DNA of 64,000 nucleotides, from assembly GCA_963575745.1 (NCBI GenBank), contig CAUYUJ010021170.1:1098801-1162800 (forward strand). Reading direction: 5' to 3'. Below the pieces are notes generated by a model. The model did not search any database, was not told the origin of the DNA, and saw nothing but the letters and a program-made list of their open reading frames with translations. Positions 1-64,000 of this stretch are shown here, piece after piece. The stretch's first letter is position 1; each line of letters begins with the position of its first letter. Position numbers and translations under genes: made by a program. The DNA is from Prorocentrum cordatum (taxonomy: Eukaryota; Sar; Dinophyceae; Prorocentrales; Prorocentraceae).

Positions 1-35
1 TCATCATCATCATCATCATCTATCATCATCATCAA

Positions 36-113
<78 letters not shown>

Positions 114-191
114 TACCACCATCATAACCATCATCATCATCTACAGCATCATCATCATTATCGTCATCATCTACAGCATCATCATCATCAA

Positions 192-237
<46 letters not shown>

Positions 238-240
238 GTT
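1..240. repeat. (CAT/ATC)n trinucleotide array
   Basis: Nearly uninterrupted CAT units with sparse substitutions. The frames read poly-Asp on one strand and poly-Ser/His/Ile on the other, so the aspartate-rich open frame on the minus strand is a repeat artefact. The array begins at the window edge and may extend further left. Confidence 0.95.
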
Positions 241-1300
241 GACGTCGTCGACGTCGTCGTCACCACCATCATCCCAAATTCCAGCCACTTCTCCTCCTCC
301 TCCTCCTCTTCCTCTTCATCCTCATGGGTCTGGCCTCCCAGCGTCACATTATTTTATCCAATGCCTTCGACCACAAAGTCGACCTCGCTCAACGGCCTCA
401 TTGTAAGCAAATTCGCTCCCTCACATTACATCGTCATCCCCCGTACCCCTGCTCCTCCGCGCCTTCCACATCCACTTCCTACCCACACCTCTCTAAAGTA
501 TCCGCGTCAGGGTCCTCGATGCTCATTCCTCTTCCCGCCCCATCCCCCCCCCACACACACTGCTCCATTGCAATATTCTCACCCTCGCCCTCATTGCCCC
601 TGTCCTCCTTCTCCACCTCCGCATCCTCCTCCTCCTCCTCCTCCTCCTCCTCCTCCTCATGATCTACCTCCGTTTGCCCGTTCCCCCCTCCTCCCAAGTT
701 CTCCCCTCCCCCCTCTCCGTCCTCCCCCACCCCTCGTTCCCTTCATCCCGCCAAGTATCGTCCTCCCCATGCACCCTCCTCCTGCTCATGCCTCTGCCTC
801 GTAGGTTCTCTCCGCCCCATCCTCGCATTCTCCCGATTCTCCATTCCGCTTACCTGCATACGATATCCTCCTTCCCCGTCTTCTCCCCATCCTGCATAAC
901 CCACTCCTTCTCCCCCGCACTATGCCATCCTTTCTCATCCTCGTCGTCAGTCTCTGCGCGACCGTCACCACCACAAACACCATCACAATCAACATCGTCA
1001 GCAGCAACATCAAGAAGATCAGACTTAAATCAATGATCAGCAATCCCGTCCGCATGACAACGACCATCATCAACGACAGCATCATCATTAGCCACATCGT
1101 AATCCGAATCACCGTCAGATTCAACATCACAACCCAATCAGAATCGCCATCAACATGACCGCCGATATCGTCTTCGTAATCCGGACAACCACCATCGTCA
1201 TCACCATGAGAATCAGCAGCCCCGTCCTCAGCATAATTACCAAGATCATGATCATGGTCAGTATTATGCAGATCGTCAGCAGCATCACCATCATAAGCAT
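241..1300. repeat. Pyrimidine-rich low-complexity DNA with CCT runs and degenerate ATC units
   Basis: The plus strand is strongly C/T biased, with (CCT)n runs near 290-312 and 625-658. From about 950 it grades into degenerate ATC/CAT units. Open frames here encode Pro/Ser/Leu or Met/Ile/Thr runs with no protein-like composition. I see no gene. Confidence 0.8.
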
Positions 1301-1332
1301 AGAATCACCATCACCATCACCATCACCATCAC

Positions 1333-1385
<53 letters not shown>

Positions 1386-1390
1386 ACAGC
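1301..1390. repeat. (CAT/CAC)n trinucleotide array
   Basis: CACCAT units pass into a pure CAT run at about 1335-1384. It belongs to the same microsatellite class as 1-240, 2430-2880 and 19491-20560. Confidence 0.9.
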
Positions 1391-2400
1391 ATCACTATCA
1401 TCATCAGCATCCTCATCATTAGCGCTGTGTTCGTTGACATGGCTAGCGTAGTTACGCCATGAGGATCGGCATCGGTTTCTCATCAGTATCACCATCATCA
1501 TCATCAGCGATATAATCAACATCCTCAGCATAACCAGCGCCGTCGCCATCCTGTCATCATAGCCAGTATTACCAAAACGCCCGAAGCAGCATCACCATTA
1601 CTGTTGTTACACGTAGCGTGGTCATCCTCACCACCATCGCCATGGTCAGTGCCACTATCCATCACAATGACCATCACCATCATCAGCAGTAGCAACATGG
1701 TCCCCCTGCTCCTCCTCGTCATCCTTCTCGTCATCATCATCCATTCCTCAATCCTCATCCTCCTCCGTCTCCCCGTCCTAGTCGCCTCTTTCATCCCCCA
1801 TCCTTCACGCGATCGTCCTCCCTCTCCTCCTCCTCCTCCGCCACCTCCTCCTGCTGCTCCTGCACCTGCCCCCTTCGCAGGGGCATGGTACTGTAACCTG
1901 GTGCCAGCGCCACCTATTGCAAAGGGTGCACTGTCATGGAGCTCGACTCAGGGCGCTGAGGACAAGAAGGCGGCCGTCCTTTGCCATGGTGGAGGGTCCA
2001 ACCCCCTCGCGCCATGGGTTAGTTTCAAAGGCTTGGCAATTCTTGCCCTCGTGGGTCCGCGTGGCTGGCCCGCAGTGATCGGGTCGGCGCAGCGGGGTCC
2101 GCAATATCATGATCTCTGTGTCTCCAACGGCGGGTGTTTTATTCACCCCTGAAGCACCGAAGACACACACACACCACCTCGAGGAACGTGGCCGCGAGTG
2201 GGCCTGCGTTAAGCCCTTGTCCTGTCCCAGCGCACGTTTTCATCAAGGTGCACCCTTCGAGGAAGAGTGGGGTTATCGTATCGCACAGCTTCAGCAGCTT
2301 CCTGAACCTCCTCTCTAACACATCCTTGCTAAACCGCCTGCTCCTCTGCCTCCACTCCCCTATCCTCCTCCTCCTCAGCCTCCTCCTTCCTCTACCTCCT
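1391..2400. other. No recognisable gene
   Basis: Low-complexity CAT and CCT patches (1480-1560, 1700-1860) flank about 500 bp of more complex sequence at 1880-2340. The open frames there are short, overlap on both strands and match no family I recognise. Nothing can be annotated as coding. Confidence 0.6.
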
Positions 2401-2781
2401 TCTCCTCCTCCTCCTCCTGATCATCATAATCATCCTCCTCCTGATCAACATCATCTTCATAATCCGCAGCATCATCATCATAATCATAATCATCATCCTC
2501 ATCATCACCCATCATCAGCATCATCAGCAGCATCAACACCAGCATCAGCATCACCACCATCATCATCAGTATCATCATCAGCATCATCACAATCATCATC
2601 CTAATAAGCATCCTCACCATAATAATCATCACAGGAGGCATCAGCATCATCGTCATTATGATCAGAATAAGCAGCAGCAGCAGCAGCATCATCAGCAGCA
2701 GCATCATCATCATCATCGCCATCAGCATCGTCATCATCATCACCATCAGCATCATCGACAGTATCACCATCCTCATCACCC

Positions 2782-2835
<54 letters not shown>

Positions 2836-2940
2836 CCAACACCAACACCATCACCATCATCACCATCACCATCACCATCATCACCATCATCCCTCCTCCT
2901 CCTCCTCCTCCTCCTCCTCCTCCTCTTCCTCCTCCTCCTC
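2401..2940. repeat. Degenerate CAT array followed by (CCT)n
   Basis: CAT/CAG-type trinucleotides run from about 2430 to 2890, with a pure CAT core near 2784-2834. They switch sharply to (CCT)n at 2893-2940. The same pairing of a CCT tract with a CAT array recurs at 19.1-20.6 kb in the opposite order. Confidence 0.9.
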
Positions 2941-3387
2941 ATGATCCCCATCCCCCTCTCCAGCTCGTCTTCGCACTTCTCCTCCTTCCCCTCCTCCGTC
3001 GACCACGACCACTCCCGCGGCCACGGCCGCCACCACGACCACAATGACCACGACCACGGCGACCGAGACCACCGCAATGATCACGACCACGACCACGACG
3101 GCGGCGGCCCCCGCGCCTGCCAGATCGGCCACGCGGTCCTCACCGTCGCCTGCCCCACGCGCGCCGGATCCGGCTGGGCCTCGGAGGACCCGCGAACGCG
3201 CGGCACGCGCGCGAGGGAGCAAGCCGCTCCGGTGTGCCCGCGCCTTGCCGACTCCATGCCCCGAAGCGTCCAGCGGCGCGGCCACGAAGAAGAGATTTAG
3301 AACCGTTGTCCCTGAACGGGCGGGCGAAGGAGCAACAGGAGGAGGAGGAGGAGGAGGAGGAGGAAGAGGGAGGGAGAGAAAGAGGAG
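2941..3387. other. GC-rich spacer with short GGA run, no gene
   Basis: CAC/GAC-type repeats (about 3000-3105) pass into GC-rich sequence and then a (GGA)n run near 3342-3366. Overlapping frames on both strands give Ala/Arg/Thr-rich peptides without recognisable domains. Confidence 0.55.
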
Positions 3388-3409
3388 ACCGCGGCCATTA
3401 TGGCTCAAG
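3388..3409 (+). other. Relict dinoflagellate spliced leader (dinoSL-like)
   Basis: This 22-nt stretch ends in TGGCTCAAG and contains GGCCATTATGGCTCAAG. Compared with the conserved dinoflagellate trans-spliced leader as I know it, it matches at 19 of 22 positions. In dinoflagellates a genomic copy of the leader upstream of a coding remnant is the recognised mark of a reverse-transcribed, reintegrated mRNA. The decayed coding sequence at 3540-5690 lies directly downstream in the same orientation, which fits. Confidence 0.6.
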
Positions 3410-3539
3410 TCTGAACCCCTTGTCGCGGGGGCTCGAGCTTGGAGGTTTCCGCCGCCATGCGACAAACTTCGGGGGGGCGCCCGACGCAACCGTTCTTGCC
3501 GAAACCCCGAATTTGGCGAATCCGCTCCTTCACCCCAGT

Positions 3540-5690
3540 GTGCGATGGACCAGTTAAGTGCTCAGAGACGCGGCGCGCAGAAAGGTCTCATCTGCTCGAA
3601 CTGAGGCTGCAAGAGTAATCTCGCTCACTTCAGGTTATGCTACCATTGCAAGGGCCCGTTTCCTCGTATTGCTCATGCTGCTCCGTCTTCAAGGTTCTGG
3701 CCAAGGGCTCCCTGGAACAACTTCGGTGGAGGAGGTGGAGGCGGCAATGGTCGAGGAGGCAAAATCGGAGGCAAAGGTGGTGGCGGAAAAGGACTCAGAG
3801 GTGGCGTGAGGGATGGATCCAACGGTGAAGGGGCCAAGAAAGCTCCAGGGGCCCTCGACGAGCTCCACAGGATCCATCCAATGTTCACCGCTGGGAAGTT
3901 CAAGGATACCCTCCCCGATCCGCCAAATTATCCATATGCAAATCTTGGGAGGATGCCCATGCCGAACACAAAGCTGCTGCGCGTCTCGGTCGAATCGCTC
4001 TGCATGCTTAACAAGAGGAGGCCAGGAGGCCAACAAATACTGAACAACTCGAAACCGAGCGTGTCCAATCTTGTCTACAGTTGCAGGCTCGGTTGCAAAA
4101 TAAGGAGAACCTTGCCGAGGATACCGCTAAGGAGAAAACTATCATTGAGGAGGCCCGTGTCGCAGTTGCCGCGAGCGTGCTTGCTTCCAAGCTCCTAGAT
4201 GCCAGCAATCTTCAATCGCAGCTACGGTGGTAGTGTTGGTTAAGGAATGTGCCCAGGAGGCTTCAGACCCTGGTGGATTCCTTATCTCACGAGGGCGACG
4301 ATGATATCCATGGCCTCTCCACGAGTGGAGCCCCACTTGTTTACAGACCTTGGACTCCTTATTCAATGGTTCCTTATCCAATGCCCTCGCCGTATCTGAT
4401 TTCAAAATGTTGTTGGGCCGGGCTCAAGCATCTGGGGCGCGCACCAGTTTGGAATCTAAGTGCTCAGAGCTGCTTCAGGCTTTCGAGACGATTAGGTTAA
4501 TTTCTACGCCTTCGCCTACGCCAGGTCCCCCCGCAGGAAGGGTTTCACCAAGCGATGGGCTCGGAGGCCTCAACATCCCTGTCGACCTGGACGCGATTCT
4601 CGATGGCTTGAACGTCAACATCTCGGACGCAGTCGGACGCTGGAGGGCATCGCCAAAGTCAGCAAGTGGCGTCGATGCCGTTCCTCTCGTGCTGGCAGGA
4701 AAGTGTTCGGAAGCGAATTCGTCCACCCGAGCCCAGAGTGGGGTATGTAACAGTGGAGGCTCACGTTCTACAGTAGACGGTGGCGTCGCCGACACATGTG
4801 TCTTGGGCACCCGTCTCGGCAAGGCGGTCCTCTTCCCAAGGGTGGAGTTCATGGCCAGCCCCCTCAGGGGACACCACCTCGCCGCGCGGGTTGCAGCTTC
4901 TCGCCTCTCGCAATGACTCGGCCACCGCTGGGCACCCGGTCGCCCCAGGAGGCTTCTCTCGGCGGCTGCGGTGCTTGAGCGGAGCAGCTTCAGCTCCGCC
5001 CTTCGTCAGAGCGGAGCGTGCCGTGCCAGGCCTTCCTGCGAAGATGGCGCAGAGCGGGCCAGGGTTCACTCACTCAGGTGTAGCGGCTAGAGAGAGGCTG
5101 CCGCCTCATCGTGAATTGCTTCCACATGGTTCTGGCCCGCTCCTCGGGGAACCAAGGATTGCGGCTGCGACTTCGCCTCGCAGTGCAGGCTGCAGGTCGT
5201 TGCGTGGTTCCTCTGGTCCTATTTCCCTTGAGGTCGGAGGTCCCTGCCCGCTCCTCGGGGGTCTCCGCTCTGGTGCTATTACTTCGTCGCGCAGCGCGAG
5301 TGGCAGCTCAGCGTGTAATGCATCCATTCCCCCGATTTCTGGCTTGGTACAAGCAGGTCATGTGGCCCTGCTGACATACCTCATTGCACCCTCAAGCTTG
5401 GTGGTTCTGCTCCGAATGGAGTGTCTGGCCCTTTTCTCGGGGGACTCCCTTCGCCGGTTGCTACTTCACTGCGCGGTGCGAGTTGCAGCTTGCCGAACAT
5501 GTCTTTTGAGGATTGCTGCCTTGGTGCTCAAAGCAGGCTCTGCAGCACGAGCAGCTCGAGGCAATGGCTCGCTCACCGGGGCGCCTCTCCCACATCCAGT
5601 GTGAACGCGCGTGTGCCCCGAATCCGCCACCGTGCCCCTGGGGCACGGAGTGGGCGTGTCCTCTCGACCCCTTTGCCTAATGCGGAATGA
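3540..5690 (+). pseudogene. Decayed retroposed coding sequence (ORF1-like, zinc-knuckle and coiled-coil remnants)
   Basis: Several plus-strand frame fragments look like one broken protein. Near 3590-3670 there are paired cysteines (CSNCG, then CYHCK). A Gly-rich stretch follows (3725-3810), then a better-conserved piece containing DELHRIHPMFTAGKFKD (3858-3908). In another frame, 4040-4230 reads as a Glu/Gln/Ala-rich coiled coil. From about 4840 to 5690 there are four degenerate repeats of roughly 110-190 bp, with peptide echoes such as SGPLLG followed by ATSxR. Frame changes and stops make it non-functional. The upstream leader relic (3388) and an A-rich run at 5693-5704 suggest a reintegrated cDNA. 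The order of a Cys-rich head, coiled coil and repeats would suit a LINE-type ORF1 or other retroelement structural protein. That is inference, and I do not recognise the family. Confidence 0.4.
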
Positions 5691-5878
5691 CGATTAATAA
5701 AAAAATAGGGGAGAACGAATAAACAAATAATTTTCTGCTATTTCTACATAATTTCCTGACTGGAGGAGAACGATTTAAAAACAAATAATTTTCCAGCCTG
5801 CGGCCGATTTTTTCTAATCGTCATCCTGGGCGCCGCCGCGTGAACACGTCCCCCGGTCATTTATTAATCGTCATCCTC
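5684..5878. mobile_element. AT-rich element with inverted ends (MITE-like)
   Basis: A 14-bp perfect inverted repeat (ATGACGATTAATAA at 5687-5700 and its complement at 5861-5874) bounds about 160 bp of AT-rich DNA in otherwise GC-rich sequence. A third partial copy of the end lies at 5815-5826. Inside, two direct repeats share GAGAACGA and AACAAATAATTTTC (about 5710-5738 and 5765-5794). No clear target-site duplication was seen, so element status is tentative. Confidence 0.4.
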
Positions 5879-5929
5879 CATTACTCCTCTGAGCCCCACT
5901 CCTCGCTCCGGAAGATTCCGTAAAGGGGC

Positions 5930-6655
5930 CCGGATCCCTCGCTCTCAAGTCTCCCGGGGCTCGGCGCACGCCCCACGGGGGCTTCCCGCGTGCCCCCCCG
6001 GGGCTCCGGGAGCTGTCGTCGCACGATCTCCTGCGGGCCCGACGAGGGCGCGGCCCCAGGACGTGCAGAGTGGGCCCCAAGAGGCCCCCCAGACGGTCCA
6101 AGAGGGCCCCGAATCGCCGAACGATCGCTCCAAGACGCTCAAGATGGCCCCCTGACGGCCCAAGAGGCCTCCAAGAAGCCCAAAGAGGCCTCCAAGAGGC
6201 CTCCCAAGAGGGCCCAAAGAGGCCAAAACCAGTGATTCGCCTCTTCGGTTCCCCGACGCTCCCAGAGGGCCCTACAGGCCCCCGAGGCCGCCCCAAGACT
6301 GCCTAAGACGCCTCCAAGAGTACCCCAAAACAGCCCAGGAGGGCCCCAAGATGGCCCAAGAGGCGCCCAACCGCCCAAGAGGGCCCCAAGACGGCCCCAA
6401 ACGAGGGAACACAAAGCGAGAATCCGAGCCTTCCCCCCCAAGAGGCTCCCAGGAGGCCTCAGGAGGAGCCCAGGGCCACAAGACGCCCCCAAGAGGCCCC
6501 TAAGAAGCCCCAAACAGGCCCCATAAGGCCCTCTAAAACCCTCAAGAGGCATCCAAACTGCCTCCAAGAGGCTCTGAGAGGCCTCCCACGAAATCGCAAC
6601 GAACATCCAATAGGCTTCATACCCACAACCCAGGCACGGCGGCGGGATGGGCCGA
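5930..6655 (-). repeat. 12-nt-period degenerate array, inverted arm
   Basis: Units like CCAAGAGGCCCC repeat with roughly 12-nt spacing. They are the reverse complement of the GGCCTCTTGGGG units that fill 6667-8945. Because 12 is a multiple of three, several frames stay open on both strands (Trp/Leu/Gly or Arg/Pro/Lys peptides). The open frames here are therefore not evidence of genes. Confidence 0.8.
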
Positions 6656-6666
6656 AGGCCATTCGA

Positions 6667-7805
6667 CCTGGCCCGGCACAGAAACGGAAAGAGCGCGTCA
6701 GAAACAGAAACCGAAATTACTCACACCACCGTTCGTACTGGGAGCCTTTGCGTTGAGAGCTTGTTACGTCACCCCTCGCTCGTGGGAGCCTTGGTGTTCA
6801 GAGATTGTTGCGTTGCCGCCCGTTCCTGAGCCTTGGCTGGGCCTTGGTGTCAGGAACTTGTTACGTCATCGCTCCCTGCTGGGAGCCTTGGTCTTATCAG
6901 CTTGTTTACGTCACCGTTCGCTCTTGGGAGTCTTGGTGTGAAAAGCTTTTGGCGTTACCGATCGCTCTTTATTTGGCGTCTCTGGGCCTTCTTGGGAGTT
7001 CTACTGCGGCCCTTTTCGGGCCCTTTTGGAGGCCTCTTGGAAGCATCTTGGGGGCATCTTGGGACTTCTTGGGGGCTCTGGGGGCCTGCTGGGAGCTTCT
7101 TGGGGCGAAATGCTAGATTTTTCGGTTCGTGGTCCCCCTCTTGGGGCCGTCTTGGGGCCCTCTTGGGCCGTCTTGGGCGCCTCTTGGACCGTCTTGGGCC
7201 GTTTTGGGGGCCTCTTGGGAGCCTCTTGGGCCGTCTTGGGGCGGTCTTGGGGGCCTCTTCGACCGTCTTCAACGCCGTGAAAACCGAAAAGCCCTATATG
7301 CCAAAAACGTATCATTTCCCCGTCGGAAATCAATGATTTGGGTCTCCTGGTGGCCTCTTGGGACGCTTCTTGGGGGCCTCTTGGGGCTTCTTGGGGGGGC
7401 TCTTGGGGCCTCCTGGGAGCGTCTTGCCCCTCTTGGGGCCGTCTTGGGGCCCTCTTGGGCCGTCTTGGGCGCCTCTTGGACCGTCTTGGGGCCCTCTTGG
7501 GCCGTTTTGGGGGCCTCTTGGGAGCCTCTTGGGCCGTCTTGGGGCGGTCTTGGGGGCCTCTTGGGCCGTCGTCAGCGCCGTGACAGCAGAACAGCCGTAT
7601 ATGCTAAAAATATACGTGCTCCTCTTGGATATCCATGATTTTGGCCTCTCGGGGCCCTCTTGGGACGCCCTTTGGGCGCCTCTTGGGGGCCTCTTGGGGG
7701 CCTCTTGGGCCGTCTTGGGCTCTCTTGGAGCGCTCTCGGGCCGTCTTGGGGGGAACCCGAAAAACATGCAAAAACCAAAGGGAAACACCGAAAACGGCTA
7801 TTAAA
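6667..7805 (+). repeat. 1,139-bp tandem duplication, unit 1, filled with 12-nt-period repeats
   Basis: The unit begins with a unique-looking head (about 6667-6975, including GAAATTACTCACACCACCG). It continues into 12-nt-period CTCTTGGGG repeats broken by AT-richer inserts carrying a shared TATATGC-type motif (about 7271-7340 and 7574-7640). The head recurs 1,138-1,139 bp downstream with high identity. Confidence 0.85.
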
Positions 7806-8945
7806 CCTGGGCCGGCACGGAAACGGAAAGAGCGCTTCAACAACGTGACCGAAATTACTCACACCACCGTTCGTACTGGGAGCCTTGGCGTTGAGAGCTT
7901 GTTACGTCACCCTGCGCTCTTGGGAGCCTTGGTGTTCAGAGATTGTTGCGTTGCCGCCCGTTCCTGAGCCTTGGCTGGGCCTTGGTGTCAGGAACTTGTT
8001 ACGTCATCGCTCCCTGCTGGGAGCCTTGGTCTTATCAGCTTGTTTACGTCAACGTTCGCTCTTGGGAGCCTTGGTGTGAAGAGCATTTTGCATTACCGAT
8101 CACTCTTTATTTGGCTTCTCTGAGCCTTCTTGGGAGTCCTATTGCGGTCCTTTTTGAACCCCTTTGGGGGCCTCTTGGGGCTTCTTGGGGGTCTGTGGAG
8201 GCCTCCTGGGAGCGTCTTGGGGCGAAATGCTAGACTTTCGGGTTCGTGGTCCCCCTTCTGGGGCCCTCTTGGGGCGTCTTGGGCGCCTCCTGGGCCGTCT
8301 TGGCGCCCTCTTGGGCAGTTTTTGGGGCCTCTTGGGAGCCTCTTGGGCCGTCTTGGGGCGGTCTCAGGGGCCTCTTGGACCGTCTTCAACGCCGTGGAAG
8401 CCGAAAAGCCGTATATGCTAAAATGTACGTTTTGCTAAAGGAAATCAATGATTTTGGCCTCCTGGTGGCCTCGTCGAACGCCTCTTGGGGGCCTCTTGGG
8501 GCTTCTTTGGGGGCTGTGGGGGCCTCCCAGGAGCGTCTTGGGGCGATAGGTTAGACTTTTCAGTTCGTGGTCCCCCTCTTGGGGCCGTCTTGGGGCCCTC
8601 TTGGGCCGTCTTGGGCGCCTCTTGGACCGTCTTGGGGCCCTCTTGGGCCGTTTTGGGGGCCTCTTGGGAGCCTCTTGGGCCGTCTTGGGGCGGTTTCAGG
8701 GGCCTCTTGGGCCGTCTTCAGCGCAGTGAAAGTCGAAAAGCCGTAGATGCTAAAAGTGTACCTTTGCGTCGGGAACATCGATGGTTTTGGCATCTTGGGG
8801 CCCTCGTGGGGCGCCCCTTGGGCACCTCTTGGGGGCCTCTTGGGCCGTCTTGGGCTCTCTTGGAGCGCTCTTCGGCCGTCTGGAGGGAGAATCCGAAAAA
8901 CATACCAAAACCCTAGGGGAAAAACACAACATAGGACCATTAGAC
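7806..8945 (+). repeat. 1,139-bp tandem duplication, unit 2
   Basis: Second copy of the unit at 6667-7805. The heads align almost base for base (for example ACACCACCGTTCG at 6723 and 7861). Sub-repeats with AT-rich inserts recur near 8390-8460 and 8721-8790. The array is thus organised at three levels: a 12-nt period, sub-repeats of about 300 bp, and the 1.14-kb unit. Confidence 0.85.
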
Positions 8946-9170
8946 CCCGCCTGCGCGCCTCGCCCCTCCCCTGGACCCCTCCCTTAAGGGCTTCGCCCCC
9001 TGCTCAACGTCACTCGCTCGTACCTCGCTCTTTCCGTCGCCCATCCACTCCCCGTACGTTCCCCCCTGGACCCCCCCCCCCCCCCCTAGGGGCTCCGCCC
9101 AAAACACAACGTCATCGCTCGTACATCGCTCTTTCCGTTACCTGCTTGGCACGGGGACGGAAAGCGCATT
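8946..9170 (+). repeat. Diverged tandem pair, C-rich
   Basis: Two related copies share a CCCCTGGACCCC core and a downstream TCGCTCTTTCCGT. One is at about 8968-9042 and the other at about 9064-9140, the latter containing a run of 16 C. No coding signal was seen. Confidence 0.6.
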
Positions 9171-10960
9171 TACTTTCAGAGCGCGAGATGTCGCTGGCTT
9201 GCCCGTTCTTTCTCTCTGTCTCCCCGTCTGGAGATTATCTTGGGGCATCGTTGTGGCATATTGGGCGCCCTCTAGGGCTATCTCGAAGCTGCAGGAGGCC
9301 TCTTGAGGGGGAACCAGGGCGTGTTGGTATCTTGGGAAGGCACCAGTGCGCGATAGAACACGAATGAAGATTATGGTCATACTGATGATGATGCTGCTGT
9401 TGCTGCTGATGATGATGATGACGACGACGATATACTCTCTTAGAAGCATCTTGGGCGTCTCCTAGGCCCTCCTTGGGTCGGCACAGACTCTCCATGGGAA
9501 AGATCTGGAAGGGGAAACGGCTGGATAAATCTCAATGTATGGAGGCCCAAGGCTTGGAATGAAATCTTGCAACTGACTCAGGCCCGAGATAATCGAGGGC
9601 TTCCAGCAGGCGTGCCTTTAGACCGTAAGAATGTTAACGCCAAGACCCATGTGGCCACTAAGTGCTACCAACATGCATTCCCAGGGCGTCAGGGCGTGTT
9701 TTGCTCTGGGTATACAATCGCCATCACGAGTTGCGGCATCTGTTTCAGCGACCTGGCTCGCATGCACAGCTGCAGTCTCACCGTTTGCACCAGTGGCAGA
9801 AGCTACGGAAAAGAGTATAAGTTCGGAAACATGGGAAGAACAGATGAGACTTCTGACATCCGTTCCTTGCGGATGTTGCCACCAGGCTGCTTCGACTTAA
9901 GCTTGGCGGGTGCCCTCATGCACTCATAGATGTGGTTGAAGTGTTGTCTAGCATGCGGGAGAAAGTTGGACAACTGGAGGTGAGGAAGGAGTCAAAAGAA
10001 AGCTTGGGAGGATTGGCGCTCGAATCTTGTAAGCAACAATTGCGAGCAGGCGTGTCCTGTTAGAGTAATGGCGCACCTCTATTGAAGGAGGGCGTCGACA
10101 TCAACTGCGCTTTTGCTGGAACGCTGCCCCACAGGCTGTTTGCAGAAAGGCGTGCATGAAACAGGTGCGTGGCAGGCTCCGGGGCAAGCTCAGCCTTTGG
10201 GGAATCTCCACATGCCGGCGCACCTCCCCGTCCCCCCCGCTGTGCCAGGCCTCGTTCCCGGGAAGATCAGCAGCCGACTCAGAGCTGGCACCTGCGTCCC
10301 TGAATAGCTTTCACCCGAGCACGCCTCAGTTACCAGGCGCAGGAGTAGATAACTGATCCTTGCAATGCCGCCACAACTACCGGGTGGGTTAAGCCCCCAC
10401 TGATATGCAGAACTTGGTTGTGCTCCTGATGCCCAAGCCAGAAACAGTAAGCGCCCCATTGGCCACTACGATGGCTTCGCGAGGCTGCATGGTCAGACCC
10501 ATCGGAACCCATGTAGGCCTTGGCGGCAAGACTGAGGTATGGGCCTTGATGCTTCCATGAACTTAGGGCGGAGTGCTGTGGATATGGTTTGGAGGGAGAG
10601 TGTTTCGGCGGCGCTAAGTTCGGGGCTACAGATGCAGCATGCTACCATTCTTTGGGACTTTCTGAAGCTCTACGAAGCAATGGGTATCTGTATACAAGGG
10701 TACTCGGATGTATTCTCCCTGGCTGCATTGCCCCATCGGGCAGGAGGTTCAAGCTGAACCGTCGCACTCGAGGAAGGACATGGCGCGTGGACGAAACCAA
10801 GGGGTTTCTGGTCAGCTGTCCAGCGATGTTGTAGTTTTGCTCCAAAATTGCCCTGCCCTCGAATGACACACCATGGTGGTGCACTAGGCCTCTGGCCTCA
10901 ACAACGGGTCTAGATGTCTCTGAGCCATATCACTTCAAGCTCCTCTTCCTCCTACTCTCC
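9171..10960. other. No recognisable gene; possible decayed coding remnant
   Basis: A small CAT/CTG-type patch lies at 9378-9432. The rest has normal complexity. Short plus-strand frames at 9950-10060 (a Glu/Leu/Lys-rich stretch) and 10590-10830 look mildly protein-like but are interrupted by stops and change frame. A broken retroelement protein is possible but I cannot assign it. Confidence 0.4.
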
Positions 10961-11054
10961 TCCCCCTCCTGAGGTCCAGGAGGTGGAGGAAGAGATGTTG
11001 CAACATGTCGTAGGTCGCAGGCTCCAGTGACGTTCTGGCCCAAACCTCGCACCC

Positions 11055-11201
11055 ATGCCCAAGCGCAGGGGCAGGACTTTGAAACAAAAACGAGGGGTGC
11101 TCAAGAGCAAAGCGAACAAAACATACAACGACGCGCGGAACAAGATGCCCAAGCTCGCTCGGAAAGAGGCCTATCGGAAAGAGTTCTTCCCCGAGTACTA
11201 A
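11055..11201 (+). CDS. Small basic ORF, 48 aa, uncertain
   Basis: The frame runs from ATG at 11055 to TAA at 11199-11201. It begins MPKRRGRTLKQKRG and ends KEFFPEY. It is Lys/Arg-rich like a nuclear or nucleic-acid-binding tail, and less repetitive than its surroundings. The same reading register stays protein-like for a further stretch after the stop. It may be an exon or a decayed fragment rather than a whole gene. No family is recognised and no ribosome-loading or splice signal could be judged. Confidence 0.2.
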   Translation: MPKRRGRTLKQKRGVLKSKANKTYNDARNKMPKLARKEAYRKEFFPEY

Positions 11202-11896
11202 AGGGTCTACCAGGCAGAACTTCGGGCGAAAGCTCTCTGGCGTCAAGAAACAGCCATACCGAAACACCCAGACACAAGACGCTGAGAACCCACCCCCCAA
11301 GCGCAAACACGGGAAAGTATGCATCAGCAAATTGTCCGCGCCTCCCCCCCCCCCAGGCGCGGGACCGGGACCTCAAAAACAAGGGCCTCGCCAGCGCCAG
11401 CGAAGGCCCTGCGCAGATCCGAGGCGCCCAGGCACAGGGGGGCCGCGAAGATTCGAGAGGCTTGTGGGGGGACTCGTCTGGGGCCCGATGGCGGGGGCTG
11501 CGGCGCGCGCGTGGCTCGGGAGCATGCAGGGCGCGAGGTCACGCGCAGTCGCCGCGTAGAACCACGCGGTGCCGCTTCCGACGCACGCGGGGCGCTGTAG
11601 AGCACGCCCAACTGCTGCAGAGATGACGACGCAGAGCACGTCCCACCGCATGCTCACATTGCCGCGGGGCGTGACCCCCTTGCGTGAAAATCAGCACTCT
11701 GATCTGCAGGGCGGGCCCGGGAGGGCATGGAGAGAACGAGGACGAGCAAGAAGACGAATGAGGAGACGAGAAGGAGGGGGAGGAGGAAGAGGAGGAGGAG
11801 GAGGAGAAGGGGCATGACGGGGAGGGGAGGAGGAAGGGAAGAACACCGAGCAAGGAGGAGGGCCGAACGCCCGCCATACTCATCCGGTCTGGCGCC
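11202..11896. other. GC-rich spacer with GGA tracts, no gene
   Basis: GC-rich sequence contains overlapping open frames on both strands (Ala/Arg-rich), which is typical of high GC rather than coding. (GGA)n and GGAAGA tracts occupy about 11770-11850. Confidence 0.5.
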
Positions 11897-12605
11897 GGAG
11901 GAGGAGGAGGAGGAGGACAAGTGTAAACCCAAGAGTCATCAACGATGTTGGAATACACCTTCCCTCCAAACTCCCACTTCATTGGCCCTACAACGGTTCA
12001 TTGCCACTGAGGGAGTGGCCTCGTTGGAAGACAACCGTTTGAAGACCCTGCAGCATGCCAAAACTGTTCTCGGGATGCCAACGCCACGATCGTGAATCCT
12101 GCCTAAACGCAATTCCTGGGATTTCAACACCGCGAAACAAGGTAACAATAGCACCCTCATAATCCCGAATCTTTCCAAAACGCCATTTCTGGTACGCTGA
12201 GCATGGGAATCCGTGAAACCCTTGCTGTTTGCTTAACGAATCTGCGCGGCGCCAAAGCGAGAGCCACATTTTGAACATGAGCCGCCCTCAATCCGTGAAA
12301 CTCTTGCAGATGTTCAAAAACGAGTGAGCGCGGCGCTAAAGCGAGAACCTCATTGTGAAAACCACCCGCCCTCAATATGTGAAACTTCTGCAATTGTTTA
12401 AAGCGAATGTGCGCGGCACTAAGACAATTACCACATTTGGAAAGAAATCTTGCCAATTCTTAACCTAATGTGCGCGGCGCTCAAGGCGAGAACCACATGT
12501 TGAAAACGACCAGCCCCGAATCCGTGGAACAGTTGCAGATTTTTCAAGCGAGCGCACGCAGCGCTATGGCGAGAGCCACATTTTGAAAACGACCCGGTGA
12601 GGAAG
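11897..12605 (-). repeat. Composite dispersed repeat, copy A
   Basis: Read on the minus strand this copy has three parts. First come about five subrepeats of roughly 85 bp anchored on GCGCGGCGC-type motifs (anchors at 12243, 12328, 12411, 12472, 12561). Then come shorter repeats containing GGCGTTTTGG and GTGTTGAAATCCCAG-like text (about 12060-12240). Last is a conserved end block (about 11925-12000) that runs into a (CCT)n tail at 11897-11917. The same three-part order occurs at 34.7-35.3 kb (B) and 55.6-56.6 kb (C), both on the plus strand. It has no coding capacity. Confidence 0.75.
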
Positions 12606-14499
12606 TCTTAGGCGAAACGCCCGGCCCGCCCTAAAGATTGGCCCCGGGGTGCGACAGGGAGACGTTATTCATAAGGAACAGGAATGGAATGGAGGAGCAG
12701 CAGGGGCCATCCACAGGAGGGCGAGCAGGGAGCATGAGAGGCCACTCTTCCCCCTACTCCGCATTCTCCCAGGTTCCACTGCATGCTGCTTGTTGTACCT
12801 CCCGGTCCTCCTCTCCTTGAGGGAAGGCGGGAAACCGCGCGAGCAGCCGCGCAGCAAAAGTAGCAACATCATTAGCCATAGCAGCAGCAGTTGCAATTCC
12901 CCGTCGAGTTGGCATTCAAGAGCCGGTCGAGCCCTCGACGCCAGTGGACGCTCGCGGTCCACATGAGGCATCCCTCCAGGGGCCGGCTGGGACCTCCAGA
13001 TGGGAAAAGGGCGAAGACCCCTGGAGACCACGCGGGAAGTGTCCCTCACCACGGCCGGCTTGTCCTCGACATCACATTCGGAATGCGCTCGGCGACAGGT
13101 CCGTCTCGACTCTGAGGCCCAGGGCCCAGACCTCAGGCGTCGCGAGAGAACGGCGACGGGCGTTGCTTTTTGGAAGAGGGTCTCTGGAACCGTTTCGGGG
13201 CCCAGTGCAATCAAAAACTACCCAGAGGCGAGATCCCCAGGAGGTGCATCGCGAGAGTAGCACGACGTCAGAGGTCTGAGGGGGGCTACATGCTCAGGTC
13301 GCATGGGGTCTGTATGGAAGGGTCCGCCCCTTGAAGACCAGAAGTCCCGCACCTCCCAACAAGAAAGAGGCCTTCACAGAAGACTGGGCCATGCCCACTG
13401 TTGCGCGCCGCCATATCCCCACACGCCACCCTGGTTTGCCGAGAGTCCCCGCGCAACACCGCCGCCTCTTTTGGGAGAGCGCAATATACACACTGGCACC
13501 ATCACAGGCAGAATGACATGACATGCGGCTTACAATGAGATATATTTGACGACCATCTCTAGGAGAAACAGAAGCCATCGACAACTTAATAATCAGGGCC
13601 CAACAACGAAAGATCCATCGGCTGAGAGTATTGGTGTCGGGATCCGGAGCTAGGGCAGAGGAGATATAAACGACAATCGACAAGTTCATGGGGTCTCTGG
13701 ACTCTTGTATGTGCCTCTGCAAACTATGAGGCCAATGCTTCTAACGGATGGGGATATGGCCCACATTGACGCCATGGCGCAATTGAAATCACAGACATAA
13801 CGCTATCGGAGACGAACGAATCAGGCCTACCAGAGACGAAGGATAACGCATCTACGCAAGCCAGCTCGGTCACGCGCAAGCCGAAGCCAACCAACAGAAG
13901 ACTGACATTGCCGTCGCCAACCAACACCTGACATAATGTGTCATTGTTGGATCCGGCTTGGATCCTGAAACCACTGGCACGTCAACCAACGACGACTTGA
14001 GTTGGCGTAGCAAGGGTTTGACATCATAGAACACTGTGGGCCCAAATCCTGTGATACCACAGATTTGACGTACGCTCAACATCGAGCAAATTATCACGTA
14101 CGGAATCCACCTCCTGGAACGACGCTGAGTGCCGCGCCAACAGCAGAAAGGCGTCGTGCAGGAGCAAGTACCTGCCACGGTGGTGAAGAATAGCGGTGAC
14201 GTGGCGGGGACAGAAACTGCAGGAACCCGAGGGGAGGGCATTGCTCGAACCAGGTGTGGCAGCGCCAACTAGGCCCGTCCACGTTGTCCACGGTACCGCT
14301 GGCAACGCTTCGACGACACGTGGCTGGGCACCGTAGACCCAGATTCGCTGACGACGAAGGGCGCCACAGTTTTCCCCGGCCAAGAGCATGACGTCCAACG
14401 ACACCTGCTTGCCGTGGATGAAAGGCGTGTGAGACAATTGGCTGGGCAGGCCACCCTCGTCAGAGGCCCTCCCCTCGGGGGGGGGCACGACCTTCTAAG
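12606..14499. other. No recognisable gene
   Basis: This is mixed-complexity sequence. Minus-strand frames at 13870-14268 and 14024-14488 overlap in two registers and resemble no known domain. I cannot support a gene here. A decayed element is the simplest reading. Confidence 0.4.
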
Positions 14500-14539
14500 C
14501 GCACTTCCTGGGCCCTCAGAGCCTCCCAGTCCACGTCAG

Positions 14540-14860
14540 GATCCCTGGACGCTTCAATGTTCACGGTTCCCTCCAAGACGCCCCAGGAGAGCTCAAGCCA
14601 GCCCAAGAGGTCCCAAAGAAGAACTCAAGCAGCCTGAGAAACCCCAGGAAGGGTCACAGAGGTCCCAGACCAAACATCCAACATCATTTCAAGCACATGT
14701 TTCGTGATTTACACTATTTCGCCTGATCGCCCCCGGACGCCTCGGAAGGAGTCAGGAGGCATCCAAGAGGTCACAAGATTTCCAAAGATGCCCCCAAGAC
14801 TGTTTCAAACTGCCCGTGATTGCTTCAGCACGCCCCCAAGATCGCCCCAAGATGGCCAAG
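14540..14860 (-). repeat. Degenerate CCAAGA/CCCAGG repeat patch
   Basis: Loosely periodic CCCAAGAGG, CCAAGACG and CCAAGATGG units resemble the array at 5930-8945 in the minus orientation. The copies are more diverged and less regular. Confidence 0.5.
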
Positions 14861-15027
14861 GCTGACCGTCGCGGGCAGGGCGAGTCGAGCCACATACCGT
14901 CAGAAAGCTGCGAAGAGACACACGCACACACAATCGCTGATTGGGAGTGCTGTGGACTAGACTCCCTGGTTCCATTTCGGTTTCGGACACCCGCGATTCT
15001 GAGCTGTTCGTGGGCAAACGGAAAACG

Positions 15028-15090
15028 GAGAGAGAGAGAGAGAGAGAGAGGCAGAGGCAGAGAGAAGAGAAAGAGAGAGGGAGAGAGAGA
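15028..15090 (+). repeat. (GA)n dinucleotide run
   Basis: A purine-only GAGA tract with scattered GGCAGA interruptions. The opposite strand reads poly-Leu/Ser. Confidence 0.85.
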
Positions 15091-15221
15091 ACAACAAACA
15101 AAGAGGCTTATTCTCCGTGTCCTTTAAAGCTCCCCATTGTCCTCCTACTCTTACTCCTTTTCGGGCTCGCAAAGCGTGGGAGGCTTAGCATTTCCTTGAA
15201 ACCACCTGGTGTGTGCTGGGG

Positions 15222-15294
15222 GTGGGGGCGCTGTCCGTTTCGGGCTCGCAAGGCGTGGCAGGCTTTGCGAGCCCGAAACGGATACAGCCCCCAC
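15222..15294. repeat. Long hairpin (inverted repeat of about 30 bp, 13-nt loop)
   Basis: Bases 15222-15251 pair with 15265-15294. The inner 16 bp (CGTTTCGGGCTCGCAA and its complement) is perfect and the outer part has few mismatches. Weaker complementarity continues outward to about 15205 and 15312. A diverged extra copy of one arm lies at about 15156-15185. This could be a foldback or MITE remnant. It is not a coding feature. Confidence 0.8.
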
Positions 15295-15429
15295 AACCAG
15301 CGCACCCTCTGTGGCATCAAGGATGGCACGCATGTCGACCCCATCATGTGGGTGCCCAATATGTGGTGCATGCGTCTTGGGTGTATGATGGAGCGAACAC
15401 GCCAAGTCTGCACAGGCGTTGTATGGTAA

Positions 15430-15720
15430 GCGCGTTGGGGTGGGATCGCCAGAGGAGGAAGAAATGTGTGCGGGCTGTATGTTGACGCGTGTCGTATGTG
15501 GGTACCGTGTAAAGCTGTGTTTTGTGTGATGTGTGTGCGGCTGCATGTGACCGTGCCTCTCATGTCAATGCCGCGTATATGTCCTGTGCAGATGTGTTGG
15601 TGTGTGATGTGTGCACGTGTGCTGCGTGCACGGCTGCATGTGGCCGAGTGTCGCATGTCAATGCCGCGCATGTGTTGCATGCGTCTGGTAGGAGACGCGG
15701 GTGCGACGCGGCAGGGTGCA
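15430..15720 (+). repeat. TGTG-rich degenerate minisatellite
   Basis: Imperfect repeats share GTCAATGCCGCG (15562, 15658) and GCTGCATGTG-like text with about 95-bp spacing. No gene was seen. Confidence 0.55.
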
Positions 15721-15842
15721 AGAAGGAGGAGAAGGAGGAGGAAGAAACGGGAGAAGGTGAGGAGGAGAGGGTGTGTGAGAAATGCGGATGCGACGCGGGA
15801 GAGAAGAAAACCATCATCTCACGAAGAATGTGGGAACCAGAA

Positions 15843-15977
15843 CCCCACTAAGCATGTGGGGAAAAAAACATAGCCCCACCACTAAGCATGTGGGGAAGAA
15901 GAATGAGGGAGGAGGAGGGTTGAAACGCGGGTGCGACGCGGGTGGGACGAACACTAGAACCCCACAAAGCAGGTGGG
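15843..15977. repeat. Three short palindromes CCCCAC...GTGGGG
   Basis: Hairpin-forming copies lie at 15843-15861 (CCCCACTAAGCATGTGGGG), 15874-15895 and 15959-15977. GCGACGCGG-containing repeats surround them (about 15699, 15787, 15929). Stem sequence is conserved while loop sequence varies. Confidence 0.75.
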
Positions 15978-16009
15978 GAACGAAAACGCCCCGACATCAC
16001 CCAGTAGTA

Positions 16010-16952
16010 CCCTCCTCTCCGTCTCCGTCCGACCCGAGACAGCGACTCCGACGCCGACGGCGTGCAGGGTGCCGAGCGTGCCGAGCCCCGCCGAGAGCGC
16101 GGCCGGCGGCGGGGCGGCACCGCGTGCGCTTGCCCGCCGCCGAGGCGACTCCGCAGACGAGGCCTGGCTGGCCGCCACCGTCGTCGTCGCCGTCGCCGTC
16201 GCTTCTACCCCGTCGACGCCGCCGTCGTCGTTAGGCGTCGTTGTCGCCAGGCGCCGTCGCTGTTCAGCGTCACCGTCGCCGTCGTCGAGCGGCGTCGTCG
16301 TCGGGGCGTTGTTGCCGTCAGGAGCCGCCAGCAAGCGTCAAGGTCGCAGGCGGGCTTAGCGGCAACACCCACCAAAAGACAACGGACAATTTTGGTCTAA
16401 CTTCTTGGCCTCCAGGAGTCGTGCGCTGGTCCCAGGACCATCAGAGCACGACCTGCCACAAGAAGACAATCACGGGGATGAGGCCGAGAGCTCCCGGAGG
16501 GCGGAGCGCCAGAGAGGAAGGCGGTCTTGACGGCGAACCCAATCGCCAAGCTCGGGAGCCCCTGCTGCCACCCGCTGGGGCCACTGCCAGCGAGAGCGGC
16601 CCCCCGTCGTCGCCGCCGCTGTCGTCGCCGTCGCCGACGCCGTCGGCGCTGCCGCACAAGTCGCTGCCGCTGCCGCCGCCACCGCCGCCGTTGCAGCCGT
16701 TGCCTCCTCTGTGGGGCCCGCTCGGCACTCGCTCGCCGCCGCTGAGGACCGCCGGCAAGCCACGAGAACGGCCTGCTGCCGCCCGGCGGGCTCCCTCGGG
16801 CGGGAGCGGCCCAGCCTCGCCGCCGTCACCGTAGCCGCCACCATCGCCGCCGTCATGGTCGTCGTCGTCGTCGCCGTCACTGCCGCTCACCGCAACGGCC
16901 ATCGCCGCCGCCGTGGTCACCGCCGCTAGCCACCGCCGCCGCCGTCACCGCA

Positions 16953-17001
<49 letters not shown>

Positions 17002-17130
17002 TCGCCGCCGCCGCCGCCGCCGCCGGCCGCCGCTGCCGCTGCCGTCGCCGTCGCCGTCGCCATCGCCGTCGCCGTCGCCGTCGGCGTCGTCGTCGTCGTC
17101 GCCGTCGTCGTCGCCGTCCGCCGCCGCCGC
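16010..17130. repeat. GC-rich trinucleotide region (GCC/GTC/CCG)n
   Basis: Dense GCC, CCG and GTC units are present, with a pure (GTC)n run at about 16953-16997. Four or more frames stay open at once with poly-Ala/Arg/Asp/Thr content, so the frames are artefacts. Confidence 0.85.
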
Positions 17131-17590
17131 GGCCGAGGTCGCTATGGCCCATGCGCGCCCGGGCGCGCGCGGCTTCTGTTTTTCCCGCTCGCCCAGCGGC
17201 GACCGGCTCCGCTGCTCCCGGGCTCCGCCCCGCGCGCGGGCGGCGCTGGGGGCCCGCGGTGCCGGAGCGGCGGGCGCGGCGCTGCGGTGCCGGCAGTGCA
17301 CGTCGTACCTTCCCAGAGGTCCGCTTCTGAGTCCATGCGGCGTCTCGGCCGCCGAACGGACTCAATTCGACCGCCGAACGGGCGGGATTCCCACCAGCAT
17401 CTTGGATTTGAGTCCGTGCGGCTGCAAGTTCGGCGGCCGACTGGGCTCACATGCCGAATGGGCTCAGAAGAGAACCCTGGGGTCGGGGCGGGAAGGAAGA
17501 AAGAATGCGACGGTCGCGGGCGGTGTCGGGAAGATGTCAAGAGTCCTAGCGCACGTCATGCCCCTGCGGCGGGGTACGGTCGGGGACTTT
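17131..17590. other. GC-rich, no gene; short CCGAACGG repeats
   Basis: Repeats of CGAACGG and GGCTCACATGCCGAATGG type occur at about 17345-17470. No frame is convincing. Confidence 0.45.
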
Positions 17591-17782
17591 GCTTACCGTG
17601 TCGCGGCGGCGGCCCTGGGACTCGCTGCCCTGCGAGCGGATGGCATGTCGCTCCGCGTCGCGGGGTGGGAGGCGGAAGGCTAGGAAAAGAGCACGGGACG
17701 TTGACGTTCGGAGACAGGGACCGTGGTTAGTGTGTCGCGACGTATCGTGGTGGGCCAGAATTGGCGGAGCGACACGCTAAGC
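17591..17782. mobile_element. Candidate short inverted-terminal element
   Basis: The left end TGCTTACCGTGTCGC and the complement of the right end TGCTTAGCGTGTCGC differ at one base and bound about 190 bp. The left 25 bp (17591-17615) recurs with a single difference at 60256-60280, which suggests a family. No target-site duplication was identified. Confidence 0.4.
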
Positions 17783-18701
17783 ACACGTTCCTGTGGCTGT
17801 GCCTGGTGATGCCTCAGGACGCTCAACGCCCTGAGGGCGCCCGCTCAGCGGGGCGGAGCTCAAGGAATTGCGAGCAGGAAACGACACGTTACCAAGGCAC
17901 TACGATAGCTTCGAATCTGAATCGCCGTCGCAATCTGTGCGAGCCGTTAAAGCCTTGCTTTGACAGAACACTCCGCCTCCAGAAGCCCGGCAAGCACAGC
18001 AGTGCTTGAGGCGGCCAGGATCTTCGGAAGGAGTTGGCCGTACCATGAAGCTGGAAGGTGATTGCAATACGCTGGATCCCGGCCCGCCGCCCAAGTCACC
18101 GTCGGCTCAAATAGGACTAGTGCCACGCGCGCGTTTCATGCACGCGTAGGTTCTAGAAATCCCCAGTCATTGCCAGGCTCGCAGCTGCACTGTAAAAACG
18201 TATCTACACTGCTTGTTGAGCATTTATTGAACCTTGGGGGGCCCGCCAACCTGGCAAGGAACTTGCAGTAGACGTTGCCCTCACCAGACTGCTAATCTTT
18301 CGTGTGCCACACCATGGTGTACTGACTCGGAAAACAATTACCGATCCCCACTCCGCTTATCCCCAGCACTCGAAATAATCAACCCGTTATGGAGGGGGGG
18401 GTGACCGCCGAGCGATACCGTTAGCACCCAGAGTGATTGGTCACACAATTCATCGGGGGGGGCGCTCTGCTGTGCACTGCTGCGAGGTGTGCTGTGTGCC
18501 ACGCCGCGTCGAGCGGGCCCGGCGCTTCGCCCGAGGCTTCGCCACGACGCCCGCCGCCGCCATGTGGCCACCGCCCCCCCGGCCTCCGATGGGCCTCCAG
18601 TGGCCTCCTGGCGAGGCAGACGGCGGCCAGCGGCAAGCGGGACGGCGGACGCCTTCCGGCTGCTCCCGGCGCCGCCTGAGACCTCCTGGGGCAGCACGGG
18701 G
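17783..18701. other. No recognisable gene
   Basis: Normal-complexity DNA to about 18450, then GC-rich to 18700. Open frames overlap on both strands. Nothing is assignable. Confidence 0.4.
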
Positions 18702-18835
18702 CCTCCTTCTCGAAAGAGAGCGACGAGACAGGAGCGCGAAGGGGGGATGGTCAGGAGGGACGTAGGCGGGGTTAGACAGCAACCCAAGGAATGCTGTGGT
18801 CGTTCCCATGGCGCCCAATTGTGCGCCCAATCGCG
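18702..18835 (+). repeat. 134-bp dispersed repeat, copy 1
   Basis: Matches 23839-23972 along its whole length, with no gaps seen and about ten substitutions. It starts CCTCCTTCTCGAAAGAGAG and ends in GCGCCCAATCGCG. Confidence 0.85.
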
Positions 18836-19150
18836 TGGGACCCCAGGGGTGACTCCTGCGGCTCGCCAACGGGGAGATCCTGGAGCCCTCTGGGGCTTCC
18901 GAGTGTTACCTGGAGAAGCTGTTCCCGAAGGCCGTGGGCCCTGCCCGGCAAGACCTGATGCATCTGAGAGGACTCCCCGGGACCCCCCCCCAATTCACCC
19001 AGAGCCCCTGACGCATCCAACATAATAAACCCTGAAGCTTCCTCCGCCACACCCCTACCCTTCCCAACACACATCTGCCCGGATGCATCTCCCAACGACT
19101 CGGATGCTCTCAGCTTGGTAATCACCCCGCCTCAGCCGCATTTCACCCTA
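18836..19150. other. No gene seen
   Basis: Unique-looking sequence between the 134-bp repeat and the CCT tract. No protein-like frame. Confidence 0.4.
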
Positions 19151-19490
19151 CTCTTCCTCATTCCTCTCCATGTTCCTCCTCCTCCTTTTCCTGCTCCACC
19201 TCCCCCTCCTTCCCCCAATCTACCAATTCCTTCTCCTCCCCCTCCTACCCCTCCTTCGCCTCCGCCTCCTGCTCCTCCTCTTCCTCCTCCATCGGGGTGT
19301 ACTTGCATGCATCCTGGTCGCCCATTTGATCGAAATCCTCCCCTCCTCCACCTCCTCCTTTTCCTCATCCTCATCCTCCTCTTCCTCCTCCTCCTCCTTC
19401 GACTCCGCCTCCGCCTCCGCCTCCGCCTCCGCCTCCTCCTGCTCCTCCCCCTCCTCCTCCTCCCCCTCCTCCTCCTCCTCCTCCTCCTCC
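19151..19490. repeat. (CCT)n-rich tract
   Basis: Pyrimidine-rich CCT/CTC units become nearly pure at about 19350-19490, directly joined to the CAT array that follows. Confidence 0.9.
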
Positions 19491-20228
19491 TCGTCATCAG
19501 CATCATCATCATCATCATGATCATGATCATGCTCATGATCATCATCAGTATCAGCATCATCAGCATCAACATCATCAGCAACAGCGGCAGCATCAGCATC
19601 ATCACCATCAGCATCACCATCATCATCATCATAATAAGAGTATATATCATCCTTATCCTCAGCCTGATCCTCATCCTCATCCCCAGCCTGGTCCGCATCC
19701 CCATCCTGATCCTCCTCCTCATCCTCCTCCTCCTCATCATCAACCGCATCCTCATCATCCTCATGCTCATCCTCATCATCCGCATGATCATGATCAGCAT
19801 CATCACCATCATCATCAGCAGTATCAGCACCACCATCATCAGCCGCAACAGCATAATCATCAGCATCAGCATCAGCATCAGCATCATCATCATCATCATA
19901 AGCATCATCATCGTCGTCATTACCATCATCAGCGCAATCATCATACTCATCAGCATCAGCCCCACCATTAGCTTCATCATCGTCATCATGATCATCATCA
20001 GCATCACCATCACCATCATCGTCATCATCATCAACAGCAGCAACATCACTGCCATCATCTTCATCGACATCGTCATACTCATAATCCTCATCATCATCAT
20101 CAACATCATCATCCTAAACATCAGTATCATCATTATCATCATCAGCAGCAGCAAAAGCATCCGTTTCATCATCAACATCCTTATCATTGTCATCATCATC
20201 AACATCATCATCATCGTCGTCGGTATCG

Positions 20229-20272
<44 letters not shown>

Positions 20273-20505
20273 ATCATCATCATCATAATGATCATTATCA
20301 TCGTCATCATCATCAACACCATCATCGTCACCACAATCATCCGCATCATCAGCATCAACATCAACATCATCATCATCACCATCATCGCCGTCGATATCGT
20401 CGTCATCGTCATCGTCATCATTGACAACATCATCATCATCATCACCACAAGCATCACCATCATCAGCATCATCAACATCAGCATCATCATCATCATCACC
20501 ATCAC

Positions 20506-20543
<38 letters not shown>

Positions 20544-20560
20544 CCATCCCTCTCTTCTCG
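19491..20560. repeat. 1.07-kb degenerate (CAT)n array
   Basis: CAT-family trinucleotides (CAT, CAG, CGT, CCT) run without a break. All six frames are biased: Ile-rich on plus, Met- or Asp-rich on minus. Overlapping 519-codon and 536-codon frames on opposite strands are repeat artefacts. Purer (CGTCAT)n occurs near 20230-20290 and pure CAT near 20490-20545. Confidence 0.95.
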
Positions 20561-21080
20561 GGCACCACTCCTCGTCGTCGCGGCTCTCCACAGGGAAGCA
20601 CGCTCGCAGCGTGGCGAAGTCCCGGTCCTCGCCCGTTGGCAACGAAGGGGGGAGGGTGGAGCAGAGAAGGATAGGGAGGGCGAGGCGGGGATGAGCAGGA
20701 GGGCGAAGGCGGGGGAGGGAGGAGGGAGGATTCGGATTTCACAGCTGAGAAGGCTCAAGGACCTATCAGCACTGACGGCGCTGCAACTGGACGGGTCTGC
20801 AAGATGATTAGCGCACTGCCAACACGGACGCGGAGAGTGAGCATGCAGGCCGTGCTGCATCAGAAAGGCAACTCGAAGGGGCCCAGGCAACCGGTGAGGA
20901 AACTCGCCAAGAGAACTGCTGTCAGACGTCTCTGGCGCCTCCATCTGGAAGGAAGTCTCAGATGAGAGCCAGACTCTTGAAGGTACGTTGAACTAGGGAG
21001 CTCACTGAACATCGCGTTGGATGTTCGGAACGCCCCTCCCCCCCACACACCATGTTGGGCACCGTGTGCCACGACGAAGA
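20561..21080. other. No recognisable gene
   Basis: About 500 bp of normal complexity between the CAT array and the minisatellite block. No convincing frame. Confidence 0.4.
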
Positions 21081-21345
21081 CCCACGTGACCGTGTGACCA
21101 CCTGTTCCGTGGGCCTACGAGTTGGTGGCTCGGAAGTGGGAGGCGTTTGCGTCGTGGGAGGGGGCGTCTGAGGACACGTGTGGCCACCTTTTCCCTTGGC
21201 CTCTGTATCTGTGATCTGGAAGTGGAGGGCGCTTGTCGTGGGAAGCAGCGCTTGAGGACACGTGTGACCATCTTTTCCTTTGGCCTCCGAATTTGGGATT
21301 CGGAGGTGGGAGGCGCTTGCATCGTGGGAAGGGGCGTTTGCGTCG
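21081..21345 (+). repeat. Minisatellite 1, period about 85 bp, three copies
   Basis: Copies share GACACGTGTG...CCTTGGCCTC and GTGGGAGGCG blocks, starting near 21086, 21173 and 21257. Confidence 0.75.
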
Positions 21346-21369
21346 TCGTTCGTCGACAGGCGAGACGCG

Positions 21370-21700
21370 CCCCCCCACACCATGTTGGATATCCGACGCA
21401 AGATCTTCAACATCTCATGTATCCGAGGATGCCTCAGGCGAGATTCTCCCCACACCATGTTGGATATCCGACGCACTATCTCCAACGTCTCATTTGCCGA
21501 TGGACGTCTCAATCGAAAGCACCACTCTTGAGAACCAACGTCGTGAAGCAACTCATCTGACAGCCGTAGTTCGTTAGGATGTCTCGGGCGAGACGCACCC
21601 GCCCCCCCCCCCCCCACCACACACACACACACGTTGTTGGACACCAGGCGCCCGATTTCCAACATGTCATTCCTAATCACCCTGTGGGCTTGGGTCCTCG
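21370..21700 (+). repeat. Minisatellite 2, left block (GATATCCGACGC repeats)
   Basis: Copies of CACCATGTTGGATATCCGAC are followed by CAACATCTCAT-type text and GAGGATG.CTCAGGCGA. They start near 21376 and 21453, with a diverged third near 21625 beside poly-C and (CA)n runs (21601-21635). The family continues at 22550-22900. Confidence 0.75.
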
Positions 21701-21784
21701 TTCGAAAGGACAGCGTCTCACCTCCAGATGCCCCTTCTCCTTCCTCCCTCCTTCCGTACCTGCGTCTGCCATCCGCATGTCCAT

Positions 21785-22265
21785 GTCGGCGCACCTCTCA
21801 CACGCTTCGTGGCCCCATAGGGAGCTCCACTTAAGACCAAAGTGCATGCGTTCGCTTGCCTGGTCCACGCCATTCCGGCGCATCCCTCACACGCTTCGTG
21901 GCCCCATAGGGACCTCCACCTAAGGCCCCAGTGGCTGCTTTCCTCTCCACACTGTTCCGGCGCACCCCTCACGTGTTTCGTAGTGCCATACGGAGCTCCA
22001 CCTGATGCGTAAGTGGCTGCGTTCTCATGCCTTCTCCACACCATTATGGCGCACCCCTCACACGCTCCGTGGCCCCATTTGGGAGCTCCACATAAAGCCC
22101 CAGTGGCTGCATTCGCATGCTTTCCCCACATCGTTACGGCGCACCCCTCACACGTCCACAGGGGGCTCCACCGAAGGCCCCAGTTCTAGGAATCGCATGC
22201 GTGACCGCGCCCACTTCGGCACACCCCATCGCACTGTTCGTGGCCGCATGAGGGAAGCTCCACCG
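21785..22265 (+). repeat. Minisatellite 3, period about 90 bp, five to six copies
   Basis: Each copy has GGCGCACCCCTCACACGCT, then TGGCCCCATAGGGAGCTCCAC, then CCCCAGTGGCTGC. Anchors (CACACG-type) lie near 21797, 21888, 21969, 22058 and 22149. Confidence 0.85.
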
Positions 22266-22319
22266 AAGGCCGCGCCGCATGCTGCCCCCCCAGGCCGCGA
22301 CGACTGACGCGCAGATCAG

Positions 22320-22355
22320 CCGTGACGGGTTGCATCCAGATGCAACCCGTTACGG
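22320..22355. repeat. Compact hairpin, 17-bp stem, 2-nt loop
   Basis: Bases 22320-22336 pair with 22339-22355 with one mismatch; the core is ACGGGTTGCATC and its complement. GCGCAGA-like text on both outer sides (about 22309 and 22365) suggests a longer foldback of about 60 bp. Confidence 0.85.
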
Positions 22356-22549
22356 ACAACTTCTGCGCCTCTGTCCTTTTACTGGCCCCTTGCCCTAGTT
22401 CATCTGCCTTGCGGTACCCCCAGCTGCTCATGGTTGGATCCTACGCCAGGCTAACGTGCTTGAGAATGTCTCAGGCGGAAGCCTCACTTGGAAGAACCAG
22501 AGTGGCTTCAACAAGTCCGCCACCATTTCAATTTCGCGAGCATGACTCA

Positions 22550-22900
22550 AAGGACACACTCCACACACTATGTTCGATATCCGACGCTCGACGTTCACCA
22601 TCTCATCGGACTGAGGATGTCTCAGGCGAAAGCTTCACGGTTGAGAACCAACGTCGTGAAACAACACCTCCAACACCCGCACTATGCAGGATGTCTCAGA
22701 ATAAATGCCCCCACCATTGTGGATATCCGACGCACGACCTCGAACCTCACATGAATTATGAAGATATATTGGGCGAACACATCCCTCTCGATAACCAACG
22801 TCGCTCTAACAAATCATCTAACATTTCTTTGTTGTGAGGATGGCTCAGGCGAACAGCCCTTGCCGATACCATGTTGGATATCCGACGCCCGATGTCACGG
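22550..22900 (+). repeat. Minisatellite 2, right block
   Basis: GATATCCGACGC anchors recur near 22575, 22723 and 22878. GAGAACCAACGTCG-type text (22644, 22792, 22922) is shared with 21530. Confidence 0.7.
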
Positions 22901-23838
22901 ATGCCTCGAACGGGTCATTTAGAGAACCAACGTCGCGCGCATCATCCCCAGGTGTGATGATATATCAAGCGAAACTCCTCCTCACCCAACTCGTCAACCC
23001 TCCATGTACGGCCAAATGCCTGACGGACTAGGAGAACCCTGGGCCTGACCCCTTACCCGGGAAAACAACGAGGTGCCAAAACTGATGGGCCAAGGCGCAT
23101 CAAGACCAGAAACACCGGCATCTCCTATTTTTGGCAACGCTTCTTTTGGCCACGTATCCGTGCCTCCGACGTGGGCGTGGTGGGGGTGGCAGCAGCGGCG
23201 ACACGACGGCTAAGCGGCAGAGAGAAGAGCGGAAAGAGAACGAACTGTTTCGGACGCAGGTCAGAGTCAAGCGCTAACTCCCAGCAGCGCAAGACCGAGC
23301 GAGGGCCTGAAAACGACGAGCGAGCGGGGGCCAGAGGAAACACACAACGGCGGAAAGACATCTACCGAGCGAAAAAACGAGGCCCTCAACCCGCAGGGAC
23401 GGCCAAGCAAGGCGAACTAAAGCAAGCACAATCTCTTGGCGCATAGAGACCTGAATCCTGCGGCGACCATAGGCAGTGGAATATTTGTTTTCGTGCAAAG
23501 AGCCCCCCACAACCACAAATCTTCACATTCCCCCCGACCATTAATAAAACAGAGTAGATGGCATGGGGCGATGCTGCGATGCTCAGCCATGGCACGTCGG
23601 GTGTCGGGTTCCGCCACGGGTTGAGGATCGACGGAGCCCAAGTGGTGACTGGTGTTCTGACAGCACCTCATATAGAAAAGCACATGACATAAAAGAGATA
23701 GACAGCTTGCGTAAGTCAACTTTGCCACTTAGTATCTGCACGGGCCTGCGAGCGCAGGCACAAATATCAGTATCATCCGAATTGGTCATCATCAGGACCT
23801 GGGCACAAAAAACAGCTGGACGAGAAGTGCAAATTCAT
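22901..23838. other. No recognisable gene
   Basis: Normal-complexity DNA with short overlapping frames. No supported coding or RNA gene. Confidence 0.4.
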
Positions 23839-23972
23839 CCTCCTTCTCGAAAGAGAGCGACGAGACAGAAGCGCGAAGGGGGGATGGTCAGGAGGGAAGT
23901 GGGCCGGGTTAGACAGCAACCCAAGGAATGTTGTGGTCGTTCCCATGGCGCCCAATAGTGCGCCCAATCGCG
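23839..23972 (+). repeat. 134-bp dispersed repeat, copy 2
   Basis: Second copy of 18702-18835, same orientation, 5.1 kb away. Its flanks are unrelated to those of copy 1, so it is a dispersed repeat and not part of a larger local duplication. Confidence 0.85.
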
Positions 23973-26900
23973 CGCGATGCGTCTCCCTCACATGACGATT
24001 AGGGATTTTGGCGTCATTTGGGCGTCATGTGGGCGCTATTGGGCACTATTGAGCGGGCGGGAAAAGCCGTGATCTACGATCTAAGAAGGACAACGACTCA
24101 TACTTTCGCCAACTTTCGCCGATCGCATGCCAAATTCCCACCGATGCCGCCTCCGTTTTAGTGTCCGCCGGCTTCCAAGGACTTTTTTTGTCCCAGCACT
24201 GCGCCCAATGCGCATTCAGCGAAAACGCTTCGAGAGAAGCCCATGGTAAACATAAACAGACATGCGGTGCACGCTACGACTACTCATATTATCAAGACTG
24301 TGTGGCCCTCGGAGGCTAAGCAATGGGAACAGCAAAGCTGGGTCACGAAGGCGTTTGCCTTGCGGAAGCCCCAGTCCCGGTCCTACGCGCCCCCGCCTCT
24401 GCGGAAGGCGGAAGCAGCACTGCAGGAGAGGCACCCATGGCCCACTCCGGGATGCGAGCGGCCATCCATCAACGCCGACAAGCAGCGACTTGCACATTAC
24501 TTTGAGACTCGCTAGCGCCGACTGGCGACGGAGAGTGAGGAACTTTGTCCCGGCCGCACGGCCGACGACGGAACATACTTTGCACAACTTTGGCCGGTCG
24601 GCGGAACTCTGGGCAATCCCGGAACCGCCCCGAAGGCCCGCGTAGAGACTTGCGAGGCCGAGGGTGTAGGCTGGAGGTACAGACTCCCCGAGCAGAGGGC
24701 CCCGAGAGGTCACTGCGAACGCTCTCTGAGTAGCGAGAGGTGCAGTGCGCCACCGCTCTCCTGAAGCGCAGCAACTTGTTGCAACGCAAGGCCTACTGGA
24801 TAACCTGAGCTTAGAGCCGATCACCAGGAATAATACGTTCGTCGTAGGTGAGGGAATGCACAGCGGCAACAGCTAGGATGTCAACGTGCAGTGACGACGG
24901 CAACTGAGGAGCATGAGAACCATCTCCAATGACGCACCGCGAGTAGTACCCGCCAAGGGCGCTGCACCTTCCCCTATGACCTTGCCCCTACCAATAGCTA
25001 GAATGTCTTTTGCTCACAACACGTGGAGGTTCAGACCAGCCAGACCGCTGGTCAGCGCTCACCTTACCGACACGGAACGACAAACAGGAGTGCACCAGAT
25101 CATCGTCGCAACAACAGTGCCCAAACGTGTACTCGACCAACCTCTTCACTCCGTTGGTTGCGTAACCAAATTCGTCTCTGTCCACATCGGCAAAGGTGTG
25201 GTTGGCTACAGCTGCGAGGACGAAGGTGCCCACGGCCGTCGGCGAAGACACTTTTGCCATCGGTGATCGCAACATCTTTCTGGCTCACGTGCTGGGTGGT
25301 CGAGGCGTTGCTGGATATCGTGCGGTAGTGACAGACGGTGCACGGAAGCCATTGCGCACGGTCGGGCTGGGAATCGCGACCCAGCTCGGAAAGGGGACGG
25401 CCGATAAATCCTTGCGCCGATAAGGCTTCAGCGGACCCTCTGCCAGCTTCCGCCGAGGGCGAGAAATCAACCCGTCGATGCATCGAGGGCGGGGGCGGTT
25501 TGAAACGGCCCACTTCGGAACGAGCGTCCTGCTTGACAATGCCGTTACGACCGACTCTGGGCCAGCCCGATAATGCAGGTGGCGGCGAGTAGGATCTCGC
25601 GCGCGGTTCAAGAACGCCGTCATTATGAACGCGATGTTGTGGTACTGCTTACCTTGAGCTTGAGGCTTTAGCTTCAGCCATAGCTTCACCTGTATATGTC
25701 AGCGTTTGCACTGCAGCTTGACATTCATCGGGTAGCCTCAACATTTCGCATTTTTCACTTAACTCCATGTTTGGCCTTGCCTTCTGGCCTATCTGAGCCT
25801 TGGTTCGCGCTATCGTTGAGTCGCAACGCGGTCGCCCTATCCTCCATTCGCATTAGCACACGCAATCGCCAATGCGTGTGCAGCCATGTCATTGGCAACG
25901 TGTAAAATCGTTCACGCATTTCGCGATGGCGACTCTGGCATCCACTATTTCCGCAGCGTCGGCGCGAAGGTGCACAACTGAGCCTCTCTTCGGCGGCGAG
26001 CCTCGTCCTACCTGGAGCCAAAGCTGGCCCTCTGAAGACGATACCTGGCTCAGATCCTCCCCAGAGCTCGAAGAGCTTACCGCCCCTTTAACAAGCAATA
26101 TGTCGAGCTCTACCACAGACTGTGGGAGGTTTTCGAATGGACCAACAATTTAGGGCCCGATCCTGGGATATACGATGGGGGGACGTCCATCCTCGATAGG
26201 GGTTCGTCCGAATAGCCCGCTTGGGGTGTATCCCAGGGTCCCCCTCGCTTCCTGAGCGGCTTCATTTTCGTCGAAAAGTCGGGGGGGGGGAGACAAGTCG
26301 CCTGCGAGCCTTGGTTAATCCCTAACCGCCCTGAAGGGGCAAGAGACCACATGTAGCATACTTCCTTAGTTGTTCGCGACCGGCCGTCCTGGGAAGGAAC
26401 ACACGCAGCACCATTCATGGCAATATTCTTCCTCCTCTCCCGCCTTCTGCCTTCTCCTGATGCCCGCGGTTGTTCCTCGATCCCGCGCCGAGCACGGCTA
26501 GACGCATGCCTTTGCCCACGCGCCTAGAAGCGTATGGCTTGTTCGTTCGTTCGTGGGGAAAAGCAAAAGCAACTCACCTTGCTCCTATCAAGACCCCGGA
26601 GCCAAACGAAGCGCCCCAAAAAGGCCTCAGACCGAGCAAATACGCTCGAGAACCTCGATTCCGTGTCCTCGATAGCCGACCACTCCGCCCACGAACGCTG
26701 CCTTGCCTTCGACAGCCCGCTGTGGGAGCAACGCGAGCACGTCCCGAGCGGCCTCCGAGGGACTCCGAAGGCCCCTGGAGGCCTCCAGGGTGCGGGGGCC
26801 TCTGGAGGCCGCCGGAGGTCTCCCGAGGCCGACCTGACTTCACAACTTCTGCAAGCCCCGACCCTCGATCGCCGATCCCCAAGCTGAGGCGAAGCCAGGA

Positions 26901-27540
26901 CGAGGCCAGATTCGGGTAAGGACAGATCGAGAATGTCTGCGACCCGGCCCGGCCGGCTGATCTGGAGGATGTCTCGGGCGCCGTGGCCTTCTCGGAGCGT
27001 TCCGGAAGGCTCTCGGAGCGTTCAGGAACGCTCCGGACAGGATTTATCCTTGTCCTAGCATCCGGCAGCGTGATTGATCAGCTCACGGGCCCCAGAGAGG
27101 TCCCCACCCATTTCCCCAGACAGAGCTTCTCATCGCGGACCTATCTCTTCGAGGAGGCCCTGGGCACGGGAAGGAAGCGGCCGCGGGAGGCCAAAACACT
27201 GCGGAGACACGCGCGGGGGCCAGAAACAAAAGAACCAGTCCGACAGAGCTCTGGGCTGCTCGGGCCTCGATCGCCGAGCCCCGAGACAAGGAGGACGAGC
27301 GTCCGGGGCGGAGGACCGCCTCGGGGAGGGGGGGAGCCTCGACACTGGACGTGGGCGGCACATTGCCGACAGATCGGCGACGGGCCCTCGAGACAGCGGA
27401 TCCGCAGGCTCCTGGGCGGGGCAGGCTCCCGGGCCCCGGCCAGGGATGCATGGGTGCATGGGCGAAGGGGGGTCGGTGCACTTCCCCCCGGAGCCCTGGC
27501 GCCCCCCCACCCCTACAGGCCGTTTTTGAATCCATGGGAT
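23973..27540. other. Mixed-complexity region, possible exon-like fragments, no gene defined
   Basis: This is the longest stretch outside the retrotransposon that is not dominated by repeats. Protein-like pieces on the plus strand lie at 24243-24515, at 25196-25423 (Gly/Val/Ala-rich, containing HVLGGRGVAGYRAVVTDGAR) and at about 26080-26200 (containing YVELYHRLWEVFEWTNN). They are in different frames without visible joining signals, so I cannot say if they are exons, relics or chance. GC-rich sequence with near-palindromic GGAGCGTTC motifs occurs at 26990-27045. Confidence 0.3.
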
Positions 27541-27555
27541 GCTTGAAAATATAGG

Positions 27556-27674
27556 ATTTGTTTGATACATGATGAAGTTATGAATACATGTATGCTTGAA
27601 CTCCTCGTTGTTTTTAATACTAACTCCCTGTATTTTTTGTACATGATCCGCACGCGGAGCATGTATCACAAAAA
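27556..27674. mobile_element. Possible short AT-rich inverted-repeat element
   Basis: TTTGATACATG near 27561 is mirrored by CATGTATCACAAA at 27660-27672. The ends bound about 115 bp of AT-rich DNA within GC-rich surroundings. The mirrored stretch is only about 11 bp and no target duplication was seen. Confidence 0.25.
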
Positions 27675-27849
27675 GGCACTGTACTGTTGCGCTCTGGCTC
27701 TCGGCTCATAACTCGGCTCCCTGGCGGCCGTTCGGGACGACCCGGGCACTCCCGCAGCGCTCTCGGCGAGGCGCAGCTGCTGGGAGGCACCCTGAGAACC
27801 TTGAACCTCGGACCTCGGACCCCGGCGTAGCAAGTTTCCGAATGACATC

Positions 27850-28000
27850 TCAAAGGTCTGGACCCCATCCTGGGCAACAACTTTTCATCCTGAGCCTCTG
27901 AGCTGTGTTTTACGGCCTCGAGGCCCAGTGAGGGCTCCAAGAGTTTGAAAATTACCAAAAACCTCCGGTCGCTATTTTTCCACGACGCCAGGGGGTTTGA
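27850..28000 (+). repeat. Diverged inverted repeat, arm 1
   Basis: GGTCTGGACCCCATCCTGG (27855-27873) and TTTTTCCACGACGC (from 27975) both reappear in reverse complement at 29790-29902 in the matching order. The arms are about 1.8 kb apart. Confidence 0.6.
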
Positions 28001-28404
28001 GCCTAACGTTGCCAGTGGCATACTGGAGGGGCAAGAGACGGTGACCACGGCCAAGACTGAACGCGGACATGTAGTGTCCACCTTGGCCTCCGTCCATCTT
28101 GGTCAGCGTCGATCCGCGGATCAACCTCGCGAATCGGCGAGGGCCAGCACGAACCATGCCCGGGATCCGCGACGAGATCCCGCGTCCACTTGGGTCACGG
28201 CCCCCGCAGCTCCTCCCTCGACATGGTCCCACTGCCGACCGCCGCCGCGCGGAGCGCAGAGCGAGGGCGGTCCACGAAGCGCGGGGGGCCGGCCGCGAAG
28301 CCGGGGACGTCCGCCGCGGCGTCGTGCACCAGGCAGAGGCGGTGGCAGTCCTTGCAGAGCAGCGGCGAGGCGAGGCGGCCTCCTCATGCCTCGAGCCCAG
28401 GATC

Positions 28405-28640
28405 CCGAGTACCGAGCAGGCCTTGAAGATCCAAGGTCAAGGTATTGGCGATATTGATGCCCATTGCTCCCGCATCTGCAAATGAGTCGACCCACGAGTT
28501 GCCACGTGATGGCAAGAAGCCCAAGTACCGAACAGGCCTTTGTGATCCAAAGCCTAGGTATTGGCGATATGAATGCCCGTTGCTCCCGCATGTGCAAATA
28601 AGTCGACCCACGAGTTCCCACACTTGACGAAGGGCACGGG
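28405..28640 (+). repeat. Tandem duplication, period 116 bp, two copies
   Basis: GTACCGAGCAGGCCTTGAAG (28409) recurs as GTACCGAACAGGCCTTTGTG (28525). GGTATTGGCGATAT (28441) recurs at 28557. Both copies end in AGTCGACCCACGAGTT. Confidence 0.85.
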
Positions 28641-29775
28641 GTCAGCTGCAGAACTTGACTCACAGCAAAGTGCATTTCCCACCGAATCTACGAAATATAC
28701 ATAGAATGTTCGGTATATCTTCGGGACATTGGACGCATTTTCCATGGATTCGACGGAACATCAAGTTTTGGGGAAAACAATTCTGCAATCGATCCCCTAC
28801 TCAAGCTGTTGCGGGACCGGGATCTGGATCTTGGTGGAACCACCCTGTTGTTCGGGGTTCTTGGCCAGATTGCCCCGGTGCGATCTCGGGGGCTTCAGAA
28901 TGCTGGGCGCGCCAGTCGTGCAATTCTTGGCTCCAACCAGAATTCCCTTGGAAAATCTCACGGGGAAGTATGCACAAGTGCGCGCAATGACCGCGTGACC
29001 GCATAGCCCCAAAGTGGAACCACTCGGGCCCCACGCCATCAATGATGACCCGCAAGTGAAACAGAGATGACCACATGGCCCATCATGACCCCGACAGGGC
29101 ATCTTGAGAGCCTCAGACTGTCTATGTGATGACCCGTCTGATGAGTGGCGGGCGATGCCGAGACGACTCCAAACTGACCGAGCGACGCCCGCACAATCCA
29201 AACATGACGCGAGTGCGATCTGAAAACGGCCTGACGACAACTCCAAGATGCCCCCAATATCGCTCGCAAGTCGACGCAGTGGGCGGTCCCGCTACCTGCA
29301 TATCATGCCACATTGATCTCAAGATGACCCAACATGGCTTCAAGAGGCCCTGACGAGGGGTCCGCGGCGACAGGACGGCGCGCGCATCGCCTGAAAATGG
29401 CATCACGACGGCCCCACCATGAATCCGTGAACTTATGAACCCCAACTTGTGTCCAGCCGATCCCAGAAAAGGCGGGATCCCTCGAAGGCCCGGGAGTTTG
29501 GTTGACCCGGTGAAAGGGTGGGATTTTTGACCTGGCCGAATCAAACTTATCATATAAGGAAGGACTATAGCAAGCTCGGCGGGATCCCGCACGACCCAGG
29601 AAGGAAAGCTACCTTGCTAGGCCTCTACGGGGGCAAGCGGTTCGAAAGGCGCAGTGCTACTGCCGCCGGCTTCCGCCGCCCTCGCAGGAATGCTGCCGTC
29701 TTCCGCGCGGCGAGCGCCACCATAAAATCCAAAGAACTTTCTCATTGGGCCGATGTAGCGCACGGGGCGCGGCGA
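28641..29775. other. No recognisable gene
   Basis: Normal-complexity sequence with loose CAAGATG and TGACGACG-type repeats at 29040-29340. No protein-like frame stands out. Confidence 0.4.
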
Positions 29776-29925
29776 ACGGCGTTCCCAGACCCCCCTCGCG
29801 TCGTGGAAAAAATCACGGCGAGAATTTTTGTTGGCAACTCTCAGGGTCGTGAACAAAAACGACTCGGGATGGAAAACTGGTTTCCAGGATGGGGTCCAGA
29901 CCTCCCGTAGTCCACTTCATGAAAA
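29776..29925 (-). repeat. Diverged inverted repeat, arm 2
   Basis: Reverse-complement counterpart of 27850-28000, carrying CCAGGATGGGGTCCAGACC (29884-29902) and the complement of TTTTTCCACGACGC near 29799-29812. Confidence 0.6.
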
Positions 29926-30124
29926 ACACACGATGTCGGAGGTCCGGGTCTGGCGACGACGACTCTGCAATCTGGGCATCGTATTTGTTTCGCAACGGGC
30001 GCTTTCGCCATGTTTCGGGCCCCGGGACCCCGCTGGATCGATCCGGCTCGAGCAGTGCCGCAGAAAAATCGGGTCTAGGGCTCTGGTCGTGATTGTTCGC
30101 GCTGTTGCAACTGTTTGTTCGCAA

Positions 30125-30720
30125 CGTCGGGGACGCCGACGCCTGGCAGGCATTCAGGCGGATGCGCGCGGCGACGGCGGGTCAACTTTTGGGGCATGTC
30201 ACCTCTTGGGGCCCTCGAACGGTCGCTCTGGTATCCTCTCGGGGCCCTCTTTGGGGCACTCGTGGGCCACTTGGGGGCCCTCTTTGGGCGCCGAGCGGCG
30301 AGCGGCATCTGGGGGACTAACAACGTACCGATACCGCCACGCCACAGACCTCTCCCAGGGTGTGTTCTGGCCAGGACTTCGCAGAGGAGCCAGCCGTGGC
30401 GGCGAGGGATCTCCAGGTCGATCAGCGGTAACGGCATCTCGTCCTCTTCTGAGCGACGACGGCGCCGACGCCTCGCGGGCTGGCAGGGGGACGGACGCGC
30501 GCGGCGGCGGGTCACCTGTTGGGGTCTGCCACCTCTTGAGGCCCTCGGGCGGCCGCTTTTGGGGGGGCTCTCTTCGGGGCCCTCGTGGGCCCATTTTGGG
30601 CCCCCCTTTGGGGCCCTCTTCGCTGGGCCACTCTGGGCCCTCGCGGGGCCGCGGCGGCGGGCCGGCGGCCCTGCCGGCGGGCGGCGGCCCTGGGGCGAGC
30701 GGCGGACAGCCCGAGGGGGA
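30125..30720 (+). repeat. Direct repeat, two copies offset by about 320 bp
   Basis: GACGCCGACGCCT...GGCGGGTCA.CT.TTGGGG followed by CCACCTCTTG..GCCCTCG is present near 30130-30290 and again near 30450-30620. The 398-codon plus-strand frame across this region (29828-31024) is GC-driven, overlaps equally long minus-strand frames and ends in CTC-repeat poly-Leu. I do not call it a gene. Confidence 0.65.
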
Positions 30721-31268
30721 GCACCGGGCTAGACGCAGGATGGCAGGGCGACCGCACGCGGTGGCTTGCGCGGGCCGACAGCGCGGCACGCTGCACCGGA
30801 AACGAGGGCGCGCACGCGCAACCTTGCGCAGGCAGCAGGCTGCGCAGTCGGCCCTTCCGCCGCTCAGGTGTACCCAGGGGCTCCAGTCGCCCGTGTCTTC
30901 GGCGAGGCTTCCTGGCGAATGCGCGGAATGCCCACCCCGGGGCCATCCGCCGCGTTTGCCTCTGCCGACCCTCCTCCTCTTCCTCCTCCTTCTCCTTTCC
31001 TCCTCCTCCGACCCTGACATTTGAGTAAGGCGAAACATAGCACAAGGACCTCGACATCTAAATTCCTGTCGAGGTTTGAGGCAGTCCAGATAGGTCGATT
31101 GATCTGCAGGATTATGTCGGGCACTCTGGAAGGTCAGGGTGCCCCTGCCCCCCCAGCAAGGACTGACTGACTGACTGGCTGAAGCCGTGCGTCCAGCGGG
31201 ACGCTCTGGCACGAAGAACAATCGGGGCCACCGCCTGGGAAGACTCGCGTGCATAGTGCGCGAAGAAG
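30721..31268. other. GC-rich to mixed spacer, no gene
   Basis: Contains a CCT-rich patch at 30967-31010 and nothing assignable. Confidence 0.4.
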
Positions 31269-31560
31269 GGGGGAGGAGGAGGAGGAGGAGGAGGAGGAGG
31301 AGGAGGAGGAGGAGGAGGAGGAGGGAGGAGGAGGAGGAGGAGGAGGAGGAGGAGGAGGAGGAGGAGGAGGAGGAGGAGAGGGAGAGGGAAGGGGGTGTAG
31401 GCGGAAAAGGAGGAGGCGGAGGAGGAGGCGGAGAAGGAGGATGAGAAGAAGGAGGGGGAGGATGAGGGGAAGGAGGAAGAGGATGAGGAAGAGGAGGAGG
31501 AGGAGGAAGCGGAGGAGGAGGAGGAGGAGAAGGGGAGGAGGAGGGGGTCACGAGTGCACT
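31269..31560. repeat. (GGA)n purine array
   Basis: Almost pure GGA to about 31375, then GGA/GAA/GGC variants. Frames are poly-Glu, poly-Gly and poly-Arg. Confidence 0.95.
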
Positions 31561-33309
31561 GCACACTGCGCGAATAAGGGGAGACAAGGAACGAGGAAGG
31601 GGGAGGGGACGGAGAAGGATGAGGAGGAGGGGGGTCGCAAATGCAACTTGCAGAAAAATAAGGTTGGCGCATCATAGCAAGAGGCATGTAACTATGTGCG
31701 CGGACGAAGAGGCGGCTTGGAGATGCAATGAAAGGACAAGAAAAAGAAGGGGGCATGAACTGATGGCCCTGGCCATGGTTTCCAAACACCCCTTGATATC
31801 CACGCGCGCACGCACAAGCACACACACACACACACGGATATCCACACACCCCTTGTCCTCACCCTCCTATTCGACGCACCAGAAGGTGTCTAGGATCGAG
31901 GCTCGATGATCATTTCGCCGACGTCGTCGACGTCTTAGTTTCGGAGGACGCTGACCACCACCGTTGAGCACGAGGAAAACGCCGTCTGCGCGAAGGGCAC
32001 GCATGGCACTGCGCCAACGGCGCCGTGGCTGTCAAACGCCGAGAGCTCCTGCCTGTGGTAGTCGTTGACCCCGTCTGCACCGAGTCACTTGAGCATGGGG
32101 ATGCCCGCGCCTGCCGCAGCAGTGACCACGCGTGCGGCGCCCATCAGCTTCGCAATCTGCACTCGGCGGCGCGCCCAAGGGGAAGTGAGAGGGGGCAGAC
32201 CTTCTCAGGAGGCGGCGGGGCTTCTCAAAGGCCCCCGGCCTCCTGCAAAACCGTCTCTGTCTTCGGGGAAGGCTTCGAAAACTGCTCAGAAGGCCCGAGG
32301 CCTTCCGAGCCTCCTGCAACGGCCCGCCCCCTCTGCAGACTCCCCCTGGGCTCGCCGCCCATGCACGGCGACAAGCCGTATGCCGACCAGGCCAGCGGTG
32401 GCCACCATGGCCATTCATCTGTCGCCCGGGACTCCGCGGCGCGCCCGCGGCACGGAAGACTTCAGGGCCTCTGGCGGCGACGCCGGGGAGCGGGCCGGCG
32501 TCAACGAGAGGGCGAGGCGCTCAAGGGCTGCGGCCGAACCAGGTCGCAACTCGCGAGCGCGTGCTTCGACCCGGAGCGGGGCACCGAGGCAGGAAACCAG
32601 GCGCCCCAGCGCCGACCCTGACGCAGGGGCAGCTGCCCCACGCTGCCAGAACAGCTCCCGAGCAGTCGCCGTGGAGTGCGAGGCCCGCCGCCGACTCCTC
32701 CGTCCGAAGGGTCGAGCCTGGAGGACCCGCAGGGCTTCCGGGCGCCCCCGGGGGCACTCCCTGGCCAGCGCAGGGGAGGGGCGAGGCTGAGCGCCGCGAG
32801 CTTGGGTTGTTGGAGGCCTCCTTCTCGATCGCCGCCTTCAGGTTCGTGACCTCGCCCTGAGTCGGGTGTTGCTAGAAGTGCCCCTGGCCCGAGGTGCCCC
32901 CAGGATGTCCAAGGAGGCCCCCACGGCCTCCAGAGCACCCCATCACGAGGCCCAGAGGGCCCGAAAGGCTTATCTAGCGATAAGAAGGGGGCACCTCGGG
33001 CCAGGTGCACATTTGGCAGCCCCCGACTGAGGGACGAGGGGAGGGGGAAGAGAGGCCCTGGGGATTTCGCACCCTTGCTGCAGGGCCGGAAGAGCTCCAA
33101 CGAAAATTTGCACTCCTAGGGGCCCTTTGGGGGCGCCCCCGCCGCAGCGGCCGGGCATGCCTAGGGAGGGGGAGAGGCGGAGAGCGAGGAAAGTGAGGAT
33201 GATGCTGATGCTGAGGAGGAGGGGGAGGGAGAACAATCAGAAGGAAAGTTGGAGAATGAGGGGGGAGAGAAGGGAAGGGGGGCTCCTGCGTCCCTTCTCG
33301 CCCTGTGGG
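31561..33309. other. No recognisable gene
   Basis: A (CA)n run near 31815-31835 is bracketed by GGATATCCAC-like copies (31792 and 31836). From 32100 to 32800 the DNA is GC-rich with overlapping open frames on both strands. No domain or motif is recognisable. Confidence 0.4.
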
Positions 33310-33500
33310 GGGGGTTAGGAGGGAGGAGGAGGAGGAGGAGGAGGAGGAGGAGGAGGAGGAGGAGGAGGAGGAGGAGGAGGAGGAGGAGGATAAGGAGGAG
33401 GGAGGTGGAGGAGGAGGAGGAGGACAAGGAAGAAGGAGGAGAAGGAGGAGGAGGAGGAGGCGAGAAAATTGGAGGAGAAGGAGGAGGAGGAGGAGCCGGG
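33310..33500. repeat. (GGA)n purine array
   Basis: Pure GGA from about 33321 to 33388, then interrupted GGA/AAG units. Confidence 0.95.
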
Positions 33501-33846
33501 GTGGCGGCGCGAGGCGGTGTCGCGGGGCACTCCTCCAGGGCGTCCTGGAAGGACCGCCAACCGCCGTCGCCGCCCGCTCCCACGGCGGCCTCGGGGGCGA
33601 GCGCTCGGGATCCGTAAACGTCGGTCGACAGAGGTAGGCAAAAGCATGAAGCAGGAAAGCGGATAGAGTAGATTGGGTTCAGGCCCTCCCAGAGAACAAC
33701 AGAACACAGGAAAAGTAGATCGATTCTTGAAGTAGGGAGGCGCTTGAAGTAGATTGGGATCTGAGAATCCCCAACTACTTGCTTTCAACGACTGACGTGT
33801 ATGCCTGCACGCGGGGATTTCGGGGCCCCAAGGCCGGTTGTTGGTG
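33501..33846. other. No gene seen
   Basis: GC-rich then mixed sequence. GAAGTAGATTGGG-like text repeats at about 33667 and 33748. Confidence 0.4.
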
Positions 33847-34001
33847 GACCGCGTGGTGACCTCGGAATCCCCAAAAACCTCACCGCGCGGTCCGTCACCG
33901 CACAATAGGCAATAGGCCCCGGCGGTCCGAGACCTGGGAGAACGACTCAGGTCCCAAAACCGCGTGGTGACCTCGAGCCCCCCCCTGACTCACCACGCGG
34001 T
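33847..34001. repeat. Pair of related hairpins
   Basis: Hairpin 1 pairs 33847-33859 with 33880-33892 (one mismatch). Hairpin 2 pairs 33959-33970 with 33990-34001 (perfect, ACCGCGTGGTGA and complement). Both carry GTGACCTCG at the loop entry, so they are copies of one foldback unit about 110 bp apart. Confidence 0.75.
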
Positions 34002-34029
34002 GTGTTCGCCAAACCGTTCGGTGGCCCCC

Positions 34030-34330
34030 CGAGGGGATGCACGCTTGACGTCGGCGGCTCCGGGAGCAGCAGAGGCGCGGGACGCCGACGGCACCCCGAG
34101 AGGGCCCCGAGAAGCTGGCGAGGGCTGCCTGCGCGCGGGGGCGCACGCTCGACGTCGTAAGGCCGCGCCTGGAGAGGAGCGGCGCGGGGATCCGCCTGCC
34201 TGCGCGCGGGGATGCGCGCTCGACGACGACGGCGGCGCCGAGGGAAGGCGCGGGGCGCCGCCCCGAGAGGCCCCACGAAGCTGGCGAGGGCTGGGGCCCA
34301 AGCAGAGAGGCCACCGACCTCCCCGGGCTC
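34030..34330 (+). repeat. GC-rich tandem repeat, about three copies
   Basis: GATGCACGCTTGACGTCG-like starts (about 34035, 34139, 34209) alternate with GAAGCTGGCGAGGGCTG (34110, 34278) and CTGCGCGCGGGG. The frames are compositional artefacts. Confidence 0.6.
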
Positions 34331-34690
34331 GTCGGCCCAGGACTGCTGCAAGCGTGCTTGCGAGACGCCGCGATGTTCTCGCAACGCCCGGATGAGGTCC
34401 GCCTATGCTCTCCGAAGGCTCTCACTGCCAGGGGCCTCCAGAGGTCCCGGGGTATCCGCATCTCTCCACGGAGCTCCCCCGAGGCTCTTACTGCTAAAGC
34501 TCCCGGAGGCCCTGGGGGTCCTCTGGGAGGCCTCTGGGGGCTTCCAGAGATCCCAGGAAGCCTCGAGTGGGCCCCACAAGGCCCAAAAGCATTCCTCCTC
34601 CTCCTCATCCTCCTCCTCCGCCATCCCTGGTCCTTGCAAACCAGACCCAAGCGTGTCGGCAGGGCGGGCCAGGATTCGCCTGAGACTGCC
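34331..34690. other. No gene seen
   Basis: CTCCCGGAGG/CCAGAGG-rich sequence with a CCT run at 34590-34620. No supported frame. Confidence 0.4.
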
Positions 34691-34694
34691 TCAC

Positions 34695-35310
34695 CAAGTC
34701 TGATCCTGAAGCCATTGGAATGTGCAACAACTTCAGGATGCAGAGATGGTCGCTGTCAAACTGTGTCTCTTACCTCAGCGCCGCGCACCTTCGTCCTAAA
34801 AGTCCGCAGCAGTTTCAAGGATGGTTCTCGCCCTCGCGCCGAGCGAATTCGTCATAAATACTTGCAACGGATGCAGGACGGTTCCTTGTTCAAAATGTTG
34901 TTCTCGCCGTAGCGCCGCGCACGTGCGATCGAAATCCCAGGAATGGTCTTCTGATGCGATGCAAGGCGGTCAGGACGCAACATAGATGAGTCGCGGTGTT
35001 GAAATCCCAGAGACGGTGTTATGATGTGCTTCGGTACGATATAGGATTGTCAGGACGCAAAGAACACGTTTATTCGCGGCGTGTAAGTCCAAGGAACGGT
35101 GTTTTGGCAAGAGTGGGAATCTGAGACAGTTGAATTCCTATGGGGCACTCCCCGCAAATAAAATAAACTACTACAGGGAACCATGAAGGAGGAACTTGGA
35201 GGGAGGGTTTATTACAGCACCGTTGATACGTCTTGCGCTTAAACTGGTCTTCCCCATCGTCCTCGTCCCCCCCTCCTCCTCCTCCTCCTCCTCCTCCTCC
35301 TCCTCCGCCT
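34695..35310 (+). repeat. Composite dispersed repeat, copy B
   Basis: Three GCGCCGCGC-anchored subrepeats (34770-34920) are followed by the shorter GTGTTGAAATCCCAG-type repeats (34940-35110). The end block with GGAACTTGGAGGGAGG (35189-35204) then leads into (CCT)n (35273-35310). The order is the same as in copies A and C. Just after the tail, an AAGGCCGCC.GCCGCGGCGCCT block (from about 35325) is shared with copy C. Confidence 0.75.
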
Positions 35311-36185
35311 CCTCCTCTCCCGATGAAGGCCGCCAGCCGCGGCGCCTCCAGGCGCCTAACAGAGGCCTCCAGGTTTATCCTCCCCCTCCTCTCCTCCGGG
35401 GCTCCTGGGCCGCCTCGGTGCCCAGGGCGCCTGCCCGGAGCAAGGCCGTCACCGGCCCCCTGCCGCGCTTCACGTGGCCCGCGTTCCTCCTTCCCCCCTC
35501 GCTTCTGGCCGGGGCCCACCCTCGTTAGCAAACCGCAGTAACAGGCTGCGAGTTGGGGTTTCCCCAGGTGGCGGGTGTCCCCCCGTGACAACCCCGCCTC
35601 CCATCCAGGGACTGTGCAAAGGCGGCCCGCTCGCAGTCCTGGCAGTTTGGTCAGTGATCCTTCCCCCCCTTCCCTCGGCCCTCACGCTCACCGCGTTGGC
35701 CGCCGCGAGCAGCACGCGTACACCGGGGCCTCCCGAGGCATCCGTGCCCCCGCACAAGGCTTCGCGCCGTGTTCAACAGAAACAACGAACATAACCGGTG
35801 CCGCCGGCCCCATCTCTTGGCGGCGTGCCTCGAGCCAGACTGCTCCGCGGAGGGGTCGCAGCGCTGGAGTCGGGGGCGAGAAATCTTGTCGCAACTGGGA
35901 GGGGGGCGACTGGAGACAACGGCACTTCAAATTGATCCCCAGACTACTCCTGGGGTCCAAACGAACCAATGTTCGGAGCTGCGTCCAACCTGCGCGACGA
36001 AGGGGGGCCCCCCGAACGCCGATTACCGTTGTCTCAACTTTCCCTCGTCTGAGTGGCTGTTTTCGTGGAGACCAGGCACGAGGCCCCCCAGGGTATCCGC
36101 GCAGTTCCCCACGGGGGAGGTCTCCAGAGGCCTCCCCAGAGGCGCCCGCGCACCCACGAGAGTTGCCAAGAACGCCCAGGAGCCT
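35311..36185. other. GC-rich, no gene; left flank of the retrotransposon
   Basis: Open frames on both strands overlap and one runs through the LTR, so they are not coding evidence. The sequence to 36185 is the insertion site of the retrotransposon. Confidence 0.4.
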
Positions 36186-36190
36186 CGATC
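36186..36190. other. Target-site duplication CGATC (left)
   Basis: CGATC directly precedes the left LTR and is repeated directly after the right LTR at 55324-55328. Five base pairs is the usual duplication for copia elements. Confidence 0.9.
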
Positions 36191-36365
36191 TGTGTGAGGG
36201 TGAGGAGGACCAATGGACCGACCCCACCCCCGAGTGTCCGTCGGTAGACGATGAGGGACGATGGTTTTACCCAACGTACCTCCAAGTATCGAGTACCTGT
36301 CATCCGAGCCAAGAGGGGCGATGGATATGAGCAAGATAGGAGGAAAGTAGGGGGATTCACACACA
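36191..36365 (-). repeat. 3' LTR (175 bp)
   Basis: Starts TGTGTG and ends CACACA as an inverted terminal pair, consistent with the TG...CA rule. I compared it base by base with 55149-55323 and saw no difference. It is short for a copia LTR. Confidence 0.95.
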
Positions 36366-36390
36366 CCCCCCGTCCCGATCCCGCCCGATG
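36366..36390 (-). other. Polypurine tract for plus-strand priming
   Basis: Read on the minus strand, the bases next to the 3' LTR are GGGATCGGGACGGGGGG and then the LTR start. This is almost all purine, and the position is right for the second-strand primer. Confidence 0.7.
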
Positions 36391-37122
36391 CCAACGCACA
36401 AAAGCGAAAGGCACCGAAGCGGGGATCGGGATAGGAGAGTGAATCTCTACTGAACTCCTGTCTGCAATCCACTGCTTCGGCCCAGGAAGGAAAGGAAGGG
36501 ACAGCCAAAGCTCTGTCGTAAGGTTCGTACCCAACGGCGGCGCTAACCTGCAAAAAGTTTTACAGCGCCAGCCGCCGAGATAGAACCCAGGACAGTGCTG
36601 TGGGCTGGAGAGAAGTGGAATGGAGAGACTGAACTCTTATGACACCGACCCAAACGGTCGGTGCCCGAAGCAACACATGATAATCATGAATATGAAGTCT
36701 TCAATCCAATACCAAATCAAAGTAATCAAATCAGTCACGGTACGAGGGTGGTGAAAATCTTTTTATGCAAGTTCCATATCCAATCTGTACCAGATGCAAT
36801 ATGTACGTCTTGCCACAGTTCAAATCTAAAGGATATTTATGCAATTGTGCATTATGCGATTTTTTTTTTTTGAATCTATATGAGTAGTATTATCCCATCA
36901 TGAGGATAGCTGTCACCATAAACTTTCTCACAGTTGTTGAGTCCATGAAGAGGAAGAATCCTTGAAGTGATATACTGATCAAAAGGTAAGTGCGAGCGTC
37001 CTCGAATACTACATGTCATCGAAGAAAATGATATAATGCATCAATAGGCACATCAACAATACGACAAAGTTGGAAGCCAGTCAAAATCTTATGGGCGGCA
37101 TGGCAACCAGTTTCCTGGTGCG
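36391..37122 (-). other. 3' untranslated part of the element, AT-rich
   Basis: About 730 bp between the stop codon and the polypurine tract. From about 36650 to 37080 it is markedly AT-rich, with an 11-T run at about 36861-36871, unlike both the coding part and the host flanks. No frame is coding-like. A possible splice-acceptor-like TTTTTGCAG on the minus strand (36552-36560) is noted only in passing. Confidence 0.6.
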
Positions 37123-40100
37123 TCAGCGTGGAGGGTCCCAGCGCCATGATCTGCCCGTATATTTCCCCGATGTGTACTTCTTATTCCATGCAGTCGCGCC
37201 CCATCCATTATTGGCGAACGGATCCCACGCTTTGGTCCAGATGAACTCGCCCCAATGGTCGTACCACTGGCGGTCATACGGTGCAATTTGCCTGTCATAA
37301 TAGTGGGCACCGTATTCAGCACTGTACCCGTGGGTCACATTCGAAATGGCGGGGCGCTTTGCCAGAGGTGGTCCATCATCGGGACGCGCAGGCGCATATC
37401 TGGCAGCGGAGGCGGTATGGCCATGGCTGTCGAACGCGCCGGAAGAAGTACGATACTCGGATGTGTGTGGTGGTGGCTGGGGGGTTGGATCGGTCCCGCT
37501 CCCCCTAAAGTCACCCCCACTACTGCTTCCTGGAGCGTTGCCGCTGCGGTCTCCCGCTGCACTGGCGGTCTCCTGAAGCTGAGAGTAGTATTCTTCGCGC
37601 TCTCGCTTAACACCGGATCGGATCTCGTCCCGGGACCCAGTCAAAGACTGTGGGTGTGCACGAATTTCTGCGGCGGTGATGGCACCGCGGAGAGATTCGC
37701 CCGGGACGTGAACGGTAAGGTGGTTGCGCTGAAAACGCTCACGGAGTGTTTCGGCTCCAAGGTTCGGCGCTCCGACCTCTTTCCTCTTTTTGGAGGCCTG
37801 CCAGAGGCGATCGGCCTCAGTGGCAACCTCTAACGTCCATGCAACCCTACCAGCCTGAGTCCGAACTGTTGTCATCTGCGCACGAAACTCATCATCCTCC
37901 GCAAAGCGCTGTGCTAGAGACATGTATGGATGATACATGGGAGGATAATTTGGATTCTCAGGCGGGATGCCGTCCGCGTCGGCGTCTGCACGTAGCTTGT
38001 CGCACTCCTCCCGAGATGGAGAACTCCAAGCTAGCCACTTCTGATGCCGTTTGTCAGCTTTCTTCCCCATGTTTTGAAGCTCGTCTTTAGCGTCTGTCTG
38101 TGGCTTCTTCGAGCCACGCGTATCAATGGGGGCAGCTGTGATGCGCTTGGCGACGTCATCCGGCTGAGTGGCGGCAAACGCAACGAACTGTTCTCGCCAG
38201 GCCGCAACTTCGTCCGGCCATTTGGAGTTCTCGTACCTCATGCAAAAGGCACATTTCAGAGTGGCCCCAGGCGTGTCCAAATCAGCTGGCATCCGAGCGT
38301 TGCAAATTGCGCAAGACGGGATGCGAGTCTGTAGCTCTGGAGGTGCCAGTCCTGTGCTCTCGTCGAACTGAACGACCCCTGCGAGCAGGGTCGCGAAATT
38401 CTCCTGAGATGCGCTCCCACCTGGCGCAGAGACGATTTGGCGGGCCCGATCGAGGTGATCAGGTTCAAGTGGGGCAAAGATCTTCTCGTCGTCTTCGTCC
38501 AAGATCTTGTCAAGGTCGCTGCGGTTTCCCGCTGCACCCTGAGACTCGGCGGAGGCGGAAGCAGCGACAGCCTGGTACGCATCTTGGAGAACTTGAGTGG
38601 CGAGTGTGCGTTGTGATAACTGTGAACCAACGACAGAATCAATAACGGTTTTGGTAGCCTCCACATTGTCTTGCGATGCTAGGGTTTCCCCTTGCTTCGT
38701 AGCCAATGTGGAAATCTTTCCGTCGTGGGGCGCCTCATTCACGAACTCATCCTCCACATAGGTCTCTGTGCCCATGCGGAGTGCAGCAAGGCCAGGATGA
38801 TTCTGCACAACCTCGGCGTTCTCAATGTCGATGAGTGCAAATTTGTCGCCAGCCTGCTGGTAGAGGTTCAAGTATGCCATGGCGCACCATGAACGTCTGC
38901 CGTATGCCAGGGTTCTGTATCGGAAAGTACCAATGCACTGGAAAAGGTACTTTGTGAAAGCTCTGTGTCCACATTGGTCTGGGAAACGGTGACACCATGG
39001 TGCATCGCAGTTGAACTCGAAGGTCATTGTTGTATTTGTGATATCGTCCATGTTCAAGACAACGGTGTACTCCATGGTCTGCTTCACTTTGGTGTTAACG
39101 ACACCGTGATGCCCAGATCTACGAACAATGTGGACTTTCTTGACTGCTTTGAAATAGTCTGGTAGGTCGGACTGATCTGGTCCATATGTGAGAGTTATCT
39201 CCGCGTTATCCTCCATTGTATCGATCTCATTGCGGATATCATTCAGCTCTGGGGACCAGTCATCCTTCTTGAGGAAGTCATCATCAGCATGTTCTGGAAC
39301 ATGTGGCACAGTGTCACCATTGCTGCGATTTCCCGCTGCGCCGTCATCATAACTTTCCTCTGGAAAATCCGTTGGTACAGGGATTTCGGTCGGCGAGCTC
39401 TGGTCCTGTGTGGGGACCGGCATCTCTGTAGGTGAACTGTGATCGTCTGCCGCCAGAGGGTGATCCTCCGCTGCCGGCGGAGGATAGTCGGGCGAGTGTG
39501 GAGTGATAGTCGGCGACGGAGGGTCAACTGCCATTGGTGTCGGTTCTGGTACGACTGTCGGCGATGACTGGGCCGGAGGTACCTCGTCAGTGGGCACGTC
39601 CAAAGACTGAGGGCTCCTGATCAATTTAAGCAATTCACCTGGCTCAGCTCCACGAGCATCTATGTCGGCGACCTCCTCAACCTCTGGGGGCTGTTGACTG
39701 GGGGCGCTGCGGTGTCCCGCTGCACTAGAGGCGTCTGTATGCCTCTGGCGCAGTGGAGCACGAAGATCTCCCACAGCCCTGACGTCACTGGTCGGCGTCA
39801 TGATCGCATGACGGGGTGGAAAGTTAACTGGGGGACCGAAGCGAAGGTCATCTGGGAGTGAGTTGGCGTCAAAGTCTGGGCAAGGTACAACGCGGGCAAG
39901 CGTGTTGCCCGCCAGCATGCCCTTCGTGCCATCCCAAACGTTCATCCAGTGATCTCCGATTTTCACGGTCACGTATCCCATGAACTGGCCTACCTCGCGA
40001 ATGGGTCCGAATAGGGATCCCATTGGTTCGCCTTCATGAGGGCTAACGCGCTCGCCAACCCAGGAACCATCTGAGTGTTTCGATGGCGGGTGAGAGTAAA

Positions 40101-43100
40101 AGTAGCAAGCTTGTCTTGTTTGAACGTAGTCTCCAATCCGATAGGTCTCGTGGGGACCCATGGGCGGCCAGGCTGACGTGATGTGGCTAACGCGGCCCTC
40201 AGTGGCAGCCTGTAGAAACCATTGGTCGTAACGCTCGTGAATCTGACGATTACGCTCGCGCTCCTGGTCTGTTGTCAACTGCGAAGCTGCGGTTTCCCGC
40301 TGCATAACAGTTGGTATAGAGACGTCAGGGGCGGATGTGTCGCCAGACTCGTCACGATGTGCTCGGATCGGAGGTGCCACAGGGCGGATGTTAACCAACC
40401 CGACGGCCTTTCTAGCCGCTGTTAAGGCATTGATTGCATCAGCGAGTCTACTCTGTGTCCTCAGCAGCGCGGCCTCGGACTTAGCAAGGGCGGCTTCCCT
40501 CTCGGTGGCCTTCTGGGCAGCAGCCGCGGCCGCGTTGTGTGGGTCTAACGTGAGGCCCTCAACTCCCTCGGAGACTTCTTCCACGGCTGTATCTCTCGGC
40601 GCGGCGGTCTCCCGCTGCTCTGCTGCGATCTCTCGCTGCACGTGCGGGGGGGCCGAAGCGATGGGAGTGTGTGCCGGTGGAGGTCCTGGGGGGAGCGGCG
40701 GAACAGGCGGCGAAGCCTTGGCAATACCTTGTCCAGGTACAGCTCCCACTGGTGGCGGCGCATGCCGTGGTGGCGGTGGTGGAACCCTGTTGTCGCCCAC
40801 GACCTGGCCAGGATACACGTTGGGAGCGATCGGCGGCGGTAACTCTCCTCGAGGAGGTCTGCCGACGCCTTCTGGTGGCGGGGCCTTCCTCTGGGGTGTC
40901 TTGGGAGCACGTTGCCCAGGCTGGCCTGGCTGGAGTGGAGTCGGAGGCGGAGGCGGAGGCGGTGGAGGCTTCTTTGGCACATCGTTGCCTCGAGCCAGGG
41001 GTCTGGGCTTGTGCACAGTCGGAGCAGACGGCTTAGGTGGGGTTGGAGGTGCAGCTGCGGTTACCCGCTGCGCATCGCCCCACGGGTTATTGCCATGGCC
41101 ATACACTTGCCATGGCCACGAAACTGTGGAGCGCTCATACTTGGACCGTGGCTCAGAATCACGAGGAGGTCTGGCCAGGTCGTCGTCGTCTGGGCGCCCC
41201 CAGATTATTTTGCCGGTAGCGATGTTCCTGCAACGAATAAGACAATGTACTGGGATGTCGCGTTCTGCCATTATCGCGCCCTGTTTACCCTTCCACCAAG
41301 TGATGCCAGCCGTAGCGCATTTCTGATGGTCAATCTGAAATTCACACTGTTTCTTAGCGGAATGAAAGACGTACGGCGGTATGGTGGTGTAGGGGTTCTG
41401 GCCGCAAGAGTGAGAGAAAGGATGAGCGGAGGCAAAGACCTCGGCACGGGTTGCCCCATGCTTGTGGTCTCGCTTGTCGAATCCTTTGATTATGCCTGGG
41501 TTAGACCTTGGTGAGCCTTCGGTAATGCTCCGCACTGAAGACAGCTCGGTTGCGTGCCAGAGATATGGAGTGTCATGAACAGACAACTCCTCCCAACCCA
41601 TGTTGTGGGCTGTGGAATATGGGTGCACCTCGGACTGACCACCTGTGCTTCGTATGGCCAAGATGCGGCCGAACGGAAACGTAAGTGGATTGAGGTCAGA
41701 GCCGACGGGTGCAAACACTTCTGTGCGCGACTTTCCATCTGCATGGTATTGCAGCATACGAATGGCCATGTAACAATAGTAATCGGCCAAGTCGATGTAG
41801 TCACCATTGTCACGCTCAGTTTCCCAACATGCTAGGACGGCCTCGTTCGTGGGTGTCTTGCGGTATTCCCATTTCTCCTTCTTTCTGTGGTAGTATTCTT
41901 GCTGGCTGCGCTGCCAGCAATTCATCGCACACTCTCGAAAGGTGGATGTCTTGGAAAAATCGATGTTCAGACGCCGATCGTGATATGCGTTGGTCACTCC
42001 ACTTGTGTGACGGAGTATCGTCATGAGAAACTTGCTAAACTCCCAGCGTCCGAAGTCGCATCCATCAGGAAGAGGTGGGCCGTATGGGCAATCTCGCCAT
42101 GGGGGCAAGGCGATCCACTCATATGTTCCCTCGAACCAGCGGCTGCCGACGAGATCGTCGGCGTATTTGAGCACGTGAATGTCCTGTTCATTGGTCAGGC
42201 GCCGCGGGTCGTTCTCGGGGACATTGTCCGGGATTGTTCTGCGAAGCAGTGGATCGACATCAAAAATGACAATGGCATTTGGATGATCGGGATCAATCAA
42301 TGCTAACTCTCGTGGGGTCTTCCATTTGTCCATGTCATCTGTACGCTTCTTGACCCCGGAGAAGTAGCATGCCCGCTGTGGTGTCAAAACTTCGTACTTG
42401 GACGATGTCTCTTCGGCTACGGTTTCCCGTTGCAAGACCGTGTCATCGTCCTCGGACTCAGCGGTCGTCATCGGGTGGTTGTCCATCCACTGCTGGGCCT
42501 CCGGGTTGAGAGCCATTTCTTCCGCCAATCGGAGGTGCCGGGCATCGCCTTTACCGTTCTTCATAAGGTCAGGGTCGAGCAGGTAAAGGCCGGCGTAAAT
42601 GGCGGCACACAGTCGTGCGTGTCTCTCGCGCCAGGAGGTCTCGGATGTGCATTCCATGTAGCCAGTGATCCAAGAGTTACGGTCTGGTCCAAGCGATTTA
42701 TTACGAGTGTCCTGGAGAAGGCCTCGGTATAATTTGGACATCTGAGAAACATGATCGGCCATGACATAATCGTCCTGAGTCATCACTAATGCATATGTCG
42801 GGTCAGCCGTCGTGTCCTCTGTGACTGGCAAGAAGGTAATGTCACCTTCTTGGTTCAGAACGGCGCGCATCCCAAGGTCCTCACGCTGCTGAATAGATTC
42901 TGCGTTGGAAGCAAAGGCCGTGGTTGCGCGCGTGGATGTCTCGTCTTCGTTTTTCATACCAGATCGCTTAAGATGTGCTGTGATCATTTTGGCGATCTCG
43001 GGAGCGACGGTAGGCGGGGCGGCGGCTGTAGCAACGGTTTCCCGTTGCACAGCTGCGGTGTCCCGCTGCTTGGTCCAATTGCAGAGGTTATGAGCGGCAC

Positions 43101-46100
43101 GCATGCACATCAACTCATTGGTCTTCGCACGATCAACGTTTGATGCTGAAACGTGATCGTATAGACTCTGGATGTGTACTTGACGATGGTGCCACGCGAT
43201 CAGCAACATGTGGGACAAACTATGAGATTGTGGCTCATTAAGCGGCTTCACTGCGGGCTGTTTGAAAGCGTAGAACTGACTTGGCTTAGAGTTCATTACG
43301 CCGTAAAGGTTCTTGAGTGTTGCAAAGGTGACCCATTGCGCAGCGAAGCGAGCCCAATTCGCACCTGTCTTCTGGCAGTGCCATCCATCATCCTTGGTGC
43401 GATCCATAGCTTGTGTCCATGCCGAGTTGTTGATCACGGAAATACCACGTGTCTGCATAAGGATGCACATATCTTTCGAGATGGTGTCGAAGTGGTGAGG
43501 TAAGCCCCAATCTTTGGCCGTGCCAGGGCCAATGACGTGAGGATGTTTATACCAGTTCGCAACGTCGCAAAATCTATCAAGGCCGATAGTGATATGCGGC
43601 ATCATCTCGAGCAGGCATCCTTCTTGTGCTTCCCACTTGCGTTGGTACGCACGGTGGTCCCGTCTCTCCCAACCCAGGTCCACTCTTTGGGCATCGACGC
43701 TTTTCTGATTGTAGTCTGGGAACGTGATGTCATTGTTGTTCCACCAAAAAGTGGCAGTGGCACCACGCTCATACCACAATTGTTTGTAATGAGCATCAAG
43801 GTCGGCCCAAGTGTCCCATAGGGCTTCATCCATGTCGAAGTAGCGTTTTCTTTGAGCGGTGTCCATATTCTGGGCGCGCATCTCTCTGAGCGTGGCGATT
43901 CTTTCGAGGATATCACGATGGAGACTCCAGAGTGAAGAATCAATACCATCAATGGTGGTGCCTTTTTCAGCGTTGGTGATGATGATTCGTTTCCTCTCCG
44001 ATGCGCGCTGGTCCAGGCGCTGAAGCTCTGGGACAAGGCTCAGGTCTTTGTAGTCTTCATCGGACGAACCCTCGGGGCGCTGAGGAAGATCCGTGCCTGG
44101 CTGCACGACGTGATCATCCCAGAATCCTGGAATGTAGGAGTAGAACCAGTCCAGGATACAGTCCCGAGCCGCGGAGGCTAGAGTAGCGAGAGTGGCTCCT
44201 CCCATGTACTCTTGATGCACTGGGGTTGGGACGAGTAGCGTTGAGAAGGGTTGTCCAACTTGGCGAATACAATCATAACTGCACAGCATGTTGATGGCCT
44301 CTTCAGGCGTATGGTAATTCTTGCTGGCTTTTCCCATCATAGGTCCCGAGTCGGTGAAGATGTAGAAGAATGGGGTGGCAGTGCCTGTAGGTCCAAGGGC
44401 ATGGTTAATGGATAATCCAAGATCCTCTGTGGCGATCTGCATCCAGCCATTCTCATCCGCGAAGCATTTGAGCACGGAAGCGTTGGTCCACGTGTGATGC
44501 TTAGCGTGATCGAAGTCAATGAAATCGTTAGTACTGTCACCGCGGGATGTAGAGTCGGCACAAACCAACAAAGGGTCGGAAGCCAACAAAGGAAAAATCT
44601 GTTGGTTGTGTGATGGGCATCCGAAGATGTTTCGCCTTTGGTGTCCCGGGGCCCAACCACTAGTACGAACGGGACTCTCGTTCGCCTCAAGATCCTCACG
44701 CCAGGGGTCATCACCGCTGCGGTTTCCCGCTGCGTATCGATGGCTACCTGTGTCGGTGAGGCTAGCGATGGCAATGGGGCGAGACAAGTGGCCCCCAGAT
44801 CCGCACGGCGGGTCCAAACGACAACTGCCCCCTCCTATGTACTGGACATGGTGTTTAGGCGAAGCCGTTCTCATGTCACTGTTGAGGTCTCGAGCGGGGA
44901 TGTCGATGAACGAGTTGTAGCTGTTTTCCACGAACGAGCCAACCGAACCTGCGCAGTCGCTCTTGTGTGGAAGAGCTTTTCCGTGTGTCAATCCAGAAGA
45001 GGGCCGCTGGACACCAAAATTATGTCCGTGGTTGGGCGTGTCAAGGCTGTCTAGACCTAATGGGCGATGCTCCTTTTTGTACATGTTATATGTGTCGTCA
45101 AGAGAAGAGCTCACCCATCCACCAATGGCGGTGGATCCAACTGTAGGCCATGCACCTTGGAGTCCTTTCCACAAGGACGTGGCGGCGTGTGAGAGGCACT
45201 CAAGAGATGGCATCAACGGTGGCTCGCTGCGGTCTCCCGCTGCTATGCTGCGGTCTCCCGCTGCACGGCCGAGAGCCTCGGTGCGAAGCCAGTTGAAGTG
45301 TTGAACGATGCTCTCCAATTGGTCAGTCATATCCTGGTCGAGGCAAGCCTTGGCTACATACGAATGCAGAACAGCAAAGAATGAAACCCAAGGGAGTGTC
45401 GTCTCCTGCAACAAATTTTGCATCGAAATCTCAACATCCATCTCGACGGCGTTACGAAGGTCTTTGCGTGAGCATTCAAGGAAGCAAACGCCAGAGCCCT
45501 CTGGTGCCTGAGTAAAAGCTATCGGGAACTTATTAGGGCCTGCCCACGGTAGCTGAGTATCGAACGCAGCTCCAACAGTGGGTCGAATGATTGGTCCGTC
45601 TGGAGGAAGAGTGCAGGCTGGGCGCTGGATCATCGGAAAGGCACGATTGAAACGTAGTGTCCCTACCGTGATGTCAACCATGTCAACGTCCTGGTCATCG
45701 CCGCCCTCTAGCGGGGGTTGCCCTCCGCGTGGAGCGCTAGGGTTACCCCCTGAGCTCGATGCGGTGCCCCGCTGCATGCTGCTGGGGGGGGAACGAGACC
45801 GATCCTGCAACTGTGTGTTTGAGCCGCCTACCGCGCCGGGGCCAGGCGGGGCGGCCGGAGTTTCCTCCGCTTGGGAAGAAACGCTGCGGTTATGCATAAC
45901 ATCTCGTATAACAAGAGTGCGTAATGGTGAAGAAGAGGATGGATCAGGGGAAAACGATGTCGAAAAATGGTGACCTGTATCAACCTTACGCCTAGTTCGG
46001 GTCGGGCTCTTAGCCCGGGTCGGTCCCGGGTCTTTCTTGGCCCGGGTCGGACTCTTCTGAGGAGACTTGCGGCGTTGTCGCGGGGACTTGGTCCGTGCCG

Positions 46101-49100
46101 AACGCGAAGCGTTGGACCCGGCTGTGATGCTGTGATGATGTCCACATGAGTGCAAACCCTCGTGATTAGGGCAACCAACACATCTCTTACCACATGCTGA
46201 TCCAACGTCGCCCCAGGGGTCCTTGGAAGTGAGAGCAACTTCACAGAAGCCCGAACATCCTGGAGGTTTTGGGGGGTCGGCGGAGTGCGGTAGACCGTTG
46301 GGTGTAGTCCCCTCGTCCTCCGTCATAATATGTTGACGCATGCCCTTATTCAATGATGGCGAAGGACGAATGAGCGCAAGCTCGAGAAGTGTTTCCCAAA
46401 CATTACTCTTTTTGGAGTCGAAATGTTTTGTCATCATGTCCGCAACTTGTTCCTTAGTACCTACGTGTGACAAATGTATTTGTTCATGTTGACAGACTTC
46501 CACGATCCAATCCAGGTTGATTCTATGCGTGCGATGGAGGTGCCGCAATGCGGCCGTCCTACCTTTCTTTACTATTTTGATAACAGCCTCATTGTCCTCG
46601 GCTATGATAAGCTGTACCTGCGGAGGGCTCTTATCAGAATGAACTTTGCGATGGTCATGTAGAGGATGTTCGCCGAATGTTGTTAGGGTGGATCGAGGAG
46701 AGTCGTAAGTGCCAGGGGCTGGGGTTTCCCCCTGCTTCTTATACGTTGGTGGCTTACGCTGTTTGCGAGAGGCGGCGGCAACTTTGTCGCGGGCCTTGTG
46801 CGTGCGTACAACGTGTTCCCAAAAGGTAAGCAGGGGGAGGCCTTCAACCCGGAGCGCCGTGTCCAACGCGACGATTTCGGATTCCGTAGAGGAATGCGAA
46901 ACCACGGTTTGTTTCTTACACACGGCGTTGATCGGGAAGAAAGTGTTGGGGCCCACAATGGCGGCAAAGATGCCTGTCGTGGACTTCGACGTAGAAACAC
47001 AATCTGCATAGGAAGCGTCTGTAAACAGTATAATGGAAAGTTTATCGGCGGAATCGCCGATGAAACCCTGCAAGCTATGCGTCTTGGTGTGCTTGATGTA
47101 GCATACAAGACGATGCAGACGTTTGTCGCAAGCTCGATTCCATTTGGTAATCTCGCGTGCCAACATGCAGACTGGGTGTAATAAATCAAAGCGACAGCAT
47201 CTTGCAAGATATAAAATTTTCATTAGAATGCTAGCCGACTCTGGGCCGAGGACGCCTTTGTCGTCAAAATCAGCTTCTGTGAAGGCGGAGTCCTCGATCC
47301 CAGGGGTTTCGGAGACGGGTAGGTCTCGGAACTTCATTTTCGGATTGTCTGGAATGGTAGCAGCAACCTCAAGGTAGCGATCGATACATTGATCAATATA
47401 CCCGCTCATATTATATCGAACGCCACGGACATCTTTGGCAGTTTTGTAGGCTGCGGTGTCCCGCTGCGCTTGAGGCAGTAAAGGACGAATGGTCTCCATA
47501 CGTTTGTTGAACTCGATGTCTGATACTGTATATGGAGCCTGTCCGCAACCGAGATATTGATCAAGTTTGGTGGGCGGATCGATCTTGATGCCACTGTCCC
47601 GGATGAGGTTCCATCCAGCTTCTAGGTTGTCTTTTGGGCCGGCCAGCTTGAAGTCGTCGACGTATACAGAAAGCACCAATCCAAGTTTAGGGTGGGTCCA
47701 AATGCATTCCCATCCTTGCATAGGAACGAATCCTTTGCTCTCAAGGCATGTCTTGCAGTGTCTCTCCCAAAAGACGCCAGCAAGAGGATGACCATAGAGA
47801 GCCAAACGGAGTCGGCACACTGGGTCTTTGTATTTAGCCCATGATGCTGGTCGACGTGCCGGTGGGAGGCTGATCCATGTATCGACTGGGTCAATTCTGC
47901 CATCACCGTACAACAGCGCCTGCGTGTATGCTGATGGTGCATCACTCTGGCCACCATTGTAACCGGGCATGTGTGCGACAGCATCAACGAGCTTTGACGC
48001 CTCAATATGTGATGCGCTGGATGCGGCATCAGCGAAAACCGCTGCCAGGCCTGTTTGATCTTTCATAGTATTTCCCTGGCAGACAACGCGACCTTTGTAT
48101 TTGCGCTGTTCAGGTGGGAGTTCGGAATGCTTCACAGTTCCGAGTTCGAGTAAATGCGCAAAATGAATGTCCTTGCCCTCCTTAATGGCCTGCGCTTTGA
48201 CATCGGCGCGTTCAGCGACGGTGTCTTCCATCCATGTGGTCTGTGCGCGAAGGCGATCATATTCTCCACGGAGAGCGGCCTGAGCGCGTGGTTCTGCTGC
48301 TATTTGCTTTTTATTGAGGCTCTGGGTTACCAGTGCATATGAGGTAGTTTCATGACGCTCACGATGTGGCTGATCAGGCGTGTCTTTGGGAAGGACGGCC
48401 ATGATAGGAGCATCAACAAAACCAGAAACCTTTCTCTGCCGGACAAACTGCGCGAAGGTCGGTTTCAGTGTGAGACAAAGTGGATTCAAAGCACCGAATG
48501 ATGGACCATCGTGTTCAATGTTTGTCGGTGATGCGATCGCCACTGCAGCTCTAGCCGGCGATGATGACGATGCACTGGTTTCCCGGTGCTCATTATCGGG
48601 TAAATAATACAGCACCGTAGTAATGTCTCGGGGACCACCAGGGACAGGGGCGTACAAAATAGTTTTGTCTGTGACGCCCTTGACTTGTTCATCTCGGATC
48701 GTGTCTCCGGTGTGCGTGTCAAGAGTGATTCGACGCTCGACACGGTCCCATTTCGGTCCATCCGAGCGTGTTGTTCTAAGTGTTTTGGCGTTGTTATCCT
48801 GACGAGACCAGGTCTTCAGAGTTGCCTCATGTCGGCGAGCACGAGCTTCGGAAACCAGCTTACCGAATGCACGTTCGCGATCGCGCTGGCGACCAGAAAG
48901 ACACTTCCAGTACTCCACGAGACAGTGATCGGGCCTAGTAGTTTTCTGTATTTTGGTATCACGTCCCATTGATTTAATTTTGCCATCGGAAGTGTATTCT
49001 GGAGCATAGTAAAATCGCACGGTGCCTGTCCAGGGTTCTCCCAGGGCTCGATGATCGCTCTCACTGACTCCATCCCATGTGTCTCTGAACTTGTCCTGTC

Positions 49101-52100
49101 CCTGGAATGTCGATGTAGTTTCAAATTCACGAATTACATCGAACTTTTCCAATGGTACCGGTAGCCCTTCTGGGGCGTCCGTGGGGATAAACAACTGTAA
49201 ACGTGGGGTACATATGTGACGAAGAATCGTAGCATCACGTACTTCCCAATAGTCTGGAGTTGCCGCAGGGGCGGTTGGTAATTCTGCCTCTGCGACGGCT
49301 GGGGTTTCCCCCTGCATCGGCGCATGAGCAGGGTCGTCCCAGTCCACAGGGTAGTTGCTGAGTCGTGGGTCATCGTTGCGCATGGGGTCCAAGCAGTCGC
49401 CGAGAGGTATTTTGGCCTCATCTGCAATGGACTCGTGCATGGGCGGGTTATGATGAGTAAGAACGCCGTCAGCGACTGGGAACTCAAGTTTAGCTGGTAC
49501 GACGATATCTTTGACACGATGAACGTGACAATGGGTGCTGTCTGGGTATTTGGCATATGTGGCGGTGTCGACGACTAGGTAATCTCCAGACCATCGTCCG
49601 CCAGCATGCATATGATAACCCATGAACAATCCCTCGCGTGTCGTCTTCGTGAATTTCTTGCCATCACTATCTGTGTTGAGTTCCGGGTACAGGCATTTCC
49701 AATATACTTTGGAGCCAAAGGGTACTGTACGTCCATTGAATGACTCTCCGAAGCGAATCTCATATGGCGTAAGTTCCGCCTTATTTGGATCGGAAGATGC
49801 GGTACCGGTAGTAGACAGAGAGAAGTTGGTGGCATTACAGAAACATTGCATAGCCTCGCACCACCATTCATGTCCCAGACCAGAAGCCATAAGGACAGCC
49901 TTTGTGCCTTTGACCACGCGCTGCACAGCACGCTCTACAGTCCCGTTAGTCTGAGGTCGGTGTGGCGTGCTGGTATCATGGCGCCAGCCAAGTGTGGCAC
50001 ATGCTTTGATGAGTTCTTTGGAATTGTCGGTATAAATATGTTTAACCTCATCATTGGGGGCGACAAATTTCGTCAGACTAAGTTTGGTGGTTTCGGCATC
50101 CTTGTGCAATGCTGGATAGGCCATCATGGTGCCCGTGTGCTTGTCTAGGACAACGAGAGCACACCTTTCCTTCAGCCTGCCAGTGGCCTCATCATCTCCA
50201 ATAATGATATGATCTGCTGTCAAGGAATCTCCAAATTTCTTCGGTACGAACGCCTCATAAGTAGAATCATCTTCGTTTTTCTCGAGATCTGAACGCATCT
50301 TATGTTTTCTTTTGCAAGGCTTGTTGCGAATCAAAGCTCGAGCGCATATCTCACAATCTGGGTGTTTGGGAGAATGAGTCAAGTAATGACTGGGGTCAAT
50401 GCTCGGTCTCTCGACGACAGGGAGAGCGCACTCAGGGCCCTGCTGCGGGTCACCGCTGCACGAGGGTTTATTTAGAACCTCGAGGGTGTAACACCAGCAT
50501 GGGCCTTTAGTGGGGGTCTCCTCTGCGGGGTCGATGGGAAAGGTCTGAAAGCGACCACGACCACAGTCCCTGTGAGACATGCTTTTCCACTGTGGCAGGA
50601 TCACTCCGCAGCATGATGTCCTGACGCGTCGGCGTGGGCATTCCTTCGTGTGTCGCCTCGCGGAATACAAGGGGGTCGGCGGAGGTGGCGGAGCATCATG
50701 CATGTGGTCGATATTGATCTGTGGAATAAAGTTATGTACCACAGCCTGTTTAGGCTGGCCATGTGGGGGTGTTAGTACGCATCCAATTCTTCTGTTCCAA
50801 TGTATATCCCAATCATCTTCCTCGACAAGACGACCCATGGACCAAACGGACGGGCAATTATCCATGACCAGGGTGTCTTTCTCGATGCCGAGTGCTGGGA
50901 TTTTGACACGTACATGTTGGTTGACGATTCTCTCGCCATTGGCGGTTTCCAAAATGTGTTCTCGTCCAATGCGAATGCCCTTTTTCTCGGATTCTGTCAT
51001 GTCGGCTTTATCTGAAATGTGTAATGCCGAACCGCTATCAAGGACGAAAGAACGCGATATTGCTACCGTGTCCTTTGTTGGAGGGGCGCTGGCTGCAGTT
51101 TCCTGCCGCGACGAAGCTGCAGTTTCCTGCTGCTCTGGTGCTGCAGTTGCCTGCTGCGCCGTGGCATATGTGTGGAGCAGCACGTCCTCCTGTGGAATTG
51201 CGACGTAGCAATAATCGAAGTGGATGTCCTCGTCGTCGTCCAGCCTCCGTATGAGGGCGAATGCATTCTCCTGGGCGCGTGTCAGATGAGCCTGAGAACG
51301 GATCCACCACCAATCGGGTATTGGATCTGGAACGTGGACAGCACCGCCTTTGTTTGGTGACTCCCGATACGGTCTCATCTTACGTCGAACCGTGAAAAAA
51401 TCGATATCGGTAGCAGCAAGGTTCCAGCGAACCTTTAGTTTTGGTGTCGATGTCGTCGCAGGCGGTTTGGTCTTGAGAATCTGGGCCTTTGAGATACCAT
51501 GTGTAGGTGAAACTGCGAGGATCTTCTCGCGTATCACGTACACTCGGTTGGTGTTCCGAGCGGGAGAGCGCTGTCGTTGACTGGACTGCGATGTCCGACT
51601 GGAACGGGAGCCAGATCGTGAATCTCTCTGAGACCATCTTGCACCGCCTGGACTACGTGATCGGCCTTGCCGCTGAGACGAACGAGACGGCGATCGCGAG
51701 TCCTTCTGGGACCAGCGAGTGCCACCTGGGCTCTTGGAGGGCTGTCGAGTGTTCGTTGAGAAACGACGGTTGCCCCCCGGACTCCTGGAGTAAGCCCTGC
51801 CCCCCGGACTCCTGGTGAAAGATCGTGATCTCTGCGACCAGCGTCTACCACCTGGGCTTCGGGAGGGGAACCTCTGTTCGCTTCTGGGCCTGCTGGGGCT
51901 GCGAGGCGGCGTCTTGAAGCCATTTTTATAGTGGGCAAATTTGCAGGTATCCCCGTTGGTGCAATTGCCCTTCTGATAGAAGACGCAAGGATGCACGTGG
52001 TGCCGGTTGCAACCAGTGCGCTGACACATATTACCCTTTGCGAAATCGTAGCAAAAATACCTGGCAGCTGGAGGCCTCGAAGTAGCCGCGCCAGAGGCGC

Positions 52101-55068
52101 TGCCTCGAGCGTCTCTACGATGTTGAGATGATTGGCGATTCCTGGGAGGATCACGAGACGACGGGTGGCGTCTGGGCGGCGGTTTCTTTTCAGCAGTGTG
52201 CAAAAACTTACATGTATCTGGACGGGGACACCCTTTGCCCTTGAAGAAAGGGACGCAATGTGAGTTGCGGCTTGATTGTTTGGTCTTAGTCTTGGCAGGG
52301 GCAACGGTGTCCCGCGATTCTTTTTGCATGCTGTATTGATTCTTCTGTAGCTTGTGTAAATCAAGAACGTCGTAAACTCTTTGATGGAGCCAATTGTATG
52401 TCTTGATCTCCTCTCCGTTCTCATCTTTGGCTCCAGCCCTGGCTTTGTTGTATTTGCTCATGTCTTCTTTCATCCAAGGATGTCTCTGAACCTGAGTACG
52501 AAAGAGGGATTCCATGATGTACATCTCGGGTAGTTTGGTAAGAGCCAATAGTAATCGATCCCATTCGACGATGAAACGCTGGAGATCGTCTCCGTGCATG
52601 CGTAGATTCTTAATGCGATCAAAGTCGTGAAGGTGATCCTCGGCAACGGTGACGTCAAATGAACGGATAATTTTCTGATATACCTGACGTCCTTTAAGCA
52701 TGCGCTTGGCTTTGTGTTCAACGTCCTCTAACAGCTTCATTTGCAATCTTAACTCATGTGGGAGGATCTCGAGAAGAGCGTCAGCTAACTTACAGTCGAG
52801 GCTCTCGAAGTCGCCGCTGTCGGCGAGATCCTCAAAAGTCATCTCAGGGTTCTCCGCTATCATGATGAAGGCGTACGCCTGAGCTGGGCGTCCAGAGGCG
52901 TTTCTGAAACCCTTACGGACTCCGTTCATCCAATCGGCGACTCCTGTGATCTTAGGGAAGCCTGGGACCCGAACACGGTCACTTTCTTTGACTGTGGCAG
53001 GAAGTAGTGACCCGCCAGCATTATACGGGGATTGCGCAACGTTGGAGCCGAGTGTACCTATATTAATGGGAGAGTGTGTTCGAAAGCTAGCATTGTCTGC
53101 AGCTGTCTCAGGGGCAGAAGGCTGGGCTGCGGTTCCCCGCTGCTCGTCAGCACCAGTTCCTGCCTGAGGAAGTGTCGGCTTGGAAGCGGCCCCAGTAGAA
53201 CCCCCCGCATCGCGAGCAGCGGCGTCAGGGGAGGGGCGGCGATAGCCGGTATCAGGTGTATGTTTGGCTGCGTCCGCGATGTGATCTTGTATTGTTTGCT
53301 CAAGCGTGGTGTTGTCTGCTTGCAGTTTTGCGACACAATCAGACAATACTTCCCATTCAGCGTGTTGATGTTTCTGAGTGTCTGTGAGGAATCGAACGTC
53401 ATCCTTATTGTGGGTAGTAAGATTGACAATTAGAGTACGCAGGTCAACATTCTCGTTAGCAAGACGAGCCATCTCAGCGTTCATTTGATCCAGGCGCGCA
53501 TTCGCGCGTGCTGACTCGGCATCCCTCTCGGCCACAGAATCCTGCAGCTGCCTTTGCAAGTGGGCCACCTCCGCTCGGACGGTCTGTAGAACAGCTGCCG
53601 TCACGTCGGGGTTGGTCACCGTAGCAGTGGGACTCACCTGCGCAGTATGAGCCCGTGCGACCTGCAGCTCAGCTACGGTCTGCTCGAGAGTGTGGACTCT
53701 GGATAGAAGCTGTGGTACATGTTGAACCTGACAGGAAGAGAGTTGAGCTTGGAAAGCGTTCTCGGCCTCACATAACTTGCCATACAAATCTTGCTGAACG
53801 GAGCGTGTATAATCGTGCAGCTCACGTGCTGCAGCTTCCGTTTCACCACGGATCGTGGCAATATGACCTTGTAGTGCGGTGGAAGGCGCTCCGAAGGCAC
53901 CTGAAGCTGTGCCCGCGACTTCTCGCAGCTCTTCGCGAAGAATGCGTGCACGTTCATCGTTGTGTTGACGAATCTGAATGACGCTAGCTTCAAGTCGATC
54001 GAAGTCGGACTTGACGGCCACAAGTTCGTTAGTCTCGCGATCTCGTTGTGTATCGAGACGCTGCATCAGCTGTTGCATGATCCGACGGTCCTCTTGGACG
54101 GCAGCGTCCAGGATCGAAAGACCCTGTTGGAGGTCACTCCGGAGGACGGCGGTATCAGAGGCCACAGCCTTGTGGACGAGGCTAGTTTGATATTCAACGT
54201 ATGTGTGCACGTGATCTCGTAGCTCAGCCATGTCTTGCATTGGCAGAGCCTCCCTATGTCGGTTTGCGGCTGGGGAACTATGGGGCCTAATACGAACCCC
54301 CCGGACAGATGGACTCCTACTGCCGCGATCGTCTCGAATAATGTACTGTTCGGGGCCACGCCTGGGAGCTTGGCTCTTAGAATGAGCACGGCGACTAGGG
54401 CCATGGTCAGAAGTACGGTTTTCGAATTCACGGACTCGCTCATAAACCTGTCCCTGTTCAATCCCTGTTTGTTCGGGCGTCCCATGGCCCCACCTTCGTG
54501 TGCCTGTGCCTCTCTCTCTCGGAGGGGAGGAAGGTGTAGGCATGTGTGGAGCTGCGGTATCCCGCTGCACTGTCTGGGACGGTGCTGCGGTGGCCCGCTG
54601 CGCTGTTTGTGGCGGGGCTGCGGTTTCCCGCCGCGCTGACTGGTGCAGTGCTGCGGGAGGGACGTCAGATGTGGTATGAAGGGTGGGGAATTGAGGCGTG
54701 AGCCCTGGAGCGGCGTGTAGGAATCGCTGCTGTAGGGGGGTCTGATCTCCAATAGGAAGTGGGGGTGCGGAAACGCTATGAGCATGCAAGGCACGAAGCT
54801 GTTGCAACTCAGCTTGCATAGCGTGGAGCTGAAGTGCCGCCTGGGTGGGCAACGCTGGCATTGCTGCGGTTTCCCGCTGCATTGACTGCGCTGCACTGGG
54901 TGGGGGCATAGCTTCGTCCAATCCGTCGGTTCCTGGAGAGATGGCCATGCGGGCCGCAAAATTGGGGGAAGCTCCTAGAATATCGGACATATCAGCATCC
55001 AAGTTGCGCGCGACTGACGGCGACGACTCATCATGCGGGAGGACGGACGACTGGTGTCGTGCCGTCAT
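37123..55068 (-). CDS. Copia Gag-Pol polyprotein with ~3,070-residue C-terminal extension (5,981 aa)
   Basis: One continuous frame. Residues 1-270 are low-complexity and 270-620 coiled coil. 695-880 are a capsid-like helical region. 938-1046 hold three CCCH fingers and 1060-1175 are RS-rich. 1338-1450 are the aspartic protease (DSG at 1344). 1560-1835 are integrase (D1619, D1681, E1712). 2247-2510 are reverse transcriptase (D2376, YVDD 2469-2472). 2675-2890 are RNase H (D2684, TESE, D2825, D2877). The C-terminal extension runs 2905-5981: a Cys/His cluster near 2938-2980, a Tpt1/KptA-like segment 4340-4615, a proline-rich stretch 4665-4810, a coiled coil near 4846-4886, a zinc ribbon 5586-5609 and a Trp/Tyr-rich tail. 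The chosen ATG leaves an 80-nt leader; an out-of-frame ATG lies 7 nt upstream, so the start is likely but not certain. No frameshift separates gag from pol, so processing presumably relies on the protease. Confidence 0.95.
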   Translation of the reverse strand: MTARHQSSVLPHDESSPSVARNLDADMSDILGASPNFAARMAISPGTDGLDEAMPPPSAAQSMQRETAAMPALPTQAALQLHAMQAELQQLRALHAHSVSAPPLPIGDQTPLQQRFLHAAPGLTPQFPTLHTTSDVPPAALHQSARRETAAPPQTAQRATAAPSQTVQRDTAAPHMPTPSSPPRERGTGTRRWGHGTPEQTGIEQGQVYERVREFENRTSDHGPSRRAHSKSQAPRRGPEQYIIRDDRGSRSPSVRGVRIRPHSSPAANRHREALPMQDMAELRDHVHTYVEYQTSLVHKAVASDTAVLRSDLQQGLSILDAAVQEDRRIMQQLMQRLDTQRDRETNELVAVKSDFDRLEASVIQIRQHNDERARILREELREVAGTASGAFGAPSTALQGHIATIRGETEAAARELHDYTRSVQQDLYGKLCEAENAFQAQLSSCQVQHVPQLLSRVHTLEQTVAELQVARAHTAQVSPTATVTNPDVTAAVLQTVRAEVAHLQRQLQDSVAERDAESARANARLDQMNAEMARLANENVDLRTLIVNLTTHNKDDVRFLTDTQKHQHAEWEVLSDCVAKLQADNTTLEQTIQDHIADAAKHTPDTGYRRPSPDAAARDAGGSTGAASKPTLPQAGTGADEQRGTAAQPSAPETAADNASFRTHSPINIGTLGSNVAQSPYNAGGSLLPATVKESDRVRVPGFPKITGVADWMNGVRKGFRNASGRPAQAYAFIMIAENPEMTFEDLADSGDFESLDCKLADALLEILPHELRLQMKLLEDVEHKAKRMLKGRQVYQKIIRSFDVTVAEDHLHDFDRIKNLRMHGDDLQRFIVEWDRLLLALTKLPEMYIMESLFRTQVQRHPWMKEDMSKYNKARAGAKDENGEEIKTYNWLHQRVYDVLDLHKLQKNQYSMQKESRDTVAPAKTKTKQSSRNSHCVPFFKGKGCPRPDTCKFLHTAEKKPPPRRHPSSRDPPRNRQSSQHRRDARGSASGAATSRPPAARYFCYDFAKGNMCQRTGCNRHHVHPCVFYQKGNCTNGDTCKFAHYKNGFKTPPRSPSRPRSEQRFPSRSPGGRRWSQRSRSFTRSPGGRAYSRSPGGNRRFSTNTRQPSKSPGGTRWSQKDSRSPSRSSQRQGRSRSPGGARWSQRDSRSGSRSSRTSQSSQRQRSPARNTNRVYVIREKILAVSPTHGISKAQILKTKPPATTSTPKLKVRWNLAATDIDFFTVRRKMRPYRESPNKGGAVHVPDPIPDWWWIRSQAHLTRAQENAFALIRRLDDDEDIHFDYCYVAIPQEDVLLHTYATAQQATAAPEQQETAASSRQETAASAPPTKDTVAISRSFVLDSGSALHISDKADMTESEKKGIRIGREHILETANGERIVNQHVRVKIPALGIEKDTLVMDNCPSVWSMGRLVEEDDWDIHWNRRIGCVLTPPHGQPKQAVVHNFIPQINIDHMHDAPPPPPTPLYSARRHTKECPRRRVRTSCCGVILPQWKSMSHRDCGRGRFQTFPIDPAEETPTKGPCWCYTLEVLNKPSCSGDPQQGPECALPVVERPSIDPSHYLTHSPKHPDCEICARALIRNKPCKRKHKMRSDLEKNEDDSTYEAFVPKKFGDSLTADHIIIGDDEATGRLKERCALVVLDKHTGTMMAYPALHKDAETTKLSLTKFVAPNDEVKHIYTDNSKELIKACATLGWRHDTSTPHRPQTNGTVERAVQRVVKGTKAVLMASGLGHEWWCEAMQCFCNATNFSLSTTGTASSDPNKAELTPYEIRFGESFNGRTVPFGSKVYWKCLYPELNTDSDGKKFTKTTREGLFMGYHMHAGGRWSGDYLVVDTATYAKYPDSTHCHVHRVKDIVVPAKLEFPVADGVLTHHNPPMHESIADEAKIPLGDCLDPMRNDDPRLSNYPVDWDDPAHAPMQGETPAVAEAELPTAPAATPDYWEVRDATILRHICTPRLQLFIPTDAPEGLPVPLEKFDVIREFETTSTFQGQDKFRDTWDGVSESDHRALGEPWTGTVRFYYAPEYTSDGKIKSMGRDTKIQKTTRPDHCLVEYWKCLSGRQRDRERAFGKLVSEARARRHEATLKTWSRQDNNAKTLRTTRSDGPKWDRVERRITLDTHTGDTIRDEQVKGVTDKTILYAPVPGGPRDITTVLYYLPDNEHRETSASSSSPARAAVAIASPTNIEHDGPSFGALNPLCLTLKPTFAQFVRQRKVSGFVDAPIMAVLPKDTPDQPHRERHETTSYALVTQSLNKKQIAAEPRAQAALRGEYDRLRAQTTWMEDTVAERADVKAQAIKEGKDIHFAHLLELGTVKHSELPPEQRKYKGRVVCQGNTMKDQTGLAAVFADAASSASHIEASKLVDAVAHMPGYNGGQSDAPSAYTQALLYGDGRIDPVDTWISLPPARRPASWAKYKDPVCRLRLALYGHPLAGVFWERHCKTCLESKGFVPMQGWECIWTHPKLGLVLSVYVDDFKLAGPKDNLEAGWNLIRDSGIKIDPPTKLDQYLGCGQAPYTVSDIEFNKRMETIRPLLPQAQRDTAAYKTAKDVRGVRYNMSGYIDQCIDRYLEVAATIPDNPKMKFRDLPVSETPGIEDSAFTEADFDDKGVLGPESASILMKILYLARCCRFDLLHPVCMLAREITKWNRACDKRLHRLVCYIKHTKTHSLQGFIGDSADKLSIILFTDASYADCVSTSKSTTGIFAAIVGPNTFFPINAVCKKQTVVSHSSTESEIVALDTALRVEGLPLLTFWEHVVRTHKARDKVAAASRKQRKPPTYKKQGETPAPGTYDSPRSTLTTFGEHPLHDHRKVHSDKSPPQVQLIIAEDNEAVIKIVKKGRTAALRHLHRTHRINLDWIVEVCQHEQIHLSHVGTKEQVADMMTKHFDSKKSNVWETLLELALIRPSPSLNKGMRQHIMTEDEGTTPNGLPHSADPPKPPGCSGFCEVALTSKDPWGDVGSACGKRCVGCPNHEGLHSCGHHHSITAGSNASRSARTKSPRQRRKSPQKSPTRAKKDPGPTRAKSPTRTRRKVDTGHHFSTSFSPDPSSSSPLRTLVIRDVMHNRSVSSQAEETPAAPPGPGAVGGSNTQLQDRSRSPPSSMQRGTASSSGGNPSAPRGGQPPLEGGDDQDVDMVDITVGTLRFNRAFPMIQRPACTLPPDGPIIRPTVGAAFDTQLPWAGPNKFPIAFTQAPEGSGVCFLECSRKDLRNAVEMDVEISMQNLLQETTLPWVSFFAVLHSYVAKACLDQDMTDQLESIVQHFNWLRTEALGRAAGDRSIAAGDRSEPPLMPSLECLSHAATSLWKGLQGAWPTVGSTAIGGWVSSSLDDTYNMYKKEHRPLGLDSLDTPNHGHNFGVQRPSSGLTHGKALPHKSDCAGSVGSFVENSYNSFIDIPARDLNSDMRTASPKHHVQYIGGGSCRLDPPCGSGGHLSRPIAIASLTDTGSHRYAAGNRSGDDPWREDLEANESPVRTSGWAPGHQRRNIFGCPSHNQQIFPLLASDPLLVCADSTSRGDSTNDFIDFDHAKHHTWTNASVLKCFADENGWMQIATEDLGLSINHALGPTGTATPFFYIFTDSGPMMGKASKNYHTPEEAINMLCSYDCIRQVGQPFSTLLVPTPVHQEYMGGATLATLASAARDCILDWFYSYIPGFWDDHVVQPGTDLPQRPEGSSDEDYKDLSLVPELQRLDQRASERKRIIITNAEKGTTIDGIDSSLWSLHRDILERIATLREMRAQNMDTAQRKRYFDMDEALWDTWADLDAHYKQLWYERGATATFWWNNNDITFPDYNQKSVDAQRVDLGWERRDHRAYQRKWEAQEGCLLEMMPHITIGLDRFCDVANWYKHPHVIGPGTAKDWGLPHHFDTISKDMCILMQTRGISVINNSAWTQAMDRTKDDGWHCQKTGANWARFAAQWVTFATLKNLYGVMNSKPSQFYAFKQPAVKPLNEPQSHSLSHMLLIAWHHRQVHIQSLYDHVSASNVDRAKTNELMCMRAAHNLCNWTKQRDTAAVQRETVATAAAPPTVAPEIAKMITAHLKRSGMKNEDETSTRATTAFASNAESIQQREDLGMRAVLNQEGDITFLPVTEDTTADPTYALVMTQDDYVMADHVSQMSKLYRGLLQDTRNKSLGPDRNSWITGYMECTSETSWRERHARLCAAIYAGLYLLDPDLMKNGKGDARHLRLAEEMALNPEAQQWMDNHPMTTAESEDDDTVLQRETVAEETSSKYEVLTPQRACYFSGVKKRTDDMDKWKTPRELALIDPDHPNAIVIFDVDPLLRRTIPDNVPENDPRRLTNEQDIHVLKYADDLVGSRWFEGTYEWIALPPWRDCPYGPPLPDGCDFGRWEFSKFLMTILRHTSGVTNAYHDRRLNIDFSKTSTFRECAMNCWQRSQQEYYHRKKEKWEYRKTPTNEAVLACWETERDNGDYIDLADYYCYMAIRMLQYHADGKSRTEVFAPVGSDLNPLTFPFGRILAIRSTGGQSEVHPYSTAHNMGWEELSVHDTPYLWHATELSSVRSITEGSPRSNPGIIKGFDKRDHKHGATRAEVFASAHPFSHSCGQNPYTTIPPYVFHSAKKQCEFQIDHQKCATAGITWWKGKQGAIMAERDIPVHCLIRCRNIATGKIIWGRPDDDDLARPPRDSEPRSKYERSTVSWPWQVYGHGNNPWGDAQRVTAAAPPTPPKPSAPTVHKPRPLARGNDVPKKPPPPPPPPPTPLQPGQPGQRAPKTPQRKAPPPEGVGRPPRGELPPPIAPNVYPGQVVGDNRVPPPPPRHAPPPVGAVPGQGIAKASPPVPPLPPGPPPAHTPIASAPPHVQREIAAEQRETAAPRDTAVEEVSEGVEGLTLDPHNAAAAAAQKATEREAALAKSEAALLRTQSRLADAINALTAARKAVGLVNIRPVAPPIRAHRDESGDTSAPDVSIPTVMQRETAASQLTTDQERERNRQIHERYDQWFLQAATEGRVSHITSAWPPMGPHETYRIGDYVQTRQACYFYSHPPSKHSDGSWVGERVSPHEGEPMGSLFGPIREVGQFMGYVTVKIGDHWMNVWDGTKGMLAGNTLARVVPCPDFDANSLPDDLRFGPPVNFPPRHAIMTPTSDVRAVGDLRAPLRQRHTDASSAAGHRSAPSQQPPEVEEVADIDARGAEPGELLKLIRSPQSLDVPTDEVPPAQSSPTVVPEPTPMAVDPPSPTITPHSPDYPPPAAEDHPLAADDHSSPTEMPVPTQDQSSPTEIPVPTDFPEESYDDGAAGNRSNGDTVPHVPEHADDDFLKKDDWSPELNDIRNEIDTMEDNAEITLTYGPDQSDLPDYFKAVKKVHIVRRSGHHGVVNTKVKQTMEYTVVLNMDDITNTTMTFEFNCDAPWCHRFPDQCGHRAFTKYLFQCIGTFRYRTLAYGRRSWCAMAYLNLYQQAGDKFALIDIENAEVVQNHPGLAALRMGTETYVEDEFVNEAPHDGKISTLATKQGETLASQDNVEATKTVIDSVVGSQLSQRTLATQVLQDAYQAVAASASAESQGAAGNRSDLDKILDEDDEKIFAPLEPDHLDRARQIVSAPGGSASQENFATLLAGVVQFDESTGLAPPELQTRIPSCAICNARMPADLDTPGATLKCAFCMRYENSKWPDEVAAWREQFVAFAATQPDDVAKRITAAPIDTRGSKKPQTDAKDELQNMGKKADKRHQKWLAWSSPSREECDKLRADADADGIPPENPNYPPMYHPYMSLAQRFAEDDEFRAQMTTVRTQAGRVAWTLEVATEADRLWQASKKRKEVGAPNLGAETLRERFQRNHLTVHVPGESLRGAITAAEIRAHPQSLTGSRDEIRSGVKREREEYYSQLQETASAAGDRSGNAPGSSSGGDFRGSGTDPTPQPPPHTSEYRTSSGAFDSHGHTASAARYAPARPDDGPPLAKRPAISNVTHGYSAEYGAHYYDRQIAPYDRQWYDHWGEFIWTKAWDPFANNGWGATAWNKKYTSGKYTGRSWRWDPPR
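38242..38313 (-). other. Zinc ribbon (residues 5586-5609)
   Basis: C5586-x2-C5589-x16-C5606-x2-C5609, within CAICN...KCAFCMRY. This is a typical four-cysteine zinc-binding spacing in a region otherwise rich in charged residues. Partner and role unknown. Confidence 0.65.
41224..42051 (-). other. Tpt1/KptA-like RNA 2'-phosphotransferase-type domain in the C-terminal extension
   Basis: Residues about 4340-4615 follow the Tpt1/KptA block order: EFSKFLMTILRH (family pattern SKFLSxxLRH, R4353-H4354), AIRSTGGQS (family IRAxQGHS, R4473), YLWHATELSSVRSI (family LYHGT...I, H4505), KRDHKH (family RxxHxH) and AGITWWKGKQGAIMAERDIP (family GxxFxxxxNGVxLT, to D4604). Tpt1 enzymes use NAD+ to remove an internal 2'-phosphate from spliced RNA. 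The spacing between the two halves is about 70 residues longer than usual, HGT is HAT, QGHS is GGQS, and the fourth conserved arginine is not obvious. Activity is therefore uncertain. The assignment is from motif reading only. Confidence 0.6.
46399..47046 (-). other. RNase H (residues ~2675-2890)
   Basis: LFTDASYAD (D2684), SSTESEIVAL (E2729 and E2731), AEDNEAVI (D2825) and VADMMTKHF (D2877) reproduce the copia RNase H signature series in order. In most copia elements the polyprotein ends shortly after this domain. Here it continues for about 3,070 residues. Confidence 0.95.
47539..48330 (-). other. Reverse transcriptase (residues ~2247-2510)
   Basis: The first catalytic Asp is D2376 in QSDAPSAYTQALL and the YVDD box is at 2469-2472. 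LRLALYGHPLAGVFWERH matches the copia RT_2-type pattern (usually LxKALYGLKQAPRxW). The catalytic positions are intact. Confidence 0.95.
49564..50391 (-). other. Integrase (residues ~1560-1835)
   Basis: A compact H1565-x3-H1569-x2-C1572-x2-C1575 cluster stands in for the zinc-binding head. The DDE catalytic residues are D1619 (TADHII), D1681 (YTDNSKEL) and E1712 (NGTVERAV), with D-x30-E spacing. YEIRFGESFNGRTVPFGSKV follows, as in the copia integrase C-terminal region. Confidence 0.92.
50719..51057 (-). other. Aspartic protease (residues ~1338-1450)
   Basis: SFVLDSGSALHIS places the catalytic Asp at 1344 in the DSG form used by many copia proteases. The hydrophobic strand pattern that follows, including TLVMDNCPSVWSMGRLV, fits the rest of the fold. 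Confidence 0.9.
51544..51891 (-). other. RS-rich domain with SPGG repeats (residues ~1060-1175)
   Basis: Five copies of an R/S/K-SPGG motif (for example SRSPGGRRW, SRSPGGARW) lie in Arg/Ser-rich sequence directly after the CCCH fingers. The layout resembles SR-type splicing factors: an RNA-binding module followed by an RS tail. It could mediate RNA binding or phosphorylation-regulated assembly. The function is inferred from composition only. Confidence 0.7.
51931..52257 (-). other. Three CCCH zinc fingers in Gag (residues 938-1046)
   Basis: Finger 1 is C938-x8-C-x5-C-x3-H957, finger 2 is C1006-x8-C1015-x4-C1020-x3-H1024, and finger 3 is C1028-x7-C1036-x5-C1042-x3-H1046. CCCH fingers of this spacing bind single-stranded RNA in cellular proteins. 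Copia nucleocapsids normally carry a CCHC knuckle, which I do not see here. The fingers presumably do its genome-packaging job. Confidence 0.85.
52429..54261 (-). other. Gag: coiled coil and capsid-like domain (residues ~270-880)
   Basis: Residues 270-620 show heptad-like Leu/Ala/Glu/Arg/Gln patterns typical of long coiled coils. Residues 695-880 (beginning VRVPGFPKITGVADWMNG) are a helical block upstream of the zinc fingers, with spacing as in copia Gag capsid regions. The capsid assignment rests on position and general character, not on a signature motif. Confidence 0.6.
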
Positions 55069-55124
55069 CTCGCATAACTAGTCCGATGTCGTCAGGTCGG
55101 GGCGCAGGTTGGACGCGATGTCGG

Positions 55125-55148
55125 ATATAAAAGAGAAGGCTGATAACC
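55125..55148 (-). other. Candidate primer-binding site (half-tRNA type)
   Basis: Directly inside the 5' LTR the minus strand reads GGTTATCAGCCTTCTC. It lacks the TGG start expected for priming from a tRNA 3' end. Its complement resembles an anticodon arm (AAGG-CTGATAA-CC), as in Drosophila copia, which is primed by an internal tRNA fragment. If so the loop would carry a GAU anticodon. This is inference from a short match. Confidence 0.35.
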
Positions 55149-55323
55149 TGTGTGAGGGTGAGGAGGACCAATGGACCGACCCCACCCCCGAGTGTCCGTC
55201 GGTAGACGATGAGGGACGATGGTTTTACCCAACGTACCTCCAAGTATCGAGTACCTGTCATCCGAGCCAAGAGGGGCGATGGATATGAGCAAGATAGGAG
55301 GAAAGTAGGGGGATTCACACACA
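55149..55323 (-). repeat. 5' LTR (175 bp)
   Basis: Identical to 36191-36365. It should hold the element's promoter and transcription start, although no TATA-type box is evident, as expected in dinoflagellates. Confidence 0.95.
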
Positions 55324-55328
55324 CGATC
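55324..55328. other. Target-site duplication CGATC (right)
   Basis: Matches 36186-36190 exactly. Confidence 0.9.
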
Positions 55329-55340
55329 CCCCACTCCTTC

Positions 55341-55556
55341 CTTATCTCGGGTCGGGCGAAAGGGGGAAATAGCAAAGGGGGGGTTTGAGAATCAGCTCAC
55401 GCAGCTGATTTTCCCAGCGCCTCCCGGCACCAGAGGCGGCTATGTATCGAGGAATGGGCCCCTCGGTGAGGCCGAAACCAGCTGCATGTAGCAAATTTCG
55501 TACCCCCCCCTTTCCCAATCCCCCCCTTTCGTCCGGCCCGATTATCTTATCTCGTC
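55341..55556. mobile_element. Inverted-repeat element beside the LTR insertion
   Basis: About 45 bp at 55341-55388 (TCTCGGGTCGGGCGAAAGGG then A-rich and G-run) is mirrored imperfectly at 55500-55556 (C-run then CCCCTTTCGTCCGGCCCGA and TTATCTC). A second hairpin (55387-55397 with 55403-55413, GAGAATCAGCT-type) sits inside. It looks like a foldback or MITE into whose edge the retrotransposon inserted. Confidence 0.5.
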
Positions 55557-55639
55557 CCTGTCGCACCCCGAGGCGTGCCGGTAAGGCGAGCCGGGCGTTT
55601 CGCCCGAGCTTCCCTTACCGTCTATCCTCAAGCTGAACA

Positions 55640-56575
55640 TGTTCAACAGTTTTACTGATGCAGGGCGAATCGCTTTCAAACTTTGGCTCTCGCTTTAGAG
55701 CCGCGCATCATCGACTTAACAAGTGGAAAGTACTTCACGGATGGAGGGCGGGCAGTTTTCAAAATGTGGCTCTTGCCTTAGCGCCGCGTACTTTCTATTC
55801 TGACATTTGCAGCAGCTTCAAACACTGACGGCGGGCGGTTTTCAAATTGTGGGTCCCGCCTTAGCGTCGAGCGCACTCGTCTTAAAAATCAGCAAGAGAT
55901 TCACGAATTGATGGCGGGCAGTTTTTAAACATAACTCTCGCCTTAGCGCCGCGCACATTATTTTCAAATGCTTGCAAGGGCTTCACGGATTGATGGCGGC
56001 CAATTATCAAAATGCGGTATTCGCCTCAGCGCCAACCACATTCGTCATGAAGATTTTGCAGCCGCTTAACACATTGAGGCGGTGCGTTTTTCAAATGGTG
56101 GCTCTCATCTTAGCGCCGCGCGCATTCGTCTTTTCAGGACATAGGAGTTTCAGTGGCTCCCATGGTCAACGTACCAGGGATGGCGTTTTGGAGCGATCCA
56201 GGAATGTGAGGGCGCAACAGTTAGTTTGTGTCGCGGCGCCGAAGTCCTAGGATTCAGGAATGTCAAGACGCAACAGCCAAGTGGATTCGCGCAGATCGAG
56301 TCCCGAGAATGGTGTTTTGGCACGCTGCAGGATCTTCCACGGTTATCTTCCCACGAGGCATCTTTCTCAGTGGAAATGATTCCTTGTAGGGGCCTATGAA
56401 GAGGGAGCTTGGAGGGAGGATGTATTCCAACATCTTTGATGAGTCTTGGGTTTATACTGATCCTCCTCCTCCTCCTCCTCCTCCTCCTCCTCCCCCTCCT
56501 CCTCCCCCTCCTCCTCCTCCTCCGCCTCTTCCTCCTCCTCCTCCTTCTCCTCCTCCTCCTCCGCCTCTTCCTTCT
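55640..56575 (+). repeat. Composite dispersed repeat, copy C
   Basis: About six subrepeats of roughly 84 bp are anchored on TTAGCGCCGCGC-like motifs (55690, 55775, 55858, 55931, 56022, 56107). They are followed by shorter repeats with GGCGTTTTGG and GTGTTTTGGCACG (56170-56320). The end block with GAGCTTGGAGGGAGGATGTATTCCAACATC (split here at 56405-56434) then leads into a (CCT)n tail from 56461. It is the longest and best preserved of the three copies. Confidence 0.8.
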
Positions 56576-57158
56576 CCTCCCCCTCCCCTCCCCCTCCTCC
56601 TCCTCTCCCCCTCGATCGCTGACGCCAGGATCCTCGGGGGTGCACCTGCCGAAGAAGGCCGCCGGCCGCGGCGCCTGCAGAGGCCCCGCGGGGCCCCGAC
56701 GAGGGCGGGCAGTGGGTCCCGGGGCCCCGCGGGGCGTGCCGGCGCCTGCGACGGTCCCCGAGGCGTGCAGGCGCCCGGGAGCCCGACCGCGGCGAAAAGC
56801 CTCCCTGGGCTCCTCGCCTCCAGGGCCCCATCTCCTCTGCCTCGAGTGCGCCTCTCTGAGATTCCGCGTCTTCTCCCCGACCCCGCCTCGCCTCCAGGGC
56901 CCCCTCCTCTCCTCCAGGACCCCTCCTCTCCTCCCCCTCGCCCCCCCTAGGCCAATACGCCCCCGCCCTCTCCGCCAGGACCCATGTCCGACCTCCCCCT
57001 CCATGCCCGATATATCGGCCGCACCTCCCGACGAGGGCCCGCCCGCCGCATGTGGACCCCCTCGCGCGGCCCCGCGTGGTCCAGCGGCGTCGGCATCGGC
57101 GTCGGCTCCACCGCCGTCAGCGTCTGAGTCAGCGTCTGCGTCTGCATCAGCGTCTGCG
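56576..57158. other. GC-rich sequence after the CCT tail, no gene
   Basis: Begins with CCT/CCCCTC tracts, then the AAGGCCGCCGGCCGCGGCGC block shared with copy B (about 56655). Overlapping frames on both strands are GC artefacts. Confidence 0.45.
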
Positions 57159-57437
57159 TCAGCATCTGCTGCTGAAGCAGCTTAACGGCGTCAGCGTCAA
57201 ACCGTTCTCGTCGTCCTCGTCGTCGTCGCCGCAGGCCGTGGGGCTGGCAGGCGCCTCCCCCCAGGGCCCCGCGTGTGTCAGCGGCCGGCCGTGCTCGTCC
57301 AGCAGGTGCTCCGCGCGGTGGGCGCCCTGCGCGACCACCTGGCGGGCCGGCGTCGCCGCCGCGGGCGCCGCCGTCAGCGTCGGCGTCGGCGGCGCCGCAG
57401 GCGTCGGCGTCGCAGGCTTCGGCGTTGTCGTCGGCAT
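57159..57437 (-). CDS. Possible exon or small ORF, 92 aa, uncertain
   Basis: The frame begins MPTTTPKPATPTPAA (low complexity). It then reads as a more ordinary protein segment with QVVAQGAHRAEHLLDEHGRP and an acidic ACGDDDEDDENG stretch before the stop. It lies in GTC/GCC-rich DNA, so it may be a compositional accident. No family recognised and no splice signals could be established. Confidence 0.2.
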   Translation of the reverse strand: MPTTTPKPATPTPAAPPTPTLTAAPAAATPARQVVAQGAHRAEHLLDEHGRPLTHAGPWGEAPASPTACGDDDEDDENGLTLTPLSCFSSRC

Positions 57438-58200
57438 GCGTCGGCGTTAACATGCACCGTCGTCGGCGTCGGCGTACCCTTGCTCTCCTCCTACTCGTCA
57501 CCGCACAGCGCCTGCTGCCAGAGACAACGTGAAAGCAAGTGCCCAGTGCAGCTCCCCAGAGGGATGGGGAGGGGGATAAGCAGAACGCACGATTGTTCCA
57601 AAACGCGCGAACGGCTTGACCCGTAACTTGGTAGTCTTACCACGTGGCCAGCATTTTCAGGCAACGCTGACGCTCGCGTCGCTGAGATATACTACTTTAG
57701 TATGCGTTACGTCCGTCGGCTCCAGGCCAGCAGATCGAAAAGAACCCGTGCCAGAAGAAATCATCCCATCAGCCGGCGGATCTCGAGGGGATGGTGCGTG
57801 CACTAGGAGGGCTAGAGGAACAACCACCGAATGACCTAAGGAACATCGAGCCCCTTTCGTGCCCACAATGTTCCTTACTTCAGCGTCTTGACTGCAGTCA
57901 TCACCGCCCTCTCGGCCTCTCCCGACGGTATGGCCGGGGAGCAGGCGGCGCGCCAATCCCAGCCTTGAAGGCGTCGTACCCGAGGTCCCTGGCCTCCTCG
58001 AGGCACGCCAGGCTGTTGAGCTCGAAGGAGAGGTACCTCCCGTGCCCGGGAACCCTTTTGCCTCCAGCGGCGCGGGGAAGAGCGGGGGGCGTCAGGGAGA
58101 TTAGGAGGCAACTACTGGGAGGTCTCCTCAATCGGAAAGGTCAAGGAGAATTGAGCCCCGTCGGGGGGCTGCTTCGCCAGATTAGGCCGCGGAGCAAGCG
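57438..58200. other. No recognisable gene
   Basis: Mixed-complexity DNA. Frames on both strands are short or overlap. Confidence 0.4.
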
Positions 58201-58305
58201 GGATTAAACGGGATTCAGCCAGAATAAACGGGATTGAGCGGGATGAAGTCGGAATGAGCCAGATTAAGCGGGATTGATCCGGATTCAACCAGATTTCGGA
58301 CCAGA
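58201..58305 (+). repeat. Short-period array (GGGATTNAGC)n
   Basis: About eight units of roughly 11-16 nt containing GGGATT, GGATT or GAATGAGC follow each other with variable spacing. Confidence 0.65.
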
Positions 58306-59240
58306 GCACAGCCAGAATTTGACCTCTCAGGAGTTGCATCCGAAGGGAGATGGTGGTGCGGGCTTTTCCGCTTTCCCGCCTCTCTGTGCCTGCTGTGCAC
58401 GCCTCTGCTCGCAGATCGTCGTGTTCACGCGTGTGTGTTACTTCTTTCGGCGCTAGCGTTCAGATGCGAGGCTCGCTTCAATCATCGCCGGCGCAGCGTC
58501 AAAAGCAGGGAGACAATTCCTGCTCGACGCGTGTATAGCCTCACTTCTGGGCCTCCCGGCCGCCAAGGCTTCGGCTCTGGCCTCGAGATCCTGGCAGGGG
58601 CGCGCTCTCTCCAGGGGCGGGCCCGGGGGCCGAGTTCTAGAAGGGTTCCCTTGGCACCGTGGCAGAAGCACAGCGGGCGCTCTCGATCGCGGTGTCGGCC
58701 TCCGAGGGCCGCTGTCGGGCGCCGTGAGGCCATCCAGAAACAAGGCGCGGCGAGCAGCCAGTCTCACCAACGGGGGTGGAGGATGACGTGGCACGCGGGG
58801 CCCCGTGATCCTCCATGGCGCCCGCCTCGCATGAGCCTCACTTCCGTCCAGCGTTGCGGGTCATGGGAGTGCTATCGGAGGAGGGATCCCAAAGGTTTGC
58901 CGACCGTCCTCGAGGCTGAGGGGTGGGGGCTTCTGGAAGCCCCTTCGGTGGTTTTCCAAGCACTCTTACGCACGAGGGCTCTTAAAAGTAGCTTTAGGCT
59001 GCCCCCCTTCCTCCTACTCCTCCCTCCGTGTTGCATTCGTACGTAGGCCTCTGCGCGTGACGGTTCTCAAGTGTAGAAGTTTGTTCCTGTCTGCGTTCTC
59101 GCCCACCGCAGTTCCCACATCGGAGAACGGCAGAGCGCTCATGCCCCCGTCCGATGACTAACTCCCTCTCCTCCGTACCCTCCTGTCCCGCCCCCCCTCA
59201 CCGTGCTCATCTCCCTCCTCCCTCTCATCCCCCCAGCCCC
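58306..59240. other. No recognisable gene
   Basis: Normal-complexity to GC-rich DNA. The 203-codon plus-strand frame at 58435-59046 has no recognisable domain and overlaps minus-strand frames, so I do not call it. Confidence 0.35.
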
Positions 59241-59420
59241 TGCTCCTCCTTCTCCCTTTCCTCCTCCTCCTCCTCCTCCTCCTCCTCCTCCTCCTCCTCT
59301 GCCCTCCTTCTCCTTCTTCTCCCTGCCTCCGCCCTCCCTCCTCCTGCCCCCCCGCCCATTTCTGCCACACTCCTTCTCCATGCCTCCATCTATGATCCCT
59401 TGCTGCATCCTCCCAGCAGG
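59241..59420. repeat. (CCT)n-rich tract
   Basis: CCTCCT units are purest at 59262-59300. Confidence 0.85.
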
Positions 59421-60255
59421 TGAGAAACAAGATTTCTGCTAAAAGAAATTGACAGCGTCGCTCACGACGCATCCAACTGCTAGCCCAGCTGCCCTGCAGC
59501 GTTGCTCCACAGGTTCTCACGTTCAGGCTAGGGATGCATCTCTCGAGTGTGCTCTGCCTGTACCTGCATGTTTCCTCCGCCTCTCCTCCTTCTCCTCCGC
59601 TTCGTCCTTGCCTCCTTCTCCCCTCTCTTCCTTCCATTTTGCTCCGTTCTCGGTTGCCCCTCCTCCCCGTCCCCAAAACTCCACGACTCCTCCCGCATCG
59701 CTTCCTTACATTCAGACTCCCCTCCTCAGCCCTCGTTTTCCCCCTCCCTCCTGCCTCCCGCAAACTTTCACCCCTTCTCCCGCAACGATGTTCCAGAATC
59801 CGGCCCCCCTCCGTGTTAACTTCTGTCTCTCCCCTTCTCGAACTCCATCGTTGCTCACTCATCCTCCTCATGTCATCATGCCCCTCCTTCTCGTCATCAT
59901 CGCCGTGATCACTTCACCACCACAACCATCATCGCCACCAGAATCGTCATCATCGTCACCATCGCCACCATCACCACCATCATCATCTGCATTATGTTTA
60001 TCCCCCTTCCTCCCCCTCGCCACTGTCGTCACTATCGCCATTATTCCCAGAGACTGGAAAAAATATTCAAACAGTTATCCGATCCGCGTCGCGACGTCTG
60101 GAGGAGCCGAGGCGAGCTTTGGGACTGCAGCGCCGATGCTGAGAAAGCCTTCCTACGCAGGAGTGATAAGCGAAATGGGGCGGCTTTGGAGTGAGGAGGA
60201 GGCTCGCGAACCAATATCCCAACCAATGCCCAAGACACTACGGACAGGAACTTCC
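59421..60255. repeat. Pyrimidine-rich low-complexity DNA with CAT/CAC patch
   Basis: C/T-biased plus strand to about 59880, then (ATC/CAC)n at 59895-59990. Open frames are Pro/Ser/Leu-rich artefacts. No gene. Confidence 0.6.
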
Positions 60256-60280
60256 GCTTAGCGTGTCGCGGCGGCGGCCC
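60256..60280 (+). repeat. Solo copy of the 17591-17615 terminal sequence
   Basis: GCTTAGCGTGTCGCGGCGGC plus five more bases match 17591-17615 with one substitution. ACACGCTA follows at 60286-60293. Confidence 0.55.
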
Positions 60281-61377
60281 CGGCAACACGCTATGCCGTG
60301 CGAGCTGCTGGCGGGTCGCTCTGCCTCATTGTGCCGCCCACCCTGAATACTGGTCAGCATTGTGCCGCAACCGTATCTGGCCCAAGCCCTTCTGGCGCCC
60401 TGCCCACAATTTTTCTTCCAAGACGTCATGGCAGCATGCACTGTTCAAATCCGCGGGTCTCGAAGTGCTGGGCAGTAGAGCGTCAGATTGAATATGGCAA
60501 ATCTACAAGATCGCCCACGTCCTTCTTGAATGCAGTCTTCACGTTTGTGTGCACAGACAATGATGACAGAACGTTCCACACAGAGAGTGGGAGCGCACGG
60601 CCGAGCGGTAGCGACTCGCTCTTCGGAGGACTTGCTGTACCCAGGCCGCACTCCATACATACATGATGTGTTACACGATGGTTTACACAAGTTGTTAGAG
60701 AAATCGCATTTGGAGCGATACTTTGGGTAAATTAAGACACGTCATGTTTTCTCAGACGCTGTTTGTCAGAAGCTCTCGCTTCTCCTGCGAGCCTCTGCGG
60801 TCCCTGCGGTGTTGAGCCCGGCGATGTGGGAGTCCAGGTGCCCTGGGCGGGGTACGTGCGTACACGTCGAAAAAAACCGTCAGACAGTGGCCACGTTGAG
60901 GGTGTTGTTTTTCGCGTTGTTTGATGTCCTAGCCTTGGGGCTTCAGAAGGAGAGGAAATCACCTTGTTGCGCTGCACGACATTATTTTTTGTCGTTTTTC
61001 GATGCGGCTGTTTTTTTTTTTTTTGAATTTATTGTTATGTTCAAAAAAAAGCTGCAATGATTTCTTGAGTCGGGAGAAGCGGATTCAATGTTTTTTGTGA
61101 GGGCAGCCCCGACGGTCGCGACCAGAGCTTGAAACGTTTTCAGGGTCCAGGAGGCCAGAAGTCACACTCAAAAACAACGACAGGAAAAGGGGAATAGGTA
61201 GAGCAAGCAAGAAGAAGGAGCGGAGGACGAACGAATAATCACGCCCTGTGCGTCGCGGCCTGGCCTGGAAACCTTCCCTTCGCCAAGGCGGCCTGACTAT
61301 GACGCGAAGATAACCGCGCAATGAGCATCGCGGGCCGTGGGCCGCGAAGTGAAAGCCTAGGCTGTCCGTCGTCGCGT
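60281..61377. other. No recognisable gene; T-rich run
   Basis: Normal-complexity sequence with a poly-T/poly-A patch at about 61008-61055. No supported frame or RNA gene. Confidence 0.4.
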
Positions 61378-61462
61378 GTGAGATCGAGTGTGCGACCGAA
61401 TGTGAGATCGATAGTGGGATCGATACTAAAATCTGCCCTGAGATCGATAATGAGATCGTCGT
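61378..61462 (+). repeat. GAGATCGA-type short tandem repeat
   Basis: About seven degenerate units of roughly 12 nt with GTGAGATCGA, GTGGGATCGA, CTGAGATCGA and AATGAGATCG. Confidence 0.7.
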
Positions 61463-61485
61463 TCGCAGCCATTTTGGCTGTAAAG
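61463..61485 (+). other. Second spliced-leader-like sequence, weak
   Basis: TCGCAGCCATTTTGGCT matches 15 of 17 bases in the 5' and central part of the dinoflagellate leader, then diverges (GTAAAG instead of CAAG). The core AGCCATTTTGGCT is itself a small palindrome, so a chance match is easier than at 3388. An ATG-initiated frame starts five bases downstream at 61490. Confidence 0.3.
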
Positions 61486-61826
61486 CGCCATGGACGCTGA
61501 AATCCATCACTTGTCCAAATTGTTGCTGAGACACGGGCATATCGTGCCATCCGCGTTTCCCGACACGCGATGGCCAGCGATTCGGTTCACTCGCTGCTCG
61601 CTTGTGGTGCTCATTGCAGAGCTGAACGGTTCCTCTTTCTTCAACATTTTCCTGCCTACTCCTCCTTATCCGTTTTCTTGCCCTCGTCTTCTCGTCGTCC
61701 ACTCTGCCAGGTTCAGCTGATCAAGATGCAGCTGGCCTTCGCAGAGCTGTATTTGCAGGCGTTCCTGCCGATCAGCAGGACTTCCTCCCCACTCCATTCC
61801 TCCACTCCTTCATGCTCTTTCTCTTT

Positions 61827-62038
61827 TTTGGACGCCCGAAATGGGTACGGAAGGAATGGGTACAATGCCCAACAGCAGTTCCTGTTCATTGTGAACAGGA
61901 TTCGCTGTCCACGCCGCCGCGGCCTATGTTCATTCGAAACAGAAGGCCGCCTGCCCAACAGCGGCCGCTGTTGGTTTGGGACAACATTTGTTGTTGGGCA
62001 TTGTACCCATTTTTCCGTACCCATTTCGGGCGTCCAAA
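61827..62038. mobile_element. MITE with 48-bp terminal inverted repeats and TCTTT target duplication
   Basis: 61827-61874 is the reverse complement of 61991-62038 except for one indel and one substitution. The ends read TTTGGACGCCCGAAATGGGT. TCTTT flanks both sides (61822-61826 and 62039-62043). The 212-bp element has no coding capacity. It also contains a CCTGTTCA/TGAACAGG hairpin (from 61881) and a 20-bp perfect palindrome CCAACAGCGGCCGCTGTTGG (about 61953-61972). The near-perfect ends mean a recent insertion, but the mobilising transposase family is unknown. Confidence 0.9.
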
Positions 62039-62177
62039 TCTTTTCCCGCGAGAGGACCTCACCTCCGCGGACGTCCGGCAGTTGTTGGTCGCCTTCGGCT
62101 CGGCCGTCCTCTCGATCGAGGGTTGGCGTCGGGCTGACTCAACCAGCTATTCCACAGTTTTCTGGCGCCGTCGGAGA

Positions 62178-62203
62178 GCAGCAGCAGCAGCAGCAGCAGC
62201 AGC
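62178..62203 (+). repeat. (CAG)n run
   Basis: Eight CAG units. One frame reads poly-Gln and others poly-Ser or poly-Ala. Confidence 0.9.
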
Positions 62204-62319
62204 TGCAAAGCCTCCACCACCCGCAGCACGAGCAGCACGTCGAGTGCCAGCCAGGTTAGCAGAGGGAGGAGGAATGAGGAAGGAGAGGAGAAGGATTAGG
62301 AGGAAGCGGCGGAGGAGAG

Positions 62320-62372
62320 AAGGATAGGAGGAGGAGGAGGGGGAGGAGGAGGAGGAGGAGGAGGAGGAGGGG
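62320..62372 (+). repeat. (GGA)n run
   Basis: Purine tract facing a (CCT)n tract at 62487-62545 across about 110 bp. Together they form a potential long-range inverted repeat around the start of the next ORF. Confidence 0.9.
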
Positions 62373-62613
62373 TAGGACTTGTTTAATGTCCCAGAACATC
62401 GAAGCCCTCTTAGAACAGTTCTTTGGGCACGGTCGCCTTGAAGGATCCTTGGGCCATGTTGAAACCGTCTTGGACATGATTTGGTTCCTCCTCCTTCTCC
62501 TCCTTCTCCTCCTCGTCCCCCATCATCATCCTCCCATCCTCCTCCCATCCTCCTCTATTTTATCACTCGAGAGGCCACCACGACGGGTGCGGCGACTCCC
62601 ACGACTACCGTCT

Positions 62614-63987
62614 ATGGTGCCAGATTGCCATCGTGTGATTCAGAACCTGCAGAAGAAAGTTGACTATTGGAAGGGCAGGTGCAACACTATCAAGCAACGC
62701 GGCGATGCCGAAGTGAAAATGTATCAGGACACCTACATGTTACGCGTCAGGTCCAAACGCCGCAAGGTCGGCGCGGCGAAACACATTCTGTCTGTACGAG
62801 GTGGTTTTACTCTGGCTGTGAAACGGAATATTGGCCACGCTGGCGCTGACGCAGTCTTACAACCCCTCGAAGTTCCCACCTCGCGATGTACTGTTGTTCG
62901 GTGGGGGTTGTTATGTGCTGCCGCTGTGTTGGGCCTTTCTCGCGCCTGGCACAAGGATAACTACGATTACGTTGCCTACATGCACCGGGCGCATGCGGGA
63001 CTTCCACGAGAGTTTCACCGGGCATTCAGCTACTTAGTAGACTCGGTGCGTGGCGACGCAACGAATGCAAAGATTGGCGGCTCGAAGGCTCACGTGACCG
63101 AAGTGGCATCTGTGTTTCATCACTTACCACCTCCAGCGCATCTCGACGTTCTCGATGACGACCCTGTTCCACCAATCAAGGCTACCAACTGCGTTTACAC
63201 TGATGTGCTGCGCGCCCCAGAGAACTGTGACGCAGAGGTGCAGAGAGCAATGTTCCTGAAACATATTGCTAGCGTCGGTGCGAAAGATTGGCTGCGTCAC
63301 CCGATGCATGAAGATCACGAAGACTGGAGTCAACAGGATGGCGATCACAGCTTTGTTGGTGGTAAGTACTTCCACTTGTCTGTATGGATGTTCGCGACTG
63401 ATCAAGGAGGAGAGAAAAAGGCGGCGGCCAAGCTCATAGAAGCAGATTGCCGATACATGAATTTGACCCTTGTGTTCCGACGGTGGCACATGCTTCACGA
63501 GATGGCGCTCATTGCAAAGAAACAGATGACTTCGCTCGATCGACACTGGGGAAAACTCGCAAATATTATCAACATCTGGAGAACTGGCAGCAACGCGGCG
63601 AAGCTGCATCAGAAGTACAAGGAGGCACATGGGGAGAAGCGAGCAAAGGAGGCCGTGGGCATATTGCCTGCGCGCCCTCTGCGAGGCCGTTGGGGATCTG
63701 CTTCCAAAGCCGAATACTTCTTGATGAATGCGACGCGTGCTGAGTTGGTGCCTGCGTTCACTGAAACTCTACCGGGCGCGGAGCCCAAAGAAAGGAGAAG
63801 CGCCACTACTGTGCCCGGCATCGACGAGGATTTCGAGGAAGAGGGTTACAAAAAGCGAATTGGTCGATGGCTCAGTGGGGCGCTCGAGTGCCTTCGTGGG
63901 GACCAGTTCTGGGGCGACCTGTACCTTGCCCACATTTTGGTCAGTTTCCGATCGCATGTCGAATTGGCTACAGAAGTGCCAGGGTGA
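62614..63987 (+). CDS. Dinoflagellate multicopy transposase-like protein (458 aa from the preferred start)
   Basis: The open frame extends back to 62386, but residues before 62614 include poly-Leu from a CCT tract, so I prefer the ATG at 62614 (MVPDCHRVIQNLQKKVDYW). It opens with a Lys/Arg-rich coiled coil and then a helix-turn-helix-like stretch (VRGGFTLAVKRNIGHAGADA). The central part has SYLVDSVRGDATN, and later come MFATDQGGEKKAAAKLI, RRWHMLHEMALIAKKQM and RPLRGRWGSASKAEYFL. The order D-x-x-TN, TDxGG, a CxxH-like HMLHEMAL and an RW(G/N)S box resembles hAT-type transposases (TTDNA, then CxxHxLN, then TRWNSTY), but catalytic residues cannot be fixed by eye. Similar unassigned proteins are abundant in dinoflagellates as far as I know. 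The stop is at 63985-63987, though an intron may lie before it. Confidence 0.6.
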   Translation: MVPDCHRVIQNLQKKVDYWKGRCNTIKQRGDAEVKMYQDTYMLRVRSKRRKVGAAKHILSVRGGFTLAVKRNIGHAGADAVLQPLEVPTSRCTVVRWGLLCAAAVLGLSRAWHKDNYDYVAYMHRAHAGLPREFHRAFSYLVDSVRGDATNAKIGGSKAHVTEVASVFHHLPPPAHLDVLDDDPVPPIKATNCVYTDVLRAPENCDAEVQRAMFLKHIASVGAKDWLRHPMHEDHEDWSQQDGDHSFVGGKYFHLSVWMFATDQGGEKKAAAKLIEADCRYMNLTLVFRRWHMLHEMALIAKKQMTSLDRHWGKLANIINIWRTGSNAAKLHQKYKEAHGEKRAKEAVGILPARPLRGRWGSASKAEYFLMNATRAELVPAFTETLPGAEPKERRSATTVPGIDEDFEEEGYKKRIGRWLSGALECLRGDQFWGDLYLAHILVSFRSHVELATEVPG

Positions 63988-64000
63988 CAAGAGTACCTCA

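Follow-up and report, generated by a model that had tools for sequence, protein, structure and literature searches.

The window, by which we mean the whole 64-kb stretch of DNA that was analysed, contains a complete LTR retrotransposon on the minus strand at 36191-55323. Its two LTRs are identical (177 nt as first measured, 175 nt once a matching flanking base per side is discounted), and together with a 5-bp target-site duplication they give the element termini of the Ty1/copia type. The insertion is very young. The features on which the following account draws are:

55149..55323, minus strand: 5' LTR (TGTGTGTG...CACACA), 175 bp, same as the other LTR, ends read directly
36191..36365, minus strand: 3' LTR, from repeat comparison, ends read directly
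55324..55328, no strand: target-site duplication CGATC adjoining the 5' LTR, from flank sequence
36186..36190, no strand: target-site duplication CGATC adjoining the 3' LTR, from flank sequence
55133..55148, minus strand: putative primer-binding site GGTTATCAGCCTTCTC, immediately 3' of the 5' LTR, from sequence
36366..36381, minus strand: purine-rich tract abutting the 3' LTR on its upstream side, from sequence
37123..55068, minus strand: single gag-pol-plus ORF, ATG to stop, from ORF reading
51931..51990, minus strand: CCCH zinc finger of the gag part, residues 1030-1049 (Pfam PF18345, 2.2e-06; PF00642, 3.7e-04, above its cut-off)
49954..50166, minus strand: integrase core (rve), residues 1638-1708 (Pfam E=2.5e-04, under the Pfam cut-off)
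47548..48111, minus strand: copia-type reverse transcriptase (RVT_2), residues 2323-2510 (Pfam E=2.4e-06, under the Pfam cut-off; relatives)
41194..42060, minus strand: Tpt1/KptA-derived domain, residues ~4340-4628 (profiles, alignments, predicted structure)

The ORF occupies a stop-free frame of 5984 codons (37123-55077, minus strand), the first ATG of which is codon 4, at 55068; residue numbers count from the start of the frame, those of the original prediction being these minus 3. The integrase core lies upstream of RVT_2, as in Ty1/copia elements, both matches being under the Pfam cut-off and the RT region scoring 572 bits against the RVT_2-annotated relative P0001. The order of rve and RVT_2, the LTRs and the target duplication all support the earlier assignment of the locus to the copia retrotransposons. 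With the RT region as query, 127 relatives came up at E<=1e-3, the best at 6.3e-166, and RVT_2 is annotated in many of them; the named sources among the 120 listed relatives, to which the counts below refer, are Symbiodinium (P0051, P0087, P0119 and P0120) and an "uncultured Marinobacter" (P0015). About 2,700 residues of the polyprotein (2950-4320 and 4650-5984, at 42118-46230 and 37126-41130) are devoid of a convincing Pfam match. BLASTP of residues 2950-5984 against the listed relatives gave nothing at E<=0.01, with 225 hits for the RT region as positive control, and residues 2950-4320 queried alone gave one marginal match (E=0.007). Elsewhere in the window, imperfect repeat tracts of mostly 9-bp spacing (31237-33531 and 56426-59366) flank the element in mutually inverted orientation, and 3389-3409 on the plus strand differs by three mismatches from the dinoflagellate spliced leader (one such site found against 0.01 expected), which supports a dinoflagellate as the probable host.

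The original prediction had placed a Tpt1/KptA-like domain inside the polyprotein at 41224..42051; its position within the polyprotein is confirmed, but its limits are better drawn at ~41194-42060. All five of the motif blocks then named are present (SKFLMTILRH at 4348, AIRSTGGQS at 4474, YLWHATE at 4505, KRDHKH at 4535 and AGITWWKGKQGAIM at 4590). An RxxHxH-like block does exist, as TRAEVFAS (R4544), but the KRDHKH first proposed for it falls, according to the alignments, inside an insert. Thus the N lobe carries SKFL..LRH, KSRTEVF and IRSTGGQS, and the ART lobe LWHAT, TRAEVFAS and GITWWKGKQGAIM. PF01885 was the sole Pfam family, of 24,736, at E<=10 in a 450-aa slice (40978-42327; E=0.069) and again in a 550-aa slice (E=0.13), and the sole family at E<=0.1 in a 339-aa cut (E=0.028); its scores over the slices were 12.8-14.9 bits, under the Pfam cut-off of 26 bits, and taken alone this match would be suggestive only. 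Matches in NCBIfam were to three-protein families only, at chance level (E 0.014 and 0.051), and were rejected.

A profile built on KptA proteins of bacteria and phages (11 in all) detected 13 of the 120 listed relatives directly and 39 after iteration, and the iterated profile of KptA and relatives, from which the window was excluded, scored the domain at 51.9 bits (single-sequence E 4.4e-18), against ~0 bits for the reversed domain and at most 5.9 bits for tiles of the frame outside the core; run over the whole frame it scored 42.2 bits, with its match at 4447-4634. The KptA-only profile barely detects the domain, with 5.9 bits summed over three colinear pieces; among 2000 shuffles (829 reported) the highest score was 3.2, and a different part of the frame reached 3.5. 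As iterated profiles can drift, an alignment of the window's domain with 22 of 33 mapped relatives (A2) was checked against Pfam, the PDB and KptA, and profile-profile comparison by two routes led to Tpt1/KptA. Single-sequence searches gave only two TrkA-domain chains in the PDB (E 2-3), nothing at E<=1 for the domain among giant proteins (429 candidates), nothing at E<=10 for a 700-aa piece (2159 candidates) and no relative of the domain in viral contigs and genome contigs. Scans of viral contigs for DNA of the relatives likewise found none.

A structure was predicted from an alignment of the window's domain and 22 relatives that contained no cellular Tpt1. The 18 top-ranking entries for this model were all solved Tpt1/KptA structures, human TRPT1 first (nearest solved structures 7yw4, 7yw3 and 7yw2), at structural-alignment identities of 16-20%. 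The model displays both the winged-helix RNA lobe and the ADP-ribosyltransferase lobe, with weak stretches (66 of 339 residues at pLDDT <50); AlphaFold from the single sequence was poor (pLDDT 37). Among viral models there were seven matches at E<=0.001, including a nidovirus replicase polyprotein and giant-virus Tpt1/KptA, with low TM-scores of at most 0.42 by query length. No unrelated family scored better in the Pfam, profile and structure checks, in which the anticipated winged helix and ART fold were both seen, and homology of the domain to Tpt1/KptA is practically certain.

The active site of CthTpt1 is described in PMC6333775 as comprising Arg18, His19, Arg68 and Arg121 along with an HGT motif. 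Alignment places the counterparts in the retrotransposon as follows:

42007..42012, minus strand: Arg4356-His4357, Arg1 and His2 of the tetrad, from alignments
41650..41652, minus strand: Arg4476, Arg3 of the tetrad, from alignments
41554..41556, minus strand: His4508, corresponding to the His of HGT in a motif that here reads HAT, conserved in all 23 aligned sequences
41350..41379, minus strand: PPYVFHSAKK at the place expected for the fourth tetrad Arg, with no Arg, from alignments

Hence R4356, H4357 and R4476 of the Arg-His-Arg-Arg tetrad are present, the fourth column holds a Ser, and the HGT motif reads H4508-A-T4510, with His and Thr retained and Gly replaced by Ala. The lack of a clear last Arg had been noted at the outset and is borne out by the alignments. 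Across the 23 sequences of A2, Arg1 is found in 23, His2 in 14 (Gly in the other 9), Arg3 in 19, and the His and Thr of the HxT motif in 23 and 20, respectively. The fourth Arg occurs in 14 of the 23, being lost in the window and eight others; these include P0003 (EPYPF) and P0005 (EPYKF), which have PY.F in common with the window (PPYVF). This column is the least certain of A2, since another alignment places an Arg there in P0007, P0004, P0021 and P0031, where A2 has none. The complete tetrad is present in, for example, P0065 (within residues 3081-3339). In a sister group of P0026, P0034, P0044, P0046, P0052, P0053, P0060 and P0080, LRH is replaced by LRG and HGT mostly by HRT, and the activity of this group may be altered. 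In human TRPT1 an alanine mutant of any tetrad residue abolished RNA ADP-ribosylation, as one section of PMC6582358 describes. Because the fourth catalytic Arg is missing, we regard it as unlikely that the window's copy is active as a canonical 2'-phosphotransferase. The domain is best filed as Tpt1-derived and not as a proven Tpt1 enzyme.

The distribution of the domain among the relatives points to inheritance with the element. Precomputed PF01885 annotations exist for 28 of the 120 listed relatives, two of them titled "RNA:NAD 2'-phosphotransferase (TPT1/KptA family)" by JGI. The 39 profile-positive relatives, which include the weak P0070, P0072 and P0075 counted by profile, were reduced by six near-copies of P0026 (96.5-97.3% identical) to 33 that were mapped and aligned, and in all 33 the domain lies downstream of RT/RNaseH. 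It is found in 37 of the 43 relatives with at least 1100 residues beyond RT/RNaseH (29 of 35 when near-identical copies are counted once, 28 of 35 without the weak P0070), compared to 2 of the 77 with fewer than 1100, many of which are possibly incomplete. The RT tree of 110 rows (a quick LG+G4 tree with SH-aLRT only and with long branches) omitted the fragment P0120, the six P0026 near-copies, P0111 and P0032 (near-copies of P0052 at 97.7% and of P0031 at 98.7% identity) and, as a judgement call for low coverage, P0099 and P0102, whose best matches stay <50% and which do not count as near-copies. Domain bearers are scattered over several clades of this tree. The window belongs to a clade of 23 rows (SH-aLRT 100) with P0001-P0007, P0021, P0031 and 13 DNMT-annotated elements; its two nearest rows, P0001 and P0002, stop shortly past the RT, and no domain is seen in them.

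In a tree of the domain itself, comprising 29 retroelement and 11 KptA rows with cellular eukaryotic Tpt1 left out, the retroelement copies are monophyletic (100/100); the same near-copies and the weak P0070, P0072 and P0075 were omitted, and long branches, the window's included, are present. The RT and domain trees have 15 of 26 splits in common, a number that never exceeded 2 when labels were shuffled 200 times, and one common split unites the window with P0003, P0004, P0005, P0007, P0019, P0021 and P0031. A Mantel test on raw identities was weak (rho 0.207, one of 5000 permutations as high), the comparison of trees being clearer. The rate at which the domain diverges is similar to that of the flanking linker and far above that of the RT, so constraint is evident at active-site positions and not over the whole domain; such divergence could reflect relaxed constraint. 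Single capture of a Tpt1/KptA gene followed by long inheritance in the lineage is very probable on this evidence.

Further enzymatic domains occur among the relatives. Cytosine-5 DNA methylase is annotated in 13 of the 120 listed (P0008, P0010-P0013, P0015-P0020, P0022 and P0056) and was verified by scan in P0011 and P0019. P0019 combines the DNMT with, by profile, a Tpt1-like domain, PF01885 being absent at E<=0.1 from a Pfam scan of the whole protein. A passage of PMC5890265 gives the Copia elements of Symbiodinium as being without DNMT, with which these 13 relatives need not conflict. P0064, a copia-type polyprotein, has an N-terminal dUTPase (3.7e-28) and NADAR (5.5e-20), an ADP-ribose-related domain, at residues 60-434.

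The RNA of the element has a second peculiarity, a set of dispersed hairpins:

37543..54880, minus strand: 29 hairpins in the sense RNA, each GCA, a 4-bp stem strand, GNNA, the complementary 4-bp strand and AGC, from a pattern scan

With G-U pairs permitted and at most one flank base altered, 29/29 lie within the element on its sense strand, and none elsewhere on either strand of the 64-kb window. Counting perfect GNNA stems whatever their flanks gives 30 on the element's sense strand, 11 on its antisense strand and 13 + 13 in the rest of the window, compared to an average of 4.4 in shuffled element sequence. Among 23 copies (15 distinct) picked by sequence similarity alone, 98.9% of cells are paired and double changes occur at four of six pairs, each in one distinct row; in 500 shuffles, four of the five measures used were never reached and the remaining one was reached 5 times. 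The hairpin is the minimum-energy fold in three of four copies folded with flanks (z-scores of the four, -1.0 to -2.9), the one at 46718 folding otherwise. Of the hairpins, 21 lie in one reading frame and 8 in another, the encoded peptides being QRETAA- and AAGDRS-like, and therefore the constraint appears to be at the RNA level. Footprints of these peptides occur in the Tpt1-bearing RT relatives P0007 (6 vs 0.1 expected), P0005 (3 vs 0.1) and P0003 (2 vs 0.2), with a small excess over the 120 listed relatives (36 vs 23.7).

The complement of GGTTATCAGCCTTCTC, the segment after the 5' LTR, is GAGAAGGCTGATAACC (GAAGG-CTGATAA-CC), which resembles the anticodon arm of a tRNA with anticodon GAU, making a half-tRNA primer possible; ARAGORN found no tRNA over the window. 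In Drosophila, copia uses half of a tRNA as its primer. Given this precedent and the anticodon-arm-like complement, it is conceivable that the primer end would require removal of a phosphate.

We therefore favour, with a probability of about 0.78, the reading that a lineage of long copia elements took up a Tpt1/KptA gene once and kept it as a domain of its C-terminal extension, in a role on RNA phosphates; the homology, the two-lobe fold, the fixed position and the co-inheritance with the RT are established by computation. Some Tpt1 proteins are reportedly active on terminal 2'- and 3'-phosphates (terminal phosphomonoesterase). Tpt1 moves the 2'-phosphate of RNA onto NAD+, as set out in part of PMC6333775, and according to a portion of PMC6582358 members of the family ADP-ribosylate 5'-phosphorylated RNA. 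The domain may work on RNA within or close to the replication particle, using NAD+ against a phosphate, either a 2'-phosphate where RNA was ligated or broken or a phosphate at an end, by which the element RNA or a tRNA-derived primer might become usable as template or primer. The RNA genome and the tRNA-derived primer are the obvious candidate substrates. NAD+-dependent RNA-phosphate chemistry in the retroelement Tpt1 family is reasonably probable, and its assignment to repair of RNA or primer more tentative. It would be a long shot to suppose that a cleaved tRNA-half primer is unblocked at its 3' phosphate by the element's own Tpt1 domain, in a genome marked by ~30 dispersed GNNA hairpins, with the subgroup that lacks the fourth Arg having moved to a new NAD+-dependent RNA reaction.

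The window's domain might instead be an RNA-binding or structural leftover without catalysis, which the loss of the fourth Arg, the change of HGT to HAT, the long inserts, the rapid divergence and the large sister group in which LRG stands in place of LRH and, mostly, HRT in place of HGT would all suit; yet this very young insertion has an unbroken frame, and Arg1, His2, Arg3 and the His and Thr of the NAD site are retained, making this unlikely. Rather improbable, too, is a capping function, in which ADP-ribose placed on 5'-monophosphate element RNA would shield it from 5' exonuclease, prevent its translation and favour its packaging: human TRPT1, like further Tpt1/KptA proteins, uses the same active site to ADP-ribosylate RNA with a 5' phosphate (PMC6582358, in part), and capped RNA is described in a segment of PMC9458441 as withstanding XRN1 and remaining untranslated, but that reaction, too, depends on the tetrad, and one of the tetrad's Arg residues is absent from the window's domain. 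KptA domains in the polyproteins of some RNA viruses (PMC9503650, in part) recommend the idea of counter-defence, with the domain mending RNA cleaved by host nucleases or disturbing host NAD+/ADP-ribose signalling, in the manner of ADP-ribose-related domains within RNA virus polyproteins. The viral model matches, including the nidovirus replicase polyprotein and giant-virus Tpt1/KptA (TM-scores low, <=0.42), the fast evolution of the domain, and the NADAR domain and dUTPase of P0064 would be compatible with it. We nevertheless hold it to be rather improbable, as no RNA ligase or cyclic phosphodiesterase accession occurs in the precomputed Pfam annotation of the 120 listed relatives, and we know of no RNA-cutting defence in the presumed host. 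Chance resemblance without homology to Tpt1, to which the weak single-sequence scores might be ascribed, is negligible in view of the iterated profile, the two profile comparisons, the predicted structure and the window's split common to the RT-relative tree.

A literature search on Tpt1 or KptA with retrotransposons returned other subjects only, judged by titles and abstract openings, consistent with the original statement of knowing no copia element described with this domain; databases already annotate PF01885 automatically in related polyproteins. Retention of an RNA-repair enzyme through the diversification of an LTR retrotransposon lineage would be, as far as this search shows, an undescribed kind of gene capture, and that related elements kept and transmitted the domain suggests an unrecognised step of RNA chemistry in their life cycle. 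The role of Tpt1 outside fungal tRNA splicing is posed as an open question in parts of PMC6333775 and PMC6582358, and the element, being tied to one RNA life cycle, offers a natural setting for asking it. Like cellular Tpt1/TRPT1/KptA (PF01885), the domain has a winged-helix RNA lobe and an ART lobe, with LRH, IR..G.S, H.T, R..V..S and a closing G(I)..W/F in the same order; unlike them, it is embedded in a retrotransposon polyprotein, has ~94 residues from LRH to the KxR motif against 47 in E. coli KptA, reads HAT for HGT, has no fourth tetrad Arg and is only 16-20% identical in structural alignments. The Botrylloides leachii nidovirus and the Beihai picorna-like virus, as portrayed in a part of PMC9503650, likewise have KptA/Tpt1 in the polyprotein of an RNA-replicating parasite, and the nidovirus domain matches the window's model structurally; these are positive-strand RNA viruses, for which that account mentions no long co-inheritance, whereas the window holds an LTR retrotransposon, which extends the theme of NAD+/ADP-ribose domains from RNA virus polyproteins to retroelements. 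SymbioLINE-Dnmt, SymbioDIRS-Dnmt3 and KnitGypsy-Dnmt3, which a section of PMC5890265 describes, are dinoflagellate or algal retroelements that similarly captured a nucleic-acid-modifying enzyme, but they belong to other element classes and to DNA methylation, whereas the window's element acquired a member of a family of NAD+-dependent RNA chemistry.
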